Shown: positions 1 through 64,000 of the stretch, piece after piece
Layout: every line of letters begins with the position of its first letter
How positions within the stretch are numbered: position 1 is the stretch's first letter
Origin: Propionibacteriaceae bacterium
GTDB lineage: Bacteria; Actinomycetota; Actinomycetes; Propionibacteriales; Propionibacteriaceae
DNA: 64,000 nucleotides
Assembly: GCA_031271975.1 (NCBI GenBank)
Contig: JAISUR010000006.1
Coordinates: forward strand, 1-64,000
Direction of reading: 5' to 3'
Notes under the pieces: model-generated
Seen by the model: only the letters and a program-made list of their open reading frames with translations
Told to the model about the DNA's origin: nothing
Databases searched by the model: none
Program-made: the position numbers and the translations under genes

Positions 1-206
1 GCGCCGGTGGCCACCGCCTGCCCCACCGGGAACCCGTCCGGGAAGGCCTTGCGCACTTTGCGGCACTCCGCCAGCAGCAGCGGCCCGGCCGCCTGATGGA
101 TGGCCCCATCCACACCCCCGCCGCCCAACAGGGTCGCGTTGGCGGCGTTCACGATCGCATCAGTGGTTTCGCGGGTGATATCGCCCCGGACCGCTTCGAT
201 CTTCAC
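1..206 (-). CDS. Macrodomain (ADP-ribose-binding/deacetylase) protein, 3' end outside window
   Basis: The first 69 or so residues of a macrodomain protein are visible; the rest lies off the left edge. The motifs [20 protein letters not shown] and the following [10 protein letters not shown] are the ADP-ribose-binding loop signature of the YmdB/AF1521 macrodomain class, which bind ADP-ribose or remove it or O-acetyl groups from it. The GTG at 206 is chosen because it puts the usual beta strand ([10 protein letters not shown]) directly at the N terminus; no better start lies upstream. Its neighbour is the divergent broken amidohydrolase, so context does not help. The fold is clear; whether this is a deacetylase or an ADP-ribosyl hydrolase cannot be told from the visible part. 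Confidence 0.85.
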
Positions 207-312
207 AAGCCCGATCCTATCGTCCTGGTTTCGCCCGCGAATCGAAACGCGGAGGTCAACTGATCGCAACATGTCCAGCCTATTGTCGGGGCAACGCGAG
301 AAGGGCGGGAGC

Positions 313-1271
313 ATGGAATCGACGATCTACGTGGGAGGGGCCATCTTCCGGGAGGGCATCGGTTCGGTGCCGGGCTGGGGCATCCGGGTGGAAGGCGACC
401 GGATCAAGGCGGTCTTACCGGACCAGGTGCTCCGAGAGCAGGCGGATTCCGGGACTCGGGTCGTCGAGTTGGCTGGCGGGTTCGTCTCGCCCGCGTTCAC
501 CGACGCCCACCTGCATCCAGCCGTGGGCGGGTTGGACGCCGCGCGCTGCGATCTCAGCGGGGGCGCCGATTCGGGAACCTATCTGAAGCTGATCGCCGAC
601 TACGCCGACGCCCACTCAATCAAATCGTTCGGGAGCTGGATCGCCACAACTTCCAGGCGCACTTCCACGCGTTGGGCGACCGGGCGGTCACCATCTCCCT
701 CGACGCGATCGAGAGTGCGCTGCGTGCGAACGGATATCGGGGCAACCGGCACCATCTGGCCCATCTGCAGATGATCCGCCTAGAAGACGTGCCGCGCTTT
801 GCCGAACTCGGCGCGACGGCGACCATACAGGCCTACTGGGCCCAGCCGGAAGCGCAGATGTGCGAGTTGACGCTGCCTTTCCTGCATCCCGGGCTGCGTT
901 CTCGGCAATACCCCTTCCGTGACTTGCTGGTGGCGGGCGCGCGCCTCGCCGCCGGGTCCGACTGGCCGGTTTCGACGGCGAATCCGCTGGAGGCGATGCA
1001 AGTGGCGCTGACCCGGCTCGACCCGGAGAACACGTCCGCGCCGCCACTGCTCCCCGAGCAGGCCATCCCCCTGGAACGCGTCTGGACGGCGTACACCGCC
1101 GGCTCGGCGTGGCTCTGCAATCGGGAACTCGAAGCCGGGTCGCTCGATGCCGGCAAGCTGGCCGACCTCGTCGTGCTGGACCGCGACCCCTTCGCGGTCG
1201 ATCCGATGGAACTGTCCCACTTGCGAGTGACCAGCACGCTGGTCGGAGGTGTCGAAGTCCACGGGAGTTAA
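313..1271 (+). pseudogene. Decayed YtcJ-like amidohydrolase (internal deletion plus frameshift)
   Basis: Two pieces of one amidohydrolase-3 (YtcJ-type) gene lie in different frames. The N-terminal piece starts at ATG 313 and carries the metal-binding DAHLHP near residue 62. From about 612 the homologous reading continues in the third frame (LNQIVRELDRHNFQ, then FHALGDRAV), and runs to 1271 with the expected HLAHLQMI, GSDWPVS and GKLADLVVLDRDPF motifs. Family members have about 530 residues; here roughly 230 residues between the two pieces are missing, including much of the catalytic barrel, and the join shifts frame. The gene is therefore almost certainly inactive. The C-terminal frame also has a TTG at 672, but a free C-terminal fragment would lack the first metal ligands. 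Confidence 0.85.
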
Positions 1272-1370
1272 CACGCCGGCGCCCATCCAGCATTCGACCC
1301 AACGGCACTTGGGGGTCACAGGCAGTGCTGCTAAGCTGCATGTGTGTTGCCCCCCGAAAGAGAGTGCTTC

Positions 1371-1994
1371 ATGTGGAGACTGCCCAAAGCCTTGCTGGTG
1401 ATCGCGTCGATGTTGGCCCTCGCGGCTTGCCAGGGCGAACCTTCGGTCAACACGGAAACCACGCCGCCAACCGCCACCCCTGAGCCGACAGTGTCCCAGA
1501 CCGTGGTTTCGAACGACGGCGACGAATTCGAGGGCGACTTGGCGCAGCTCGACGGCCGCCCGGAAGGCATGCTGGCGTTCGGCAAGACCTACAAATCCAA
1601 GGATGGCCTGGAGTTGTCCATCGCGAAGCCGGAGCCGTTCACCCCGCTGGCGGAGACGGAATGGGATTCCGAGAGCGGCGAGGCGTACCTGATCACCGCC
1701 ACGGTGAAGAACAACACCGGCCGCGATCTGAAGCTGTTCGAGATCTCGGTTGGCGCCACCAACGGTTCCGAGGCGGCCGGTGAGATTTGGGACGCCCAGA
1801 TCGGCGAAGAGGACTTGTGGCCCACGCTCAAGAAGGGCCAAAAGGCAACCGTGCAGCGCGCGTACGTGGTGAAAGACCTGGAGTTGTTCTGGGCGGCGAT
1901 CTGGGTCGGCCAAATGAAAGAGGTCGAGAAAGAACTCCGCTACGACGCCGAGGGCCTCACCGCCTGGGCCGACTTCGGCGTGTTGCCGGGATAG
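1371..1994 (+). CDS. Secreted lipoprotein, DUF4352-like
   Basis: This encodes a 207-residue predicted lipoprotein. ATG 1371 is preferred to upstream TTG codons because a short basic start (MWRLPK), a hydrophobic stretch and a lipobox (LAAC, Cys near residue 19) follow at once. A Thr/Pro-rich linker comes next, then a beta-rich domain containing EAYLITATVKNNTG and FEISVGATNG, which resembles the immunoglobulin-like DUF4352/telomeric-repeat-like domains found in many Gram-positive lipoproteins. The likely location is the outer face of the membrane. The gene stands alone, followed by the promoter of kdgK. No enzymatic motif is visible and the role is unknown. Confidence 0.75.
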   Translation: MWRLPKALLVIASMLALAACQGEPSVNTETTPPTATPEPTVSQTVVSNDGDEFEGDLAQLDGRPEGMLAFGKTYKSKDGLELSIAKPEPFTPLAETEWDSESGEAYLITATVKNNTGRDLKLFEISVGATNGSEAAGEIWDAQIGEEDLWPTLKKGQKATVQRAYVVKDLELFWAAIWVGQMKEVEKELRYDAEGLTAWADFGVLPG

Positions 1995-2021
1995 AGCGGC
2001 CAGCCGCACCCCACCTGTTGC

Positions 2022-2051
2022 TTGTTCCCGGGCACCCGATTGTGCCATGAT
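2022..2051 (+). promoter_or_regulatory. Candidate promoter of kdgK-eda
   Basis: TTGTTC at 2022-2027 and CATGAT at 2046-2051 are separated by 18 bases and resemble sigma-70-type -35 and -10 boxes. They lie about 55 bases before the kdgK start, and the palindrome at 2074-2090 falls just downstream of the expected transcription start. The call is by consensus only. Confidence 0.4.
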
Positions 2052-2073
2052 TGTTTCGGACAACGGCATGAGC

Positions 2074-2090
2074 GTTTCGCAGAGCGAAAC
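2074..2090. promoter_or_regulatory. Palindromic operator candidate upstream of kdgK
   Basis: GTTTCGC-AGA-GCGAAAC is a perfect inverted repeat with 7-base arms and a 3-base spacer, ending 15 bases before the kdgK ATG. The GTTTC/GAAAC arms recall operators of IclR-type (KdgR) and GntR-type regulators of hexuronate catabolism. No such regulator gene is in the window, so the protein that binds is unknown. It could also form a small RNA hairpin near the ribosome-binding site. Confidence 0.45.
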
Positions 2091-2105
2091 AGATAGGGGG
2101 CCGGG

Positions 2106-3206
2106 ATGGGAATCCAGGTCAAGCCGGCCGACGCGGCTGCCTTCGACATCGTCGCGTTGGGCGAGGTGATGCTGCGGCTCGATCCGGGCGAAGGGCGCAT
2201 CCGCACGGCGCGCACGTTCCGGGCCTGGGAAGGCGGCGGCGAGTACAACGTCGCCCGCGGTCTGCGCCGCTGCTTCGGACAGCGCGCGGCCATTGTGACC
2301 GCCCTCGCCGACAACGAGATTGGCCGCCTGGTGGAGGATTTCATGTTGGCCGGCGGCGTCGATGTCTCCAACGTCAAATGGATGCCCTACGACGGCGTGG
2401 GCCGGGCCGCCCGCAATGGCCTCAATTTCACCGAGCGTGGGTTCGGGGTGCGCGGCGCGGTCGGAGTCTCCGACCGGGCGCATACCGCGATCAGCCAGTT
2501 GCGTCCCGAGGATGTCAACTTCGGGCGGCTCTTCGGCGAGCGCGGTGCCCGCTGGCTGCACACCGGCGGCATCTACGCGGCGCTGTCGGAACAATCCGCC
2601 GCCACGGCGCTGGCTGCCGCCAAAGCGGCGCACGAGCATGGCGCGATCGTCTCCTACGACCTCAACTACCGCCCCAGCCTGTGGTCTGCGCAAGGCGGCC
2701 AAGCGCGCGCCCGCGAGGTGAACCGGGAGATCGCCAAGTACGTCGACGTGATGATCGGCAACGAGGAGGATTTCACCGCCGCATTGGGCTTCGAGGTGGC
2801 CGGCGTGGACGAGAACCTCTCCGCCCTGCCCATCGAGTCTTACCGCGAGATGATCGCCCAAGTCGCGGCGGCCTACCCCAACTTCCAGGTGATCGCCACG
2901 ACCCTGCGCACCGTCCGTTCCGCGACCGTCAACGATTGGGGCGCGCTGGCCTGGAGCCCGGAAACCGGCGTCGTGCAGGCCGTCCAACGCGACGGGCTGG
3001 AGATTCTCGACCGGGTGGGCGGCGGCGACTCGTTCGCGTCCGGCCTGATCTATGGGCTGCTCAGCGGAGAGACGCTGCAAACCGCGGTCGATTACGGCGC
3101 TGCTCACGGGGCCTTGGCCATGACCACCCCCGGAGACACGTCCATGGCCACCTTGGCCGAAGTCGTCAAACTCGCCCGCGGCGGGAGCGCCCGGGTCGCC
3201 CGCTAG
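2106..3206 (+). CDS. kdgK: 2-dehydro-3-deoxygluconate kinase (PfkB family)
   Basis: This 366-residue PfkB/ribokinase-family protein very likely phosphorylates 2-keto-3-deoxygluconate to KDPG. Visible family features are the N-terminal DIVALGEVMLRLDP, the substrate-side GGGEYNVARGLRRCFG, the central SYDLNYRPSLW and the C-terminal catalytic GGGDSF with the general-base Asp. DLNYRP and the GEYNVA form are typical of KDG kinases rather than fructokinases. ATG 2106 follows a purine-rich AGGGGGCCGGG. It is 7 bases from eda, whose product cleaves the KDPG formed, so the two make an operon for the lower Entner-Doudoroff or hexuronate pathway. The specificity rests mainly on this pairing. Confidence 0.88.
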   Translation: MGIQVKPADAAAFDIVALGEVMLRLDPGEGRIRTARTFRAWEGGGEYNVARGLRRCFGQRAAIVTALADNEIGRLVEDFMLAGGVDVSNVKWMPYDGVGRAARNGLNFTERGFGVRGAVGVSDRAHTAISQLRPEDVNFGRLFGERGARWLHTGGIYAALSEQSAATALAAAKAAHEHGAIVSYDLNYRPSLWSAQGGQARAREVNREIAKYVDVMIGNEEDFTAALGFEVAGVDENLSALPIESYREMIAQVAAAYPNFQVIATTLRTVRSATVNDWGALAWSPETGVVQAVQRDGLEILDRVGGGDSFASGLIYGLLSGETLQTAVDYGAAHGALAMTTPGDTSMATLAEVVKLARGGSARVAR

Positions 3207-3213
3207 GAGAAAC

Positions 3214-3837
3214 ATGCTCAATCAGATTCGCCAGATCGGCGTTGTCCCCGTCGTCGTGCTAGACGATCCCGCAGCCGCACAGCCGCTCGCCGACGCCCTT
3301 GTCGCCGGTGGGATTCCCGCAGCCGAAATCACCTTCCGGACCGCCGCCGGAGCGGCCGCGATCGCCGAGATCGCCGGACGGGAAGACATCCTCGTCGGGG
3401 CCGGCACCGTGCTCACCCCTCAGCAGGTGGACGCCGCCGCCGACGCGGGCGCGCGTTTCATCGTCTCGCCGGGCTTCAGCCGCGCGGTGGTCGAACGCAC
3501 CCTTGACAGGGGTCTGCTCTCGCTCCCAGGCGCGGTCACCGCCACCGAAATACAAGCCGCGCTGGAATTGGGGCTGAACGTGGTCAAGTTCTTCCCCGCC
3601 GAAGTTTCGGGCGGCATCAAGGCCATCAAGGCTTTCGCGGGCCCCTTCGCCGATGTGTCCTTCATACCGACCGGCGGAGTCTCGGCCGCGAATCTGGCCG
3701 AATACCTGGCCGTCAAACAGGTCGCGGCCTGCGGCGGCTCTTGGATGGTGCCACGGGACGCCATAGCGGGCGGGGACTTCGCCCGAGTCACTCAACTGTG
3801 CCGTGAGGCAGCGGCCATCGTCGCAGCGGCGCGCTAA
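3214..3837 (+). CDS. eda: KDPG aldolase
   Basis: This 207-residue class I aldolase should split 2-keto-3-deoxy-6-phosphogluconate into pyruvate and glyceraldehyde 3-phosphate. The sequence shows the family motifs in order: AEITFRT with the catalytic Glu, ILVGAGTVL, FIVSPGFS, LPGAVTATEI, and VVKFFPAE with the Schiff-base Lys; IPTGGVS binds phosphate. Length is normal. ATG 3214 is preceded by TAGGAGA, 7 bases after the kdgK stop, so it is translated from the same message. The pair probably serves hexuronate or gluconate use; the upper-pathway genes (edd, uxa/uxu) are not in the window. Confidence 0.93.
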   Translation: MLNQIRQIGVVPVVVLDDPAAAQPLADALVAGGIPAAEITFRTAAGAAAIAEIAGREDILVGAGTVLTPQQVDAAADAGARFIVSPGFSRAVVERTLDRGLLSLPGAVTATEIQAALELGLNVVKFFPAEVSGGIKAIKAFAGPFADVSFIPTGGVSAANLAEYLAVKQVAACGGSWMVPRDAIAGGDFARVTQLCREAAAIVAAAR

Positions 3838-3878
3838 CCCAATTCATCTCGCCGTATCGGGTAAGCGGCCCCCACCCC

Positions 3879-3958
3879 CGTCATCCCGGGCCTGTGCCGG
3901 GATCTCTGCACAAAGTGCGGTCCCAACCCGCCACAAGACCGGACTTCGTCCGAGCCGG
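3879..3958. repeat. Dispersed intergenic palindromic repeat, diverged copy
   Basis: This gap between the convergent eda and the ABC permease holds CGTCATCCCGGGCCTGTGCC followed by GGGAT, a palindrome, then a CCGGACTTCGTCCGAG module. Both modules recur at 9,998, 18,933, 20,851, 45,719 and elsewhere. It lies at the 3' ends of two convergent genes and might act as a shared terminator. The copy is more diverged than the others. Confidence 0.65.
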
Positions 3959-3976
3959 AGGACTCTGCGGCGCCCA

Positions 3977-6430
3977 CTAGATGTCCGCCAACGCCTCCAC
4001 CGGGGGCGCGCTGGCGGCACGCCTGCCGGGCAGGATCGACGCCAAGGCCGCCACAGCGACTGCGACGCCGAGCAGCGCGAACGTCCACACCAAGTCGACC
4101 GAGAAGGCCGCGGCCATGTCGCCGCCCGCGACGACGGACTCGCGCGCCAGGGCGTTCACGCCGACCCAGCCGAAGAACACCCCCGCCGCCACGCCGACGA
4201 GCGCGCCCACGCCGGCCAGCATCAGCGCCTCAATGAGCAGCATGAGCCGCAGGCCGGACTTCTGCAGGCCCAGCGCCCGCATCAGAGCCGATTCACGCTG
4301 GCGTTCCAGCACGGACAACGTCAGCGTGTTGCTCACCCCGACGAGGGCGATCAGTACCGCGACGCCCAGCAGCGCCGTCACCACAGCCATCAAAATGTTG
4401 AGCACCTGCTCCATCGTGGCGGACATCATCAGCCCACCGGAGACGTCGTAGGTCCCGGTCACATCCAGCATGTCCGTCACGTCCGCGTAGGCGTTCGTCG
4501 CTTGGGCCCCGTCCACGGATAGCCACATGGCGACGTTGGCCACTTGGGGGCCGATTCCGCTCAGCGCCGCAGGTGACACCAGGACGATGCCGTCTCCAGC
4601 CATTGCGCTCTTCACCACGTGGAATTCGCGCCCGTTGATGGATGCGGTGTCCCCCTTGAACCCGGTGCCCACATACATGGTGTCGTCCGGAATCGATGAT
4701 GGCGCGTTGTCGACGACGGCGGGGATTTGCGAATCCCAGCCAAGCACGGTCAACCATTCCGCCGCGCCGTTGGCCGCCACGAGTTCAGCCTCCACACCGG
4801 CCAGCGACACCGCCGCCTGCACACCGCGAACCTGCGGCAAGCGCATTTGCATGTCTGCCGAAAGCGGCAACAGCACTGAGTCGGAGTTTGGATAAGAGCG
4901 CACTTGGAGATCGACCGGGTAGTTCTTGGAGATCTCGTCCAGCGCCGTCTTGCGCACTGACGCCGTGCCCACCTGCAGCGTGATGATCAGCCCGATGGCG
5001 AGCATCAACGCGGTGGCGGTGGCCGAGGCCCGCTTGGGGTTGCGGACCACATTCTTGGCCGCCAGGCGCGGCAGCGGGCCGAACAGCGAGATCACGGCTC
5101 CGACCAGGCGCAGCAAGAGCGGCACGAACAGCGGAGCCCCGAAGAGCACACCGACAGCGAGCAGCGCGGAGCCGCCGATGGCCATGAGCAGCGAATCGTC
5201 GTCGGCGTGCAGCGCTTGGAAGATCAGCCAGCCGCCCGACATGGCCAGGATTCCGCAGAAGATCATCCGCACGATCCCGGCGCGCCGTTCGCTTGTCTGC
5301 GGCACCGGGCGCAAGGCTTCCAGCGGAGCCACGCGCGTACTGCGCAAGGTGGGCACAAAAGCGGCCAACAACGTGATTGCGACGCCGACCGCGCCGGCGA
5401 TGGCCAAATCGGACGCCGGCAATACCAGGCCGTAGGCCAGCATCCCCAAATAGGCGACGCCTGCCGTGGACACGGCTATGCCCAGGCCGATGCCCAGCAG
5501 CGCCCCGGCGGCGCCCAGCAGCAGCGCCTCGATGAAGACGGACCGCCGCACCTGGCCGCCGAACGCCCCCACCGCCCGCAGCATGCCGATTTGGCGGCGC
5601 CGGCCGGCCAGCAGGATGGAGAAGGTATTGGAGATGGTGATCATGCCGACCACCGCCGCTATCCCGGCGAACGACCACAGGATCCACTTCCACACCTCGT
5701 AGTCGCCCATGCCTTTGCGGGCGTCCGCCAAGATCTGCTCGTGGGTCTGCACGGTCGCCTCGAAGCCGTTGGCTTTCAGCGCCGCTTCCAACTGCGCGGC
5801 GAGCGCGTCCGGATCTGAGTCCGCCTGGACGAGGTAGGTGCCGTCGGCGGTGTCGTTCTGGCCGAACTTCTGGAAAAAGGCTTGGCTGCCGAAATAGCCC
5901 ACGTAGCTCCACAGCGAGCTGCGGTCGTCGGTTACGCCGACCACGAGCAACGGGTCGCTGGCGGCGCCCGCCATGACGACCGAGTCGCCCAGCTTGGCGT
6001 GCAGCGCCTCCATCGTGGTTTGCCCCAGCGCCACCTCATTTGCCGCCTGCGGCCAAGTCCCTTCGAGCAGGTTCGCCCAGCGGAATTGCTCCGACGGCAA
6101 CGCGTAATACTCGACGTACTGGTTGGAGCCGGAGAATTCGGTGATGCCGTAGTTCGTCTCCAGTTTCTCAACGGCGGTGACACCTGGCGTGGCCGTCAAT
6201 TGCGCGGAAACAGCCGTCGCCGCCACGAAGCCCGGATCCGGAGCGTAGGCCTCCACCGACAGGTCGGCCTTCCCGTATTGGGCGGCCCGCTGTTGGGCCA
6301 TGGATTCCTGCAGCGTCCCGGTGACGACGGACGCGGCCGTCATGAAACCGACAGAGATCGCGATGGCGATGAGCGTGGCGGCGAAACGCCCCGAGTGGTA
6401 GCGCAGCTCCCGGCTGGCGAGCTTGAACAT
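3977..6430 (-). CDS. ABC transporter permease, MacB/FtsX type, two FtsX domains
   Basis: This 817-residue membrane protein is the permease half of a MacB-type (FtsX-fold) exporter. An N-terminal membrane segment (GRFAATLIAIAISVGF) leads to a large extracytoplasmic domain. Three membrane helices near residues 260-390 form the first FtsX domain (IGMLRAVGAFGGQVRR lies in its first cytoplasmic loop). A second helix, extracellular domain and three-helix FtsX set follow (ESALMRALGLQKSGLRL). The duplicated architecture is the usual Gram-positive form. Its start is 1 base after the stop of the partner ATPase gene. Such pairs export peptides or lipoproteins or act mechanically on cell-wall enzymes; the substrate cannot be read from the sequence. 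Confidence 0.88.
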   Translation of the reverse strand: MFKLASRELRYHSGRFAATLIAIAISVGFMTAASVVTGTLQESMAQQRAAQYGKADLSVEAYAPDPGFVAATAVSAQLTATPGVTAVEKLETNYGITEFSGSNQYVEYYALPSEQFRWANLLEGTWPQAANEVALGQTTMEALHAKLGDSVVMAGAASDPLLVVGVTDDRSSLWSYVGYFGSQAFFQKFGQNDTADGTYLVQADSDPDALAAQLEAALKANGFEATVQTHEQILADARKGMGDYEVWKWILWSFAGIAAVVGMITISNTFSILLAGRRRQIGMLRAVGAFGGQVRRSVFIEALLLGAAGALLGIGLGIAVSTAGVAYLGMLAYGLVLPASDLAIAGAVGVAITLLAAFVPTLRSTRVAPLEALRPVPQTSERRAGIVRMIFCGILAMSGGWLIFQALHADDDSLLMAIGGSALLAVGVLFGAPLFVPLLLRLVGAVISLFGPLPRLAAKNVVRNPKRASATATALMLAIGLIITLQVGTASVRKTALDEISKNYPVDLQVRSYPNSDSVLLPLSADMQMRLPQVRGVQAAVSLAGVEAELVAANGAAEWLTVLGWDSQIPAVVDNAPSSIPDDTMYVGTGFKGDTASINGREFHVVKSAMAGDGIVLVSPAALSGIGPQVANVAMWLSVDGAQATNAYADVTDMLDVTGTYDVSGGLMMSATMEQVLNILMAVVTALLGVAVLIALVGVSNTLTLSVLERQRESALMRALGLQKSGLRLMLLIEALMLAGVGALVGVAAGVFFGWVGVNALARESVVAGGDMAAAFSVDLVWTFALLGVAVAVAALASILPGRRAASAPPVEALADI

Positions 6431-6431
6431 G

Positions 6432-7412
6432 TCAGCCTCTGATGGCGCGCAACACGGTGTCGACGTCAGGGCGGGCGAGGTCCTGCGTGATCCGGCCGTC
6501 CGAAAGGATCAGGGCCCGGTCGGAGTAGGTCGCGGCGGTGGCGTCATGGGTGACCATGATGATGGTCTGGTGCAGTTGGTCGGTGCAGCGCCGCAGGTAG
6601 CCGAGCAGCGCCGCCGAATTGCGGGAATCCAGGGCCCCGGTTGGCTCGTCGGCGAAGACCACTTTGGGCGACGTGATCAGCGCCCGGGCCACGGCGACGC
6701 GCTGCTGCTGGCCGCCGGACAACTCGGACGGCAGGTGCTTGAGCCGGTCCCGCAAGTCCAGCGAGTCGATCACTTGATCCAACAAAGCCTGGTCAGCACG
6801 CCGTCCGGCCAAATCCAGGGGCAGCAGGATGTTCTGCAGAGCTGTCAGCGTCGGCAGCAAGTTGAACTGCTGGAACACGAAACCGACCTGGTCGCGGCGC
6901 ACAGCCGTCAGCTTGCGGTCGGAGAGCTTCGTGATGTCCTGCCCGTCCAAGATGACCTCGCCGGAAGTCACCCGGTCCAGGCCGGCCAGGCAGTGCATCA
7001 GCGTCGATTTGCCCGAGCCGGAAGGCCCCATGATTGCCGTGAACGTGCCGGGTTGGAAATCCACCGACAGCCCGTCGAGCGCGGTCACGGCGGTGTCGCC
7101 CTTGCCGTAGACCTTGACGACGTTAACGGCTTGGGCGATCGGAGCCGTGCCCATTCGAATGGGGGGTGGCACCGTACTGGGGGGCGGTGCCACCGTCTTT
7201 TGGGGGGTCGCCGCCCACGCTGGGGAGGCCGCGCGCACTGGGGATGCGGCGCGGAGTGGAACGGGTGCGTGGGCCGGCGACACCTGTTTCGCCGGTGTGG
7301 GAGTGGATGCCCGACGCGCGGCTTGCCCCGGGGCAGGCAGCGTGAGCGCGCCGTTGGCCGAGTAGGAGTAGCCGGACTCGGACTCGTTGTTTTCACTCAT
7401 GGATTCGAACAT
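6432..7412 (-). CDS. ABC transporter ATPase, MacB/LolD type, with long N-terminal extension
   Basis: The nucleotide-binding subunit for the adjacent permease. The C-terminal 220 residues hold Walker A GPSGSGKST, signature LSGGQQQRVAVARAL, Walker B VVFADEPTGALD and the H-loop VTHD, all typical of the LolD/MacB class. The first 100 or so residues are an unusual Ala/Pro/Val-rich low-complexity extension absent from most relatives. The start is uncertain: ATG 7412 (used here), ATG 7400 or GTG-type starts further out to 7439 are possible, and ribosome-binding sites do not decide it. The extension remains open and in frame after each of them. Confidence 0.87.
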   Translation of the reverse strand: MFESMSENNESESGYSYSANGALTLPAPGQAARRASTPTPAKQVSPAHAPVPLRAASPVRAASPAWAATPQKTVAPPPSTVPPPIRMGTAPIAQAVNVVKVYGKGDTAVTALDGLSVDFQPGTFTAIMGPSGSGKSTLMHCLAGLDRVTSGEVILDGQDITKLSDRKLTAVRRDQVGFVFQQFNLLPTLTALQNILLPLDLAGRRADQALLDQVIDSLDLRDRLKHLPSELSGGQQQRVAVARALITSPKVVFADEPTGALDSRNSAALLGYLRRCTDQLHQTIIMVTHDATAATYSDRALILSDGRITQDLARPDVDTVLRAIRG

Positions 7413-7547
7413 AGGCCACAAGTCCCGCTCTGCGCTCAAGGTTTGCCAATTTCACCCCCAAGTCAGTCCCGCAGGCGGATCTGACGGGGTGTTCACATGC
7501 TCCCGTGGGCGTAGCTGAGCACTGCTCGCCCGCGCTCGGATCAGGGC

Positions 7548-8216
7548 TCAGCGGCCCCACGCGGGCCCCGGGGCGCGCAGCAGATCGTCAAGGCGGGCCA
7601 GGTAAGCCTCGCGCGGGATGGCTTGGGCGCCCAACGTGGCCAGGTGGGGGGTCAGCCATTGCACGTCGATGAGGCTTGGGTGCGAGTCGGAGAACTGCTC
7701 TGTCAGGCGGAGCAGGGCCACTTTGGAGGCATCGCGGCCATGTTGTGGGTCGTGCCACATGGATTCGCCGGCGAACAGGCCACCCAGGCTCACGCCGTAG
7801 AGCCCGCCGGCCAAGCGGTCCTCGGCGTCCCAGCATTCGACGGAATGCACTACGCCGCGTTGGTGGAGTTCGGTGTAGACGGCGCGGATTTGGGCGTCGA
7901 TCCAGCCATAGGGTCGCGACGGGTCGGCGCAGGCGGCCAGCACGCGGTCGAACGCGGCGTCGATGGTCGTCCGGTAGCGTTTGGCCGATTTCTTGAGCGA
8001 CTTGCTGACGCGCAGCCGAGACGGCTCCAGGATGCCGCGTTCCAGCGGAGACCACCACGTCACGCCCGCGGTGTCGCGCATGCCGGAGATGGGCATCGGA
8101 AACAAGCCCGCGCGGTAGGCCTCCAACGTCAACTCCGCGTCGAACTCCCGCGTGGAGCAGACCGCGTCCTGGTTTCGCGGCCACAGATCGGGAGGCCCGA
8201 AGATGAGCGACTGCAC
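7548..8216 (-). CDS. aat: Leucyl/phenylalanyl-tRNA-protein transferase
   Basis: This 222-residue enzyme transfers Leu or Phe from tRNA to the N-terminal Lys or Arg of proteins, marking them for ClpS/ClpAP degradation. The diagnostic stretch is visible: YRAGLFPMP, then WWSPLERGILEP and the basic RVSKSLKKSAKR, followed by WIDAQIRAVYTELHQRGVVHSVE and LGGLFAGESMW. The open frame continues upstream, but GTG 8216 gives the family's normal length and begins just before the conserved IFGPPDLWPRN. It is divergent from the EcsC-like gene, with 30 bases between starts. The gene is less common in actinobacteria than in proteobacteria, so its presence is a useful marker. Confidence 0.92.
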   Translation of the reverse strand: MQSLIFGPPDLWPRNQDAVCSTREFDAELTLEAYRAGLFPMPISGMRDTAGVTWWSPLERGILEPSRLRVSKSLKKSAKRYRTTIDAAFDRVLAACADPSRPYGWIDAQIRAVYTELHQRGVVHSVECWDAEDRLAGGLYGVSLGGLFAGESMWHDPQHGRDASKVALLRLTEQFSDSHPSLIDVQWLTPHLATLGAQAIPREAYLARLDDLLRAPGPAWGR

Positions 8217-8246
8217 AGATTGATTCTCGCACGCTATCGTTGCCAC

Positions 8247-8921
8247 ATGCCCTCCGCTAGTGATATCGGCAAGGAACTGGTCGCCCGCACCCCCGAAATG
8301 GCCGGCGGGCTGCTGCGCCAAATAGTCGAGTTTGGGATCAACGGACACCCGGCTTTCCCAGGCGCCAAAGCTGTCGCCGTCCGCGAACTCAGCAAGGCGG
8401 GCGAGCGCGAAAAGGCCATCGACGCCATCGTCGTGCAACACGTCGTGGTCGCCTCTGGGCAGGGGCTGGCCACTTCGGTCGGCGGCCTGCTCACCGTCCC
8501 GGTCACGTTGCCCGCCAACATCGCCGCCATGGCCGTCCTCGGCGTGCGCATGATCGGCGCAATCGCCCACCTGCGCGGCTACGATGTGGACGACCAACGT
8601 GTGCGTGCCGCCATCATGCTGGCGTTGGTCGGCGAAACCGAAGTCGCCCGGCTGCTCACCACGAACAAATTGCCCACAAGTCCGCTCGCCGTCGCCACCG
8701 CGCCCATGTACGACGCGGTCCTGGAACGCCAGGTGAGCGAAGAGGTGATGGCTTCGCTGGCTGGCCGGCTTGGCGGGAAACGCCTGACTACGCTGGCTTT
8801 GCGGCGGATCCCCGTGGTTGGCGGTGGTGTCGGCGCGGCGGTGGACGGCTGGTTCACCCACACTCTGGCTGATTACGCCAGGCGAGAATTTGTGGCCCGG
8901 CAGGGCAACCTGGGTGGGTGA
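8247..8921 (+). CDS. EcsC-like protein
   Basis: A 224-residue protein that looks like the EcsC family. Helices alternate with small-residue-rich stretches: VVASGQGLATSVGGLLTVPVTLPANIAAMAVLGVRMI is broken here by clear Gly/Pro turns, and the C terminus has RIPVVGGGVGAAVDGWFT, a form common in EcsC proteins. Family members associate with membranes and have been tied to protein secretion in Bacillus, but the biochemical role is unknown. ATG 8247 matches the expected N terminus; the open frame extends much further upstream only because it runs antisense to aat. It is followed after 73 bases by the sugar-binding lipoprotein. Confidence 0.7.
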   Translation: MPSASDIGKELVARTPEMAGGLLRQIVEFGINGHPAFPGAKAVAVRELSKAGEREKAIDAIVVQHVVVASGQGLATSVGGLLTVPVTLPANIAAMAVLGVRMIGAIAHLRGYDVDDQRVRAAIMLALVGETEVARLLTTNKLPTSPLAVATAPMYDAVLERQVSEEVMASLAGRLGGKRLTTLALRRIPVVGGGVGAAVDGWFTHTLADYARREFVARQGNLGG

Positions 8922-8994
8922 CTCGCGGTATCGTTACGTGGCTTTGTTTGCCCTTGGTCCTAATCTTGTTCTGTATCGAAAGCAAGGAGAGCGC

Positions 8995-9942
8995 ATGCCC
9001 AAGCTGCCTGCCGCCGTCGCTGCCATTGTGGCCGTAGCCCTGTTGGCCGTGACTGGTTGCTCAGGCCCGCAGACCTACATCATGGTCATCGGGCGCAGCA
9101 CCCAAGGCAAGTATTGGGAGGCCGCGGTCAATGGGGCCACCGAGCAGGCCGCCGCCGAAGGTGTGGCGATGGATTTCTTCGCCCCCGCGCGCGCCGACGA
9201 CGTGGACGGGCAATTGCAGTTGGTGCAGCAAGCGCTGGACACGCACCCGTCCGCCATCGCCTACTCCCCGATCAATCCGACGGCCGGGATCGAGCTGCTC
9301 AAGCAGATCCGGGAAGCCGGAATCCCGCTCATCGTTTTTGAGACCAAGACTGAAGGCTTCATCGGCGACGCCGTGGTCGTCACCAACAACCAGAACGCCG
9401 CATGGGAGGCCGCCCGGCACATCTGCGACCTGACCGGCGGCAAAGGTTCCGTCCTCATCGCCGCCAACGGCTTCAACCACCAGACCAACATCGACCGCCA
9501 CATCGGCTTCCAGCGCGGCATCAACGAAAACTGCCCCGACATGGAATGGCTGGATCCGATCAACACCGAAGGTGACGTCGAGACGGCCATCGCGCTCACC
9601 AAAGAGGCGCTCAAAGCACACGAAGATCTGGCCGGCATCCTGATCGTCGACCAGGTCTCCGCCGAAGGCATCATCGAAACCGTGACCGGCATGAAGAACG
9701 CACCCGTGCTCGTCGGCTTCGACTCCGGCAAAGTGCAGACAACCGCGATCCGCGAGGGTGTTATGGCGGGCGCGATCGCCCAAGACCCGGCCGCCATGGG
9801 CGAGAAGCTGATCTCCACCGCGGTCAAGTTCGTCCAGGGCAAAGGCGACGAGATCGCAAGCCAGGTCGATGTGAGCTACGTGTGGTACGACAAGTCCACC
9901 ATCGACAAGCCCAACATCCAGGCGCTGATCACCGAGTCGTAG
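8995..9942 (+). CDS. RbsB-like sugar-binding lipoprotein of an ABC importer (orphan)
   Basis: A 315-residue type I periplasmic-binding protein with a lipoprotein signal. ATG 8995 follows a strong AAGGAGA; a hydrophobic run ends in the lipobox LAVTGC. The mature part starts with the characteristic YIMVIGRSTQGKYWEAAVNG and contains AIAYSPINPTAGIELLKQIREAG, IPLIVFETK and the hinge-region GFDSGKVQTTAIREGVMAGAIAQDP, as in ribose/xylose/autoinducer-2-type receptors. No ATPase or permease follows it; a permease of the matching RbsC family is encoded 10 kb away at 19,173-20,642. It may serve that permease or a transporter outside the window. The ligand is unknown. Confidence 0.85.
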   Translation: MPKLPAAVAAIVAVALLAVTGCSGPQTYIMVIGRSTQGKYWEAAVNGATEQAAAEGVAMDFFAPARADDVDGQLQLVQQALDTHPSAIAYSPINPTAGIELLKQIREAGIPLIVFETKTEGFIGDAVVVTNNQNAAWEAARHICDLTGGKGSVLIAANGFNHQTNIDRHIGFQRGINENCPDMEWLDPINTEGDVETAIALTKEALKAHEDLAGILIVDQVSAEGIIETVTGMKNAPVLVGFDSGKVQTTAIREGVMAGAIAQDPAAMGEKLISTAVKFVQGKGDEIASQVDVSYVWYDKSTIDKPNIQALITES

Positions 9943-9997
9943 GGGTCCCTGCGTGGTGAGGCCTCCCTCCACCCGTCATCGAAGAACAACCCCACTC

Positions 9998-10119
9998 CGT
10001 CATCCCGGACAACCTCACCCCGTCATGCCGGACTCGTTCCGGCATCTTGGGACAAAGTCCCATGCACCCCGCAGGGGTGCCCCTGCGGGGCACACGGACT
10101 ACGTCCGAGATCCCGGAAC
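9998..10119. repeat. Dispersed intergenic palindromic repeat, full copy
   Basis: This part of the 411-base gap before the LuxR gene holds the full module series of the dispersed repeat: CGTCATCCCGGAC, CGTCATGCCGGACTCGTTCC with GGCAT (a palindrome), TTGGGACAAAGTCCCATGC, a CCCGCAGGGG / CCCCTGCGGGG inverted pair, CACACGGACTACGTCCGAGA and ATCCCGGAACA. It runs straight into the 21-base tandem repeat. No coding signal is visible from 9,943 to 10,353. Confidence 0.8.
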
Positions 10120-10217
10120 AAGTCCGGGATGACGGGGAACGGGTCCGGGATGACGGGGAACGGGTCCGGGATGACGGGGAACGGGTCCGGGATGACGGGG
10201 AACGGGTCCGGGATGAC
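10120..10217. repeat. 21-bp tandem repeat, about 4.7 units
   Basis: The unit GGGTCCGGGATGACGGGGAA plus C is repeated at 10141, 10162 and 10183 without change, with a first variant unit at 10120 (AAG for GGG) and a partial unit at 10204-10217. The unit contains the TCCGGGATGACG end of the dispersed repeat, so it seems to have grown from that element. The 21-base period keeps a reading frame open, but this is an artefact of the period and not a gene. Confidence 0.9.
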
Positions 10218-10353
10218 TGGTTGGGTGCCCGATCGAGTCCGGGATGTCGACGAGAGGGAACTCTCGGATCAGCACACCAACCTCTTTCCAGTGCGGTTCC
10301 CCCCTTGAATCGGCGATGCAGGCTGGTCTTGTGGAGCTTATGGAGGGGGGACC

Positions 10354-12831
10354 ATGCGCGACACCGTTATCGGGTACTTGCGAGAGGGAATCTCGGTCAA
10401 CTTGGTGGGGCTGCCTGGCTCCGGGCGCTCCACCTTGGCCAGGGCCGTGCGAACGCGGCTTGGTGAGCTCGGCAACACTGTGTTCCAGGTGAACGCGGTC
10501 GCCGACTTGAAGGAACGGGCGCTCGCCGCCTTGGCCACTTCGGGGATAGAAATCCCCGCCGGTGCGGGCATGGTTGCCGGCGCGGTTAACGCCTTGACCC
10601 GCGTCCTGCCTGGCCCCAGTGCGACGCTGCTGGTCGACGACGCTGACGATCTCGACCAGTTGTCGTTGGGCGCGATCAGCGCCGCCCATGCCCGCACCGG
10701 TTTCACCGTCCTCTTCGTGACGCGCCGCGCGGGGCCGCAGCGTACTTTCTCGGCGATCCAACCCAGTGTGCGCGTCCACGTCGGGCCGCTCCCGTTCGAC
10801 CAGTTGCACATGCTCATCCGGGAGTTGCTGCCCGAAGGCGCGCAGGCGCAAACGGTGGCCCGGATCGCCACCATGACAGGTGGCCTGCCCGGACCCGCGC
10901 ACGGCTTGATCGAGGTGTGCCGCCGCAACGAACGCCTGGTGCTGACCCGCGACGGCTGGAGCTTCGGGCCACGCATGTGGTGCCCAGAATTGTCGCCGGT
11001 GGTCGAGAATCTGCTGGCCGACTTGGACGCCGGCCAGTTGGACGCGCTGCTGCTGTTGGCGATTTCGGGCACGTCGACGATCGGGCGCGCCAACCAGTTG
11101 GTAACGCCTGACCGCATCGCGCAACTGGACGCCGCCGGGCTGCTACAGGTGATTTCCACGGCCAACGGCCAGGTGTTGGGCATCTTCCCGCCCCTGGTCA
11201 CGGAATACTTGCGGCACGAATCCAAGCCCACCGCACTGCTCGCCGCGCGTGAATCAAACGCGTCCCATGACCCCAAGGCGGTGCTCGCCACTGAAGGTCT
11301 GGGCGCAAGCCCCACGGCTCTGGACCCGGGGCAGGCGGCGGTGTTGTCCGGCTATCTCACCGGCTTGTGGCAGACCGAGGTCGCCGTGGCCAGGGCCGCT
11401 TGGGAGGCGAAACCGAACCCCACCGCGGCCATCCGCTTGCTCGCCGCTTTGCACGCCGCGGGTGCGCCATCCAGCGAAGCCGCCCAGGTGCTGCGCAACA
11501 CGTCAGCCGCCCGCAGCCCCAGACAGCAGGCGCTCTTGCTGGTTTGGGATGCCATCTACCGGGCGGAGTATTCCGGCCTGCCGAAGGCCCTGGCCAAGTT
11601 GGCGTCGGGGCGGGTGCGGCTGCCGCAGTGCGAGGCGCTGTTGCAGGCCGCCGAAGCCCACCTGCGCTTCACGAACGGCGAGGTGCCGCAACTGCCGTTG
11701 GCGGGGGCCGCCGGCGAGGATCGGCTGGGCGAGGACCTGGCGCGATCTGTCGAAGCCGAGATCCTGCTCGCCCGCGGCATGACGCTTGACGCCGGGGAAA
11801 TCTTGGCCCAGCACCATCCCGCCGACCCGGTCTTCACGGCCCACGCGGACACCGAACGGGCTTTGGCGCAAGTGCTGCACGGTGAGATCGACGCGGGCTT
11901 GGAGTTGGCCTGTTCCCGGCTGGCCAACACCAAGTCCGCACTGGATCCCGGAGTCTTCCAGTGCTTCGGCTACGTGATCACGCTGGGTTTGGCGTTGCAG
12001 GGCCGACTCACCGAGTTGAACGCCTTCGCGGGCACGTTGCTCACACTCACCCGGACCGGAACGCTTTACAGGGACTATTGGCTCGGGGTGCTGGGTTTGA
12101 CGGCGGTAGCCGCCCGCTGGCGGCGGGAGACGGACTTTGCCAACGCGCTGGCCAACCAGTTGCGGTGCCAGCGGCCGCGCAGCGGGCCGTTCCCAGGCAT
12201 GAGTTCGCACACGCTTGCCCAGTTGGTGCTCGATCCTGCTGCGAACGTTTGGGGCGCTGTCACCGCCGCCCTCGACAAGGGCTACGTCGCCGCTGCCGTG
12301 GTCACAGCCGCCGCGGCCGTCGAACGCCGCCCGGACCAGGTGGCGGTGGGACGTTTGCAGAAGGTCCTGAAACACGTCCAGTCGCCCATGCTGCGGGCCA
12401 TCGGCGAGTATGCGGTGACCACGGCCAACGGCGACTTGGACCGGCTGGACCGGGTCATCGACCGGCTGCGCGACACCGGTGCGATCGTCCACGCCGTGCG
12501 GGCCAGTGTGCAACTCGCGCTGGCGCTGCGCCGCAAAGGGCAGCGGGCGATGGCTGTGAGTTCCGCCGACGCCGGCTGGGCGATGATGCGCGAGACCGGA
12601 GCCCAGTGCGAGGCGCTGTTTGCCCCACTGGTGGCCGACATCGACCTTTCGTCGCGAGAACGGGAGATCTGTGCCTGCACGAACGAGGGCATGTCCACAT
12701 CCCAGATCGCCGCCCTCTACGAACTGAGTGTGCGCACCGTGGAGAACCACGTCTCCAACATGTACCGCAAGATCGGCGTCTCCAGCCGCTCCCGGCTGCG
12801 TGCGGTGACGACCACCTGGCTGGCCCCCTGA
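10354..12831 (+). CDS. Large LuxR-family ATPase-type transcriptional regulator (paralogue 1)
   Basis: An 825-residue regulator with an N-terminal AAA/STAND-like ATPase core, a long helical middle and a C-terminal LuxR helix-turn-helix (about residues 765-822: SSREREICACTNEGMSTSQI, then SVRTVENHVSNMYRKIG). The P-loop at residues 19-27 reads GLPGSGRST, with Arg where Lys is normal; Walker B LLVDDAD is at 92-98. ATG 10354 follows GGAGGGGGG. A paralogue at 20,979-23,513 has the same layout and the same Arg. It sits directly upstream of, and co-oriented with, the SipW-type operon, which it probably controls. The signal it senses is unknown; the helical middle may be a TPR-like or MalT-like scaffold. 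Confidence 0.88.
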   Translation: MRDTVIGYLREGISVNLVGLPGSGRSTLARAVRTRLGELGNTVFQVNAVADLKERALAALATSGIEIPAGAGMVAGAVNALTRVLPGPSATLLVDDADDLDQLSLGAISAAHARTGFTVLFVTRRAGPQRTFSAIQPSVRVHVGPLPFDQLHMLIRELLPEGAQAQTVARIATMTGGLPGPAHGLIEVCRRNERLVLTRDGWSFGPRMWCPELSPVVENLLADLDAGQLDALLLLAISGTSTIGRANQLVTPDRIAQLDAAGLLQVISTANGQVLGIFPPLVTEYLRHESKPTALLAARESNASHDPKAVLATEGLGASPTALDPGQAAVLSGYLTGLWQTEVAVARAAWEAKPNPTAAIRLLAALHAAGAPSSEAAQVLRNTSAARSPRQQALLLVWDAIYRAEYSGLPKALAKLASGRVRLPQCEALLQAAEAHLRFTNGEVPQLPLAGAAGEDRLGEDLARSVEAEILLARGMTLDAGEILAQHHPADPVFTAHADTERALAQVLHGEIDAGLELACSRLANTKSALDPGVFQCFGYVITLGLALQGRLTELNAFAGTLLTLTRTGTLYRDYWLGVLGLTAVAARWRRETDFANALANQLRCQRPRSGPFPGMSSHTLAQLVLDPAANVWGAVTAALDKGYVAAAVVTAAAAVERRPDQVAVGRLQKVLKHVQSPMLRAIGEYAVTTANGDLDRLDRVIDRLRDTGAIVHAVRASVQLALALRRKGQRAMAVSSADAGWAMMRETGAQCEALFAPLVADIDLSSREREICACTNEGMSTSQIAALYELSVRTVENHVSNMYRKIGVSSRSRLRAVTTTWLAP

Positions 12832-12911
12832 TACTCACCGGTGGTCATTGCCGCCACGCCGAGGCGGGGACCGGGACCCGCGCCGCTACTCAGACAGCCG
12901 CAGATCCCGAC

Positions 12912-12938
12912 TTGGGCAATCGGGTACCCGCCTAGCGT
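12912..12938 (+). promoter_or_regulatory. Candidate promoter with palindrome for the SipW-type operon
   Basis: The 147-base gap between the LuxR gene and the first subunit gene holds TTGGGC (12912-12917) and TAGCGT (12933-12938), 15 bases apart, which is short for a -35/-10 pair and suits an activated promoter. Between them lies the perfect 10-base palindrome CGGGTACCCG (12921-12930), a reasonable site for a dimeric LuxR-type HTH. The pairing of this site with the neighbouring regulator is inference. Confidence 0.35.
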
Positions 12939-12978
12939 CGAAAGTGTCGGAATAAAACCCAACCGAAGGGTAAAACCA

Positions 12979-13653
12979 ATGGAAAACACACACCTCGTCA
13001 TCCCCGCCAGGGGTGGCTCGAAGCGCCGCAGGGCGATCATCGCTTTCGGCTCGCTGCTCGGCGTCGGGGCGCTGCTGACCACAGCCGCATTCACCGACGT
13101 CGCCTACCTCAACCTGAACGGCAATAGCGCCTTCGGCGGCGGCGGGACCTCGTACAACATTCAAGTCGTCAAGACCGATCCCACCACGGGCGCCCAGATC
13201 GCCAACCAGTGGCAGGAAGCCGATGACCCGGCGGGCGTCCCGTTGAAGATCGACGGCTCGGACACGCTGTTTCCCGGCTCGGCCGACATCAGCGTGGACA
13301 TCCCCGTGCGCAACGCCTCGCCGAAGCTGAAGTCGGGCCTGACGCTTTCGCTGGCGCAGCTTCCGGACGTGCCCGGCACGCGGGAGACCGATCCCAACTT
13401 CCGCTCCAGCCTGCGTTTCGACGTGAGCATGCCGGCCACGCACGGCTCCGCCGCGACAAACCACACCAACAAGACCTTCGCGGAGGTCAACGCGCTGGCT
13501 CTGGGCAACTTGGACGCCGGCGAAGTCTCGAAGGTCACGCTGAAGATCCGCCTGCTTGATCAGGCGACGTCGGGTGCGCCCTATACCGATGACTCCCTGC
13601 AAGGAAAAGCCGCCTACTTGCAGGCTGTGTTCAACGGTACGTCGATCAACTGA
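12979..13653 (+). CDS. SipW-type alternate-signal exported protein, probable major subunit
   Basis: A 224-residue exported protein with a long basic N terminus (GGSKRRRAI), a hydrophobic core (LLGVGALLTTAAF) and then TD, the A-x-F-T-D type signal end seen in TasA/camelysin-like proteins cleaved by SipW peptidases. The mature part is beta-rich, with SADISVDIPVRNASPKLKSG and LDAGEVSKVTLKIRLL resembling the jelly-roll of such fibre proteins. ATG 12979 follows GAAGGG. It is the first gene of the operon and is set off from the rest by a perfect hairpin (13661-13692), which fits higher output of a structural subunit. No Cys is present. Assignment to a fibre is by analogy. Confidence 0.72.
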   Translation: MENTHLVIPARGGSKRRRAIIAFGSLLGVGALLTTAAFTDVAYLNLNGNSAFGGGGTSYNIQVVKTDPTTGAQIANQWQEADDPAGVPLKIDGSDTLFPGSADISVDIPVRNASPKLKSGLTLSLAQLPDVPGTRETDPNFRSSLRFDVSMPATHGSAATNHTNKTFAEVNALALGNLDAGEVSKVTLKIRLLDQATSGAPYTDDSLQGKAAYLQAVFNGTSIN

Positions 13654-13660
13654 TCAATAC

Positions 13661-13692
13661 GTGTGGGAGGCCGGATCTCCGGCCTCCCACAC
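13661..13692 (+). terminator. Perfect 14-bp hairpin after the first subunit gene (attenuator or mRNA stabiliser)
   Basis: GTGTGGGAGGCCGG, loop ATCT, then CCGGCCTCCCACAC form a perfect 14-bp stem starting 8 bases after the first subunit gene's stop. No T-run follows. The next gene starts 38 bases later on the same strand with no good promoter between. It may end most transcripts after the first gene or protect that message's 3' end. Confidence 0.8.
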
Positions 13693-13730
13693 ATCAAACA
13701 CCCGACAAAGAACCTCACCAAGGAGAACAC

Positions 13731-14339
13731 ATGCACGCGCGTTTCGTCCGGCTGATCGCGGCCTGGATGCTGCTATTGGCGGCATCAGCGCTGCTCACGG
13801 ACGCCGCCGTCGTGGGTTCGCAGACGATCCAGGTGCACGGCAACGGCGTCCGGTTTTCAATCGAGACGGCCGCTGGCACCCGAGCCGACTGGCAGCCCGG
13901 CCCGGCCGATTGGAAGCCGAGTTCGCAGCGGGTGACCATCAAGCTCTGTGACGAACCCCAATATCCACTCGGCCCCGGCCAGCAGGTGTCGGTGCGCGTC
14001 GCTGCCCGAACCACCGCGGCGGTGCCCGCCGCCTTGATCGTCGAGGCCCGCGATCCCGACCCGCTCGGCCCAGCGCTTGATCCGGCCACCGGTACGTACC
14101 TGGAGCTTTTCGACCAATTACACGTCACCGTCTCCGAAGCCGGGCAGACATTCTTCGATGGCCCTGCCACCGCGCTCGTCGGCGTCGACTTGGGGGAGTT
14201 GGCACCTCGGCCGCAGGCCGATTCGCCCGCGCACGGCCGTCTCTTTGACCTGACGGTGAGCGTGCCGGAGAGCGTCGACAACCGCTGGCAGGGGGCGGCC
14301 ACCGGTTTCCAAGTCTTGCTGAGAGGGGTATCCAAGTGA
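13731..14339 (+). CDS. Exported protein of the SipW-type operon, minor subunit candidate
   Basis: A 202-residue exported protein. The start ATG 13731 follows CAAGGAGAA. A hydrophobic signal (LIAAWMLLLAASALLTDAAV) again ends in an L-T-D step before beta-rich sequence, in line with the alternate signals of its neighbours. The body contains QRVTIKLCDEPQYPLGPGQQ and SVRVAARTTAAVPAALIVEA, a beta-sandwich-like pattern of alternating hydrophobic residues. Its stop overlaps the GTG start of the next gene, so translation is coupled. No named family is recognised beyond the operon context. Confidence 0.65.
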   Translation: MHARFVRLIAAWMLLLAASALLTDAAVVGSQTIQVHGNGVRFSIETAAGTRADWQPGPADWKPSSQRVTIKLCDEPQYPLGPGQQVSVRVAARTTAAVPAALIVEARDPDPLGPALDPATGTYLELFDQLHVTVSEAGQTFFDGPATALVGVDLGELAPRPQADSPAHGRLFDLTVSVPESVDNRWQGAATGFQVLLRGVSK

Positions 14340-14902
14340 TCCGCCAAGATGTCCGCACTCCCATGGCGGTCCTCGGCATGGGCGCGTTGCTCGCCGTCGC
14401 CGTCACCGCCGGCGCGTTCACCGACCGGTTGGAGGTGGTCCTCGGCGATGGCGACCGCCTGGGTGCGAGCTACAACCTCGCGTTGGTGCGTCCCGGCGGC
14501 GACCTGTACGAAGCAAACCCCATCCCCGAACGCTTCAACCGCGCGGGCACTATCGTGCCGGTCTGGGGGCAGGGGCCCTATCCCGAGCCGGTGATGGAAT
14601 TCAAGCTGATTACCACCACGAAGGCGGTCGGCTTGGTCCACATCCGACCGGAGGACGACAATCCCGCGCCGAGCCAACATGACCCATTTCACTACACGCT
14701 ATTCACCGTGCGCATCGACGGGCAGGCGTTCGCCGACCACGTGACCGCCAACCAACTCGCCGCGATGCCCATCACCGACTGGGAACAGGGCGTGGCCAAA
14801 GCGGTCGAAGTGCAGTTGTCGCTGCAGCCCGGAATCAGTGATCCGAACGTTCTCGGGCGGGCGCTCTACTTCGCACTGCACATCGAGGGGAGGACATCGT
14901 GA
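14336..14902 (+). CDS. SipW-type alternate-signal exported protein, minor subunit candidate
   Basis: A 188-residue exported protein starting at GTG 14336, which overlaps the previous stop. Its signal, VLGMGALLAVAVTAGAFTD, has the same A-F-T-D end as the first subunit and is followed by RLEVVLGDGDRLGASYNLAL, close in layout to the first subunit's TDVAYLNLNGNSAF...SYNIQVV. The body is beta-rich and lacks Cys. It overlaps the next gene by 4 bases at GTGA. It is most likely a minor or alternative subunit of the same surface structure; this is inferred from signal type and operon membership. Confidence 0.68.
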   Translation: MIRQDVRTPMAVLGMGALLAVAVTAGAFTDRLEVVLGDGDRLGASYNLALVRPGGDLYEANPIPERFNRAGTIVPVWGQGPYPEPVMEFKLITTTKAVGLVHIRPEDDNPAPSQHDPFHYTLFTVRIDGQAFADHVTANQLAAMPITDWEQGVAKAVEVQLSLQPGISDPNVLGRALYFALHIEGRTS

Positions 14903-15450
14903 GGGTATTCTGCTCAGCCGCCTTGGTGGCATTCCTGGTTTGGGGATCAGCCTTGGGTGCGTGGGGAAACACCGACACCGCTGCCCGCGTGGTTATCGAC
15001 GCCCCTTATCCCGGCCACGAAAGCACCTTCGAACTGCACGCCGAACTGCCCGTCGGCGCCGACGTGAGCGTGGTCCTGGACCAAGCCATCGGGCCGCACT
15101 GGGAGGGGCCCTACCCGCCGCAGATATCGCTGGCCACGCCAGCGGGAATCGTCGTCGCCAACGGCACGGCCGGCGAATTGCTGGGCAAGCCGGCGCCGGT
15201 GGGCAAATCCAGCGGCGCGGTCACCTTGCGCGGCGCGTTGCAACTGCCCTACGAGGCCGGCGACGAACTCCAAGGCCAATCTCTGGAGCTGACCTTCAGG
15301 CTGGTCGCTGAGCAGAAGTCGCCGGGCGGCCCCGGGGTCCACTCCGGGGGTTTCCGGGCTGAGTCGGCGGTCGGCTGGGCGCTGCTGGGGATTTCGGTCG
15401 CCGGGCTGGTGGCGCTGCTGATCTTGAAACTGCGGAAGGACAAGCCATGA
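14899..15450 (+). CDS. Exported protein with C-terminal membrane anchor
   Basis: A 183-residue protein with an N-terminal signal (FCSAALVAFLVWGSALGAWG) and, unlike its neighbours, a C-terminal transmembrane helix near residues 155-176 (VGWALLGISVAGLVALLIL) followed by a basic tail KLRKDKP. The mature domain between is beta-rich (ESTFELHAELPVGADVSVVL) and would face outward. This topology suits an anchor or base protein that holds the appendage in the membrane. GTG 14899 overlaps the upstream stop and its own stop overlaps the next ATG. No family is recognised by motif. Confidence 0.68.
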   Translation: MRVFCSAALVAFLVWGSALGAWGNTDTAARVVIDAPYPGHESTFELHAELPVGADVSVVLDQAIGPHWEGPYPPQISLATPAGIVVANGTAGELLGKPAPVGKSSGAVTLRGALQLPYEAGDELQGQSLELTFRLVAEQKSPGGPGVHSGGFRAESAVGWALLGISVAGLVALLILKLRKDKP

Positions 15451-16064
15451 GTGTTCCCAGACGCTGGGCGCTGCTCGCGGCCGCATTGGCGTTGGCCTAC
15501 ATCCCGGGCTCAACCGCCGCCTACAGCGACCGGGCGCACTTCAACGTGGACACCGCAACGCTGTCGAGCTTCGACCCCTTCGAATTGGTCGTCGTCGACG
15601 CCGGGGTGGCCCATCGCGCCGACCCGGTGCGGCTTTCCGTGGCGGACGGGGACTTGCTACTGCCCGGCCACACCGTGACCAAGACGCTGACGGTCGCGAA
15701 CAACAATCCGGTAATCGCGGCCGCCGTCGAATTTCGCGTGCTGGCCGTCGATATCAGCGGCAGCCAGCCGATCTCCGACTACCTGCGGTTCAGCGTCGCC
15801 GACAGCTCTGGCGCCACCATCTTGGGCGACCCCGGCAACCCGGCGAATGGGGCGTCCAAAGGCGCGGTCGGCCGTATCGGAGTCCTGGACCACCGCGGCG
15901 ATCCCCGCCTGGCCGACGGCGATCCGTGGACGCCCGGCCCGTACGACTCTTGGGAAGAGCTGACCGTCACCGTCCATCTGCTCAACCACGGCAGTCTCAA
16001 CAACCGCGGCAATGGCTGGGCGCGGGTCGCCATCCAATTTGACGCGACTTCGGTGGACATATGA
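15447..16064 (+). CDS. SipW-type alternate-signal exported protein
   Basis: A 205-residue exported protein with signal WALLAAALALAYIPGSTAAY followed by SD, matching the A-x-[FY]-[TS]-D end of the other signals in this operon. DGDLLLPGHTVTKTLTVANN followed by NPVIAAAVEFRVLAVD is the TasA/camelysin-like beta-strand pattern (a PG-x-T/S-x-x-x-x-x-x-x-x-N step is common there). The C-terminal part has EELTVTVHLLNHGSLNNRGN. The ATG overlaps the upstream stop, and its stop overlaps the signal peptidase start, so the peptidase is translated directly after it. It is probably another subunit, with a role that cannot be separated from the others by sequence. Confidence 0.7.
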   Translation: MSVPRRWALLAAALALAYIPGSTAAYSDRAHFNVDTATLSSFDPFELVVVDAGVAHRADPVRLSVADGDLLLPGHTVTKTLTVANNNPVIAAAVEFRVLAVDISGSQPISDYLRFSVADSSGATILGDPGNPANGASKGAVGRIGVLDHRGDPRLADGDPWTPGPYDSWEELTVTVHLLNHGSLNNRGNGWARVAIQFDATSVDI

Positions 16065-16567
16065 ACGTGGCGCGTTGGCGGCGCGGGTTGCGTTTCGCCC
16101 AGCGGTGGCTGCTGAACATGGCCGCCGCGTTGGGTGCGCTGTGCCTGTTGGGCTTCCTGGTTTGCGTCGCCTTCGGGCTGCGGCCAGCCGTCGTGATCTC
16201 CGGATCGATGGAGCCGGCTTATCCAGTGGGTTCGGTGACGTTCGCGAAGACCGTGCCGGTGTCCGAGATCCGCGTCGGCGACGTCGTCACACTGCCACGC
16301 AACGACGGAAACGGCCTTGTCACCCACCGGGTCATCAAGATCGAGCGCGGCCTGCGCACCGACCGCGCCCTGGTGTTGCAAGGCGACGCCAACCGCGAGC
16401 CCGATTTGCTGCCCTACGAGGTGGCGCAGGCCGGGCGGGTCGTCGCCGTGATCCCGCTGGCCGGATACCTCGTGCAGGCTGTCCAGGCCAATTTCTTCCT
16501 CGCCGTCGCGGTGTTGGTTTCGATCACCCTCTTGGCGGCCATACCGATAAAGGAGACACATGATTAA
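16061..16567 (+). CDS. sipW: SipW-like ER-type signal peptidase I
   Basis: A 168-residue signal peptidase with one N-terminal membrane helix, the catalytic Ser49 in ISGSMEP and, in the place of the usual bacterial Lys, His89 in LVTHRVI. The Ser/His pair marks the ER-type (SipW) class. The Box E-like GDANREPD follows, and a second membrane helix lies near residues 140-160 (FFLAVAVLVSITLLAAIPI). SipW enzymes process fibre proteins such as TasA rather than general secretory proteins, and here the gene sits inside an operon of alternate-signal proteins, which should be its clients. Start ATG 16061 overlaps the previous stop; its own end overlaps the propeller gene by 8 bases. Confidence 0.88.
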   Translation: MNVARWRRGLRFAQRWLLNMAAALGALCLLGFLVCVAFGLRPAVVISGSMEPAYPVGSVTFAKTVPVSEIRVGDVVTLPRNDGNGLVTHRVIKIERGLRTDRALVLQGDANREPDLLPYEVAQAGRVVAVIPLAGYLVQAVQANFFLAVAVLVSITLLAAIPIKETHD

Positions 16568-17954
16568 GCGCATCCTCTGCCTGGCCACGGCACTCGCCGC
16601 CCTGGTGGGCGCCACCCATGCCGCCACGTATTGGGATTTGGTGATGATCACCGCCGTGTACTCGACGCTGGGTCCGAACGCTACCGGTTGGGGCCCGGTC
16701 ACTTCCCATTTGCCCAACACGGCCATGGCCATCTCGGACGCCGGCTCGCTCATGGTGTGGGGCCTGCGCGCGCACGGCCTGCCTGGCAATGGGCAGGAGG
16801 TCGTCCCGGCGAAGGATCCGCCCACCCAGATTTGGCTGCCAAACGACAAGCGTTCGGCGGCTGACCGGCGCCGAGTGGTGAAAGTCGCCGGAGTGGGCAT
16901 CGACAACAACACCACCGACAACCAGCATGCCGGCGTGGCGGCGCTGTCCGACGACGGGTACGTCTACACGTGGGGCGGCCGGAACACCAACCATATGATG
17001 GGCCGCGAGACAACGGCTATCAACAGCCAGTGGTGGGTGCCGGGCCGAGTCGCAATCGCGGGGAAAGTGGTCGATCTGGTCTCGTCCGCGGGCGTATTCA
17101 TGGCGCTGACCGAAAACGGCGACCTCTACACGTGGGGTTGGGCCCAAGGCTACGGCGCAGCCGGCCAAAGTGGCACCGACCTGGACTACTCTTCCTACGA
17201 ACCGGAGAAGATCCTCGACGGCGTGCATTCGATCCACGCCGGCCTTTGGAATGGCTGGGCGGTCCGCGGCAACTATTCGAAATCAGACAACTCGACTGGC
17301 GTGTTTTGGTGGGGCCGCGCCGACCGCGGGGCAGCCGGGGATCCGTCCGGGGATGCCAAGTTTGCCACGCGCGGCGTGCCGACGCGGTCGAAAACCCTCT
17401 CGAAGTTCGCCACCTCTGGATGCGACACCCCAGGCGTGGTCGCCGCCTCGAATCGGGACACTTGCACCATCCAGCAGCTGACCGGCCATGCCTACGGCTC
17501 GCAATTGCGGCTGGTGGACGGCTCGGTCTACACCTGGGGCGACCAAGCCCATTTCGGCACCGGGCGCACCGGCGACGCAACCGCGCCCGAGCAGTTGGAC
17601 GTGCTCGCAAGGAATGTGCAATCGGCTCGCGACTACGTCTTTCTGGAAGGTGTCGACGGCTGGGCGTACCTCTACGGCTGGTACGGGACTTCGACCGGTC
17701 CGGACCCGGCTACCGGCGCGGCTGCAACCGCGGGCATCCGCAGGCCGACCCGTTTCAAGGCTCTCGGACGCGACTGGGTCGCCGCCGGCTTGCACGGCAA
17801 CTCCGGCCACGTCCGCAGAACCGACGGCAAGTGGGTGAGCTGGGGCGGCTCGGTGGCCGCGCCGCCCGCCAACAACACCTATTCAGTAGTGCCTCATGCC
17901 GCCACTACCGCACCGGCCCCGCTGACCGTCTGGTCCACGCCGGGCATCGCTTGA
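16560..17954 (+). CDS. Secreted RCC1-like seven-bladed beta-propeller protein
   Basis: A 464-residue exported protein closing the operon; ATG 16560 follows AAAGGAGA and overlaps sipW. A short signal (ILCLATALAALVGATHAATY, then WD) precedes repeats of the RCC1/BLIP-II type. Seven blade cores are visible: LMVWG near residue 64, VYTWG near 135, LYTWG near 189, FWWG near 248, VYTWG near 322, YLYGW near 370 and WVSWG near 425, each with preceding D-G/N-G turns. Two Cys (SGCD and DTCT) lie close enough to pair. Seven blades would close a full propeller. A likely role is a tip adhesin, ligand-binding module or inhibitor displayed by the appendage; no substrate can be inferred. Confidence 0.78.
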   Translation: MIKRILCLATALAALVGATHAATYWDLVMITAVYSTLGPNATGWGPVTSHLPNTAMAISDAGSLMVWGLRAHGLPGNGQEVVPAKDPPTQIWLPNDKRSAADRRRVVKVAGVGIDNNTTDNQHAGVAALSDDGYVYTWGGRNTNHMMGRETTAINSQWWVPGRVAIAGKVVDLVSSAGVFMALTENGDLYTWGWAQGYGAAGQSGTDLDYSSYEPEKILDGVHSIHAGLWNGWAVRGNYSKSDNSTGVFWWGRADRGAAGDPSGDAKFATRGVPTRSKTLSKFATSGCDTPGVVAASNRDTCTIQQLTGHAYGSQLRLVDGSVYTWGDQAHFGTGRTGDATAPEQLDVLARNVQSARDYVFLEGVDGWAYLYGWYGTSTGPDPATGAAATAGIRRPTRFKALGRDWVAAGLHGNSGHVRRTDGKWVSWGGSVAAPPANNTYSVVPHAATTAPAPLTVWSTPGIA

Positions 17955-18050
17955 GCCTCGCAAACACGCGGTCCGCCCCCGCCGGCCAAGTAGGTTGTGA
18001 CTTCGGATTGGAACCCGGCGGCGACGTGGTGGGGCCGGTAGCATTGAAGT

Positions 18051-18863
18051 GTGGGAAGTGTGGAGGCCCATAAGAAACCCCGGCACCCGCTGCTGTGGGT
18101 GCTTCAAGGCGTGCTCGCGGTGATGCTGGGATGCACGGGATGGATGTTGGTGCCCAGTTGGCTCGCCACGCCCATGAACTACGTGCGGGCCGACTACACC
18201 CCGCCGCCTTCCCCCACGCCCACACCGACGCCCACGCCAACTCCCACGCCGACGCCGACCGAGCCGACCAGTTGGGAGGTGGCCAGCCTGTCCAAAGACG
18301 TGGCCCGCTACGACAAGCCAGGCGGCAAGAAAGTTGGCACGGTCAAGGCGAAATGGCGCACATACCAGTCGAACCTGCTGATCCTGGAGAAATCCGAAGG
18401 CTACCTGCTGGTCCGCCTCGCGCCGCGCCCCAACGGCGACACCGGCTGGATCAAGGAATCCGAAGTCGGCGAGATCTATACGACGCCCTGGCGCATCCTA
18501 ATCGACACCAAGAAGTACCGGTTGAAGTTGTACAAGAACGGCGAAGTCGTCCTGGACGTCCCAGTCGGCGTGGGGAAGAAAAGCACCCGGACGCCGACCG
18601 GCAACTACTTCGTCACCCAGTTTGAGAAGCCGCCGAGCGCTGGCTACGGCGCGTTCGTCATCAGCACGTCGGCGCACTCGGAAGACATCGAAAGCTGGAA
18701 GGGCTCCGGCGACGCGACCACCGCCATCCACGGCCCCGTCGGCTCGGACGCCAAGATCGGCACGAAAGGCGCGGCCATCTCGAACGGCTGTGTCCGCATG
18801 CACAAAGCCGACTTGAAGAAACTCAAGGACGTGTTGCCGGGCAGCCCGGTGGACATCATTTGA
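18051..18863 (+). CDS. L,D-transpeptidase (YkuD family), membrane-anchored
   Basis: A 270-residue cell-wall enzyme. After an N-terminal membrane helix (LLWVLQGVLAVMLGCTGW) comes a (PT)n linker of about 20 residues, an SH3-like stretch (KVGTVKAKWRTY, GDTGWIKESEVG) and the YkuD domain with IHGP and the catalytic AISNGCVRMH. Such enzymes make 3-3 cross-links or attach proteins to peptidoglycan. GTG 18051 is used; a second in-frame GTG at 18060 is possible. The gene lies 96 bases after the propeller gene on the same strand, so it may be co-expressed and could help fix the appendage in the wall, although that is inference. Confidence 0.9.
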   Translation: MGSVEAHKKPRHPLLWVLQGVLAVMLGCTGWMLVPSWLATPMNYVRADYTPPPSPTPTPTPTPTPTPTPTEPTSWEVASLSKDVARYDKPGGKKVGTVKAKWRTYQSNLLILEKSEGYLLVRLAPRPNGDTGWIKESEVGEIYTTPWRILIDTKKYRLKLYKNGEVVLDVPVGVGKKSTRTPTGNYFVTQFEKPPSAGYGAFVISTSAHSEDIESWKGSGDATTAIHGPVGSDAKIGTKGAAISNGCVRMHKADLKKLKDVLPGSPVDII

Positions 18864-18932
18864 ACCCCACAAAGTGTCCTCGCTGCGCTGCGGTGCTTTG
18901 CGGGGACCCCTTGGTTGCTGTCGAACCCCACC

Positions 18933-19164
18933 GCGTCATCCTGGCGTCCCCAACCCCGTCATCCCGGCGTCCCCAACCCCGTCATCCCGGACTTGTTCCG
19001 GGATCTTGGGACGAAGTCCCATGCGCCCCGCAGGGGTGCCCTAACGGGCACGCGGACTGCGTCCGAGATGCCGGAACGAGTCCGGCATGACGATGCGGCT
19101 CGCAGGGGTGCCCTGTCGGGCGCGTGGACTTCGTCCGAGATGCCGGAACGAGTCCGGTATGACG
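18933..19164. repeat. Dispersed intergenic palindromic repeat, longest copy with internal duplication
   Basis: The 309-base gap between the L,D-transpeptidase and the convergent permease gene is almost filled by this repeat. CGTCATCCCGG occurs at three spots with about 24-base spacing, followed by the GGACTTGTTCCGGGAT palindrome, TTGGGACGAAGTCCCATGCG, CCCCGCAGGGGTGCCCT, and then two copies of the GGACT(G/T)CGTCCGAGATGCC + GGAACGAGTCCGG(C/T)ATGACG half. It is not coding. Confidence 0.85.
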
Positions 19165-19172
19165 GTGCGCCG

Positions 19173-20642
19173 CTACCCGAAACGCGGCGGCTCCGGCAGC
19201 TTGGGCGCTGGTTCCGGTGGCGGTGGCGGCGCCGTGACGGGTTCCACGGGCAACGTGGGAATGGGGACCGTCGGCTCGATCGGCTCGGTCGGAGTGCGGG
19301 GTTGGTATGGCGGCGCGGCGAAAGCCGGAGCCGGATGTTGTGGGTAGCCGGGCTGCGGAACCCAACCTGCTGGCGGCTGCTGTTGCGGCTGGGGTTGCTG
19401 CCATGCGGGAGGCTGCTGCTGCCATCCGGGCGGCATGGGGCCCTGCGGCTGCGGCGCCGGGACTGGCTTGCCGCCGATGAGATGCAGCACCAGCAAGATG
19501 GCCGCGATGCCCACCGCGAAGACGACAAAGTAGAGCGTGGGGATGATGAATGGCCGATCCGTGGTCATCATCACCGTGTACTGGCAGACGGTCACCCCTT
19601 GTATTGCGGCTAGAATGCCCAGGCCGATCAAGACCTGATAGCGGGCCACCCAACTTCGCAGTGGCCGCTGTTGCCGCAACGCGACGCCTTCTTGGTCTGC
19701 CGGATGCGGCTGGAACTTGCCCATTGCCATCGAAACCAGGCCCCAGAGCACGATTAACAGCAGCACGCCGAAGTAGGTGAGGTGCGGAAATACGGATTCC
19801 AAACCAGCCACTGCCATCAGCATCCACACCAGCGCCATGAGGAGTGCGCCGCCCAGGGTTCCCAGAGCCCCGCCGGAGCCGCCGACGCCGATGGCTGCCC
19901 ACGCTTGTGTCGAGATCGACTCCGTCGGCACCCACGAGGCCTGCCGCAACGCGTATAGCGTTCCGGCTCCAGCCGCGCACAGCCCGTTGAACACGAAGGC
20001 CGTGATCGTCGCCCTGGTGCCGTAGCGCCACTGCCCGCGCAGACCGGGCCACATTCCGCCCAGCACGCCCTTGTGGCGGGCGCTGAAGATGAAGGACAAC
20101 ACCAAAGTCACCAGGAAAACGGCGGCGAGCGCTGCTAGACCGACGATGATCGTCAATTGGCTCTCCGGCCTGACGGCTTCGTCCAACATCAAGCTCATCG
20201 GCCAGAGTTGGTTCGTCAGCACCGGTAGAGCGATCCACAGCGGCAGCGTGACCACCAAAGAAGGCAGCTTCGCCAAGGCGGTCAGCAGCCCGATTGCCAA
20301 CCCGACGACCACGCCGACCAGCAGCGCGGCGGAGACCCCCACGGCCAGCCGCAGCGCCGGCTGGACCGAACCCATGGCGTCCACTGTGGCGCAGAATGCC
20401 AGCCCGCTGAGCAGGATGACCCCGCCCACTGACAGGTCGATGTGGCCGCCCGATATCAGCAGCATCCCCGGTAGGGCGACGAGCCCGATCATGGCGGCGG
20501 TGATGGCGATGTTGAGCAGACTGGCGGAACTGAGGAACACACTGTAGCGCAGCAGCAGCCCGCAGCCGAACAGCAGCGCCACAACGGCAAACAGGATCAA
20601 GGAGCGCAGGAGGGTGAAACCGAAACTGGGAGGCCGATTCAT
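19173..20642 (-). CDS. RbsC-like ABC permease with extra helices and Pro/Gln-rich tail
   Basis: A 489-residue membrane protein. Residues 1-320 match the RbsC/branched-chain permease family, including the hallmark LISGGHIDLSVGGVILLSG and the multi-helix core. After this come two further helices (LIGLGILAAIQGVTVCQY and YFVVFAVGIAAILLVLHLI, about residues 335-395) and a 95-residue Pro/Gln/Trp tail (GWQQQPPAWQQPQPQQQPP) that is probably cytoplasmic. No ATPase or receptor gene is adjacent; the RbsB-like lipoprotein at 8,995 is the only candidate partner here. The family normally works as a dimer with an RbsA ATPase. The tail is unlike any transporter domain I know and may bind another protein. Confidence 0.8.
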   Translation of the reverse strand: MNRPPSFGFTLLRSLILFAVVALLFGCGLLLRYSVFLSSASLLNIAITAAMIGLVALPGMLLISGGHIDLSVGGVILLSGLAFCATVDAMGSVQPALRLAVGVSAALLVGVVVGLAIGLLTALAKLPSLVVTLPLWIALPVLTNQLWPMSLMLDEAVRPESQLTIIVGLAALAAVFLVTLVLSFIFSARHKGVLGGMWPGLRGQWRYGTRATITAFVFNGLCAAGAGTLYALRQASWVPTESISTQAWAAIGVGGSGGALGTLGGALLMALVWMLMAVAGLESVFPHLTYFGVLLLIVLWGLVSMAMGKFQPHPADQEGVALRQQRPLRSWVARYQVLIGLGILAAIQGVTVCQYTVMMTTDRPFIIPTLYFVVFAVGIAAILLVLHLIGGKPVPAPQPQGPMPPGWQQQPPAWQQPQPQQQPPAGWVPQPGYPQHPAPAFAAPPYQPRTPTEPIEPTVPIPTLPVEPVTAPPPPPEPAPKLPEPPRFG

Positions 20643-20672
20643 GCCAGAAGCCTAGCGCGTAGACTCGGTTCC

Positions 20673-20828
20673 ATGAGTGTGAAGACGCACATCAATGCGG
20701 CCATCGCCAAGCTGCGCGCCTCCAAGACCGTCGCCGCCGACGCCTCTTTGAAGGCGGCCGTGGAGGATCTTTACCGGGCGCTGACCGAATTGCAGCGCGA
20801 AGTCGAAGAGCTGAAGACGAATCAGTAG
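20673..20828 (+). CDS. Small coiled-coil protein (51 residues)
   Basis: ATG 20673 opens a 51-residue frame ending at TAG 20828. It reads as an uninterrupted helix with a heptad pattern (LKAAVEDLYRALTELQREVE) and ends in KTNQ. Composition is Ala/Glu/Lys-rich and charged, as in short coiled-coil proteins conserved in actinobacteria. It is divergent from the permease gene with only 30 bases between starts, so promoters must overlap the coding ends. No clear ribosome-binding site stands before ATG 20673, and the message may be nearly leaderless. Function unknown. It is too long and too regular in codon phase to be a chance frame, but this needs a homologue search to settle. Confidence 0.6.
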   Translation: MSVKTHINAAIAKLRASKTVAADASLKAAVEDLYRALTELQREVEELKTNQ

Positions 20829-20850
20829 GCCGGACTGACGTGGTGGGGTT

Positions 20851-20946
20851 GCGGCCGGAATAAGTCCGGCGCGGGGTGTGGACCGGACTTCGTCCGAGAT
20901 CCCGGAACAAGTCCGGGATGACGTGGTGAGGTAAAGGATGACGTGG
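20851..20946. repeat. Dispersed intergenic palindromic repeat, partial copy
   Basis: The 150-base gap after the small coiled-coil gene carries GGCCGGAATAAGTCCGGC, GGACTTCGTCCGAGATCCC, GGAACAAGTCCGGGATGACG and a further GGATGACGTGG, i.e. the right half of the dispersed repeat. It lies between convergent genes. Confidence 0.8.
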
Positions 20947-20978
20947 TCGGGTTGATGGCGTGGTGGGGGTGGAGCGCG

Positions 20979-23513
20979 CTACTTGCCCGCGGGCCGCAGC
21001 CAGGTGTTGATGGCTTCGACCAGGGCCTCCTTGCCGACCAGGCCCACCTTGCGGGCGACGTTGTGCAGATGCGTCTCCACTGTGCGGACGCTCATGTCCA
21101 AGATGGATGCGGCTTCGGCGTTGACCATGCCCGTCGACAACAGACCCAGCACCTCGTATTCGCGGGCGGACAGGCCCACCTCTTCCCGCAGCAGCGCAAA
21201 GAAGCCGGCCCGCTCGTAACCGGATACCTTCGAAATGTCCCAAGCTTCGGCGGCCTGCGCGGCGGCCTCCGCCACCTGGCCCTGGCGGCGCAGCAGCAAC
21301 GCTCGCAGCACGGCGGCCCGGATTGCGAAGTGCATCGCGCCGGACTTCTGGAACTGGGCGATGAGCTTCGCGAGCGCGTCCAAGTCTTGCGAATTGGCTG
21401 CGAGGATGTACTGCGCCAAGCTGACCAGCATCGGGCTCTCGATGTCGGGCAGGGTCTTGGAAATCAGCGCACTCACCTTGTCCGACGACGAATAGTCGAC
21501 GGCCTCCAGCGAGATGAACAGGCCGCTGGCGACGTAGCCCGTCTTCATGCGGCGCTCCGCGACCTCCCACAAGTCCGGGCCCGGATTCGTACTCGTCGTC
21601 GACCAGCGCATCATGGCTTCGACGGCCCACGGAACCATGCCCGGGAACGGGCCCGGCTTGGTGGCCAGCGGCAGCGTGCGCGAGGCAAGGGCCCGGGCGT
21701 ATGCCGGGCGGCCTTGCCACAGCGCCATCAGCGCGCCCAAGGAGAGCACGCCGGAGTTGGCCGTGTTCTGGAACGCGGCCGATGGGGTGGTAGACAAGAT
21801 CGACTCGAGGACATCGCCGGCCTCTTGTAGCCGCCCGGCCAGCACCATGCCGAGCGCGGCCGCATATCCGGCCGATTGGATTTCGCCCACCTGCATGCGT
21901 TGCCGCGCTGCGGCCAGCATGGTGAGCGCCTTTTGAATGCCGTTTTCCAGATCGCCGGCCATGACAGTCGACAGGGCTTCCCAAGAGTTGCGTTCGCCCT
22001 GGAGCGTGGGAGTCATCGGCTGGTAGTCGCGCAGCAAATTGCGCGCCGTTGTCGTCTTGCCCAGCGCGATCATCCGCTCGATGGTCACGCCGTTCAGGAA
22101 ATCGGCGCCGTTGGGATCGTCGTCCGGAGTGGCCGGGGCGAGCATGGCTTTGGTGGGTTGCTGGTCAGAGTTGAAACAGATGTGCGCCTGGCCGGCCCGC
22201 AGCAGCGCATCAAAATGTGGCATTTGCTTGCGGTAGCGCTCCAAGTCTTGCACGGCCGCGTCCACGTCTCCGGTCTGGGAGGCATTCCATTGCGCGGCCC
22301 ACACCACGAACAGGGCTCCCGGCAGGTCTTCGCCCACGACGGCCGTGTTGGAGATGACCCGGCTGACTTCGACGGGCGGCGACCACGTGTTGACCATAGC
22401 CTGCACCAGCGCGGTGGCGTTGGCCGGCGTCGGATCCTGCACCCAGGCCTGGCGGCGCTGCTCGACGAGCGTGACGGACTGCTGCTCCACCTGGTGCGAG
22501 ATGATGGAAACATCCGAACTGGGGGCGTGCCGCAGGGATGGCCAAGGCTGCGACGGGCGGAAATCGAGGGCGCGGGAGCGGCCCAACGGGGAACCTTCGT
22601 GGGACAGATAGTCGGACAGCAGCGGTGGGAATATGCCGGCGACGGCGTTGGAGCCATATTCGACGTAGTGGGCCAGGCCGAGGGCGAAAAGGTCACGCAG
22701 CACGTTGTGGCCGAGCAGGGCTTCGGCGTCCTTGACGGGCAGCGGTCCCGCGCTGGCCAGGGCCGTCGCCCCCTCGTAGGCGAGCGAATCGATGCCGGCC
22801 AGATACGGCTCGACGGCCGAAGTCAGGTACTCCGACCACAGCTCGCCGGGGATGACCCACAGGCCGACGTCGTTGCGGACGATCTGCTTGGTCTCTTTGC
22901 CGACGATCAGCATCGCGCGCGCCAAGCCGTACAGCCCGCCGGAACGCATGGCGACACGGGAAAGCGCCATTGGCTCCATGGGGCCGCCGAGGATCTCGAC
23001 GGCGAGATCGTGCAGGCGGCTGAGTTCGAGATTCGTGACCCGCAACTGGACGGCCGGGGCCAAGCCGACCATCAGCGAATCAGCGGGGACGAGTTGGTGC
23101 GGGCGGCTGCTGGTGACCGCGACCAGGCGGTTTTCGCGGTGCGCGGCCTGGATGGCACCTACCGACGCCGCATCGAGGTCGTCGGCGTCGTCGCAGATGA
23201 GCACTGGCGAGCGCCGTCCGGCGAAACGGGTGATGCCGGCCACCACTTCCGCCAACGTGCGGCGGGCCAACTCTTCGCCCAAGCTCGTGTGCACGAACGC
23301 GGCGAAGGGCTCATTCTTGAGGGCCGAATTGCCCCGCATCATCAGGACGCTGCTGCCGTCGTCGTCCAGCCAATCGGCCAACTCGCGCAGTATTTGGGAA
23401 CGTCCAGAACGCCGGGGGCCAACCAAGTGGACGCTGACCCCTTGCCGGAGGAAGTTGACTATTTGGTTGATCTCCCAACCAAACACCACCCCACCCATGT
23501 CGATATTACGCAT
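20979..23513 (-). CDS. Large LuxR-family ATPase-type transcriptional regulator (paralogue 2)
   Basis: An 844-residue paralogue of the 10,354-12,831 regulator. Shared features are the N-terminal LRQGVSVHLVG lead-in, a P-loop with Arg instead of Lys (GPRRSGRSQ, residues 32-40), Walker B ICDDADD near 106-112, a long helical middle, and a C-terminal LuxR HTH (LSAREYEVLGLLSTGMVNAE, then SVRTVETHLHNVARKVG). Start ATG 23513 is used; ATG 23498 is an alternative. It faces inward toward the accessory block from the right side, as paralogue 1 borders it from the left. It probably answers a related signal or counteracts paralogue 1. The gene is preceded by a 296-base gap. Confidence 0.87.
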   Translation of the reverse strand: MRNIDMGGVVFGWEINQIVNFLRQGVSVHLVGPRRSGRSQILRELADWLDDDGSSVLMMRGNSALKNEPFAAFVHTSLGEELARRTLAEVVAGITRFAGRRSPVLICDDADDLDAASVGAIQAAHRENRLVAVTSSRPHQLVPADSLMVGLAPAVQLRVTNLELSRLHDLAVEILGGPMEPMALSRVAMRSGGLYGLARAMLIVGKETKQIVRNDVGLWVIPGELWSEYLTSAVEPYLAGIDSLAYEGATALASAGPLPVKDAEALLGHNVLRDLFALGLAHYVEYGSNAVAGIFPPLLSDYLSHEGSPLGRSRALDFRPSQPWPSLRHAPSSDVSIISHQVEQQSVTLVEQRRQAWVQDPTPANATALVQAMVNTWSPPVEVSRVISNTAVVGEDLPGALFVVWAAQWNASQTGDVDAAVQDLERYRKQMPHFDALLRAGQAHICFNSDQQPTKAMLAPATPDDDPNGADFLNGVTIERMIALGKTTTARNLLRDYQPMTPTLQGERNSWEALSTVMAGDLENGIQKALTMLAAARQRMQVGEIQSAGYAAALGMVLAGRLQEAGDVLESILSTTPSAAFQNTANSGVLSLGALMALWQGRPAYARALASRTLPLATKPGPFPGMVPWAVEAMMRWSTTSTNPGPDLWEVAERRMKTGYVASGLFISLEAVDYSSSDKVSALISKTLPDIESPMLVSLAQYILAANSQDLDALAKLIAQFQKSGAMHFAIRAAVLRALLLRRQGQVAEAAAQAAEAWDISKVSGYERAGFFALLREEVGLSAREYEVLGLLSTGMVNAEAASILDMSVRTVETHLHNVARKVGLVGKEALVEAINTWLRPAGK

Positions 23514-23809
23514 GCCGCCTCTTCATTACGGTAGTCCCCGCTCAGTACCATTTTGTGTCCGCACGACACCATCGGCACCAACCGCCGACCCCACGACGCG
23601 CTTGTCTGCACTGGCCAAAGTGCCGCAGGCAATCATACCTCCACGGGTAGGCGATATGACCGGCCAAACCACCGGGGTTTTTGTGGTCCAGTTGCGGCCT
23701 TGACAAGCGAGTCCTGGCCGTTGTCTTCCCTTCGTTTGCAAGCCCAGCTTGATCCTAGCTTGAACCGGCGTCAAGAGGGGGCGAAATCACCACAACAACC
23801 TGGTTTTTG
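23514..23809 (-). promoter_or_regulatory. Upstream region of LuxR paralogue 2
   Basis: This 296-base gap has no credible gene. On the minus strand it holds a consensus-like -10 box TATGAT (complement of 23632-23637) about 120 bases before the start codon, without a matching -35 box, and an inverted repeat CTTGA-N7-TCAAG (23759-23775). The absence of a good -35 would fit an activated promoter. No terminator with a U-run is seen after the GH1 gene that ends at 23810. Confidence 0.35.
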
Positions 23810-25084
23810 TCACGAATAGCGGTAGCTGCGCGAGGCCACCCAGCGTGTGTAGGCGTCCTCGGTTACGCCGTTGTTGGCGCTGATGTCGGCGTAGAAGGCG
23901 GCTGAGTCGCGCCAGACGCGCTCTTGTGTGTCGTAATCCAGGCCCAGCAAGCCGAAGCGGGCCGACTCGCCTTCGGTCCATTCCCAGTTGTCGGTGAAGC
24001 ACCAGTGATAGAAACGCGCGATGGGCGCGCCCGATTCGAGGGCGGCCTTCAGATGGTCGAAGATGAACAGTGGCCGGAAGGAGTCGTTCGCGTCCGCGGT
24101 GCCGTTTTCGGTGATGTAGATCGGCCCCGGATAGGCCTTGTGGATGCGTTTGGCCAATTCGGCCAAGCCTTGCGGATAGATCTCCCAGCCGAGGTCGTTG
24201 ACCGGGACGCCTTTGCCCGCGCCGTTTGAGAGGAAATGCACCTCGGACGGCCCGTAGTAGTTGATGCCGTGGAAGTCGTAGTACCGGCCGGGGCGGATGT
24301 ACTTGGGCTGCTTGAACGGCGGGAGGAACTTCCCGGCGCTCATGGCGCGCACCAGCGCGGATTGGAACAGCCATTCCTGGGCCGCACTGGAGGCTTGGTC
24401 GACCGGATTCCAGGCTTGCGCGGGCCGGAAGACGCGCAGGTGGTGGGCCGCGCCGACGTTCGCGGCCGGCTGCATGTCGTGGATCAGCTTGTAAGCGATG
24501 ATGTGGGCGTAGGCCAGATGTTCCATCACCTTGACGCCGTCCGCCAGCGACTTGCGCCCGGGGGGCCATTCGCCTTCGATGAAGCCCTTCAGCGCGTAGA
24601 CGTTCGGCTCGTTGACGGTGATCCAGTCAGTGGCCAGATCCTCGAAAGCTTCCACGACGCGGTGCACATAGCGTTCGAAAACCCCGATGGTGTGGGCTTT
24701 GAGCCAGCCGCCCGTCGATTCCAGCCAGCCCGGATTGCTGAAGTGGTGCAGGGTCACCAAGGGCTTGATTCCGGCGGCTTTGAGTTTTTTCAACTCGTCC
24801 ACATAGTGGTCAATCGCGGCGGTGTCGTACACGCCGGGAGCGGGCTCGATGCGCGCCCATTCCAGCCCCATCCGATAGTGCTTGACGCCCAAACGCTGCA
24901 GCAGCTCGATGTCGGAATCCACCCGGTTCCAATGGTCTGCGGCGCGCGTCGGAGAAGTGTTATCTGCCACCTGACCAGGCAATTTGGCCCAACGGTGCCA
25001 GTTTGTGTCGGCGTTGCCCCCTTCGATCTGGGTTGCTGCTGTCGCCACTCCGAGCTCGCACCCGGCGAGCGAAATCGCGGCCAT
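23810..25084 (-). CDS. Glycoside hydrolase family 1 beta-glucosidase
   Basis: A 424-residue GH1 enzyme that should hydrolyse beta-glucosides (or beta-galactosides or 6-phospho-beta-glycosides). The acid/base motif WITVNEPN lies near residue 157 and the nucleophile motif YITENGT near 326; the N-terminal GVATAATQIEGG and YRMGLEWARIEP are also family-typical, and FYHWCFTDNWEW closes the sugar pocket. ATG 25084 is chosen over an upstream start because it follows AAGGAGG and gives the normal GH1 N terminus. No signal peptide, so the enzyme is cytoplasmic. It is divergent from ppdK across 235 bases. A phosphate-binding signature of the 6-phospho type is not evident, so free glucosides are more likely. 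Confidence 0.93.
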   Translation of the reverse strand: MAAISLAGCELGVATAATQIEGGNADTNWHRWAKLPGQVADNTSPTRAADHWNRVDSDIELLQRLGVKHYRMGLEWARIEPAPGVYDTAAIDHYVDELKKLKAAGIKPLVTLHHFSNPGWLESTGGWLKAHTIGVFERYVHRVVEAFEDLATDWITVNEPNVYALKGFIEGEWPPGRKSLADGVKVMEHLAYAHIIAYKLIHDMQPAANVGAAHHLRVFRPAQAWNPVDQASSAAQEWLFQSALVRAMSAGKFLPPFKQPKYIRPGRYYDFHGINYYGPSEVHFLSNGAGKGVPVNDLGWEIYPQGLAELAKRIHKAYPGPIYITENGTADANDSFRPLFIFDHLKAALESGAPIARFYHWCFTDNWEWTEGESARFGLLGLDYDTQERVWRDSAAFYADISANNGVTEDAYTRWVASRSYRYS

Positions 25085-25148
25085 GAATCCTCCTTGGTCA
25101 GCGGATGTCGCGTTTGTCGGCCATACCACCATCTGCGGCCCGCGACGA

Positions 25149-25169
25149 GTCCATGCAACAAGTATGGAC
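25149..25169. promoter_or_regulatory. Inverted repeat between GH1 and ppdK
   Basis: GTCCAT-N9-ATGGAC lies in the divergent gap between the GH1 and ppdK starts, 65 bases before the GH1 ATG. The 21-base span suits a dimeric repressor such as a LacI or GntR protein acting on the glycosidase gene. No such regulator gene is next to it. Confidence 0.3.
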
Positions 25170-25319
25170 CTTGGACGAATGTGGCGCTGGTTCCCGATAA
25201 CGTATATCTTCGGTGCGTTTCAGGACGTCCGCTGAAGCGCGCAGGACTGATGTCGGGTCCTCCCATCCGAGTCAGGTCAGGGAGACACAGGGCGACAAAC
25301 AAGGAGACACTTTCTCGAT

Positions 25320-27950
25320 ATGACCAAATACGTCTACGAATTCAGTGAAGGCGACGCGTCGATGCGCAACCTCCTCGGAGGCAAGGGTGCGAATCTGGCG
25401 GAAATGACCGGGCTGGGGATGCCCGTGCCGCAGGGCTTCACAATCACAACGGAAGCCTGTACCCAGTACTACACCGACGGCGAGTTGATCAACGACGCCA
25501 TCAAGGCCGAGATCCTCGAACACGTCAAGACTCTGGAAGCCCAGCAGGGCAAGAAGTTCGGCGATCCCGAGAATCCGCTGCTCGTGTCGGTCCGCTCCGG
25601 CGCGCGCGCGTCGATGCCGGGCATGATGGACACCATTCTCAACCTGGGCATCAACGAGACGGTCGTTGAGACGATCGCCCGCAAGACGAACAATCCGCGT
25701 TTCGCCTACGATTCCTACCGCCGCTTCATTCAGATGTACTCGGATGTCGTCATGGAGGTCGGCAAGGCCTACTTCGAAAAGCTCATCGACGAAATGAAGG
25801 AAGCCCGCGGCGTCACGCAGGACACCGAGCTGACCGCCGACGACCTCAAAGAACTGGCCGAGCAGTTCAAGGCCGCCTACAAGGCCAAGATCGGCTCCGA
25901 CTTCCCGTCTGACCCGATCGAGCAGCTTTTCGGCGCCATCAAGGCCGTGTTCCGCTCCTGGGACAACCCGCGCGCCATCTACTACCGCCGCATGAACGAC
26001 ATCCCCGGCGATTGGGGCACCGCAGTCAACGTGCAGTCGATGGTGTTCGGCAACATGTCCGAGACGTCCGGCACCGGGGTGGCATTCAGCCGCAACCCGT
26101 CCACCGGCGACAAAGGCCTGTTCGGCGAGTACCTGATGAACGCCCAGGGCGAGGACGTCGTCGCGGGCGTGCGCACCCCGCAGACCATCGACCAGTTGCG
26201 CGACCAGAACCCGGCCGTGTACCAGCAGTTCACCGAGATCGTCGCCAAGCTGGAGAACCACTACCACGACATGCAGGACATGGAGTTCACCATCGAAGAG
26301 GGCAAGCTCTTCATGCTCCAGACCCGCAACGGCAAGCGCACCGCCGCCGCCGCGTTCAAGATCGCTTGCGACCTCGTGGACGAGGGCCAGATCACGCAGG
26401 AGCAGGCCGTCGCGATGATCGATCCGAAGCAGATCGACGCGCTGCTGCATCCGCAGTTCGACGCCGCGGAATTGGCGGCTGCCCAGCCGATCGGCAAGGG
26501 CCTGCCCGCTTCTCCGGGGGCTGCGACCGGCCAGGTGGTTTTCACCGCTGAGGACGCGACGGCGTGGGCGCGCGACAAGGGCGCGGACGTCATCTTGGTC
26601 CGCCTGGAGACGACGCCCGAGGACATCGAGGGCATGCACTACTCCAAGGGCATCCTGACTGCCCGCGGCGGCATGACGTCGCACGCGGCCGTGGTCGCGC
26701 GCGGCATGGGCACCTGCTGCGTGTCCGGCCTCGGCGAGATCCGCTTCGGCGCGGACGAGAAGTCGTTCACGCTGGGCGGCAAGGAGTACAAGGAAGGCGA
26801 CTGGATCTCGCTCGATGGCTCCACGGGCAACGTCTATGGCCAGGCCATCAAGACCGTCCCGGCCGAGATCGGCGGGTACTTCGGCCGCATCATGGGTTGG
26901 GCGGACGCCATCCGCACGCTCAAGGTGCGCACGAACGCCGACACCCCAGCCGACGCCGCCCAGGCGATGAGCTTTGGCGCGGAGGGCATCGGGCTGTGCC
27001 GCACCGAGCACATGTTCTTCGAGACCGACCGCATCGCCGCCATCCGCGAGATGATCGTCTCCGAGACGGTTGAGCAGCGCGAAGCTGCCCTCGCCAAGCT
27101 GCTGCCGATGCAGCGCGGCGACTTCGAGGGCATCTACGAGGCCATGCAGGGCTTGCCGGTGACGATCCGCTTGCTGGATCCGCCGTTGCACGAGTTCCTG
27201 CCGACCGATCCGGAAGACATCGCGGCCCTGGCGGCGGAGATGAACCTGTCCGTCGAGCACCTCAACGGCATCATCGCCTCGCTGCACGAGTTCAACCCGA
27301 TGATGGGCCACCGCGGCTGCCGTTTGGACGTCACGTATCCGGAGATCGGCGCCATGCAGACCCGCGCCATCATTGAGGCCGCCATCAACGTGCAGGCCCG
27401 CCATCCGGAATGGAAGGTCGTGCCGGAGATCATGGTCCCGCTGGTGGGCGAGGTGAAGGAGTTGGCCTTCGTGAAGAAGATCATCACCGACACCGCGGAC
27501 GCGCTCATCGCCGAGTCCGGCGTCGACATGAAGTACCAGGTCGGCACGATGATCGAGATCCCGCGCGCCGCCATCACGGCCGATGAGGTCGCCACGGAGG
27601 CGGAGTTCTTCTCCTTCGGCACCAACGACCTGACGCAGATGACGTTCGGCTTCTCCCGTGACGACGCGGGCAAGTTCCTCGACTCGTACTACGAGAAGAA
27701 GATCTACGAAAACGACCCGTTCGCCCGTCTGGACCAGAACGGCGTCGGCAAGCTCGTCGAGACCGCCGTCAAGCTCGGCCGTCAGACCCGCCCGGACATC
27801 AAGCTGGGCATCTGCGGTGAGCACGGCGGCGACCCGTCGTCGGTGGAGTTCTGCCACCGCGCCGGCCTGGCCTACGTCTCCTGCTCCCCCTTCCGGGTGC
27901 CGATCGCCCGCCTGGCCGCGGCGCAAGCAGCCCTGAAGGACAGGAAGTAA
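25320..27950 (+). CDS. ppdK: Pyruvate, phosphate dikinase
   Basis: An 876-residue PPDK, interconverting pyruvate, ATP and phosphate with PEP, AMP and pyrophosphate. The three expected parts are present: the N-terminal ATP-grasp (GGKGANLAEMTGLGMPVPQG, and SGARASMPGMMDTILNLG), the central phosphohistidine domain with GGMTSHAAVVARG (His near residue 455), and the C-terminal PEP/pyruvate barrel with GICGEHGGDPSS and its catalytic Cys. Length equals that of bacterial PPDK. ATG 25320 follows AAGGAGA. In fermentative actinobacteria the enzyme serves glycolysis and gluconeogenesis with pyrophosphate economy. A hairpin terminator follows. Codon use is strongly biased to GC-ending codons, as expected for a highly expressed gene. 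Confidence 0.97.
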   Translation: MTKYVYEFSEGDASMRNLLGGKGANLAEMTGLGMPVPQGFTITTEACTQYYTDGELINDAIKAEILEHVKTLEAQQGKKFGDPENPLLVSVRSGARASMPGMMDTILNLGINETVVETIARKTNNPRFAYDSYRRFIQMYSDVVMEVGKAYFEKLIDEMKEARGVTQDTELTADDLKELAEQFKAAYKAKIGSDFPSDPIEQLFGAIKAVFRSWDNPRAIYYRRMNDIPGDWGTAVNVQSMVFGNMSETSGTGVAFSRNPSTGDKGLFGEYLMNAQGEDVVAGVRTPQTIDQLRDQNPAVYQQFTEIVAKLENHYHDMQDMEFTIEEGKLFMLQTRNGKRTAAAAFKIACDLVDEGQITQEQAVAMIDPKQIDALLHPQFDAAELAAAQPIGKGLPASPGAATGQVVFTAEDATAWARDKGADVILVRLETTPEDIEGMHYSKGILTARGGMTSHAAVVARGMGTCCVSGLGEIRFGADEKSFTLGGKEYKEGDWISLDGSTGNVYGQAIKTVPAEIGGYFGRIMGWADAIRTLKVRTNADTPADAAQAMSFGAEGIGLCRTEHMFFETDRIAAIREMIVSETVEQREAALAKLLPMQRGDFEGIYEAMQGLPVTIRLLDPPLHEFLPTDPEDIAALAAEMNLSVEHLNGIIASLHEFNPMMGHRGCRLDVTYPEIGAMQTRAIIEAAINVQARHPEWKVVPEIMVPLVGEVKELAFVKKIITDTADALIAESGVDMKYQVGTMIEIPRAAITADEVATEAEFFSFGTNDLTQMTFGFSRDDAGKFLDSYYEKKIYENDPFARLDQNGVGKLVETAVKLGRQTRPDIKLGICGEHGGDPSSVEFCHRAGLAYVSCSPFRVPIARLAAAQAALKDRK

Positions 27951-27962
27951 GCAAGCAAAGCA

Positions 27963-27990
27963 AAGGGGGCCCGGGAAACCGGGCCCTCTG
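27963..27990 (+). terminator. Rho-independent-type terminator after ppdK
   Basis: GGGCCCGG, loop GAAA, CCGGGCCC (27967-27986), extended by weaker pairs on each side, starts 13 bases after the ppdK stop. A GNRA-like tetraloop caps the stem. The tail after it is only mildly T-rich, as is common in high-GC genomes. Confidence 0.8.
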
Positions 27991-28130
27991 CAATTCGCCG
28001 TCAATGTGACGGATCCAGGTGTCTCCACATGTGGGTGCATTTCCCGGTTTCCGCACGCGTGGGGCTGCGGAGTGCTAGCCTCTGGCTTCAGGGTGTGGGG
28101 GACACCTGTTGTGCGTATCTGGGGGGAACT

Positions 28131-31100
28131 ATGCACACGCGAGCTTTCTATGCATTTCTGCGTTCTCTGATTGCCGTACTCGTCGCCGGGCTGGTCGCAA
28201 CGATGATGCCCGCGGTGGCGAGCGCCGAAGAGACGCCCGAGCCGGAGCCGACTCCAAGCGCCGCGGCCACCGAGGAGCCGGTAGTTCCTGACGAGCCGGA
28301 GCCGCAGCCCGTGGAGAGCCCTGCCCTGGAAGCGCCCGGTGTGGTGGGTACCGCGGCGGGCTGGACCAGCGTCACCAACGACCCGTCCTTCGACACCGCC
28401 TACCTGTACAACGCCGTGGTCACCACCTGGGCGGCCCTGAAGGAGGCGCTGGATGCGGTGGGCACCTACGAAGCGAACAAGCCCTACGTGATCCTCATCG
28501 GTTCCGACATCACCTTCTCCGCCGCCTACGCCATCAGCGCCAGCAGGAACATCGTGCTGCGTAAGACCACCGCCACCACGGTGAACGCCACGACGCACGC
28601 GGGCGAGCAGGCCTGGCAATACACCAGTGAATACACGAATCTCGATGCCGAATCGCCCGACCTCTACGACGAGGTGGCGGATTTCAATCTGAAGGTGGCG
28701 AGTTCCTCCGTGGCGAACCACTTCACAGTCTCGGGGACGCCGGTCTCGCTCACTTTGGAGAACATCACCCTGCGCGGGCGGGTGCCGGACAGCGCCGACT
28801 ACGCTACCGAAGGCGTCAGCACCTATGTGAGCGACTACACCAGCTATGGGGGTGGCGGCATCGACGTGTCGGCCAGCGTGACGATGTCGTTCGCCGGCAA
28901 CATCACCCGGGTTTTTGGCCAGCACAGCACCCGGGACGGCGCGTTCCGGGGAACCACCAGCGACAAGATCACTTTCCGGGGCGGCGTCTACAGCGACAAC
29001 GTGACGAATGGGGTGGGCGCGTTCTTCAGCCAGCGCGGCGGCAGCACCACCACCACTGTCACCGGCAACAACATCATTGAAGGCAACTACGCCACCTCGG
29101 AGGGCGGCGCCATGGCCTGGATCGGCTTAGCCACCACCGTGACCATTACCGGCAATGCCCTCTTCCGCGAGAACGCCAGTATGGCTGGCGGCGGCGCCAT
29201 CGACGTACACAACGAGGGCACGCTCACGCTGGGCCAGTCCAGCGGGGCCAGCAACATCGTGTTCTCCGGGAACCGGGCGGCTTTCGATCCCGCCTTCACC
29301 TCCGCCAACTCCTACCCGGGCAACGGTGGCGCGATCCTGTCAGCGGGGGCGACCGCAGGCTACACGTTCACCGTGAACGTGTACCCCGGCGTGCGCTTCG
29401 AGAACAATGTGGCAGCGCGCGGTGGCGGCGCCATCGCGCTGGGTAACGGCAAGTTGAGCACCGGCGTGACTCCCATCTTGAATCTCTACGGCGGCACGTT
29501 CACCGGCAACCAGGCGCTGGGCACCAACCGCGACGCACCCTCGGCGTTCATCGGCTACGCCATCGGCGCGGGCGGCGCGGTCTTCTCGTATTTCCCGAAG
29601 TACATCAACATCCCGGCCTCCAGCCCGGTGACGTTCTCCGGCAACTCCGGCACGTTCTCGGCGTTCATCGACAATGCCAAGCTGCAGGACCTGACGAACG
29701 ACTTGCACGCGCCCGGGTCGTACTACGACGGCGACAACTACATTTCGCACATCCAGAACCCGGACGTGCCGACGTCGGTGGTGAACGCGCACGGGCCGGA
29801 GGGCTACGACTACTTCAACCTGTACAACAACTACGACATCGGCGCCCTGAACAACCTGACGATGGGCCTGTTCACTCCGATCAAGGTGACGGTATGGCCC
29901 GGCGACGGTTCCGGCGGCCAGGTGTCGGAGGGCGACAACGTCTACATCGACCCGTTGAACACCGGCGTCAAGCAGGCCGAACTCGGTTCGACGCTGACGT
30001 TCACGCCTCAGGCGGCGAGCGGCTGGTATCTGAAGTCGTTCGAGTTGGTGACCACGCCGGCGCTGTCGGCGGACGAGGCGACCTCCGCCTGGACGAATGG
30101 CTCCGGTGTGTATTCGCTGGTGGTGCCCGCTTCGGACACCGAGTTGGTGGCTACGTTCCACCGCAAGGCGGTGTTGACGGCGCCTGCGGTGAAGTTCCCG
30201 GTGAATTATTCGGCGGGCGGGTATTCGCCGCCCGGCGCGCTAGCGGTGACGTTGCGGAATGTGACGCCGGCGGGCACCTATTCTGATTCGGCTACGTCGG
30301 TGACGGGCACTTTGGTGGACGGGGACGCGGCGTTGTTCACGTTGTCGGCGCCTCCGGCTTTGATTACGCCGGGAGGTGTGAATGCGACTTGGCGGGTGGA
30401 GCCGGCGGATAGTGGTTTTTCCACGGCGCGCACTTACGCGACCACGTTGCAGGTGACGTACACCAACGGTGCTGGGCAGGAGACGTTGAACATCCCGGTG
30501 TCGATGGAGATTGCGGACGCCGGTGATCTGTATCTGGATGGGACGGATTTTGATTTTGGCACTTCGGTCTTGAGCGCGGGCGCGTATGTGCCTGCGGTTT
30601 CGGCGCAGACGGTGACGGTCACCAGCGTCGGCGGGAATATCGACGCCACTGAGGCCACCGTGGCTTTGGCGAACCAGGCCAAGGATGGCGAGTCGGGTGA
30701 GTGGTTCACCCTGACCGGTGGCAGCTTGGGCACGGTGTCCAGTGGCGCTTCGAAGACGTCCACGCAGGTGGTACCCAAGGCCGCGCTGGAGCCGGGTGAT
30801 TACACGGCCGATGTGGTGTTGAGCTACAAGGTGAACGGCAATCCGCAGACGAAGACGGCTGCGAAGGCGGTGCATTTCAAGGTGGTGACGCCAGCGGCGG
30901 TGTCGATCGCCTCTGACATCGCGTTTGCCACGAAGAACGTGGGTTACTCCGCCGACGCGCTGTCGTATGCTCCGGTGGCGTTGGTCAACTCTGGCGGGAC
31001 GACCGCCCAAGTCATGAAGATCGAGTTGACGGGGGCCTACGCCGCCAGCTTCCGGATTGCCGGTGCGGCTACGGGGGATGGCACTACGGCGGTTGCGACT

Positions 31101-34100
31101 GTTCCGGCGAATGGGGCGAACTCGAACGCGTGGAGCCTGATCCCGAAAGCGGATCTGCCCGCGGGCACGCACACCGCGCAGGTGCAGGTGACGTACCGCA
31201 CCGGTGCCAACGATGAGACGAAGACGGCCACCGCGAATGTGTCGTTCACGGTGGTCGGCCCGCCGCACATTGTCACCCAGCCAGTCGGCGCCGCGGTGTT
31301 CACCGATGATCCGGTCACGTTGACCGTCGCCGCGGCTAACGACGCTGGCACCACTGACGGCCTGACGTACCAGTGGTATTCCAATTCGTCCGATTCCAAC
31401 AGTGGCGGCGTGAGTGTCGGCGATATCGGCAAACAGGCCAGCTATAGCCCGCCGACCACCCTGGCGGGCACCGCCTACTACTACTGCGTGATCACCAACC
31501 AGGCCGGAAGCGTCCTGTCCGGCGCCGTACCGGTGACGGTGACGGCCCGGACCTACGCCACGACACTGTCGCCGACCTCGAAGACGTTCCCGGATGCGGC
31601 CTACGGCTACGGCGAGCAGGCTGCCCAAGCATTCACCTTGACGAACACCGGCAACCAGCCACTGACCGGCGTTACTGCGACGCTGACCAGCGCCGATTTC
31701 GAGTTTGTTGGGACGGCCGGGGCCAGCGTTGATTTGGGCACTGTGGCTCCAGGCGCCACGGCGACGGTGTCGGTGCGGCCCAAGACTGGCTTGCCGGCGT
31801 CGGATGTCGTGCACTCAGACGTGTTGCGGTTGTCTTACACCGGGATCAACGAGACTTCGCAGACCGCAAACCTGTATTTCACGGTCGGTAAGGCCACCCC
31901 ACAGGTCACCTGGCCTTCGGCGCCCGCGGTGACGTACGGCGACAAGCTGCCCGGGCTGGTGGGCGGAAACGACACCGGTGGTGGTTCGTTCGCGTGGGTG
32001 GACGATCAGGTTGTGCCGACGGTTTCCAACGGCGGCTATCAGGTGGTGTTGACTCCGGGTGATACGGCGAACTACGACTATGCGGGTGTGGAGTTGACGC
32101 ACACTGTGGTGGTGCAGGTCGCGAAGCGGCAGTTGGTTGGTGTTTGGGCGGCGTTTGCGAAGTCGTATGACGGTTCGACTGTCGCGAGTGCGGTTTTCAG
32201 TTCGGATAATCGGGTTGGTGATGATGTTGTGGTGGTGTCGTTTACGGCGTTGTTTGGCAGTGCCGGTGTGGGTGTTGGGAAACCGGTGTCGGTTTCTGGT
32301 GTGACGGTTGATAATCCGAATTACTTGCCGCCTGTGGCGCCGGTGGGTTTGACGGCGGATATCAATAAGGCGCCGGCGGGTGGTCCGGTGGAGGTGTTGG
32401 TGGATGCGGTGGAGAACACGGCGGCGACTTATCGGGTGGATTTGGCGGGGTTGTTGCCGAGTGTGGTTCCGCCGCGGCAGTTGGGTGAGGTGTCGTATGA
32501 CACTAGGGAGCCCAGCGATTTGGATCATTTGCTTTCGGCTGCGCCCGAGATTGTTTTGGGGGAGGCTGGTGTCGGCGATGATGTGCTGTTGGTGCCGGTG
32601 AACGCGGTGCCGTTCAGCAGTTCGCCGCTGCCGGCGATGTTCCCGGTGGCGATCCATTCGGCCAATTTTGCTGATGTGGAGGTCACGGTGACGGTTTCGG
32701 TGACGGCGAAGACTCCGGTGTCAGTGTCGGGTGTGTCTGTCGGGTCGAAGACGTTCGATGGTACGGCGAACGGGTTTAAGGGCACGCTTGTTGCGAGCCC
32801 AGTGGAGGCGTTGGGTGTGTTGCAGGTGTCGTACACGGGCCGGAATGGGACGGTGTATGGCCCGAGCCCGGACGCGCCGGTGAATGCGGGTGACTATGTG
32901 TTGTCGATTGCGGTTCCGGCGGACAATTTGGAGTACAAGGGTGGCGCGTCGTGGAATTTTTCGATCGCGAAGCGGCTGGTGACGGCCACTCCGAAGGATG
33001 TGGTGTTGCGCTATGGCGATGTGTTGCCGGTGTTGACCGGGGCGGATGTGGTTTATGACGGTTTTGTGAGTCCGGACAGTCCAGATACGGTGTTCACCTC
33101 GTTGGGTGTGCCGCAGTTCTTGGTTGCTGACACGGGTGTGCCGGGCCAGTACATGTTGCCTATGACCGAATCAGTTTTGGCTCAGGCGGCTGCTGTGAAT
33201 TATGCGGTCAGTTATGGTGTTGGCACGTTGACGATCAATGCGGTAGCGCCGGCGGCGCCGACGGGTTTGTTGGCTGTTCCGGGTGATCGTGAGGTTATGT
33301 TGTCGTGGGCCAGGCCTGATGATGGTGGTAGCCCGATTACGGGGTTCGAGTACCTGGTGGGCGATGGCGGTTGGATGCCGGTGGCTGGTTCGAACGCGGG
33401 CACTACTTCTTACACGGTTACCGGCTTGCCGAATGGTGTGGCTTACTCGTTTAGGGTGCGGGCGGTTAACAATGTGGGCGAGGGTGCAGCCTCTGGTGTG
33501 GTGTCGGCCATGCCGATGTCGGGTGATGCGTCGTTGGGCACTGTTGGTGGTGTTGTGGTGTCGGTGTCGGCTAATGGGGCTTTGTCCGCGCCGGAGCAGG
33601 TGTTGGTGCAGGTTCCGAACGCGGTTGCTGTGATTGATGCCGGTGTGGTTGCTGGTGCTGTGGGTTCGAGTGTGGCTGTTTTTACTGATTCGGGGTTTAC
33701 CACGCCAGGGTCGGTGGTGTTGGCCGATGTTGCTCCGGCTAGCTACCAGTTGTTTGTGAAAGTGACTGCTCAGAACGGCCGGGAGGCGTTTTATGAGTTG
33801 ACGGTTTCGCGGGCCCGTTCGTCGGTTGCGAAACTGCACAGCGTCGCCGGGGTACAGCCGGAGCTGCAAAGTGACACTGAGGGCACGTTGACGGTCGATA
33901 ATGGCGTGTTTGAAGTCAAGGCGTCTGATTTGTTGGCTGCCAGTGGTGGTAGTGCCCAGTTGATGGATTCGGTGTTCGCGAACGTTGTGGACCGGCAGGT
34001 GTTGTCGGTGACGGTTGGCGATGGCACGGTCACTGATGTGTATGTCCGGGTGACCGCCCAGGACGGCACAACGATGCGTGATTATCATTTGCGGGTGTCG

Positions 34101-36455
34101 CGTACGCCGTTGACGGATACGACGTTGTTTTATGTGGGTGGCCAGCCGGTTGTGTTTCCGGATCCGCAGCCGGGTACGGGTTCGCAGTCTTCGCCGACGT
34201 TGGGTTCGGTGGCGGTTGCGAATAATGTGGGTTCGTTGTCGGCGGCTGCCGGGGGGAATATTGTGCCGTCGGATTCGGCGACTGCTCAGGTTGTGGCTGC
34301 GGATTGGAAAACTGGCCTGGGTTCGCAGGTGTTACCCGCAGCAGAACCGGTGTTTGTGTTTGTGGTTGTGACTGCGCAGGATTTGGCGACCAGGCAGTAT
34401 TACAAGATCACTGTGACCCGGCAAGGCTCCGCGGATGCGTCTTTGGTGTCGGTTGCTGGTGTGGCGCCGGTGTTGGCTGGTGATTCGGGCACGGTCACGG
34501 TCGGTTACGCGACAGGTTCGTTGTCGGCGGCATCGTTCGAGGTCGCCCCGGGCGCTACGGTCCACTTCGGTGCGCAATTGTTGACGGTCGGCGATAACAC
34601 GGTCGATGTGGCTGTGACCGCGCAAGATGGTGTGACGGTTCGTGATTACACGCTGGTCGTGCACCGGCAAAGCAACGATGTGTCGTTGGGTTCGTTGGCT
34701 GGCCAGGCGGTTGGTGTGTCTGGTGTGGGCACGACGCCGCAGGCGCCGGCCAGGGCTACGGTCACGGTCGACCGGCAAGTGACACAAATTTCGCGTGCGG
34801 ATATTGTCGCCGCGCCGACTGCTTCACAGGTTGTGTTCGCTGCGGCCGATGACTATTTGGATGTGTTGGACGTAGCGTTGCCTGCGGGCACGACTGATGT
34901 GTGGGTCAAGATTGTCGCCGAGGATCCGAACTATGCCGGCTATTACCGCATAGGTGTGACTAGGAACATTCCGACCGGCACAAGAATTTTGCAGGTCTTC
35001 GGCCAAAACGTCACGGTTAGTGGCGGTGACGGGCAGCAGGCCACACCGTACCTGGTCAACTTGAGTGTCGCTTCTGACGTTGCGAAGCTTGCCGCCACCG
35101 ATTTGGTGTTGTCGCCCGAGGCGGTCACACAAGTTGATCAGGACCTGGCTGCGGGCGCGTCCACAACAATAGATTTGGTGGTGACTGCTGCTGCTGGGAA
35201 CACGGCCTACTACAAGTTGACCATTTGGCGCCAAGCCGACGTGGCCGCGCTCACGCAACTGTTGGGCGGAATAGACGAGTTGTTCGACCATGACCTGTTC
35301 AAGGGATACACGGCCAGCTCGGTTGATGCTTTACGGGCACAAGCCACAGCCGCCCAGACTGTGTTGTCGCATGCGGCAACAATCACCCAGGCACAAGCCG
35401 ACACTGCGCTGGCCGACCTGCACACCGCACTGGCCGGCCTAGTACCACTAGTGCCCCAATCCGAGGCGACCGAACACGATTTGGCCGAGTTGGGTGATCT
35501 GGTCGGGTATGCGGCCACACTGGACCGGGCCAAATACACTGCCGAGTCGTTTGCCCAGGTGCAAACCCAGGTTGCTGCCGCACAAGAACTGCTCGGGCAA
35601 GACTCGCCCGACAGTCACGATTTGGCCGAGATCAAAACCGGGCTGTTGGCCGCGCTGGCCGGTTTGCGGTACCACTACACGATCGAGGTCCGCACCCAAG
35701 TGCAGTCGGTTGTGGTCAAAAAGAACAAAACATTCCAAACAGGTGCCCTGGCATATTTGACTAACGGGACCACCCAGGAACTGGTGTATGCCTCGTCTGA
35801 TCCTTCTGTTGCGACTGTGAACAGCACTGGGAAGATCACCGGGAAAACCACCGGTACGGCCACGATCACCGCATCTTCGGTCACGCCCGGTGTGGACGGG
35901 CAACCAGTCCAAGCCCAGATCACAATCACAGTGGTGTCGAAACCGCCATCGGTCAAAACCGTGTCCGCGGATGTGCCCAAGATACTGGGACCTGGCCAAA
36001 GCGTCGACATTACGGCCGCCTGGTCCAAGACGACGGCTGCGCCAGGCAAGGTCACGTTCGCCTCGTCGAACAAGAAGATCGCGACCGTTGACAAAACCGG
36101 ACGGTTGACCGCAGTAGGCCAAGGCACAGTAAAGATCAAGGTCAAGGCCGGTTCGAAGTCGAAAACGTACACGGTGCGGGTCAGCCTGCTAGACGCACCC
36201 AAACCGAAAATCACCGGTGTTCCCGCGGTAGGTGTCACCCTGGTCGCCAACCCCGGTGTGTGGGGCCCTGGCGAAGTGGGCTTGGCATACCAGTGGTACC
36301 GCTCCGGAAAACCGATCACCGGCGCCACCGGACCCACCTACCTGGTCCAGCCCGCCGACGTAGGCAAAACCATCACCGTCAAAATCACCGGCACCAAAAC
36401 CGGCTACAAAACCGCCACCGCCACATCTGGCAAAACCGCGAAAATCAAGTACTAG
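28131..36455 (+). CDS. Giant modular secreted surface protein (2,774 residues)
   Basis: ATG 28131 follows GGGGGGA and opens a signal peptide (cut expected after ASA, residue 32), then a Glu/Pro-rich linker. Residues about 300-505 alternate F-x-x-N and GGAI motifs (FRENAS, GGGAID, FSGNR, NGGAI, FENNV, GGGAIAL, FTGNQ) like the Pmp beta-helix repeats. Further on are a beta-grasp-like module (590-676), ASH/Hydin-like repeats (680-1040), an Ig-like domain (1043-1140), MBG/YDG-like modules (1250-1700), one Fn3 (about 1706-1795), five or six cadherin-like beta-sandwich units (1797-2370), two FIVAR-like helical units (2370-2515), two Big2-like domains (2520-2688) and a C-terminal YQWYRSGKPITGATGPTY module. 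No LPxTG or C-terminal membrane helix exists. Probably an adhesin; codon use shifts within the gene. Confidence 0.88.
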   Translation: MHTRAFYAFLRSLIAVLVAGLVATMMPAVASAEETPEPEPTPSAAATEEPVVPDEPEPQPVESPALEAPGVVGTAAGWTSVTNDPSFDTAYLYNAVVTTWAALKEALDAVGTYEANKPYVILIGSDITFSAAYAISASRNIVLRKTTATTVNATTHAGEQAWQYTSEYTNLDAESPDLYDEVADFNLKVASSSVANHFTVSGTPVSLTLENITLRGRVPDSADYATEGVSTYVSDYTSYGGGGIDVSASVTMSFAGNITRVFGQHSTRDGAFRGTTSDKITFRGGVYSDNVTNGVGAFFSQRGGSTTTTVTGNNIIEGNYATSEGGAMAWIGLATTVTITGNALFRENASMAGGGAIDVHNEGTLTLGQSSGASNIVFSGNRAAFDPAFTSANSYPGNGGAILSAGATAGYTFTVNVYPGVRFENNVAARGGGAIALGNGKLSTGVTPILNLYGGTFTGNQALGTNRDAPSAFIGYAIGAGGAVFSYFPKYINIPASSPVTFSGNSGTFSAFIDNAKLQDLTNDLHAPGSYYDGDNYISHIQNPDVPTSVVNAHGPEGYDYFNLYNNYDIGALNNLTMGLFTPIKVTVWPGDGSGGQVSEGDNVYIDPLNTGVKQAELGSTLTFTPQAASGWYLKSFELVTTPALSADEATSAWTNGSGVYSLVVPASDTELVATFHRKAVLTAPAVKFPVNYSAGGYSPPGALAVTLRNVTPAGTYSDSATSVTGTLVDGDAALFTLSAPPALITPGGVNATWRVEPADSGFSTARTYATTLQVTYTNGAGQETLNIPVSMEIADAGDLYLDGTDFDFGTSVLSAGAYVPAVSAQTVTVTSVGGNIDATEATVALANQAKDGESGEWFTLTGGSLGTVSSGASKTSTQVVPKAALEPGDYTADVVLSYKVNGNPQTKTAAKAVHFKVVTPAAVSIASDIAFATKNVGYSADALSYAPVALVNSGGTTAQVMKIELTGAYAASFRIAGAATGDGTTAVATVPANGANSNAWSLIPKADLPAGTHTAQVQVTYRTGANDETKTATANVSFTVVGPPHIVTQPVGAAVFTDDPVTLTVAAANDAGTTDGLTYQWYSNSSDSNSGGVSVGDIGKQASYSPPTTLAGTAYYYCVITNQAGSVLSGAVPVTVTARTYATTLSPTSKTFPDAAYGYGEQAAQAFTLTNTGNQPLTGVTATLTSADFEFVGTAGASVDLGTVAPGATATVSVRPKTGLPASDVVHSDVLRLSYTGINETSQTANLYFTVGKATPQVTWPSAPAVTYGDKLPGLVGGNDTGGGSFAWVDDQVVPTVSNGGYQVVLTPGDTANYDYAGVELTHTVVVQVAKRQLVGVWAAFAKSYDGSTVASAVFSSDNRVGDDVVVVSFTALFGSAGVGVGKPVSVSGVTVDNPNYLPPVAPVGLTADINKAPAGGPVEVLVDAVENTAATYRVDLAGLLPSVVPPRQLGEVSYDTREPSDLDHLLSAAPEIVLGEAGVGDDVLLVPVNAVPFSSSPLPAMFPVAIHSANFADVEVTVTVSVTAKTPVSVSGVSVGSKTFDGTANGFKGTLVASPVEALGVLQVSYTGRNGTVYGPSPDAPVNAGDYVLSIAVPADNLEYKGGASWNFSIAKRLVTATPKDVVLRYGDVLPVLTGADVVYDGFVSPDSPDTVFTSLGVPQFLVADTGVPGQYMLPMTESVLAQAAAVNYAVSYGVGTLTINAVAPAAPTGLLAVPGDREVMLSWARPDDGGSPITGFEYLVGDGGWMPVAGSNAGTTSYTVTGLPNGVAYSFRVRAVNNVGEGAASGVVSAMPMSGDASLGTVGGVVVSVSANGALSAPEQVLVQVPNAVAVIDAGVVAGAVGSSVAVFTDSGFTTPGSVVLADVAPASYQLFVKVTAQNGREAFYELTVSRARSSVAKLHSVAGVQPELQSDTEGTLTVDNGVFEVKASDLLAASGGSAQLMDSVFANVVDRQVLSVTVGDGTVTDVYVRVTAQDGTTMRDYHLRVSRTPLTDTTLFYVGGQPVVFPDPQPGTGSQSSPTLGSVAVANNVGSLSAAAGGNIVPSDSATAQVVAADWKTGLGSQVLPAAEPVFVFVVVTAQDLATRQYYKITVTRQGSADASLVSVAGVAPVLAGDSGTVTVGYATGSLSAASFEVAPGATVHFGAQLLTVGDNTVDVAVTAQDGVTVRDYTLVVHRQSNDVSLGSLAGQAVGVSGVGTTPQAPARATVTVDRQVTQISRADIVAAPTASQVVFAAADDYLDVLDVALPAGTTDVWVKIVAEDPNYAGYYRIGVTRNIPTGTRILQVFGQNVTVSGGDGQQATPYLVNLSVASDVAKLAATDLVLSPEAVTQVDQDLAAGASTTIDLVVTAAAGNTAYYKLTIWRQADVAALTQLLGGIDELFDHDLFKGYTASSVDALRAQATAAQTVLSHAATITQAQADTALADLHTALAGLVPLVPQSEATEHDLAELGDLVGYAATLDRAKYTAESFAQVQTQVAAAQELLGQDSPDSHDLAEIKTGLLAALAGLRYHYTIEVRTQVQSVVVKKNKTFQTGALAYLTNGTTQELVYASSDPSVATVNSTGKITGKTTGTATITASSVTPGVDGQPVQAQITITVVSKPPSVKTVSADVPKILGPGQSVDITAAWSKTTAAPGKVTFASSNKKIATVDKTGRLTAVGQGTVKIKVKAGSKSKTYTVRVSLLDAPKPKITGVPAVGVTLVANPGVWGPGEVGLAYQWYRSGKPITGATGPTYLVQPADVGKTITVKITGTKTGYKTATATSGKTAKIKY

Positions 36456-36466
36456 ACACCCAAGCC

Positions 36467-36502
36467 CGTCATCCCGGACAACCCGACCCGTCATGCCGGA
36501 CA
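36467..36502. repeat. Dispersed intergenic palindromic repeat, short remnant
   Basis: CGTCATCCCGGACAACCCGA followed by CGTCATGCCGGACAGG fills the 52-base gap between the giant surface gene and the convergent glgP. It is the left edge of the dispersed repeat without its palindromic partner. Confidence 0.75.
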
Positions 36503-36507
36503 GGTTT

Positions 36508-39078
36508 TCAGTGTAGGTACGTCGTGTGCCAGACCTGGGAGATGTAGTCGTGGACGGAGCGGTCTGAGGAGAAATAGCCGCAGCGGGCCACGTTCAGCAC
36601 GGCCGAATGGACCCAGGAGTCTTGGTCGGCGTAGTAGGCGTCCACTTTGGCTTGGGTGTCGATGTAGTCCTGGTAGTCGGCCAGGGCCATGTACGGGTCG
36701 GCGTAGAGCAAGTTGGACACCAGCGGCTCGAAGACGGAGCGGTCGCCGCCGCTGAACGCGCCCGAGGCGATCAGATCCATCGTGGCGCGCAGTTGCGGGT
36801 TCGTCTCGTAGTAGGAATGCGGCACGTAGCCCTTCGACTGCAAGGCTTCGACCTCTGGCTCGCGCATGCCGAACAGGAAGAAATGGTCGTCGCCCACCAG
36901 GCGGCGGATTTCCACGTTCGCGCCGTCGTCCGTGCCGATGGTGAGCGCGCCGTTCAGGGCGAACTTCATGTTGCCCGTGCCGGAAGCCTCCTTGCCGGCC
37001 AGCGAAATCTGCTCGGACAAATCTGCGGCGGGGATGAGCCGCTCGGCCAAGGTCACGTTGTAATTGGCGGGGAAGGCGACGAACAGGCGGCCCTTGACGC
37101 GCGGGTCGGCGTTAACTGTCTTGGCCACCGAGTTGATCAGGTAGATGATCTCCTTCGCGACCCGGTAGCCCGGCGCGGCCTTCGCCCCGAAGATGAAAGT
37201 CCGCGGCTGCACGTCTTCGGCGGACACCTTCCCGGAGATGATCCGCTCATATTCGGTCACGATGTGCAGCAGTTTCAACGTCTGGCGCTTGTATTCGTGT
37301 AGGCGTTTGACCATGACGTCGATCAGGTGGTCTTCGGGCAGGACGATCTGGTCGCGGCGCTGCAACACCTTCGCCAGCCGGCGCTTGTTCGCGGCCTTGA
37401 CCTTCGCGAACTGGGCGCGGAATTCGTCGTCCTCGGCGAACGGCTCCAACTCCTCCAGGCGCTCCAGGTCCGTCAGCCAGCCCACGCCGATCGCGTCGGT
37501 GATGAGGCTCGTCAGCGACTTGTTCGCGATGCGCATGAAGCGGCGCGGCGTGACTCCGTTGGTGACGTTGATGAACTTGTCCGGCCAGTACTCGCTGAAG
37601 TCCGGCAACACCTTGTCGCGCAGCAATTGCGAATGCAGTTCGGCCACGCCGTTGACCTTCGACGCGGCCACCGTCGCCAAGTACGCCATGCGCACGCAGC
37701 GGTACGGATACTCGCCGACGATGGACATATTGCGGGCGCGCAACTCGTCGCCCGGATAGGCCTTGCGCACCTCTTCGAGGAAGTCGTCGTTGATGCGGTA
37801 GATGATCTCCAGATGCCTGGGCAGCAAGCGTCCCAGCAGATCGGCCGGCCACACCTCCAGGGCTTCCGGCAGCAGCGTGTGGCAGGTGTACGCGAAGCAC
37901 TTCTGCGTCGTCTCCCACGCGTCGTCCCATTCCCACTTCTGCTCGTCGACCAAGATGCGCATCAACTCCGGGACTGCGATCACCGGATGGGTGTCGTTCA
38001 ACTGGAAAATGACCCGGTCGGGCAGGGTGTGCAGGTCGCCGTTGTCTTCGAGGATCTGGTTGGTGTAGTCGCGCAGCGAACACGCCACGAAGAAATACTG
38101 CTGCTGCAGGCGCAGCTCTTTGCCTTGCGGAGTGGAATCCTCCGGGTAGAGCACCTTCGTGATGTTCTCCGCGAACGTCTGCGCGCGGGCCGCCTCCACA
38201 TAATCCCCGGCGTTGAAGACGTGCAAGTCGAATTCCTTCGTCGCCGTCGCGCTCCACAGGCGCAACGTGTTGACGCGGCCGTTGAGGTAGCCAGGCACCA
38301 TGTAGTTGTAGGGCACGCCCAGCACGTTCCAACTCGGCACCCAGCGCACCCGCTCGACGCCGCCGTCGTAGTACTTTTCCGTGTAGCCGCCAAAATCCAC
38401 CTGGACGGCCGCCTCCGGGTGCGGGAATTCCCACGGGCAGCCCAACTGCAGCCACGTGTCCGGTTCCTCGACCTGGCGGCCCTCGACGAACACCTGCTTG
38501 AAAATGCCGTATTCGTAGCGGATGCCGTAGCCGATGCACGGCACGCTCATCGTCGCCAGGGAGTCGATGAAACACGCCGCGAGCCTGCCCAGGCCGCCGT
38601 TGCCGAGGCCCGGTTCGACTTCCTGCGCCCGCAGTTGTTCGAGGTCGAGCCCGCAACTGGCCAGCGCCTCCACGGCGATCTCCTTGAGGCCGGTGGCCAG
38701 CAGGGCGTTGTTGAGTTGGCGGCCCAGCAGGTATTCCGCCGAAAGATACGCGACGCCCTTGGCTTTCGTCTGCCGGGTCTTGCGCGACGTCTCCAGCCAG
38801 CGGGCCATCAGATAGTGCCGCACGGTGCGGGCAAGGGCGAGATATTGGTCGTTGACCGAAGAGCGGGAAAGCTGGACGCCCTGGCCGGTGTTCAATTCGT
38901 GCAGGAATTCGCGCACGAAGCCGTCAACGGAATGCGGGGGAGAGGCGACGGGGGCGAGGGCGATCGGATGCGTCGGGCGGAACATCGGCCCCAGAGTTGC
39001 GTTGTCGGTGGTGGGACTCTCGTCCGCCGGGGGCGGCCCATCTACTGGAAAGGGTTCCAAATGCTCGTATTCGGTCAC
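36508..39078 (-). CDS. glgP: Glycogen/maltodextrin phosphorylase
   Basis: An 856-residue GT35 phosphorylase that releases glucose 1-phosphate from glycogen or maltodextrins. The N terminus carries about 45 extra residues before the family start (REFLHELNTGQGVQLSRSSV), then LGNGGLGRLAACFIDSLATM, and the pyridoxal phosphate site EASGTGNMKFALNGALTIGT with the binding Lys near residue 700. YRVAKEIIYLINSVAK and LIPAADLSEQISLAGKEASG are further core motifs. GTG 39078 is the start. The gene is convergent with the giant surface gene and divergent from the channel gene. With ppdK and GH1 nearby it points to stored or imported glucan use. Glycogen and maltodextrin specificity cannot be separated here. 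Confidence 0.95.
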   Translation of the reverse strand: MTEYEHLEPFPVDGPPPADESPTTDNATLGPMFRPTHPIALAPVASPPHSVDGFVREFLHELNTGQGVQLSRSSVNDQYLALARTVRHYLMARWLETSRKTRQTKAKGVAYLSAEYLLGRQLNNALLATGLKEIAVEALASCGLDLEQLRAQEVEPGLGNGGLGRLAACFIDSLATMSVPCIGYGIRYEYGIFKQVFVEGRQVEEPDTWLQLGCPWEFPHPEAAVQVDFGGYTEKYYDGGVERVRWVPSWNVLGVPYNYMVPGYLNGRVNTLRLWSATATKEFDLHVFNAGDYVEAARAQTFAENITKVLYPEDSTPQGKELRLQQQYFFVACSLRDYTNQILEDNGDLHTLPDRVIFQLNDTHPVIAVPELMRILVDEQKWEWDDAWETTQKCFAYTCHTLLPEALEVWPADLLGRLLPRHLEIIYRINDDFLEEVRKAYPGDELRARNMSIVGEYPYRCVRMAYLATVAASKVNGVAELHSQLLRDKVLPDFSEYWPDKFINVTNGVTPRRFMRIANKSLTSLITDAIGVGWLTDLERLEELEPFAEDDEFRAQFAKVKAANKRRLAKVLQRRDQIVLPEDHLIDVMVKRLHEYKRQTLKLLHIVTEYERIISGKVSAEDVQPRTFIFGAKAAPGYRVAKEIIYLINSVAKTVNADPRVKGRLFVAFPANYNVTLAERLIPAADLSEQISLAGKEASGTGNMKFALNGALTIGTDDGANVEIRRLVGDDHFFLFGMREPEVEALQSKGYVPHSYYETNPQLRATMDLIASGAFSGGDRSVFEPLVSNLLYADPYMALADYQDYIDTQAKVDAYYADQDSWVHSAVLNVARCGYFSSDRSVHDYISQVWHTTYLH

Positions 39079-39170
39079 CTGCGCTAGGCTACTCCACCGG
39101 CTGGCGCGGCGTTGCCACGTCCGTATTGATCGTCGGTAATTTCACGGTGTCGAGTCACTAGGATTAGCCC

Positions 39171-41006
39171 ATGGTGGCCACCTGGAAAGAGAAGCTTCAA
39201 TACCGCTTCGACAACGCCATGGCCGGTGGTACGGTCTCGCTCATCGCCTTGCTCTTCCTGGCGGCGCTCGTGGTCATCGTCCTCGCCGGCGCTGTGCTGG
39301 CAATCGCCACCGGCGGCGACATTTTCGCGGCGATCTGGGATTCGCTCATGCACCTGATCGATCAGGGCACCATCACCGGCGACGAAATTGATCAGGGCTA
39401 CCTTGCGTTGATGCTGATCGTCACCGTCTGCGGCCTGCTGCTGATGAGCTTGCTGATCGGCGTTGTCAACCAAGGTTTGTCGACAAAGATGGAGGCCCTG
39501 CGCAAGGGGCGTTCCCGGGTCCTGGAAAGCGGGCACACCGTCGTGCTGGGCTTCAACGAGGCCGCGTTCACCATCTTGTCGGAGCTGTGCGAGGCCAACG
39601 CCAACCACGGCGGCGGCGTAGTGGTGGTGCTCGACGAGGGCGACTCCGGCGAGGTTGAAGACGCGATCCACGCCCGGATACCGGATACGGCCAGAACCCG
39701 CGTCATCGTGCGTTCGGGGCGCATGGACAACTTCGCGGATCTGCATATGTGCTCGGTGGAATCGGCGCGGTCGGTCGTGGTCAACTCCGATGACGACCCG
39801 AGCACGGTCAAGGCGATCCTGGCGGTGTCTCAATTGCTCGAAGCCGCCCACTCCGACGCGTACATCACCGCCGTCATACGCGACGAGGCGAGCTACCGCG
39901 CCGCCCAGGTGGCTGGGGGAGCGCGCGCCCAAGTGTTGTACCTTGGCGGCACACTGGGCCGCATCACCGCCCACGCCTGCCGCCAACCTGGCATCTCGGC
40001 GGTGTTCACCGAGATTCTGGCCTACGGCGGCGACGAGATTTACGTGGAGGACATCCCGGTCACCGGGCGGCGTATGGGCGAACTGAGCACTTGGTTCCCC
40101 AAGTCGGTGGTGATGGGGCTGGCGCGCGGCGAGCAGAGCTTGCTCAACCCGCCGCCGGACACCGTCGTGGAGCCGGGTGACCGCGTCATCGTCCTGGCCG
40201 AGGACGACGGGGTCAGCATTCCGCGAGAGCCGCCCGCCATCGACGAGTCCTTGTTCGCGGACGGCGACACTGTCGCGCCCGCCGCCCAGAGCATGCTCGT
40301 GTTGGGCTGTAACCCGCTGTTGGCGGACGTGCTCATCGAAGAGGACAAGTACCTGGCGCCGGGCTCCACCGTGACTGTCGCCGCCGCGCAAGACGTGCTC
40401 GGCACCGTGGACTTCGCCGCGCTGCGGTTGGAGAATCTCGCCGTCGACGTGCGGGCGGCCGATATCTGGAATCCCGAGACGCTGCGGGCGCTGGTCGCCG
40501 AGCCGCGCCAGAACGTCCTCGTGCTCACCGACAGCCGCGACGACGACGCCACCGCCGATGCGCAAGTCCTGCTCATCCTCCTGCTGCTGCACGACATCGC
40601 GGAACAGACCGGCGCCACTTTCACCGTCACTTCGGAAACGCGCAGCGTTGAAAGCCAGGAGCTGGCCAGCGTCATGAAAGTGACCGATTTCGTGGTCTCC
40701 AACCGCCTGACCGCCCTGTTGATGACCCAGATGTCGCAAACCCGCGAGTTGGCCGCCATCTTGGACAACCTGCTGTCGAAGACCGGCTCCGAGTTCTATA
40801 CGAAACCGGCCGCCCGCTATGTCCGGCTGGGCGTGCCGATGGACTTCTTCACTGTCGCCGCCGCGGTGGCCCGCAAGGGCGAGGTTTTCGTCGGTCATCG
40901 CCGCGATGCCGGCGCCGAGCCGCCCAAGGTTCGCCTGAACCCGTTGAAGTCGGATGTCGAGACCTTCACCGCGGCCGACGCGTTCATCGTGGTGGCAGAG
41001 TCTTGA
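39171..41006 (+). CDS. CASTOR/POLLUX-type ion channel protein with RCK domains
   Basis: A 611-residue membrane protein of the CASTOR/POLLUX (DMI1-like) group. The first helix (VSLIALLFLAALVVIVLAGAVLAIATGG) and the second (LALMLIVTVCGLLLMSLLIGVV) flank a pore-helix-like segment (AIWDSLMHLIDQGTITGDE). Two RCK/TrkA-N-like domains follow: one starts HTVVLGFNEAAFTILSEL, with VVLDEGDSGEVEDAI; the other starts SMLVLGCNPLLADVLIEE. Plant homologues are nuclear ion channels and bacterial ones are largely uncharacterised. ATG 39171 starts the gene, which precedes mntH by 88 bases on the same strand. Its gate may respond to Ca2+ or nucleotide; ion selectivity cannot be read from the pore with confidence. 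Confidence 0.85.
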   Translation: MVATWKEKLQYRFDNAMAGGTVSLIALLFLAALVVIVLAGAVLAIATGGDIFAAIWDSLMHLIDQGTITGDEIDQGYLALMLIVTVCGLLLMSLLIGVVNQGLSTKMEALRKGRSRVLESGHTVVLGFNEAAFTILSELCEANANHGGGVVVVLDEGDSGEVEDAIHARIPDTARTRVIVRSGRMDNFADLHMCSVESARSVVVNSDDDPSTVKAILAVSQLLEAAHSDAYITAVIRDEASYRAAQVAGGARAQVLYLGGTLGRITAHACRQPGISAVFTEILAYGGDEIYVEDIPVTGRRMGELSTWFPKSVVMGLARGEQSLLNPPPDTVVEPGDRVIVLAEDDGVSIPREPPAIDESLFADGDTVAPAAQSMLVLGCNPLLADVLIEEDKYLAPGSTVTVAAAQDVLGTVDFAALRLENLAVDVRAADIWNPETLRALVAEPRQNVLVLTDSRDDDATADAQVLLILLLLHDIAEQTGATFTVTSETRSVESQELASVMKVTDFVVSNRLTALLMTQMSQTRELAAILDNLLSKTGSEFYTKPAARYVRLGVPMDFFTVAAAVARKGEVFVGHRRDAGAEPPKVRLNPLKSDVETFTAADAFIVVAES

Positions 41007-41094
41007 CGGCGCTCCCGGGCTGAAGAGTTGCCACCTGGGCCCAAATTGCCGCGTTGGTCGTTTCCGGACCATCGAGTCCGGCTATCTTTGGGGC

Positions 41095-42315
41095 GTGGAC
41101 ACGCAGGCGGACCAGGGCCAAAGCCTCACGAAGATGCTGGGGCCTGCCTTCGTCGCCGCCATCGCTTACGTCGATCCGGGCAACGTCGCCGCGAACCTGA
41201 CGGCTGGAGCCACCCACGGATATCTGCTGGTGTGGGTGCTGCTGCTCGCCAACACCATGGCCGTGCTGGTGCAGTACCTGTCCGCGAAACTCGGCTTGGT
41301 GACGGGCAAGAGCCTGCCCGCGCTGCTCGGTGAGCGGATGCGCAAGACGCCGCGGCTGCTGTTCTTGGCGCAGGCGGAACTCGTCGCCATCGCGACCGAC
41401 CTGGCCGAGGTGGTCGGCGGCGCCATCGCCCTCTACATTCTGTTCAACATCCCGCTGCTGCTCGGCGCGCTGATCGTGGGCGTCATTTCCATGGTGCTGC
41501 TGGCGATCCAGAACTGGCGCGGACAACGGCCCTTCGAGTTTGTCGTGATGGGTTTGCTGCTGGTCATCACGGTCGGTTTCGTCGCCGGCCTGTTCGTGTC
41601 CGACGTGTCCTGGGGCGATGCGCTCGCCGGCGCCGTGCCACGGTTCGACGGCACCCAATCGGTGCTGCTGGCGGCGTCCATGCTCGGCGCCACAGTCATG
41701 CCGCACGCGATCTACCTGCATTCGCAACTCGCCCATGACCACCACGGTGTCGTGTCGCTGGGCGAAACCAAGCGCTTGATCACCGCCACCCGCTGGGACG
41801 TGGTCGGCTCGATGGGCGTCGCCGGGACGGTCAACATTGCCATGCTGCTGTTGGCCGCCGCCACGTTGCAAGGGGTGGGCGGCACGGACACCATCGAGGG
41901 TGCGTACAACGCCATCGCCGGGGCGCTCGGACCCGTCATCGCGACGCTGTTCGCGGTCGGCCTGCTGGCTTCCGGCCTGGCTTCGACGTCGGTGGGCAGC
42001 TACGCCGGCCAGACAATCCTGGCCGGGCTGATGAAGATCGAGATCCCCATCGTGGCCCTGCGCGCGATCACTCTGGCCCCGGCCCTGGCCATCCTGGCCT
42101 TCGGCGTCGACCCGACGTGGGCGCTGGTGCTCAGCCAGGTATTCCTCAGCCTCGGCATCCCGTTCGCCCTGGTCCCGCTGGTGAAACTGAGCAGCGACAA
42201 GGCGCTGATGGGGCGCTTTGCCAACGGCTTGGCGCTGCGGGTCGTCGCCTGGTTGGTGGTGGCGCTGATCGTCGCCCTCAACCTCGTCCTGGTCTGGCTG
42301 ACCGTGACGGGCTGA
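41095..42315 (+). CDS. mntH: NRAMP-family Mn2+/metal transporter
   Basis: A 406-residue, 11-helix proton-coupled metal importer. The TM1 metal site DPGNVAANL and the TM6 site MPHAIYLHS are intact, including the Met that favours Mn2+ and other transition metals; the TM-8 to 9 region ASGLASTSVGSYAGQTILAG also matches. GTG 41095 is used because it gives a short cytoplasmic N terminus before GPAFVAAIAYVDPGN; there is no ATG in this frame before TM1. Length is normal. It follows the CASTOR/POLLUX-type gene and converges on nadC with 5 bases between. No MntR-type site is clear in the 88-base gap. Confidence 0.93.
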   Translation: MDTQADQGQSLTKMLGPAFVAAIAYVDPGNVAANLTAGATHGYLLVWVLLLANTMAVLVQYLSAKLGLVTGKSLPALLGERMRKTPRLLFLAQAELVAIATDLAEVVGGAIALYILFNIPLLLGALIVGVISMVLLAIQNWRGQRPFEFVVMGLLLVITVGFVAGLFVSDVSWGDALAGAVPRFDGTQSVLLAASMLGATVMPHAIYLHSQLAHDHHGVVSLGETKRLITATRWDVVGSMGVAGTVNIAMLLLAAATLQGVGGTDTIEGAYNAIAGALGPVIATLFAVGLLASGLASTSVGSYAGQTILAGLMKIEIPIVALRAITLAPALAILAFGVDPTWALVLSQVFLSLGIPFALVPLVKLSSDKALMGRFANGLALRVVAWLVVALIVALNLVLVWLTVTG

Positions 42316-42320
42316 GCAAC

Positions 42321-43169
42321 TCACGCAGCCACGAAGTCCAGCCCGACATCGAGCACCCGCGCGGAATGCGTCAGCCACCCCACCGAGATCAAGTCCACAC
42401 CTGCTTCGGCGATCGCGACGGCTGTGTCCGGGGTGATGCGCCCGGAAGCCTCCGTGACCATGCGGCCGTCCACCAAAGCCACCGCTTCGGCCAGTTGGGC
42501 AGGCCCCATGTTGTCGAGCAGCACGGCGTCGGCGCCCACCGCCAGCAGTTCGCGCAACTGGTCGAGGGTGTCCACCTCGACTTCGATCTTGACCAGATGG
42601 CCGACGGCCGCCTTCGCGCGGCGCACGGCTTCGGTGATGCTTCCCGCGGCGGCCACGTGGTTGTCCTTGATGAGCACGGCGTCGTCCAGTCCGAAACGGT
42701 GGTTTTGGCCGCCACCGCAAGCCACGGCGTATTTCTGCAACGCGCGCAGCCCCGGGACGGTTTTGCGGGTGTCGGCGACGTGGGCATTGGTGTGCGCGAT
42801 GGCGTCAGCGATCCGCGCCGTCCCGGTGGCCACGCCCGAGAGTTGGCCCAGGAAGTTGAGCGCCACCCGTTCGCCGGTGAGCAGTCCCCGCATGGGCCCG
42901 GCGGCCCGGCCGATAACCGTGCCTGGGGCGACCCGGCCGCCGTCGGCCACTTCGAAGCTGGTCTGCACGCGTTCGTCCACCAGCTTCCAGGCCCAGGCGG
43001 CGCATTGGGCGCCGGCGACAACGCCGGCTTCGCGCGCCACGATGGCGACTTCGCCGGTCTGCCCGGCGGGGATGATCGCGTCGGTCGTCAGATCTCCGGC
43101 CCGGCCCAGGTCCTCCAGTAGCGCGGCGCGGACGATGGGTTCGATGGCGATGTCGGGCAGCGTCCTCAT
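42321..43169 (-). CDS. nadC: Nicotinate-nucleotide pyrophosphorylase (quinolinate phosphoribosyltransferase)
   Basis: A 282-residue QPRTase, making nicotinate mononucleotide from quinolinate and PRPP. Motifs seen are LEDLGRAGDLTTDAI, VALNFLGQLSGVAT, the substrate-binding TRKTVPGLR with adjacent GGGQNHRFGLDDAVLIKDNH, and the C-terminal IEVEVDTLDQL, LLDNM and EASGRI steps. ATG 43169 overlaps the stop of nadB by 4 bases, and gives a normal N terminus; the upstream open frame is part of nadB in another frame. It is the last gene of nadABC. No anchoring or unusual domain is present. Confidence 0.97.
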   Translation of the reverse strand: MRTLPDIAIEPIVRAALLEDLGRAGDLTTDAIIPAGQTGEVAIVAREAGVVAGAQCAAWAWKLVDERVQTSFEVADGGRVAPGTVIGRAAGPMRGLLTGERVALNFLGQLSGVATGTARIADAIAHTNAHVADTRKTVPGLRALQKYAVACGGGQNHRFGLDDAVLIKDNHVAAAGSITEAVRRAKAAVGHLVKIEVEVDTLDQLRELLAVGADAVLLDNMGPAQLAEAVALVDGRMVTEASGRITPDTAVAIAEAGVDLISVGWLTHSARVLDVGLDFVAA

Positions 43170-44644
43170 CGGTGTGCCTCCAGCAACTCGTGCACACTCA
43201 ACAGTGTGTGCCGGATTTCGTCGTCTGCAGCCGGATAATCCATCCGGGTGTGCCCGCCGCGCGACTCTTCGCGTTCCAACGCGGCCCGGACCAGCAGATA
43301 GGCGACCAGGCCGGCGTCCGTGTCGCAATACGGCTCCAGATCACCCAGAGCCCGCGACAGCCCGTCGGCGTCGCGCAGCACGCCCGCTCCACGCGTGATG
43401 ATCTCGCGGATGGCCGCCATCTCCTGGTCGGTTGGCGCGGGCGCCGACAGATACTCGGCCTCCGGCACCGGCAAGGGTGCCCGCGCCGGCGTGGCGGCGC
43501 GCAGCCGCGCCCCAATCCAGCGGCCGCAAACCACGGCTTCCAGCAGCGAGTTCGACGCCAGGCGGTTGGCCCCGTGCAGGCCGGTCGAGGAGACTTCGCC
43601 CACCGCGTACAAGCCGGGGACTGTGCTCTCGCCGTTCGCGTCCACCAGCACGCCGCCCATGTGGTAGTGCGCCGCGGGGCGCACCGGGATCAGGTCCGCG
43701 CGCGGGTCCAGGCCGGCGGCCGCCGCCTTCGCGGTGATCTGCGGGAACAGCCGCGGGAACTGGTCGCCGGGCTTGTCGCGGGCGTCGATGAAAACCTGAT
43801 GCCCGGCCTGCAACTGCCGCCACTCGGCGCGCGAGACGACGTCGCGGGCGGCCAGCGGATTCTTCAGCACCGCCTGGCCCAATTCGTTGACGAGTGTCGC
43901 GCCCTCGCCGCGCACGGCTTCGGAGACCAGCGGCATGGGGTCGACGCCCACGTCCATCGCCGTTGGGTGGAACTGCACCATTTCGACATCGCGCAACACC
44001 GCGCCCGCGCGGTAGGCCAGCGCCAGGCCCTGCCCGCGCGATGTGAGCGGATTCGTGGTGTGCGAGAACAGCCCGCCGACGCCGCCGGTCGCCAGCACGA
44101 CCGTCTGGGTGGGCAGCACTTCCACGCCCTGGCCGCGAGTTTCAACCACCAAGGCGGTGACGCGGCCCGCGGCCACGCAAATCTCGACAGCGCGGCAGTA
44201 TTCGCGGATCTCGATCGAATCCAACGCCTTGGCTTTGGCGATGACGGCGCGCAGCAGCTCAGCGCCGGTGTGGTCGCCACGCGCGTGGACGATGCGGCGC
44301 CGGTTGTGGGCGCCTTCCAGGCCGCGTTTCAGTCCGCCGTCGGCCTTGCGGTCGAACTCGGCGCCGATGCCAACCAGCCATTCGATGGCCTGCGGCCCGG
44401 CGGCGGTGATGCGGGCCACCGCTTCCGGGTCGCAAAGCCCGGCGCCAGCCGCGATGGTGTCCTGAGCGTGCAATTCGGGGGTGTCATCGCGCCCGATGGC
44501 CGCGGCGACCCCGCCCTGCGCCCAGTCCGTCGAGGTGCCCTCGCCCAGCGCCCCGGCCGTGATGACCAGGCAATCGGCGGGAGCCATCTCGATGGCGGCG
44601 ACGAGCCCGCCCAGCCCCGCGCCGACAATGATTGGCCTGCTCAT
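43166..44644 (-). CDS. nadB: L-aspartate oxidase
   Basis: A 492-residue FAD enzyme oxidising aspartate to iminoaspartate for quinolinate synthesis. The N-terminal dinucleotide fold is IIVGAGLGGLVAAI; STDWAQGGVAAAIGRDD, the FAD-clamp region GLHGANRLASNSLLEA and HYHMGGVLVD are hallmarks of NadB as distinct from fumarate reductase. The C terminus is somewhat shorter than the 530-residue E. coli enzyme. The start ATG 44644 overlaps nadA's stop by 4 bases, and the end overlaps nadC's ATG. All three are one transcript, probably from the promoter at 45,670-45,698. Confidence 0.96.
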   Translation of the reverse strand: MSRPIIVGAGLGGLVAAIEMAPADCLVITAGALGEGTSTDWAQGGVAAAIGRDDTPELHAQDTIAAGAGLCDPEAVARITAAGPQAIEWLVGIGAEFDRKADGGLKRGLEGAHNRRRIVHARGDHTGAELLRAVIAKAKALDSIEIREYCRAVEICVAAGRVTALVVETRGQGVEVLPTQTVVLATGGVGGLFSHTTNPLTSRGQGLALAYRAGAVLRDVEMVQFHPTAMDVGVDPMPLVSEAVRGEGATLVNELGQAVLKNPLAARDVVSRAEWRQLQAGHQVFIDARDKPGDQFPRLFPQITAKAAAAGLDPRADLIPVRPAAHYHMGGVLVDANGESTVPGLYAVGEVSSTGLHGANRLASNSLLEAVVCGRWIGARLRAATPARAPLPVPEAEYLSAPAPTDQEMAAIREIITRGAGVLRDADGLSRALGDLEPYCDTDAGLVAYLLVRAALEREESRGGHTRMDYPAADDEIRHTLLSVHELLEAHR

Positions 44645-45645
44645 GCGGTCACCGCCTTGTCTTTCCAAAGACCGGGCTGCAGCATTCGCGCTACGGCCGC
44701 CCGTGCGCTTTCGGCCACTGACGCGTCGATGGTGACCTCGTGGGTCATGGTTTCCAGCGCCCGGCGGATGACGGAAAGGGTGTTGCGCTTCATGTGCGGG
44801 CAGAGGTTGCACGGGCGGACAAACTTGACGTCCGGATAGAGCTGGGCGACGTTGTCGCTCATCGAGCATTCCGTGATCAGCGCCACCTGGCCGGGGCGCT
44901 TGCGGGCCACGTAGTCGACCATGTCGGCAGTGGAACCGGCGAAATCGGCCGCGGCGACGACCGCGGGCGGGCACTCCGGATGCGCGATCACGTCCACACC
45001 CGGATGATCGGCGCGGATCTGCCGGATGTCGTCGGCTGTGAAACGCTCGTGGACCTCGCACGAACCGGGATGCGTGATGACTTCCACCCCAGTGCGCGCG
45101 GCGATATTGGCCGCCAGGTATTGGTCGGGGATCATAATGACCCGGTCCACACCCAGGCCGGCGATGATCTGCTCGGCGTTGCCCGAGGTGCAGCAGATGT
45201 CGGATTCGGCCTTGACCGCCGCCGACGTGTTGACGTAAGTGACGACGGGAACGCCGGGATGTTGGGCCCGCAGCGCCCGCACGTCTTCGGGCGTGATCGA
45301 TTCGGCGAGCGAGCATCCGGCCAGCGGGTCGGGAATCAGGACAGTCTTGGCGGGGTTGAGCAGCTTGGCCGTCTCAGCCATGAAGTGCACTCCAGCCAGC
45401 ACGATCACGTCGGCGTCCACGTCCACGGCTTGGCGGGCCAGCGCCAGCGAATCGCCGGTGATGTCGGCAACACCGTGGAAGATCTCGGGCGTCATGTAGT
45501 TGTGCGCCAAGATGATAGCGTTGCGCTCCTGCTTCAACCGGAAGATCGCCTCGACGTCGTCTGCCATGGTCGCCCATTCGACGCGAGGGACCACGTCCCG
45601 CACCCGGCAATACGCCTGCTCTGCCCGTTCCAACGTGATGGTCAT
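44641..45645 (-). CDS. nadA: Quinolinate synthase A
   Basis: A 334-residue [4Fe-4S] enzyme that condenses iminoaspartate with dihydroxyacetone phosphate into quinolinate. The cluster-binding Cys are visible in PLAGCSL (near residue 109), SDICCTSGN (near 155) and NLCPHMK (near 280); AHNYMTPEIFHGVADITGDS and VIMIPDQYLAAN bind substrate. ATG 45645 follows AAAGGAG. It is first in nadABC. Two 21-base imperfect palindromes overlap its promoter, and an NrtR-like regulator is encoded at 62,241, so control by NAD status is likely. Confidence 0.96.
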   Translation of the reverse strand: MTITLERAEQAYCRVRDVVPRVEWATMADDVEAIFRLKQERNAIILAHNYMTPEIFHGVADITGDSLALARQAVDVDADVIVLAGVHFMAETAKLLNPAKTVLIPDPLAGCSLAESITPEDVRALRAQHPGVPVVTYVNTSAAVKAESDICCTSGNAEQIIAGLGVDRVIMIPDQYLAANIAARTGVEVITHPGSCEVHERFTADDIRQIRADHPGVDVIAHPECPPAVVAAADFAGSTADMVDYVARKRPGQVALITECSMSDNVAQLYPDVKFVRPCNLCPHMKRNTLSVIRRALETMTHEVTIDASVAESARAAVARMLQPGLWKDKAVTA

Positions 45646-45667
45646 GTCTCACTCCTTTGCTCTGTAC

Positions 45668-45711
45668 TTATGCTAATACTGAGCAAAAGGTTATGCAAGT
45701 TCTGAGCAAAA
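45668..45711 (-). promoter_or_regulatory. nadABC promoter with two tandem operator palindromes
   Basis: On the minus strand TTGCAT (complement of 45693-45698) and TAGCAT (45670-45675) are exactly 17 bases apart, a good -35/-10 pair about 25 bases before the nadA ATG. Two 21-base imperfect palindromes of the form TTATGC(T/A)-N7-AGCAAAA lie at 45668-45688 and 45691-45711, with centres 23 bases apart, i.e. on nearly the same DNA face. They cover both promoter boxes, as expected for repression of NAD synthesis. Confidence 0.65.
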
Positions 45712-45718
45712 GGGGTGG

Positions 45719-45820
45719 CATTCCCATGCGCCCCGAAGGGGTGCCCTGTCGGCACACGGACTACTTCCGAGATGCCGGAACAAGTCCGGCATGACGTGGT
45801 GGGGGCTCGGGATGACGTGG
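45719..45820. repeat. Dispersed intergenic palindromic repeat, copy upstream of EEP gene
   Basis: CATGCGCCCCGAAGGGGTGC, CACACGGACTACTTCCGAGATG and CCGGAACAAGTCCGGCATGA followed by CG are the right-hand modules of the dispersed repeat, here between the divergent nadA and EEP genes. GGATGACGTGG repeats again at the end. This is the only copy not at a 3' end, so its role as a terminator cannot be general. Confidence 0.8.
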
Positions 45821-45867
45821 TGGCGGTCGGCCACGATGGCGGTTGGGGTCGGGGTATTCTCGACGAT

Positions 45868-46857
45868 GTGGGGAGCACTGTTCGGCGGCGCAAGCCTGGG
45901 CCCAAACGGCACAGCGTGTGGCTGGCGACCGCTTGGATTGCGGTCGCGGTGGGGTTCGTCCCGCTGGCCAGCGCCATGTTGCCGAGCTTGCAAGCCCTGC
46001 ACCGCGTGATCGCATTGGCGGCGACGTTCGCTCCGCACGCGGTGTTCGCATGGCTCTACGCGACGCTCGTCCTGGTTATCGCCGCCCATCGCAAGGGCAA
46101 GCTGCTCGCGTTGATCGCCGCGCTGGGACTGGTCGTCAACGTGCTGACCGTCAGCCACTATCTGCCGCATGCGGCGCCCGAGGGCAAGGCATCGATTCGC
46201 GTCTTCTCGTCCAACCTCTTCTACGGGCAGGCCGACATCGCCGCCTTGGCCGAACAACTCGACACGGCCAAACCAGATGTGGTTGTCTTCACTGAGATCA
46301 CCAAACGGGATTACCCCGCCATCGAGGAAGCGCTCCAGAAGACATTGCCCTACCACGCCGGCTACCCGGCCGAGGCGTATTCCGTCGCGGGCGCGGCGAT
46401 CTTCTCCAAGTATCCGCTGGACATCATCGACACCACCGAGAGTGCGGCCTACGAGTGCTTCGCGGTGGCGGTTTCGGATCCGGACGGGCGCTTCGTGCTG
46501 GCCGGAGTTCACGCGTCCAGCCCGGTCTACGGGACCGACCGCTGGCTGACGGACGCCTCCGCGATCTCGGCCATGGCCGGGCGCCAAATGGGCGGCCCGC
46601 TCGTCGTGGCGGGGGATTTCAACGCCACCTTGGAGCACCTGTCGTTGCGGCGCATCCTGGCCGCGGGGCTTACTGACGCCGCGGACGAATCCGGAACAGG
46701 TTGGCTGCCCACCTGGCCCACCTTGGATTGGCCGGCCCCGCTCATCGGCATCGACCATGTGCTCACCAACCGCTACCTGGCGGCCAAGTCTGTCTACGCC
46801 GTCAACATCAAGGGCACGGACCACGCGGCCGTGGTGGCGGACTTGATCCGGGTGTGA
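45868..46857 (+). CDS. Membrane-anchored endonuclease/exonuclease/phosphatase (EEP) family protein
   Basis: A 329-residue protein with three N-terminal membrane helices (WLATAWIAVAVGFVPLASA, VIALAATFAPHAVFAWLYAT, LLALIAALGLVVNVLTV) and an extracytoplasmic EEP domain. The domain shows SSNLFYGQADI, the metal-binding Glu in VVVFTEIT, VAGVHAS-type strand end (LAGVHASSPV), GDFNAT and the closing GTDHAAVVADL. GTG 45868 is preferred because the repeat element precedes it; the frame is open further upstream only by chance. Relatives act on phosphodiesters such as lipid headgroups or extracellular DNA; the substrate is unknown. Confidence 0.82.
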   Translation: MGSTVRRRKPGPKRHSVWLATAWIAVAVGFVPLASAMLPSLQALHRVIALAATFAPHAVFAWLYATLVLVIAAHRKGKLLALIAALGLVVNVLTVSHYLPHAAPEGKASIRVFSSNLFYGQADIAALAEQLDTAKPDVVVFTEITKRDYPAIEEALQKTLPYHAGYPAEAYSVAGAAIFSKYPLDIIDTTESAAYECFAVAVSDPDGRFVLAGVHASSPVYGTDRWLTDASAISAMAGRQMGGPLVVAGDFNATLEHLSLRRILAAGLTDAADESGTGWLPTWPTLDWPAPLIGIDHVLTNRYLAAKSVYAVNIKGTDHAAVVADLIRV

Positions 46858-46896
46858 GAGGGCTTCTCCCCTGGCTGCCACCAGACTCTTTTTCCG

Positions 46897-46923
46897 GTCA
46901 TCCCGGAACGAGTCCGGGATGAC
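46897..46923. repeat. Dispersed repeat core palindrome
   Basis: GTCATCCCGG-AACGAGT-CCGGGATGAC is a single near-perfect copy of the core palindrome with 10-base arms, between the EEP gene and the convergent 13-gene operon. Its compactness makes it the clearest example of the core stem of the dispersed repeat. Confidence 0.85.
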
Positions 46924-46965
46924 ATGGGGGGTGTTGGTCCGGGATGGCGTAGGGGCGTAGGGATG

Positions 46966-46999
46966 GTGAAGGGGCGCGACATTAGTCGCGCCCCTTCAC
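46966..46999 (-). terminator. Hairpin terminator of the 13-gene operon
   Basis: GTGAAGGGGCGCGA, loop CATTAG, TCGCGCCCCTTCAC is a perfect 14-bp stem ending 9 bases after the OFA-transporter stop. There is no T-run on either side, but it stands between two convergent transcripts and can end both. Confidence 0.85.
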
Positions 47000-47008
47000 T
47001 TCGGATTG

Positions 47009-48316
47009 CTAGATGCTGGCGGGTTCCGGATCGGCGGGCTCGTCCGCGGCTTCGCGCGGCAGGGCCTGGCCGAGCTTGATGATCAGCGGGACGCAGACCA
47101 GGAAGATGGCGTAGAGGGCGATTGCGAAGTAGAAGCAGCCCTCGTAGCCGCCGGTCTGGTCGATGATCTGGGCGTACACCAGGGAGGCGCCGGAGCTGGC
47201 GACGCAGGTGCACACGGACACGTTCGCGAAGATCTGGGCGAAGCTCTTGCCGCCGAAGGCGTTCTCCACCACGATCGGCGGGACGACCGTCAAACCCGCG
47301 AAGCCCAGGCCGTAGATGACCACGGACGTGTAGAACATCGGGATACTGGAGGTGCCGAACGCCAGGAACAGCACGCAGGCCAGCAGGCCCAGGCAGGCGC
47401 AAACCACGCCAGTGATCACAGCCGACTTGGTGATGTCGCGGATGAAGCCCAGCAGATACTTGCCGAACACCGCGCCCAGCATCAAGGCTGTCGGCGCGAA
47501 GCCGATCATGGCGCCTTCGAAACCGGCCGCCGTGGCCATGGCCGCCATGCGCTGATACATAGTCGCCGTCGACACGATGCAGGCCACCATGATGATCGCC
47601 AACCAGAACGCGACCGACTTGAGCGCGGTGCGGTTGGACACGCCAGACTTGAACTCCTTGGCCTCCGGGGTGGCCAGGCCGCCCCAAGGCTCCGTGCCCT
47701 TGTCTTCCGGCGTCTTGCGGACCATGATCAGCGTCAGCGGGGTGACGATGACGCCGATGATGATGGCCATCCAGATGCGCACCGTGCGCCAGTCGGAAGC
47801 CGCGATCTGCGCCGTGATGACGGGGGAGAAGATCGCCGGCATGAAGTTCACGAACGACGCGGCCAGACCCAGGGCGATGCCCTTCTGCTTGGTGAACCAG
47901 TTGTTGATCAGCATGGGGATGGGGATATACATCAGCATGCCGCCGTAGATGCCGGTGATGACGCCGTACAGGTTCCACTGCCACAGCTCTGTGAACGTAG
48001 CGGACCACAGGTACGTCAAGGCATAGGCGAGGGCTGTGCCCGCCAGCAGGTACTGCGTCTTCTTGACCGACTGGTACACCTTGCCGATGATCGGCGAGAG
48101 CACGCCGGCGACGATCGGGAAGATGGACATGAACAGCGACACCTCTGTCTGCGTCCACTCCACGCCCTCTTGTCCCGGATTGGTGGCAACAGGCACGTAG
48201 AACAGGCCCACGGTGTTGCCAAACAGGCCGAAGATGATGCCGGACCAGAACATGGCGCTGATCACGATCACCCAGGCATAGCCGCTTCCTCTGGAGGCGG
48301 TGCTTGTTTCTGACAT
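47009..48316 (-). CDS. Major facilitator transporter, oxalate/formate antiporter (OFA) family
   Basis: A 435-residue, 12-helix MFS protein. The OFA family look comes from the N-terminal GYAWVIVISAMFWSGIIFGL, the loop GVEWTQTEVSLFMSIFPI, the GKVYQSVKKTQYLLAG stretch after TM2 and NNWFTKQKGIALGLAASF. ATG 48316 follows AACTAGGAG. It is the last gene of the operon, 35 bases after the CaiB-like gene. Family members exchange carboxylates, classically oxalate for formate. Here it probably imports the acid substrate or exports the reduced product of the pathway. The two membrane transporters in the operon (this and the YkvI-like gene) suggest an exchange or two substrates. Confidence 0.85.
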   Translation of the reverse strand: MSETSTASRGSGYAWVIVISAMFWSGIIFGLFGNTVGLFYVPVATNPGQEGVEWTQTEVSLFMSIFPIVAGVLSPIIGKVYQSVKKTQYLLAGTALAYALTYLWSATFTELWQWNLYGVITGIYGGMLMYIPIPMLINNWFTKQKGIALGLAASFVNFMPAIFSPVITAQIAASDWRTVRIWMAIIIGVIVTPLTLIMVRKTPEDKGTEPWGGLATPEAKEFKSGVSNRTALKSVAFWLAIIMVACIVSTATMYQRMAAMATAAGFEGAMIGFAPTALMLGAVFGKYLLGFIRDITKSAVITGVVCACLGLLACVLFLAFGTSSIPMFYTSVVIYGLGFAGLTVVPPIVVENAFGGKSFAQIFANVSVCTCVASSGASLVYAQIIDQTGGYEGCFYFAIALYAIFLVCVPLIIKLGQALPREAADEPADPEPASI

Positions 48317-48351
48317 TTTGTTACTCCTAGTTACTTCTTGTTGCTGCGCGC

Positions 48352-49590
48352 TCAGTCGAGCGCGTAGTCGTGGTACTCGGACTTGCTGAGTTTGTTTTCG
48401 GCATAGAGCCGTTCGACGACATCGGCGGGCACTCCCAATTCGGCGAGAATGTCGTCGTTGTCCATTCCAATGGCGGGCGCTCCCCGCCAAACTCTCCCTG
48501 GGTTGTTCTTCAGTTTGGGCATGACGTTCACCCCAGGGAGTTCGGTGACGCCGTCGCTGGCCGTCCAGGTCGTGAAGACCTCACGGGCGACGTATTGGGA
48601 GTTGGTCTTGGCCTGCTCGTAGTCCATGATCAGCGAACAGGGCACCCCATACTCGTAGAAGAGCTGCTCCGCTTCGACTGCCGTGTGCTGGGACAGGAAG
48701 TCCGCCAGCGCCGCTTCGAAAACCTCTGCCGCGGGCGTGTTCACCGGCACCAAGGAGCTTCCTGCGGGGAAGAGCTCCGAGCCGTATTCGAGGCCGAGCA
48801 GCGGCAGCCCCTTCGACAGCACGCCGGAGCCCAGGTAGAGGATGTAGACCTCTCCGCCGTCCGCGCAGGTGTACGTGCCGTAGCCCGCGCAGATCAGCGA
48901 GTGATTTCCCTCTTTCGTGTAGTCCAGGCCGAAGCGCAGATAGTCGATCGGGTAGTTCGCTTGGATGCGCAGCAGCAGCTCGAATTGGGCGATGTCGATA
49001 GATTCGCCCTTGCCGGTCTGGGTGCGCTTCAGCAGCGCGGCGACCGTCATGCCGAACGCGTAGAACGACGCGGTGTAGTCGCCGGGGAAAACCATCGCCG
49101 GAATGGACGGTTGGCCGCTCATCCCATTCATGCGCATCAGGCAGCCGAAAGCTTGGGCCGTGGGGTCGTAGCTCGGGCGCGAGACATACTTCGGATCTCC
49201 GGTCTGGCCGTAGCCGGAAATGTGTGCGATGACCAGACCTGGGTTAGCCTCCCAAAGCACCTCGTCCGACAGCCCGATCTTGTCGAAGCGCCCACCCACC
49301 GAGCCTTCGATGAGCACGTCGGTGGTCTTGATCAGCTCCAGGAAGACCTCTTTTCCGCCCTCGTGGAAATAGTCGATGGCCAGCGAGCGCATGTTGCGGC
49401 GGTCCTGCTGCCAGGGGCCGCCTTTGCGAGCTGTGCGGCAGGAGTCGACGACCTTCGGATTCTCGATCCAGATCACGTCGGCCCCATGCTCCGCGTAAAG
49501 CTGGCCCGCGAAGGGCGCCGCCACGGACAGGCCCATCATGACCACGCGGTATCCGCTGAGCATTCCGAAATCGGGTTTGGGTGTGGGCAT
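48352..49590 (-). CDS. Class III CoA-transferase, CaiB-like (1)
   Basis: A 412-residue family III CoA-transferase that moves CoA between acids. It resembles E. coli CaiB along its length: LSGYRVVMMGLSVAAPFAGQ, ADVIWIEN, SDEVLWEANPGLVIAHISGYGQTG, GKGESIDIAQFE, AGYGTYTCADGG and KNNPGRVWRGAPAIGMD. The catalytic Asp is Asp171 in FPGDYTAS, at the position of CaiB Asp169. ATG 49590 overlaps the MaoC gene upstream at ATGA. A second CaiB-like gene heads the operon side at 58,110, so one may start the pathway and the other recycle CoA from the product. Carnitine as substrate is possible but not shown. Confidence 0.88.
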   Translation of the reverse strand: MPTPKPDFGMLSGYRVVMMGLSVAAPFAGQLYAEHGADVIWIENPKVVDSCRTARKGGPWQQDRRNMRSLAIDYFHEGGKEVFLELIKTTDVLIEGSVGGRFDKIGLSDEVLWEANPGLVIAHISGYGQTGDPKYVSRPSYDPTAQAFGCLMRMNGMSGQPSIPAMVFPGDYTASFYAFGMTVAALLKRTQTGKGESIDIAQFELLLRIQANYPIDYLRFGLDYTKEGNHSLICAGYGTYTCADGGEVYILYLGSGVLSKGLPLLGLEYGSELFPAGSSLVPVNTPAAEVFEAALADFLSQHTAVEAEQLFYEYGVPCSLIMDYEQAKTNSQYVAREVFTTWTASDGVTELPGVNVMPKLKNNPGRVWRGAPAIGMDNDDILAELGVPADVVERLYAENKLSKSEYHDYALD

Positions 49591-50099
49591 CAGAAGGATC
49601 CCCTTTCTGCGATGGTTTCAAAGTCGAAGTTCTTCTTGGCGAACAGGTAGGTGCGTTGGTGGGTGGAGACCAGCACGCCGCGCTGGTTGACGGCGTCCAG
49701 CCGGATTTCGAGCAGCCCCTTCGTCTCGTCGAAGTCGGACTTGTCGATCACCTCGAACGTGGTGGTGACGGTGTCGTCCACCTGGATCGGCGCTGGGAAC
49801 TTGATGGTCTTGTAGCCCAGGCACTTCAGCATCGTGCGCAGGGTCCGGGTGCCGAATTCGGTGCGCAGCAACATGCCGGAGGCGATGGACACGCCCATCA
49901 GCCCGTGCATGATGACGTCGCCGTACAGGCTGGACTTGGCGAACTCGCGGTCCACGTGGATTTGCTGGTAGTCGCGGGTGTAGTTGGCGAAGTTGATGAT
50001 GTCCGCGTGCTGGATGGTACGGGCAAGGCAAGTGGCGGTGTAGCCGACCGGGATGTCCTCCCAGAAGAGCTGCCAGCTCAAGTCGATTGGCCGGGTCAT
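49590..50099 (-). CDS. MaoC-like hydratase subunit with intact catalytic motif
   Basis: A 169-residue hot-dog-fold protein of the MaoC/(R)-hydratase group. NFANYTRDYQQIHVDREFA keeps the Asp and His of the hydratase motif (D-x-x-x-x-H), and YGDVIMHGLMG follows as usual. ATG 50099 overlaps the preceding MaoC gene by 4 bases, and its end overlaps the CaiB-like gene. The two adjacent MaoC genes differ in the catalytic His, so they probably make a heteromer. It would hydrate an enoyl-CoA or dehydrate a hydroxyacyl-CoA made by this pathway. Confidence 0.82.
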   Translation of the reverse strand: MTRPIDLSWQLFWEDIPVGYTATCLARTIQHADIINFANYTRDYQQIHVDREFAKSSLYGDVIMHGLMGVSIASGMLLRTEFGTRTLRTMLKCLGYKTIKFPAPIQVDDTVTTTFEVIDKSDFDETKGLLEIRLDAVNQRGVLVSTHQRTYLFAKKNFDFETIAERGSF

Positions 50100-50584
50100 G
50101 GCTGGTCTCCTTTCTCGAAGAAGGACTTGCAGCCGATGTAGGCCACGTGGACGCCGCACTGGAGCAACTGCTCGTGCTGGTTGTGGATGGAGATCTGCAG
50201 GAAAACCAACCCGCGGTCGGGCTTGTTCTGCCGCTTGTCGGTGATCTCCAACGTGCCGTAAATCGTGTCTCCGATCGCGGCGTCGGCGTGGACCTGCCAA
50301 TCGTTGGTGCCCAGGAATCCCAGGCTCGGCTTGGCGATGTTGGCGTTGAACGCGCCGGTGTCGATCAGGGAGTGGTAGAGCACGTAGACCAGCAGCGGGT
50401 CCACCAGCCGTTTCCCGGTCGGCGAGTATTTAGCGCAATAGTCCACGTCCACGTACAGCGGCCGGTCGTCGCCGCTGAGGTTCGCGAAATTGACCACGTC
50501 GGCTTCGGTGATGGTCCGTCCGGTGGTAGTGGTCTTCATGCCCACTTCGATGCGTTCGAAGTACAGGGCGGTGTCTTCGCTCAC
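50096..50584 (-). CDS. MaoC-like hydratase subunit lacking the catalytic His
   Basis: A 162-residue hot-dog-fold protein next to the previous MaoC gene. The hydratase motif reads NFANLSGDDRPLYVDVDYCA: the Asp is present but Tyr stands in place of the His. The remaining pattern (DPLLVYVLYHSL, GTLEITDKRQNKPDRGLVFL) matches the family. GTG 50584 overlaps the YkvI-like stop. In mycobacterial HadAB/HadBC and the ChsH1-ChsH2 enzyme one partner likewise lacks catalytic residues and serves in substrate binding, which is the likely role here. As a sole enzyme it would probably be inactive. Confidence 0.8.
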   Translation of the reverse strand: MSEDTALYFERIEVGMKTTTTGRTITEADVVNFANLSGDDRPLYVDVDYCAKYSPTGKRLVDPLLVYVLYHSLIDTGAFNANIAKPSLGFLGTNDWQVHADAAIGDTIYGTLEITDKRQNKPDRGLVFLQISIHNQHEQLLQCGVHVAYIGCKSFFEKGDQP

Positions 50585-51741
50585 GAGTTCACCTCCTCTT
50601 GGTTGGGTGCTTGCGCGGCGCTCCTGGCTTGCCGCACCCACTTGATCGGCATCAGCACGCAGGTGGGTAGGGCGATCAGCAGGATTCCGACGAAGCCGAG
50701 GGCCGAATAGCCCCTCGAAACGATGGTTGTCAGTCCGAGTTGGGCGATGGCGAGCACCACGCCCAGAAACACCAGGCCGATCCCGATGCGCTGCACCAGC
50801 GGCCGGGAAAGCACGCCTTGCTTGGGCAGCAGTTTCGCCACGCGGGCGATCATGGCTTGGTAGGCGGGCACGCCGCTGGTGACCAGCGCGAAGAACATCA
50901 CGAAGAAGTACAGCCCCGGCAGCCAGGGCAGCTTCTCCACCAGGAAGGTCTGGATGATGTACATCGTCGGCACATCCGAGGCCATGACTTCCGGGATGTA
51001 CGGCAAGATGACCAGCACTTCCAACGTGAGCACCAGCAACGTGAGCAGGAAGCACCAAAAGCCCACCGAGACGGCGTGGACTTTGGTCTGGACCTTCTGC
51101 ATCAGCGCGCAGAGCACCATGCCGTTGCAGGCGCCGGAGAAGCCGAACAAGATGGCCATGTAGATGCCGTTGCCGAGGTCGGCCTCGGGCAGCATGTAGC
51201 CGGTGGACACGATGTTGGCCAGCGCGTCGCGGTGGTCCCAAGCGGCGTAGCCGGCCAGCAGGCCGAAGCCGACCGCCAAGATGACGCACATCACTGACGA
51301 GGCGCCCCGGATCAGGCCGGCGCCCTTCAGCACCAGAGTCAGGCACAGCAGCCCCAAGAACAGCGAGCCGAAGATGGGCTCCCAGCCGGCGATCTGTTGC
51401 ATGAACGTGCCGCCCATGGACATGACCGCGCCGAGTGTGAGGATCTGCGCCATCAGCATGTAGATCTCCATCAGCGGGGTGCACACGATGGAGGCTTTTC
51501 CGTAGAGGGCTTTGGAGAAAGAGTTGTAGTCGTAGACGTGTTCGCGGCGGGCCAACTCGGCGGAAAAGCCGATTATGGCCCCCGAGATCAGCGGGAAGGA
51601 GAACATGAAGACGAAGGCCCAAGTGCCGTAGGGCACCAGGTACACCTTCGAGTAAATGCCGGAGATCATGCTCGGCCCCACCAGGGAGCCAAAGAACACA
51701 GCGCCAATCGGGAATCCGACTCGCAAGGCTGATGTCTTCAT
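50581..51741 (-). CDS. YkvI-like membrane transporter (APC superfamily)
   Basis: A 386-residue protein with about ten membrane helices, recognised as YkvI-like from the N-terminal FPIGAVFFGSLVGPSMISGI, TWAFVFMFSFPLISGAIIGF, and ARREHVYDYNSFSKALYGK. These belong to the LeuT-fold APC superfamily, with few members characterised. ATG 51741 is 10 bases after the MDMPI-like stop, and the end overlaps the MaoC gene at GTGA. It is a second transporter in the operon besides the OFA protein and may take up an amino-acid-like or betaine-like substrate with Na+ or H+. Substrate unknown. Confidence 0.72.
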   Translation of the reverse strand: MKTSALRVGFPIGAVFFGSLVGPSMISGIYSKVYLVPYGTWAFVFMFSFPLISGAIIGFSAELARREHVYDYNSFSKALYGKASIVCTPLMEIYMLMAQILTLGAVMSMGGTFMQQIAGWEPIFGSLFLGLLCLTLVLKGAGLIRGASSVMCVILAVGFGLLAGYAAWDHRDALANIVSTGYMLPEADLGNGIYMAILFGFSGACNGMVLCALMQKVQTKVHAVSVGFWCFLLTLLVLTLEVLVILPYIPEVMASDVPTMYIIQTFLVEKLPWLPGLYFFVMFFALVTSGVPAYQAMIARVAKLLPKQGVLSRPLVQRIGIGLVFLGVVLAIAQLGLTTIVSRGYSALGFVGILLIALPTCVLMPIKWVRQARSAAQAPNQEEVNS

Positions 51742-51751
51742 GTCACACCCG

Positions 51752-52552
51752 CTATCCCGGAAGCTCCAGCGGCTCGCCCTGCAACCCCGAGGCTGCCTGC
51801 GATGCCTCGCCGGCGAAGGCTTGCACGACTTGGGCGTAGCGCTCGGCTTCGGCGCCGTGCACCTCCAGCGCCGGCAGGTCTTCCGGCCGGCGGCGGCGCA
51901 CTACGCACAACGCCCAGTCGCGGGCGCTGCCCTTGATCCAGTTCTCGGCACCCGGGTCGCCTTTCGCCCAGGTCGCCCCAGAGGGGAGCGTCACCTCGAC
52001 ATAGAGCGGTGTGTCCGGCATTTCCAGACCGTTGATCCGGTACGCGTTGGGCCGGGCTTGCCAGCCGAGGAACAGCACCGCCTGGATACGGTCGGTGACC
52101 GGTGTTTCCAGGCCGAAGGCGTCGTACACGTCCACCGAGTGCGCCCACAGCTCCATCAACCGCGCCGAGGCCAGCGACCGCGCGGCCATGGGCAAACCCG
52201 GCGCCCATGGCACGCGGTCTTTGGGGTTCTTCTCCAGGAAGGCGGCGTCCATCTGAGTGCGCAGGACGCGCCAGCCATCCAGGACTTCAGCTCCGGTCAG
52301 GTGCTGAAACGCCGTGACGCGGTAGATCTCGTCATGGCCGAAGTACTTGTCGGCGAACTCGTTGACCACGTTCCAGCCGCCTGACAGCATTGCCCGGGCG
52401 GCGGCGTCGAACGCGGCGATGTGCAGCAGTTCTTCTTTGATGGTCCACTCGGTGTTGGACGCGGGGGCTTCCCACTGGGCGTCGGTCAGCCTGGCGCAGA
52501 AGGTGTCGAACGACGCCTGTTCCGCGATCAGGTCAGTGACGATGGCTTTCAT
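51752..52552 (-). CDS. Mycothiol-dependent maleylpyruvate isomerase (MDMPI/DinB)-like protein
   Basis: A 266-residue protein of the MDMPI_N/DinB-type four-helix fold (TIGR03084-like). MKAIVTDLIAEQASFDTFCA starts it, TNTEWTIKEELLHIAAFDAA-like (NTEWTIKEELLHIAAFDAAA) holds a metal-ligand His, and ARLMELWAHSVDVYDAFG supplies the second His region; these fit a divalent-metal site. The C-terminal half (SGATWAKGDPGAENWIKGS) is a small lid domain. ATG 52552 follows AGGAG. In actinobacteria such enzymes use mycothiol as a cofactor. In this operon it might isomerise or detoxify an unsaturated intermediate, but no reaction can be assigned. Confidence 0.75.
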   Translation of the reverse strand: MKAIVTDLIAEQASFDTFCARLTDAQWEAPASNTEWTIKEELLHIAAFDAAARAMLSGGWNVVNEFADKYFGHDEIYRVTAFQHLTGAEVLDGWRVLRTQMDAAFLEKNPKDRVPWAPGLPMAARSLASARLMELWAHSVDVYDAFGLETPVTDRIQAVLFLGWQARPNAYRINGLEMPDTPLYVEVTLPSGATWAKGDPGAENWIKGSARDWALCVVRRRRPEDLPALEVHGAEAERYAQVVQAFAGEASQAASGLQGEPLELPG

Positions 52553-52560
52553 GGCTGCTC

Positions 52561-53712
52561 CTAGGAGTGTGCTTTGACGATCGAGCGGCCCACGATGTAG
52601 ATCATCACTTCGTCGGTGCCGCCGCCGATGCGCTGCACGCGGGATTCCAGCCAGAGGCGGGAGATGCGGCAGTCTGTGGTGTACCCGATGCCGCCCATGA
52701 TCTGCATGGCGTCGTCGCACACCTCGAAGCAGGCTTGCGCGCAGAACAGCTTGGCGATCGCGGAGTCGTTGTTGACCGGCAGGTTCTGGTCGATTTCCCA
52801 GGCCGCCTTGTAGACCAGGCCGCGCATGGCCTCGATCTTCATCAGCATCCGGGTGAGCTTTTCCTGGATGAGCTGGAAGGTCCCGATCGGCTTCCCGAAC
52901 TGCACCCGCTCGGCGGCGTACCGCGCGGCGTCTTCAAAGGCGCATTCGGCCATACCCAGGCAGGAGGCGGCCATCAGCAGGCGTTCCACCTCGAAGTTGA
53001 TCATGGCCTGCATGAAGCCGTTGCCTTCCACCCCGACGAGGTCCTTCTCCTCGATTTCGACGTTGTCGAGGTAGATCTCGCAGGTGTCGAGCATGTGCCA
53101 GCCGATCTTGTGGATGGGTTCGACGGTGATGCCGGGCAAATCCATGGGCACCCACCACATCGAGAAGGCGTTCTTCTTGGCCGTCTCCTGCGGCTCGTCG
53201 CCGTTGCGGGCCACACACAGCAGGTACTTGGCCCGCAGGCCGTTCGACATGAACGTCTTGTGGCCGTTGAGGTACACCTTGCCGTCCTTGCGCGTGTACG
53301 TGGTGGCGACGGCTGACGAGTCGGAGCCCGCCTGTGGCTCGGTGAAGCCCAAGATGAAGCCGACGTGCCCAGAGGTGATCTCGGCCATGCACTGCTCGAT
53401 CTGCTCGGCGTTGCCGAACTGCAGCATGTCGGCGATGGACAGGGCTTGGCCGAAGGAGAAGTTGGGGCCGCCGTTCTTGGTTATCTCCTCGGCGACCAGC
53501 ATCATGGTGACGGTGTCCACCGGCGTGCCGCCATACTCTTCCGGCACGCCCAGCATGGCAAAGCCGGATTCAACCAAGGCGTCGGCGAATTCTTGCGGGT
53601 AGCGCCCGGCGGCCTCGCATTCCTTGAAATAGGACTCGGTGCCGGCGCGGGCCATTACCTCGCGCAGCGATTCGAGCAGCAGTTCTTGTTCTTCGGTGAT
53701 GCTGAAATCCAT
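52561..53712 (-). CDS. Acyl-CoA dehydrogenase, CaiA-like
   Basis: A 383-residue FAD flavoprotein of the acyl-CoA dehydrogenase family. It resembles CaiA (crotonobetainyl-CoA reductase) in MDFSITEEQELLLESLREVM, TEPQAGSDSSAVATTYTR, KVYLNGHKTFMSNG, CAFEDAARYAAERVQFGKPI, GTFQLIQEKLTRMLMK and the closing RISRLWLESRVQRIGGGTDE. CaiA works in the reductive direction with ETF; etfAB are in the same operon here. At the place where short-chain dehydrogenases have the catalytic Glu (YEGT), GGGT is found, as in CaiA and some long-chain types. ATG 53712 is 14 bases after the ligase stop. The likely reaction is reduction of a 2-enoyl-CoA. Confidence 0.9.
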   Translation of the reverse strand: MDFSITEEQELLLESLREVMARAGTESYFKECEAAGRYPQEFADALVESGFAMLGVPEEYGGTPVDTVTMMLVAEEITKNGGPNFSFGQALSIADMLQFGNAEQIEQCMAEITSGHVGFILGFTEPQAGSDSSAVATTYTRKDGKVYLNGHKTFMSNGLRAKYLLCVARNGDEPQETAKKNAFSMWWVPMDLPGITVEPIHKIGWHMLDTCEIYLDNVEIEEKDLVGVEGNGFMQAMINFEVERLLMAASCLGMAECAFEDAARYAAERVQFGKPIGTFQLIQEKLTRMLMKIEAMRGLVYKAAWEIDQNLPVNNDSAIAKLFCAQACFEVCDDAMQIMGGIGYTTDCRISRLWLESRVQRIGGGTDEVMIYIVGRSIVKAHS

Positions 53713-53726
53713 GTTGTCCTCGTTCG

Positions 53727-55250
53727 TTAGTAGGTGTGTTCGGCGGCCAAGCGCCGCTTGTCGACCTTGCCGGACAGGTCCCGGCCCAGGTTTTCCATCA
53801 CGCGCATCGCCAGCGGTTTCTTGTAGGAGGCGATGCGCTCCTTCGTCCATTCCTGGAGTTCGCCCAATGTGAGGGTCGCGCCCGGATGCAGTTCCACGGC
53901 CACGGCCACGGCTTCGCCCAGCGTCGGGTGCGCCACGCCATAGACGGCGCAATCCACGACCGCCGGATGCGCGGCGACGACCGATTCGACCTCGGCGCTG
54001 AACACGTTCTCGCCGCCGGTCTTGATCATGTCCTTCTTGCGGTAGCGCAGGTAGTAGTAGCCGTCGGCGTCGCGGCTCATCATGTCGCCGGTGCGCAACC
54101 AGCCGTCGCCGGGCAGCACTTCGGCGGTGAGCTCGGGCTGCTCCCAATACCCCCGCATCACGGCTTCGGAGCGCACCAGGCATTCTGCGATTTCGCCAGT
54201 GGCCACGTCGTTGCCGTCATCGTCCGCCAGCCGCAACTCGGTGTGGGCCATGGGCAGGCCGACTGATTCGAGCTTCGAGTCGCCTGTGGCGAGCATTTCG
54301 CGGGTGAGGACCATCGTCGATCCCAGCCCGGATTCGGTTTGGCCCCAGCCGTAGTTGATGGCGCAGTTGGGGAAATAGCGGTAGGCGTTTGCGACAAAGT
54401 CCCTGGTCACGGCCCCGGCGGAGGTTTGCAGTATCTTGACCGATGAGAGGTCGAAGTCCGAGATCGACTCGTGTTCCATGAGCCTCACGTACGTCGTGGG
54501 TGGCAGCAGGATGATGTGTGTGACGCGGTGCGTTTCGATGGCCCGCAGCACTTCCGCGGGGTCGAACGCGCCGCCGATGACCAGTGTCGCGCCCTGGGCG
54601 ATGGCCATTGTGAACCAGGCGTGGCCGCCATGGTGTTCCAGCGGGCAACCGACGAAGACGACAGTGCCGGGCGTCTCGTCGAGGAAGCTGGCCTGCGAGG
54701 TGCCCGCGATGTTGACCAGATCGGCCGCGTGGGTCCGCATGGCCCCCTTCGGCGTGCCCGTGGATCCGCCGGTGAATTGGATGCGGGAAATGGCCCCGGG
54801 CACCCGGGGACCGGCGAAGGGCGAATCGTCCAGGTCCAGGACGAGCTGCTTGGGCCGCCCCGGATCCACGCAAAGTGCTTCGACTCGTTCGAGCCGGGAG
54901 GCGGCCTGCTCCACTTGTTCGGCCCGCAGCGCGGAATACAGCAGCACCTTGGCTTTGACGGCCTTGGCGAGGTAGGCGATTTCGGGGGCGATCGAGCGGA
55001 CGTTGATGGGTACGGCCACCGCGCCGAGAGCTTGGATGGCGTAGAAGACGGTGACGATCTCGATGCGGTTCTCCAGCACGTACGCGACGCGGTCGGTGGG
55101 GTTGACACCCAGCTTGCTGAGCGTGCGCGCGGTGCGGTTGACCTGCGAGAGCAATTCCCCGTAGCTGAGGCTGCGGCCCTGGAAGATCAGGGCCGTCTTG
55201 TCCGGCGAGCGTTCTGCTTGCCGGATCAGGGGCTCGATCATCGAGAGCAT
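53727..55250 (-). CDS. AMP-forming acyl-CoA ligase, CaiC-like
   Basis: A 507-residue ANL-superfamily ligase activating an acid to its CoA thioester via an acyl-adenylate. The P-loop-like A3 motif FTGGSTGTPKG lies near residue 165; the A5 motif YGWGQTESGLG and A7 GDGWLRTGDMMSRDADGYYY follow, and the C-terminal hinge region has KDMIKTGGENVFSAEVE with SGKVDKRRL carrying the catalytic Lys. ATG 55250 follows TAGGAG, 7 bases after the crotonase stop; ATG 55241 is an alternative. In the cai operon CaiC plays the same priming role and CaiB then sustains the pathway by CoA exchange, which fits the presence of both types here. Confidence 0.9.
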   Translation of the reverse strand: MLSMIEPLIRQAERSPDKTALIFQGRSLSYGELLSQVNRTARTLSKLGVNPTDRVAYVLENRIEIVTVFYAIQALGAVAVPINVRSIAPEIAYLAKAVKAKVLLYSALRAEQVEQAASRLERVEALCVDPGRPKQLVLDLDDSPFAGPRVPGAISRIQFTGGSTGTPKGAMRTHAADLVNIAGTSQASFLDETPGTVVFVGCPLEHHGGHAWFTMAIAQGATLVIGGAFDPAEVLRAIETHRVTHIILLPPTTYVRLMEHESISDFDLSSVKILQTSAGAVTRDFVANAYRYFPNCAINYGWGQTESGLGSTMVLTREMLATGDSKLESVGLPMAHTELRLADDDGNDVATGEIAECLVRSEAVMRGYWEQPELTAEVLPGDGWLRTGDMMSRDADGYYYLRYRKKDMIKTGGENVFSAEVESVVAAHPAVVDCAVYGVAHPTLGEAVAVAVELHPGATLTLGELQEWTKERIASYKKPLAMRVMENLGRDLSGKVDKRRLAAEHTY

Positions 55251-55257
55251 TGGGCTC

Positions 55258-56013
55258 CTACTTCGCGAACTTCTTTGCGACCGCCGCAAAATCGGCGGTC
55301 AAGGTACACATGGGAGAAGTCACCACTTCGGCGCGGAGCAGTTGTTCCAGCCCCACGTCGGCGGTGGCGTTCATGATGCGCTTGGTGAATTGGACTGACG
55401 CGCCCGGCTGGGCGGCCAGTTCGCTGGCGAACGCGAGGGTTGCAGCCTCGAACTCGGCTGCGGGGAAGACTCGGTTGGCGATGCCGAGGCGCAGCAGGTC
55501 GTCGGCCCCCAAACGCTTGCCCAAGAACAAGATCTCCTTGGCGGTTTTCTCGCCGACCAACTCGGGCAGCAGTTTCATCATCCCCATCTCCGGGACGATG
55601 CCGATGGACACGAATGCCGGCACCACTTTCACCCGGTCGGACACGACCGCCAGGTCGCAGGCCAGCAACAGGCTGAAGCCCCCGCCGACCACATAGCCGT
55701 CGGCGGCGGCGATGACCGGCTTGCCGATTTCGCGGATGGTCTTGACGGCCGTCAGATAGCGCTGCAGCATCCCGACCTTGCCCTCGACGGTGTCGGCGCC
55801 CGGCTCGTCTTGGGCGAGATCGCCGCCGGAGCTGAAGTTCTCGCCCGTCCCCCGCAGCACCACGGCCTTGATTTCCGGGTCCGCGTCGAGTTCGCGCATG
55901 ATGGTCGCCAGGGCGTCCATCATCTTCGCCGAAATGGCGTTCTTCTTGGCGGGCTGGTTCAGGTAGACGGTGGCGACGGCGCCGTCGCGCGTGGCGTAGA
56001 CCGGATCGCTCAT
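55258..56013 (-). CDS. Enoyl-CoA hydratase/isomerase (crotonase fold)
   Basis: A 251-residue crotonase-fold protein. The oxyanion-hole motifs are GTGENFSSGGDLAQ near residue 57 and GYVVGGGFSLLLACDLAV near 110. At the usual first catalytic Glu (P-E-x-x-x-G) the sequence reads PAFVSIGIVPEMG, so the hydratase Glu pair is not complete, as in CaiD-like or isomerase-type members; hydration is not certain. ATG 56013 overlaps the OYE-type reductase stop by one base. It could add water to, or isomerise, the unsaturated CoA ester. Position next to the ligase and reductase makes it a core step of the pathway. Confidence 0.87.
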   Translation of the reverse strand: MSDPVYATRDGAVATVYLNQPAKKNAISAKMMDALATIMRELDADPEIKAVVLRGTGENFSSGGDLAQDEPGADTVEGKVGMLQRYLTAVKTIREIGKPVIAAADGYVVGGGFSLLLACDLAVVSDRVKVVPAFVSIGIVPEMGMMKLLPELVGEKTAKEILFLGKRLGADDLLRLGIANRVFPAAEFEAATLAFASELAAQPGASVQFTKRIMNATADVGLEQLLRAEVVTSPMCTLTADFAAVAKKFAK

Positions 56014-58100
56014 CAGACCTCCACACCGGCTTGGTAGCCCGCTTTCGTGGCGTCGGCGATGCGGCCCGGATCGTCGCAATCGCCCACCGTCCATACCGGT
56101 ATGCCCTTCTGCTTCAGCGCTTCGGCCAAGCCCGGGTTGGGTTGGAAGCCCAGGGTGACCGCCACAGTTTTCGCGTTGATCACCACCTCCTTGGGGCCTT
56201 CCGGCGTCTGCTGGGTGGCGAGCACCCCGGATCCGGTGATCTCGTCGACCTTCGTGGCCGGGTACAGATCGACATACTCGGACTTCTTGAAGGCGCTGGT
56301 CACGTGGAAACGGTCGGACGCCCCCACGTCGTAGCCGACCTTCTTGCCTTCTTCGATGATGGCGGTCTGCCTCCCGGAGTGCATGGTCAACTCGCCCAAC
56401 TCGCAGCCGGGCAGGCCGCCGCCGATGATGGCGACGGACTTGCCCAGCGGCCAGGGGCTGCGCTTGGCCATCTCGCGGCCCAGCGTGGGTGTGTAGTAAA
56501 GCTTCAGGAACACTGCACCCGCGCGCCAGGCGACGGCGTTGAACAGGCCCTTCTTCTTGACCACGCGGCCGTTGAGCATTTCCAGGAAGTCGTGCGAGGT
56601 GACCACGTTCGGGCCGTCCACGCCCGGCACGTCGATGCCCTTGGGCTCCCCGCCGATGGCGACGATGACGGCGTCGGGCAGGAACGAATCCACGAACGCC
56701 GGCGTGACCGGGGTGTTCAGGCGGATCTTCACTTCCGGATGCAGTTCAAGCTGCTTCTTGTAGTACTTCAGCAGCCGTTCGTGCAGCGGGGAGAAGATCG
56801 AGCTCATCTTGACCGAGCCGCCGATCCGCGGCCCGGCTTCGGCGATGGTCACGTCGTGGCCGCGGGAAGCCGCGGTGAGCGCCGCGACCAGCCCAGCGGG
56901 GCCGGAACCGGCGACAAGGACTGTCTTCGGCTTGTCAGCTTTGGGCGGAGCCTTGTAGTCCAACTCCGCGCCCAGGCGCGCATTCACGCCGCACTTGGTC
57001 AGCGGCAGTTCCTTGGAGACCACGTCGTCGAGGCAGCGGCAGCAGCAGATGCACATCGCGATCTCGTCGGGGCGGTCTTCGACGACTTTCCGCGGGAAGG
57101 CCGGATCGGCGATCGAATAGCGCAGGCCGCCGATCACGTCGGCCTTCCCTTCAGCGAGGATCTTCTCCATCACGTACGGGTCTGTTTCGCGGTAGGCCGT
57201 CACGACAGGCTTCTTCGCCACGGCTTTGATCCGGTTGGAGATCCACGACCAGTGGCCGTCCGGGATGGTCTTGATGGTGAGCGGCACCGAGGTTTCGTGC
57301 CAGCCCACGGCGAGGTTGTGCAGGTCGGCGCCCGCTTCCTCCAAGTACGGCACGACTTTGAGGGCCTCGGTGATCGTGTGGCCTTCGCCGTTGGGGCTCT
57401 TGACGAACTCGACCGGCGACCAGCGCACCAGGATGGGGTAGTCGGGGCCTACCATCGCGCGCAGCTCGGAGATCACCTCGCAGGCCAGGCGGACGCGGTT
57501 CTCCAGCGACCCGCCGTACTGGTCGGTGCGGTTGTTGGTGGCCGGCGACAGGAAACGGTTCAGGATGCCGCCCACGCCGGCCATGACCTCGATGGCGTCC
57601 CAACCGGACTCCTTGATGACCCGCGCGCAGTTCAGGAAGTGCTGCTTGAACAAGGCGATGTGCTCCAGCGTCATGGCCGTGAAGGGGCCCATGAACTTGA
57701 GGATCGAGATGTCGGACGGGCCCCACGGCTTCTCGTCCTCGTCCACTTTCGTCTTCCAGTCATGCACGAAATACGGCTGGCCCGCGATCAGGCCGCCGTG
57801 GCGATGGACGACCTCGGCCATCTTTTGCAGGTGCTCGATGCAGTCGTCGTCCCAGCCGCCCGGCAAGGGGGAGAGCCCGGGGTGCTCCTTGGTGCGTTTG
57901 AGCGGCGCGATGGTCTGCGTGATGAGGGCCGTTTGGCCGGCGGCCCGCTCTTCCAGGTAGTTGAGGAAGCGCTGGGTGGGCCGGAATTCCTCGTCCACGT
58001 ACCCGGCTCCGGGCGACATGGAAGTGGTCAACATGCGATTGCGCAGCTTGACGCCGCCGACTTGGATCGGCGAGGACAAGATGGGGAATTGCTGGCCCAT
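56013..58100 (-). CDS. OYE-type NADH:flavin oxidoreductase / 2,4-dienoyl-CoA reductase-like flavoprotein
   Basis: A 695-residue protein of the FadH/BaiCD/trimethylamine dehydrogenase class. The N-terminal FMN barrel has GGILNRFLSPATNNRTDQYG with GSLENR; a cysteine cluster follows near residues 350-371 (CICCCRC, then LTKC), and the C-terminal half holds the FAD and NAD(P)H folds (VLVAGSGPAGLVAALTAASR, VAIIGGGLPGCELGELTM). The Cys spacing C-x2-C-x2-C-x13-C is nearer to trimethylamine dehydrogenase than to E. coli FadH (C-x2-C-x3-C), with two additional Cys inside. Start ATG 58100 is 9 bases after the CaiB-like stop. It likely reduces a conjugated acyl-CoA or 3-oxo-enoyl substrate. Confidence 0.88.
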   Translation of the reverse strand: MGQQFPILSSPIQVGGVKLRNRMLTTSMSPGAGYVDEEFRPTQRFLNYLEERAAGQTALITQTIAPLKRTKEHPGLSPLPGGWDDDCIEHLQKMAEVVHRHGGLIAGQPYFVHDWKTKVDEDEKPWGPSDISILKFMGPFTAMTLEHIALFKQHFLNCARVIKESGWDAIEVMAGVGGILNRFLSPATNNRTDQYGGSLENRVRLACEVISELRAMVGPDYPILVRWSPVEFVKSPNGEGHTITEALKVVPYLEEAGADLHNLAVGWHETSVPLTIKTIPDGHWSWISNRIKAVAKKPVVTAYRETDPYVMEKILAEGKADVIGGLRYSIADPAFPRKVVEDRPDEIAMCICCCRCLDDVVSKELPLTKCGVNARLGAELDYKAPPKADKPKTVLVAGSGPAGLVAALTAASRGHDVTIAEAGPRIGGSVKMSSIFSPLHERLLKYYKKQLELHPEVKIRLNTPVTPAFVDSFLPDAVIVAIGGEPKGIDVPGVDGPNVVTSHDFLEMLNGRVVKKKGLFNAVAWRAGAVFLKLYYTPTLGREMAKRSPWPLGKSVAIIGGGLPGCELGELTMHSGRQTAIIEEGKKVGYDVGASDRFHVTSAFKKSEYVDLYPATKVDEITGSGVLATQQTPEGPKEVVINAKTVAVTLGFQPNPGLAEALKQKGIPVWTVGDCDDPGRIADATKAGYQAGVEV

Positions 58101-58109
58101 GGGTGCTCC

Positions 58110-59324
58110 TTACTTGGCGGCTTTGAGGGTGCCGTTGGCGTATAGCTGGTCGATTTCCGCGTCTGAGTAGCCGTGCTCGCGCAGGACTTCGCGGGTGTCG
58201 TGGTCATAAGGCGCCCCGCCGCGGACGGTCTTGGATGGGCGCTTGGCGAAGCGGGGGACGGGTACCGTGCCTTTCACCTGCTCGCCGGTCTGGATGTCCT
58301 CCCAGTCTTCGAAGACGCCGCGGGCCTGGTAGTGGGAGTTCTCCAGCATCATCTGGTAGTTCATGATCGGGCTGAGCGGGACGCCCATCGGGGCGAGGAT
58401 TTCCTCCACCTCGGCCACGGTGTGCGATTCGCAGAAGGCGTCCAGCTTCTCGACGAACTTGCGCGCGCGCTCCGGGAAGTTCCTCGTGATGGACTGGATC
58501 GGCCCCTCGAAATCCGGGTCGTCGCCCAAGCCGAAGTACTCGATCATGTTGCGCACCGCGCTCGCCCCGCCGACGGCGATGAAGATCCAGCCGTCCTTGC
58601 ACTTCTGGGTCCCCTTGCAGGCGCCGACCGTGTCGAGGTTGCCCATCCGCTCGGCCTGGAATCCCTTGTTGATGCCGTCGGTCAGGTATGACGCCTGGAT
58701 GCGGACGACCGACTCGAATTGGGCGCAGTCGATGGACTCGCCTTCGCCGGTTTCCTGGGCCCGGATGTACGCCGCGAGCGCCGCCCACGCGCCGAACAGC
58801 CCGGTGATGAAGTCGCCCGTGTAGGGCTTGGTCACGTAAGGGGGCAGCGGGTCGGGGAAGCCGTTAATGGACATGAACCCGGAGAAAGCCTGGCCTATGG
58901 AGTCGAAGGACGCCCGCCGCAAGTAGGCCGGGTCACCGGATTGGCCGAAGCCGGAGATGTGCACGATGACTAGCTTCGGGTTGATCTGCCACAGCGCCTC
59001 GTCGTCCAGCCCCCACTTGGCCCAGGTTCCGCCGCGACCGGACTCGACCAAGATGTCGGCGTCCTTGAGGAGCCGGGCCAGCACCTGCTTGCCTTCGTCG
59101 GTGGGGATGTTCAACGTCATCGAGCGCTGGTTGCGGCGTTCCTGCGACCAAGACTGCGGCCACAGGCGGTACATGTCGGAAACCACCGTCGACTCCAGTT
59201 GGATCACGTCGGCGCCCTGTTCGGCGAACAGCTCGCACAGGAAGGGCCCGGCCACCACCGCGGCGGCGTTGATGACTTTCAGGTTTTGCAGGTTTCCGAA
59301 GCCGAGTCCGTTCTCGTCTTTCAT
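58110..59324 (-). CDS. Class III CoA-transferase, CaiB-like (2)
   Basis: A 404-residue family III CoA-transferase, related to but clearly different from the copy at 48,352. Shared features are NAAAVVAGPFLCELFAEQGADV, DDEALWQINPKLVIVHISGFG, TGEGESIDCAQFES and the catalytic Asp171 in YTGDFITG. The C-terminal KRPSKTVRGGAPYDHDTREV replaces the KNNPGRVWRG of the other copy. ATG 59324 follows AAGGAGGAG. It follows etfA by 37 bases, the widest gap of the operon. It probably carries a different acid pair from the other CaiB-like enzyme, so that substrate and product CoA esters are both handled. Confidence 0.87.
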   Translation of the reverse strand: MKDENGLGFGNLQNLKVINAAAVVAGPFLCELFAEQGADVIQLESTVVSDMYRLWPQSWSQERRNQRSMTLNIPTDEGKQVLARLLKDADILVESGRGGTWAKWGLDDEALWQINPKLVIVHISGFGQSGDPAYLRRASFDSIGQAFSGFMSINGFPDPLPPYVTKPYTGDFITGLFGAWAALAAYIRAQETGEGESIDCAQFESVVRIQASYLTDGINKGFQAERMGNLDTVGACKGTQKCKDGWIFIAVGGASAVRNMIEYFGLGDDPDFEGPIQSITRNFPERARKFVEKLDAFCESHTVAEVEEILAPMGVPLSPIMNYQMMLENSHYQARGVFEDWEDIQTGEQVKGTVPVPRFAKRPSKTVRGGAPYDHDTREVLREHGYSDAEIDQLYANGTLKAAK

Positions 59325-59361
59325 GTGCTCCTCCTTGAGCGTTGGGGGGGTGGGGGGTGGC

Positions 59362-60240
59362 TCAGCTTGCGCCCAAAGCGGCGGTGAGCGCCGGGACGAT
59401 TTGGTACAGGTCGGCGACAACGCCCGCGTCGCATTCATTGAAGATGGGCGCGTTGGGATCCGAGTTGATGGCCACCACGGCCTTGGAACCGCGCACGCCG
59501 ACCATGTGCTGCACCTGGCCGGAGATGCCCACAGCCAGATAGAGCGCTGGGGCGATCACTTGGCCGGACACGCCCAGGTAGCGGTCGCGGGGCAACCAGC
59601 CGACGCCTTCCGCTATCGGACGCGAGCAGGCGATGGCCGCGCCGAGCTTGGCGGCCAGCTCCTCGATCATGGCCAAGTCCGCCTCGGCTTTGATGCCGCG
59701 GCCAACGCCGATCACACGGCTGGCGCCGGCAAGGTCCACTTGGGCCTGCTGGCTCGCGGATTCGGAGACTACCGCGACCTGGTAGGTGGCCGCGGGCGTC
59801 GCTTCCTGGAAGCTGCCGCTGCCCGCGGGGACCGGTTTGGGAGCGCCGGAAACCAGCAGTGCCACCGGGCCGGAAACCGCCTCGGTGACGGCGACCAATC
59901 CGTTGAGCGTCGTCCGGGACACGGTGTTGCCGGCGGCGCCCGTGACTGCCGGCAACACGGGGATCGAGCGCGCGGCGGCCACTTGGCCCAACAGCGCGCG
60001 TTCGGCGCTGCGGTCGGCGGCCAGCACCACGTCGGCGTCCGCCGCCAACGCGATCACCGCCGGAGCCAGCGCTTCGGCGGGCCCGTCGGCAGCGATCCAG
60101 GTCACCGCCAAGGACCCGGACAACTCTTCGGCTATCTGCTTGGGACCAGCCGCGATGACGGTTGGCTGGGAGCCCAGGGCCTGGGCGATTTCGACGACAT
60201 TGCCGATACCGGCGTTGTCAACAACCAAAATGACGCTCAT
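59362..60240 (-). CDS. etfA: Electron transfer flavoprotein alpha subunit
   Basis: A 292-residue ETF alpha (FixB-like) subunit, carrying FAD and passing electrons to or from the acyl-CoA dehydrogenase. The FAD site is visible as VIGVGRGIKAEADLAMIEEL, SGQVIAPALYLAVGISGQVQH and VAINSDPNAPIFNECDAGVV. Of two adjacent ATGs (60243 and 60240) the second stands at a better distance from AGGAG. It is 8 bases after etfB. Whether it is of the conventional or bifurcating kind cannot be decided from these motifs; the neighbouring CaiA-like enzyme resembles systems linked to FixAB. Confidence 0.93.
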   Translation of the reverse strand: MSVILVVDNAGIGNVVEIAQALGSQPTVIAAGPKQIAEELSGSLAVTWIAADGPAEALAPAVIALAADADVVLAADRSAERALLGQVAAARSIPVLPAVTGAAGNTVSRTTLNGLVAVTEAVSGPVALLVSGAPKPVPAGSGSFQEATPAATYQVAVVSESASQQAQVDLAGASRVIGVGRGIKAEADLAMIEELAAKLGAAIACSRPIAEGVGWLPRDRYLGVSGQVIAPALYLAVGISGQVQHMVGVRGSKAVVAINSDPNAPIFNECDAGVVADLYQIVPALTAALGAS

Positions 60241-60248
60241 CATGACTC

Positions 60249-61016
60249 CTAGACGTTCGCCCGCAACCAGGCGGCGAGTTCAGCGGCAGCCTCGGTCGGG
60301 TCGCCGGCGGTGATCAACTGCTTCGCCCTGGGCGGCGGTTCGACCCTGGAACTGGCCTGGGTGTCCACACCTGTGGGAACTACGACACCCAGGCCAGCCA
60401 GTGGCAACTCTTCTGATGGCTTCTTTCCAGCGCCCAAGATCTCTTTCATGCCGGGGATCTTCGGCTGCGCCGCGTCTGCCGTGACGGCGACTACGGCAGG
60501 GCCGGTGACGCGCAGCGTGCGAGTGCCAGAGGCCGTGACTTGAGTCACTTCCAGTTCACCCGGTTTACCTGCCACGGCTAGGGCATCTGGAATCACTGGC
60601 CAGCCCAGCGCGCCCGCGATAGTCGCGGACACCAAGTGGGCCCCGATATCGACGGACGAATCGCCGGTGATGACCAGTTCTACGCCGCCAATTTGGTTCA
60701 CGGCGGCCGCGATCACTTTACCGGTTAAAGTGGCGCCGGCCCCGGCGAGGCTCTCGTCGGCCACGAGCACCGCCTTGTCCAGCCCGCGGGACAGCGCGGC
60801 CTTTTTGGCGAGCGAGCCGGCAACGTCTGGGGCGCCGATGGAAATCCCGATCAACTCCGCCTGGGCGGCGTCGGCGAAATCCCGTGCGACTTGGATCGCA
60901 ACCGGGTCATACTCGCTTATCGCAGCCTTGGCGCGCGACCAATCCGCGCTCCCGTCGGGTGCGATGCTGGCGTCATTGGGGCTGGCTGCCCATTTGTAGG
61001 CGACTACTACGCTCAC
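60249..61016 (-). CDS. etfB: Electron transfer flavoprotein beta subunit
   Basis: A 255-residue ETF beta (FixA-like) subunit, first gene of the 13-gene operon. It starts VVVAYKWAASPNDASIAPDG and shows SEYDPVAIQVARDFADA, LVITGDSSVDIGAHLVSATI and LPVIP-like (LGWPVIPDALAV) steps with the KEILGAGKKPSEELPL stretch typical of the C-terminal part. GTG 61016 follows AGGAGG with 5 bases between. The promoter and LacI-type operator lie 45-73 bases upstream. The pair with etfA gives the electron carrier for the CaiA-like dehydrogenase. Confidence 0.92.
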   Translation of the reverse strand: MSVVVAYKWAASPNDASIAPDGSADWSRAKAAISEYDPVAIQVARDFADAAQAELIGISIGAPDVAGSLAKKAALSRGLDKAVLVADESLAGAGATLTGKVIAAAVNQIGGVELVITGDSSVDIGAHLVSATIAGALGWPVIPDALAVAGKPGELEVTQVTASGTRTLRVTGPAVVAVTADAAQPKIPGMKEILGAGKKPSEELPLAGLGVVVPTGVDTQASSRVEPPPRAKQLITAGDPTEAAAELAAWLRANV

Positions 61017-61060
61017 TCCTACCTCCTGGCTTCGTCGGCTGGATGGGGCCTGATGGCAGG

Positions 61061-61089
61061 AGCGTAGCGGTTTTGTTGAACCGGTTCAA
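61061..61089 (-). promoter_or_regulatory. Operon promoter with LacI-type operator over the -35 box
   Basis: On the minus strand TTGAAC (complement of 61084-61089) and TACGCT (61061-61066) are 17 bases apart, a good -35/-10 pair about 45 bases before the etfB start. TTGAACCGGTTCAA (61076-61089) is a perfect 14-base palindrome with central CG, the classic form of a LacI/GalR operator, and includes the whole -35 box. A weaker copy lies before the adjacent LacI-type gene. Confidence 0.75.
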
Positions 61090-61109
61090 TAGTTTTTCGG
61101 GAAAATCTC

Positions 61110-62141
61110 TCAGGCTGCCGCGATGCGGGAGACCGGAGCCGTGCTGCCGCGCGGGACGAGGACCGGGCTGGGACACTTCCCGTCGCCTGGCTCTTGTCCG
61201 GCGATCATGTCCAGCAGCATCCGCGCAGCCATCGAGCCCACGTCCTTGTCGTCGGCTTCCACGGCGGACAGCGTCGGGTGGGTGTAGTTGCAGATCTCGG
61301 AGTTGCCCCAGGCCACGATGGACAGGTCCTTCGGCACCTGGATGCCCATCTCTTGGGCGACGGCCATGCCGGCCATGGCGGTCACGGTGTTGTCATAGAC
61401 GATCGCGCTGGGCGGGGCGGCCTGCATCAGCAAGCCGCGCGTGGCCTGTGCGGATGCGGCGTGGGTGGCCGCGATGTCGTTGATCGTGTAATCGGACAAG
61501 CCGCGGATCGAACAACTGGCCTCGAAAGCCTCGGAGCGCGCGCGGGCGTAAGCCAGCACCGAACGGTCGGAGAGCCGGGCGATGCGCGTGTGCCCCAGAG
61601 CGGTCAAGTAGGCCACCACTTCATCCATTGCGGCGCCGTCATCGCGCCAAGCCACGGGGAGAATCGGCCGCAGCGCGGCGTTGCCGACGCCCACCACCGG
61701 AATGTGCGCTTTGCCCAGAGCAGTGGGGCGGTCGTCGTTGGCGCGCAGGTCGACCAGGACCACTCCGTCGACGCGGCCGCCGTACCACCACGAGCGCAGC
61801 GCGGTCAGTTCGGCGGCGTGGGAGTTGACCACGCGCATCATCAGCGAGATGGAACGGTGGGACACTTCGCGTTCAACCCCTTGGAAGAAGGCGTCCAGTG
61901 CCGGCTCGATGCCGGTGATCGCGGGGGGCCGGTTGAGGACGATGCCGATGGTGTCCGTCTTCGCGCCGGATAGCGCACGGGCGGTGGCTGACGGAGTCCA
62001 GCCAAGCTGCTCGGTGGCGGCCAGCACCCGCTCGCGGGTGGAAGCGGGCAGCCCCGGCCGGTCGTTGAGCACCAGCGACACCGTGGTCTTCGAGACCCCA
62101 GCCAGTGCCGCCACATCGGCCATCGTGGGACGCTTCTGCAT
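61110..62141 (-). CDS. LacI-family transcriptional regulator of the CoA-thioester operon
   Basis: A 343-residue LacI/GalR repressor. The N-terminal HTH and hinge are intact (MADVAALAGVSKTTVSLVLN, then RVLAATEQLGWTPSATARALS), followed by a type I periplasmic-binding-protein effector domain (VVLVDLRANDD, AALRPILPVAWRDDGAAMDE, SIVAWGNSEICNYTHPTLSA). ATG 62141 is used; the GTG just before it is possible. It lies 93 bases upstream of the operon, on the same strand. Perfect and degraded copies of TTGAACCGGTTCAA stand before the operon and before this gene, so it probably represses both until an effector from the pathway binds. LacI proteins mostly sense sugars, which makes the pairing with an acyl-CoA operon unusual. 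Confidence 0.92.
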   Translation of the reverse strand: MQKRPTMADVAALAGVSKTTVSLVLNDRPGLPASTRERVLAATEQLGWTPSATARALSGAKTDTIGIVLNRPPAITGIEPALDAFFQGVEREVSHRSISLMMRVVNSHAAELTALRSWWYGGRVDGVVLVDLRANDDRPTALGKAHIPVVGVGNAALRPILPVAWRDDGAAMDEVVAYLTALGHTRIARLSDRSVLAYARARSEAFEASCSIRGLSDYTINDIAATHAASAQATRGLLMQAAPPSAIVYDNTVTAMAGMAVAQEMGIQVPKDLSIVAWGNSEICNYTHPTLSAVEADDKDVGSMAARMLLDMIAGQEPGDGKCPSPVLVPRGSTAPVSRIAAA

Positions 62142-62179
62142 CACTCGCTCTCTCCTAACCAGCTCAGTCGGGCAATCCC

Positions 62180-62209
62180 AACTAAAGCGGTTCAACGCCG
62201 TTTTGGCAA
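62180..62209 (-). promoter_or_regulatory. Promoter and degenerate operator of the LacI-type gene
   Basis: On the minus strand TTGCCA (complement of 62204-62209) and TTAGTT (62180-62185), 18 bases apart, could serve as -35 and -10. TTGAACCGCTTTAG (complement of 62182-62195) matches the perfect operator at 61,076 in its left half and overlaps spacer and -10, which fits negative autoregulation at lower affinity. Confidence 0.5.
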
Positions 62210-62240
62210 GACCTTTAGCTACTCATTCATACTACGTCGG

Positions 62241-63140
62241 CTAGGAGTGTCTGCCGGAGAGTGGCAGCCGCGTGCCCGCCACCTGCCGGCTGGCGACGAC
62301 ATCTCTCTTGAATCGGTAAACCCGGGCTGGGCGCCCGCCGGTGTCCGCGCGGATTTCGCCGGTGTCTTCCACGAGTTCCTCGGCGGCCACCAGGCGGCGG
62401 AAGTTTTGGGTGTGGACCGCGCGGCCCGCCAGCGCTTCCACGCAATCCTGCAATTGCCGCAGGGTGAAGACGTCGGGCAGCAGTTCGAAGACGACCGGGC
62501 GGTATTCGATCTTGGCGCGCAGCCGCGCCAGGGCAGTCGCGAGGATGCGGCGGTGGTCCCCGAACATCCGCTGGCCGGGCACCAGCTCCGGCAAGCGCCA
62601 CTGGTCGGGTGATTCCGGCACCAGGCCCACCTCATAGAGCAGTTCGTAGCGCTGCAACGCCGCGTCCGGGCGGGCCTGCGTCAACGCCTGACTGGCGGCG
62701 GTGGTCGGCCCGAAGCAGACCTCGCAGCGCAACTTCCGCCCAGCGTCGTCGCCCGCCCATTCGCGCAAGGCCGGCCAGATTTGGCCGGGCAGCGGCGCGG
62801 TGCGCAAGTCCTCCCACGGCAGCAATTCGTACCAGGGCGTCCAGCTGCCGATGCCGGTGGCAGGACCCCTGGTCAGGCCCAAGTAGGAGACGGAGATGCG
62901 CCGCCCCGGCTCAGCGCGGTCGAGGTCGGCGAAAGTGTAGAGCTGTTCCAGGTATCCGAGCTTCTGCCCTGATTGCTGCTCCACCCAAGCCCTGGTGGCG
63001 GCTTGCAGGGAGCGGTGCGAGGGCAACAAGGGGCCGGCGGGCAAACGCGGAGTTTCCCCGAGAGTCAGGACACTCGGGCGGCCATCGACTAGGGCGACGA
63101 CAACGGCAAGCAGTTCGGCGGAGATCGCCTGGGCGGTCAT
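62241..63140 (-). CDS. nrtR: NrtR-like NAD metabolism regulator (degenerate Nudix domain plus winged helix)
   Basis: A 299-residue protein with an N-terminal Nudix-like domain and C-terminal winged helix, the layout of NrtR. YLEQLYTFADLDR and VSYLGLTRG match the Nudix part of NrtR, while the Nudix box is broken (AATRAWVEQQSGQK instead of R-E-x-x-E-E-x-G), so it should bind ADP-ribose or a related ligand but not hydrolyse it. The C-terminal FELLPDVFTLRQLQDCVEAL, TQNFRRLV and GGRPARVYRFKRDV form the DNA-binding domain. ATG 63140 overlaps the glycosyltransferase stop. The tandem operators before nadA are the obvious target candidates, 17 kb away. Confidence 0.82.
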   Translation of the reverse strand: MTAQAISAELLAVVVALVDGRPSVLTLGETPRLPAGPLLPSHRSLQAATRAWVEQQSGQKLGYLEQLYTFADLDRAEPGRRISVSYLGLTRGPATGIGSWTPWYELLPWEDLRTAPLPGQIWPALREWAGDDAGRKLRCEVCFGPTTAASQALTQARPDAALQRYELLYEVGLVPESPDQWRLPELVPGQRMFGDHRRILATALARLRAKIEYRPVVFELLPDVFTLRQLQDCVEALAGRAVHTQNFRRLVAAEELVEDTGEIRADTGGRPARVYRFKRDVVASRQVAGTRLPLSGRHS

Positions 63141-64000
63141 GCCCCAAGTTTACGGGGATGGCGCTCGATTGCATCACGGTAGACGGACACGTAAAGTTCG
63201 GCCATTTTCGCCGCCGTCAGCGACTGGGCCAGCTCGCGGCCCGCCGCTCCCATCTCCTCGCGGCGCACCGCGTCGGCCGCCAGCACCGCCATGCCCGCGG
63301 CCAGCGACTCGATGGAAGGGTCCGTCATGAGCGCGTTCTGCGGCGTCACACCGGTGGTCAAACGTTCGTCGCAGTAGAGGATAGGGACGCCCGCGGCCGC
63401 CGCCTCCAACAGCACCATTGGCTGCACGTCGTAGTGGTACGAGGCGAGGATGAACACATCCGCGTCGGCCATTTCCTGCGACAGTTTGCCCAGGTCGCCT
63501 ATGTGGCCGGTGAACAGAATGCGCCCAGTCGTGATCTCTGCGGCGCGCCGTTTCAGCGTGGAGAACTGCTGTCCGTCGCCCACGATGACCAATTCGGTGT
63601 TCTCATCGGCGAGATGTTCATAGGCTTCGATGACCGCGTCCACGCGCTTTTCCGGGTCGAGGCGGCCCGACGACAGGAAACGCACGACCCCGTTGCGGGG
63701 GCGTTTCCGGACAGCTTGGTGGAACGAGTCGTAGTAGCCGTTCGGCACCACGTGCGCACGGTCGGCGAGCACACCTCCGGAGGCTTTCACGATCGACTCG
63801 GCGATGAACGCCGCAGGCGAGGTGAATGCGGAAGTCTGCGCGGCGAACCGGGCCAACGCCCTGAAGTCTCGGGACCCGATGCTCGGCGGCAGGCTGGAAC
63901 GCCGCAGCTTCACGCCCAGGTCGCCGGGAAACACCTGTTTCAGGAGCAGCGGAGCCAAACCGTTGAGATAGAGCGCGGAGACGAGGAAGGCGGCGAAGGG
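63137..64000 (-). CDS. Glycosyltransferase family 4/group 1, 5' end outside window
   Basis: The C-terminal 287 residues of a GT-B glycosyltransferase; the frame stays open to the right edge, so the start is not in the window. VVRFLSSGRLDPEKRVDAVI opens the nucleotide-sugar-binding domain, ELVIVGDGQQFSTLKRRA follows, and the E-x7-E region reads VQPMVLLEAAAAGVPILYCD. The preceding TSAFTSPAAFIAESIVKASG and HVVPNGYYDSF are the typical end of the first domain. It probably builds a cell-surface polysaccharide or glycolipid; donor and acceptor are unknown. It overlaps nrtR at ATGA. Confidence 0.87.
   Translation of the reverse strand, partial: PFAAFLVSALYLNGLAPLLLKQVFPGDLGVKLRRSSLPPSIGSRDFRALARFAAQTSAFTSPAAFIAESIVKASGGVLADRAHVVPNGYYDSFHQAVRKRPRNGVVRFLSSGRLDPEKRVDAVIEAYEHLADENTELVIVGDGQQFSTLKRRAAEITTGRILFTGHIGDLGKLSQEMADADVFILASYHYDVQPMVLLEAAAAGVPILYCDERLTTGVTPQNALMTDPSIESLAAGMAVLAADAVRREEMGAAGRELAQSLTAAKMAELYVSVYRDAIERHPRKLGA

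Follow-up and report, generated by a model that had tools for sequence, protein, structure and literature searches.

Fibres of the TasA type are known mainly as plain scaffolds of the Bacillus matrix. Their operons, tapA-sipW-tasA in Bacillus subtilis and sipW-tasA/calY in B. cereus, combine an ER-type signal peptidase with linked exported substrates that have the TasA fold and SipW-type cleavage sites; in B. subtilis a minor partner lies beside sipW and the genes overlap (PMC10151520, PMC9674648). After the SipW cut, the N-terminal strand of B. subtilis TasA (residues 28–38) completes the next subunit, serving as a donor strand (PMC9674648), and the fourteen mature TapA residues 44–57 are sufficient on their own to restore biofilm (PMC10151520). 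Sites with an aromatic residue at P2' are cleaved poorly by ordinary signal peptidase, TasA being cut by SipW (PMC10269814). TasA-like donor-strand fibres also occur in another domain of life, as the archaeal bundling pili of Pyrobaculum calidifontis (7ueg).

The 64,000-nucleotide stretch of DNA analysed here (the window) carries, at 12979–17954 on the + strand, seven intact genes for five small exported proteins (P1 to P5), a SipW-like peptidase and an exported RCC1 propeller. The operon shares with its B. subtilis counterpart the linked peptidase and substrates, the predicted fold and sites, a minor partner beside the peptidase gene and overlapping genes. Unlike the Bacillus operons, which have one or two subunit genes, it has five subunit-type genes, among them the membrane-anchored P4, as well as a propeller as predicted SipW substrate. 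Its features are as follows.

10354–12831, + strand: LuxR-family regulator with an AAA ATPase domain, directly upstream of P1
12979–13653, + strand: P1, 224 aa, putative TasA-like subunit with SipW-type signal TTAAFTD (open reading frame, gene caller, Foldseek)
13661–13692, + strand: hairpin of 14 bp in the gap between P1 and P2 (z -6.8)
13731–14339, + strand: P2, 202 aa, P1 paralogue with the weaker signal ASALLTD (open reading frame, hhalign)
14336–14902, + strand: P3, 188 aa, P1 paralogue with SipW-type signal TAGAFTD (open reading frame, hhalign)
14899–15450, + strand: P4, 183 aa, with an ordinary signal peptide plus a membrane segment at the C-terminus (open reading frame, domain in common with P2)
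15447–16064, + strand: P5, 205 aa, putative TasA-like subunit with SipW-type signal TAAYSD (open reading frame, hhalign)
16061–16567, + strand: SipW-like ER-type (Ser/His) signal peptidase, 168 aa (TIGR02228, catalytic residues)
16560–17954, + strand: exported RCC1-family seven-bladed propeller, 464 aa, with predicted site HAA↓TYWD (PF00415, PF25390, alignment)

The initial annotation had described a run of six exported proteins and one Ser/His peptidase with overlaps of 4 to 8 bases after the second gene, and the open reading frames, all on the + strand, coincide with it exactly: the overlaps are 4 bases each for P2/P3, P3/P4, P4/P5 and P5/SipW, and 8 bases for SipW/RCC1. P1 and P2 are spaced by 77 bases. 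A gene caller based on codon usage finds the identical seven genes, and their products retain 32–63% identity to counterparts in two other species, so the frames are not a product of chance. Of the seven proteins, only the peptidase and the propeller have matches in Pfam and NCBIfam. A YkuD L,D-transpeptidase gene (18051–18863) was considered as an eighth member and rejected: it follows after a gap of 96 bases and is not beside RCC1 in three genomes with related loci (G017, G013 and G053). Phage or viral origin was likewise set aside, the SipW pattern having no viral relative and the viral RCC1 matches being distant; the P1 alignment is too variable for such a scan.

The peptidase scores 76.8 bits against the archaeal/ER-type signal peptidase model TIGR02228 (cut-off 51.85). 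Ser49, His89 and Asp109/Asp115 are invariant in its alignment, which places it in the ER type (Ser/His, not Ser/Lys), and the GSMEP and VTHR motifs are unchanged across eight orthologues. Since it reaches 48 bits with the Bacillus SipW equivalog NF046067, against a cut-off of 190, we refer to it as SipW-like and not as SipW proper. Among its putative substrates, P1, P3 and P5 have hydrophobic signals with predicted cuts of the form A↓AFTD, G↓AFTD or A↓AYSD, while the P2 signal is a weakened version (predicted A↓LLTD), aliphatic where the others are aromatic. The predicted sites of the propeller family read SFTD, AFTD, SYTD, GFTD and AWRD, with TYWD in the window. Throughout the alignment, position P2' relative to the predicted cut is aromatic and position P4' is Asp; to judge from its sequences, the SipW-type pattern A↓x-aromatic-x-D is preserved in the family. 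A signal profile trained on P1, P3 and P5 only, applied to 667 N-termini with the training set aside, ranked two RCC1 proteins near the top; the window RCC1 protein scored weakly (3.7 bits), as did the remaining RCC1 proteins. On the SipW-signal model TIGR04088 (cut-off 19), P5 obtains 11.5 bits, and the model is passed by two relatives, an RCC1 orthologue (L090, 19.3) and a P1-like protein of another genus (L270, 24).

Profile comparison identifies P1, P2, P3 and P5 as paralogues. In the pairs compared their profiles align end to end, with hhalign probabilities of 96.7–99.0 (to P1: P2 99.0, P3 98.4, P5 96.7), alignments that take in the signal segment, which raises the score. A domain common to P4 and P2 lies outside the signal (hhalign 96.9). 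The initial annotation had suggested a comparison with TasA and camelysin profiles, and at this level no match emerged: P1 to P4 have no match in Pfam or NCBIfam, nor is there a PDB profile match to TasA. The predicted structure of P1 is of moderate quality, being built on an alignment of seven distant sequences (pLDDT 67.7, pTM 0.64, most core strands above 80), and it has an extended strand right after the predicted cleavage site. Compared with the PDB by Foldseek, the model has two matches at E <0.001, namely FimA in its self-complemented form and the TasA fibre solved by cryo-EM (8aur_A, probability 1.00, E 4e-4, TM-score 0.47); the third match is the archaeal bundling pilin 7ueg_A (probability 0.99). 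Because all three are donor-strand pilins, the match is specific despite the moderate model, which supports a TasA jellyroll fold for P1. The surface fibre proposed in the initial annotation, which would have fallen had none of the exported proteins shown a TasA-like fold, thus gains from the likeness of P1 to both the TasA fibre and the bundling pilin. The system appears to work in the manner of a TasA fibre, yet by sequence it lies outside the camelysin/TasA families.

P4 is probably the base of the fibre. Its orthologues in one genome of the family (G011) end in LPFTG followed by a membrane segment and a basic tail. LPFTG is confined to these proteins: none of the seven window proteins has an LPxTG motif and no sortase gene is adjacent among the called genes, and the window operon would not class as a sortase-assembled LPxTG pilus.

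In pilus operons, a hairpin after the first gene has been linked to excess of the major subunit. The perfect 14-bp hairpin between P1 and P2 is more stable than that of any shuffled sequence, and stems of equal length and different sequence occupy the same place in G017 (L084, z -3.4) and in another genus (L267, z -4.4). This is as expected if the first gene encodes the major subunit, the probable role of P1, and by this analogy the hairpin probably favours P1 mRNA over that of the remaining genes. In G013 and in three G011 loci the P1–P2 gaps are short and have no room for a hairpin.

The propeller scores 46.4 bits against PF00415 (cut-off 21.7), also matches PF25390, and carries seven x[WY]G blade motifs. 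Its family profile matches the structures of HERC2, UVR8 and RCC1; its own predicted structure has a pLDDT of only 31. The idea of a fast-evolving adhesin finds no support, as RCC1 identities within G011 (27–63%) resemble those of P1 (24–78%).

A profile search finds full-length propellers in 8 of the 199 genomes of the family, distributed over three genera. Of 30 genomes in the genus of the window, the four that have P1 are also the four that have the full propeller; as they may be one clade, they are not counted as independent evidence. Another genus (G053, L267) has all seven families in a single strand-consistent run, P1-P2-P3-P4-RCC1-P5-SipW. At least four loci are present in G011, where two contig ends also carry propeller fragments. 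The loci are P1-P2-P3-P4-SipW-RCC1 (C147), P1-P2-P3-(gap)-RCC1-SipW (C167), P1-P2-P3-P4-RCC1-SipW (C135) and a tandem repeat of P1-SipW-RCC1, the second of its two copies being cut by the contig end (C150). A further genus has RCC1-RCC1-AgcS-like symporter-P1-SipW, assembled from L268, L269 and L271, and a P3-x-P1-RCC1 group with no local SipW (L270). The initial annotation had expected the genes to stay together in related genomes; the families do travel together, in the four genomes, the G053 run and the G011 loci, but their order varies. Moreover, parts are carried on separate contigs in G017 (LuxR-P1-P2-SipW on one, P3-P5-RCC1 on another) and in G013 (LuxR-P1-P2, P4-P5-SipW and P3-RCC1). 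The product of 10354–12831 is a plausible regulator of the operon, since in three species of the genus (window, G013 and G017) P1 has a LuxR-type gene next to it; in G053 a different LuxR-type gene is found upstream of P1.

SipW beside RCC1 is not a general rule, as outside the family the 32 actinobacterial and 23 Bacillota loci examined around RCC1 matches all lack a nearby SipW. The one exception is a Bacillota MAG (L041), in which a SipW gene overlaps by 4 bases a gene whose 765-aa product bears a SipW-like signal and contains an unassigned N-terminal domain, two Ig-like domains and seven RCC1 repeats. A TasA-like nature of this N-terminal domain was not confirmed by hhalign, and for this reason we use only the signal and the position of the protein.

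We consider it likely that the products of the operon build a heteropolymeric surface fibre of the TasA type, matured by SipW, with the propeller most probably as a cap or tip at the fibre end; the fibre class is well supported, and the subunit roles are plausible. P1, P3, P5 and the RCC1 protein would be exported by Sec via their SipW-type signal peptides, and the operon's ER-type peptidase would cut just before x-aromatic-x-Asp, freeing an N-terminal strand, about AFTDVAYLNLN in P1 and TYWDLVMITAV in the RCC1 protein. In the TasA-like subunits this strand would enter the groove of the next subunit by donor-strand assembly. P1 would be the main subunit, its mRNA favoured by the hairpin after its gene, P2, P3 and P5 would be minor or adaptor subunits, and membrane-anchored P4 would be the base holding the fibre. 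The strand of the propeller would dock in a subunit groove at the fibre end, making it a cap or a binding tip for a putative ligand. It would sit at the end because it has a freed strand but no TasA domain or groove of its own. This placement at the tip, taken by itself, is tentative, at slightly under an even chance. We hold a shade more tentatively the broader proposal that RCC1 propellers are SipW-matured, donor-strand-docked tips or caps, a modular display that several actinobacterial genera would share and that would have a single-chain relative in Bacillota, in which non-TasA cargo may join a TasA-like heterofibre solely via its freed N-terminal strand.

It could instead be that the TasA-like proteins form the fibre and that the propeller is a separate secreted inhibitor or binding protein, merely matured by SipW. 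BLIP-II, an exported actinobacterial RCC1-fold propeller, is a model for such a protein; it differs from the window propeller, whose export signal is of the SipW type and whose gene is linked to those of TasA-like subunits. The propeller does lie apart from P1 and SipW in G017 and G013, and exported RCC1 proteins without SipW are common in actinobacteria. A free protein would, however, need no assembly strand, and here the SipW-type site is kept and the propeller is retained even in the minimal three-gene tandem unit, so we regard its independence as unlikely. Still less probable is the view that the propeller is an unrelated neighbour of the SipW operon and that the gene overlap is accidental, a view we give very little weight: RCC1 repeats occur widely, the four genomes in the genus of the window may form a single clade, and the window RCC1 signal is weak against the SipW-type profile, but the linkage recurs, in varied orders, in two other genera, at several G011 loci and in the Bacillota MAG.

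A different doubt concerns polymerisation itself. With five different subunits and not one abundant one, the products might coat the surface or make up a complex of individual TasA-like domains, similar to camelysin, with the propeller as another wall-associated protein; the TasA fold alone is no proof of polymerisation, and the TM-score is only 0.47. Against this, the best fold matches of P1 are all donor-strand pilins, a strand follows the cut site in its model, and the hairpin suggests that P1 is made in excess. We judge such a coat or complex improbable, and prefer a heterofibre that has the propeller among its subunits.

Each of the other known systems shares part of this arrangement. The archaeal bundling pili have the third-best fold match of P1; the window differs from them in its multi-subunit operon and propeller. 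Actinobacterial SipW clusters (L003 in the same genome, L093, L097 and L098, and L012 and L013 in Arthrobacter) likewise combine small SipW-signalled proteins with SipW, but often have one large SipW-signalled partner of about 575–1150 aa that is not RCC1, and differ in signal subtype (TYALW, LAAWTD). The proposed donor-strand fibre with a distinct binding tip is reminiscent of type 1 pili with their FimH tip, FimA being a fold match; unlike these, the window operon has no chaperone or usher and is Gram-positive, and its propeller has no pilin domain. The claim that no described system joins these parts holds so far: we found no paper naming SipW together with RCC1 in the literature searched, which misses many subscription papers, and what searches for TasA-like systems brought up were papers on Bacillus and archaea, and reviews.

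What is new here is a multi-subunit operon of the TasA-like kind that includes a propeller as putative SipW substrate and recurs in three genera of one family. Apparently the same chemistry as in the Bacillus scaffolds is at work in an operon that encodes several subunits and a likely binding head, and that is amplified in one genome. This raises the testable question of whether a freed N-terminal strand alone can dock unrelated cargo, as at the tips of Gram-negative pili, and it provides a concrete hypothesis on exported RCC1 proteins and on the numerous actinobacterial SipW clusters that are as yet uncharacterised.

Other actinobacterial genomic regions also carry SipW clusters, and one such cluster lies in the window's own genome (G000).

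G000, contig C27, locus L003, 4973-11796: second SipW cluster, of a different type
Locus L155 (another actinobacterial genome), 5876-14037: SipW cluster, duplicated in tandem

At L003, the gene for a 1094-aa protein is grouped with those for three small proteins that carry SipW-type signals, for SipW itself and for one membrane-anchored protein; the layout is near-identical in L093 of G017, another species of the window's genus. Each unit of L155 holds two different SipW-like genes, one of which forms part of a 476-486-aa protein.

One Bacillota genome encodes two RCC1 proteins (L216, 6246-7721; L225, 7030-8535), the N-terminal segments of which, SYSYWAQQ and GSYWANN, resemble SipW-type signals. 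No SipW gene was found near either RCC1 gene in the flanks retrieved around both loci.

Three further features were recorded in the window.

10115-10217, 18926-19171, 20903-20921, 45776-45794 and 46904-46922: CGGAACAAGTCCGGGATGA-type dispersed repeat
20979-23513 (-): second LuxR-type ATPase regulator
28131-36455: exported surface-type protein of 2774 aa, combining bacterial Ig-like domains with fibronectin III domains

Across the whole window the repeat occurs in 13 copies, each with at most 3 mismatches, against 0.03 expected, and is partly arranged as tandem arrays of 21, 23 and 72 bases. Within the surface-type gene, the skew is unusual around positions 32-34 kb of the window (GC 0.32, AT -0.32). 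The LuxR-type regulator, near the propeller end of the seven-gene run, shares 57% identity with a regulator that directly adjoins RCC1 in G013, also of this genus (L045, 4889-7429).
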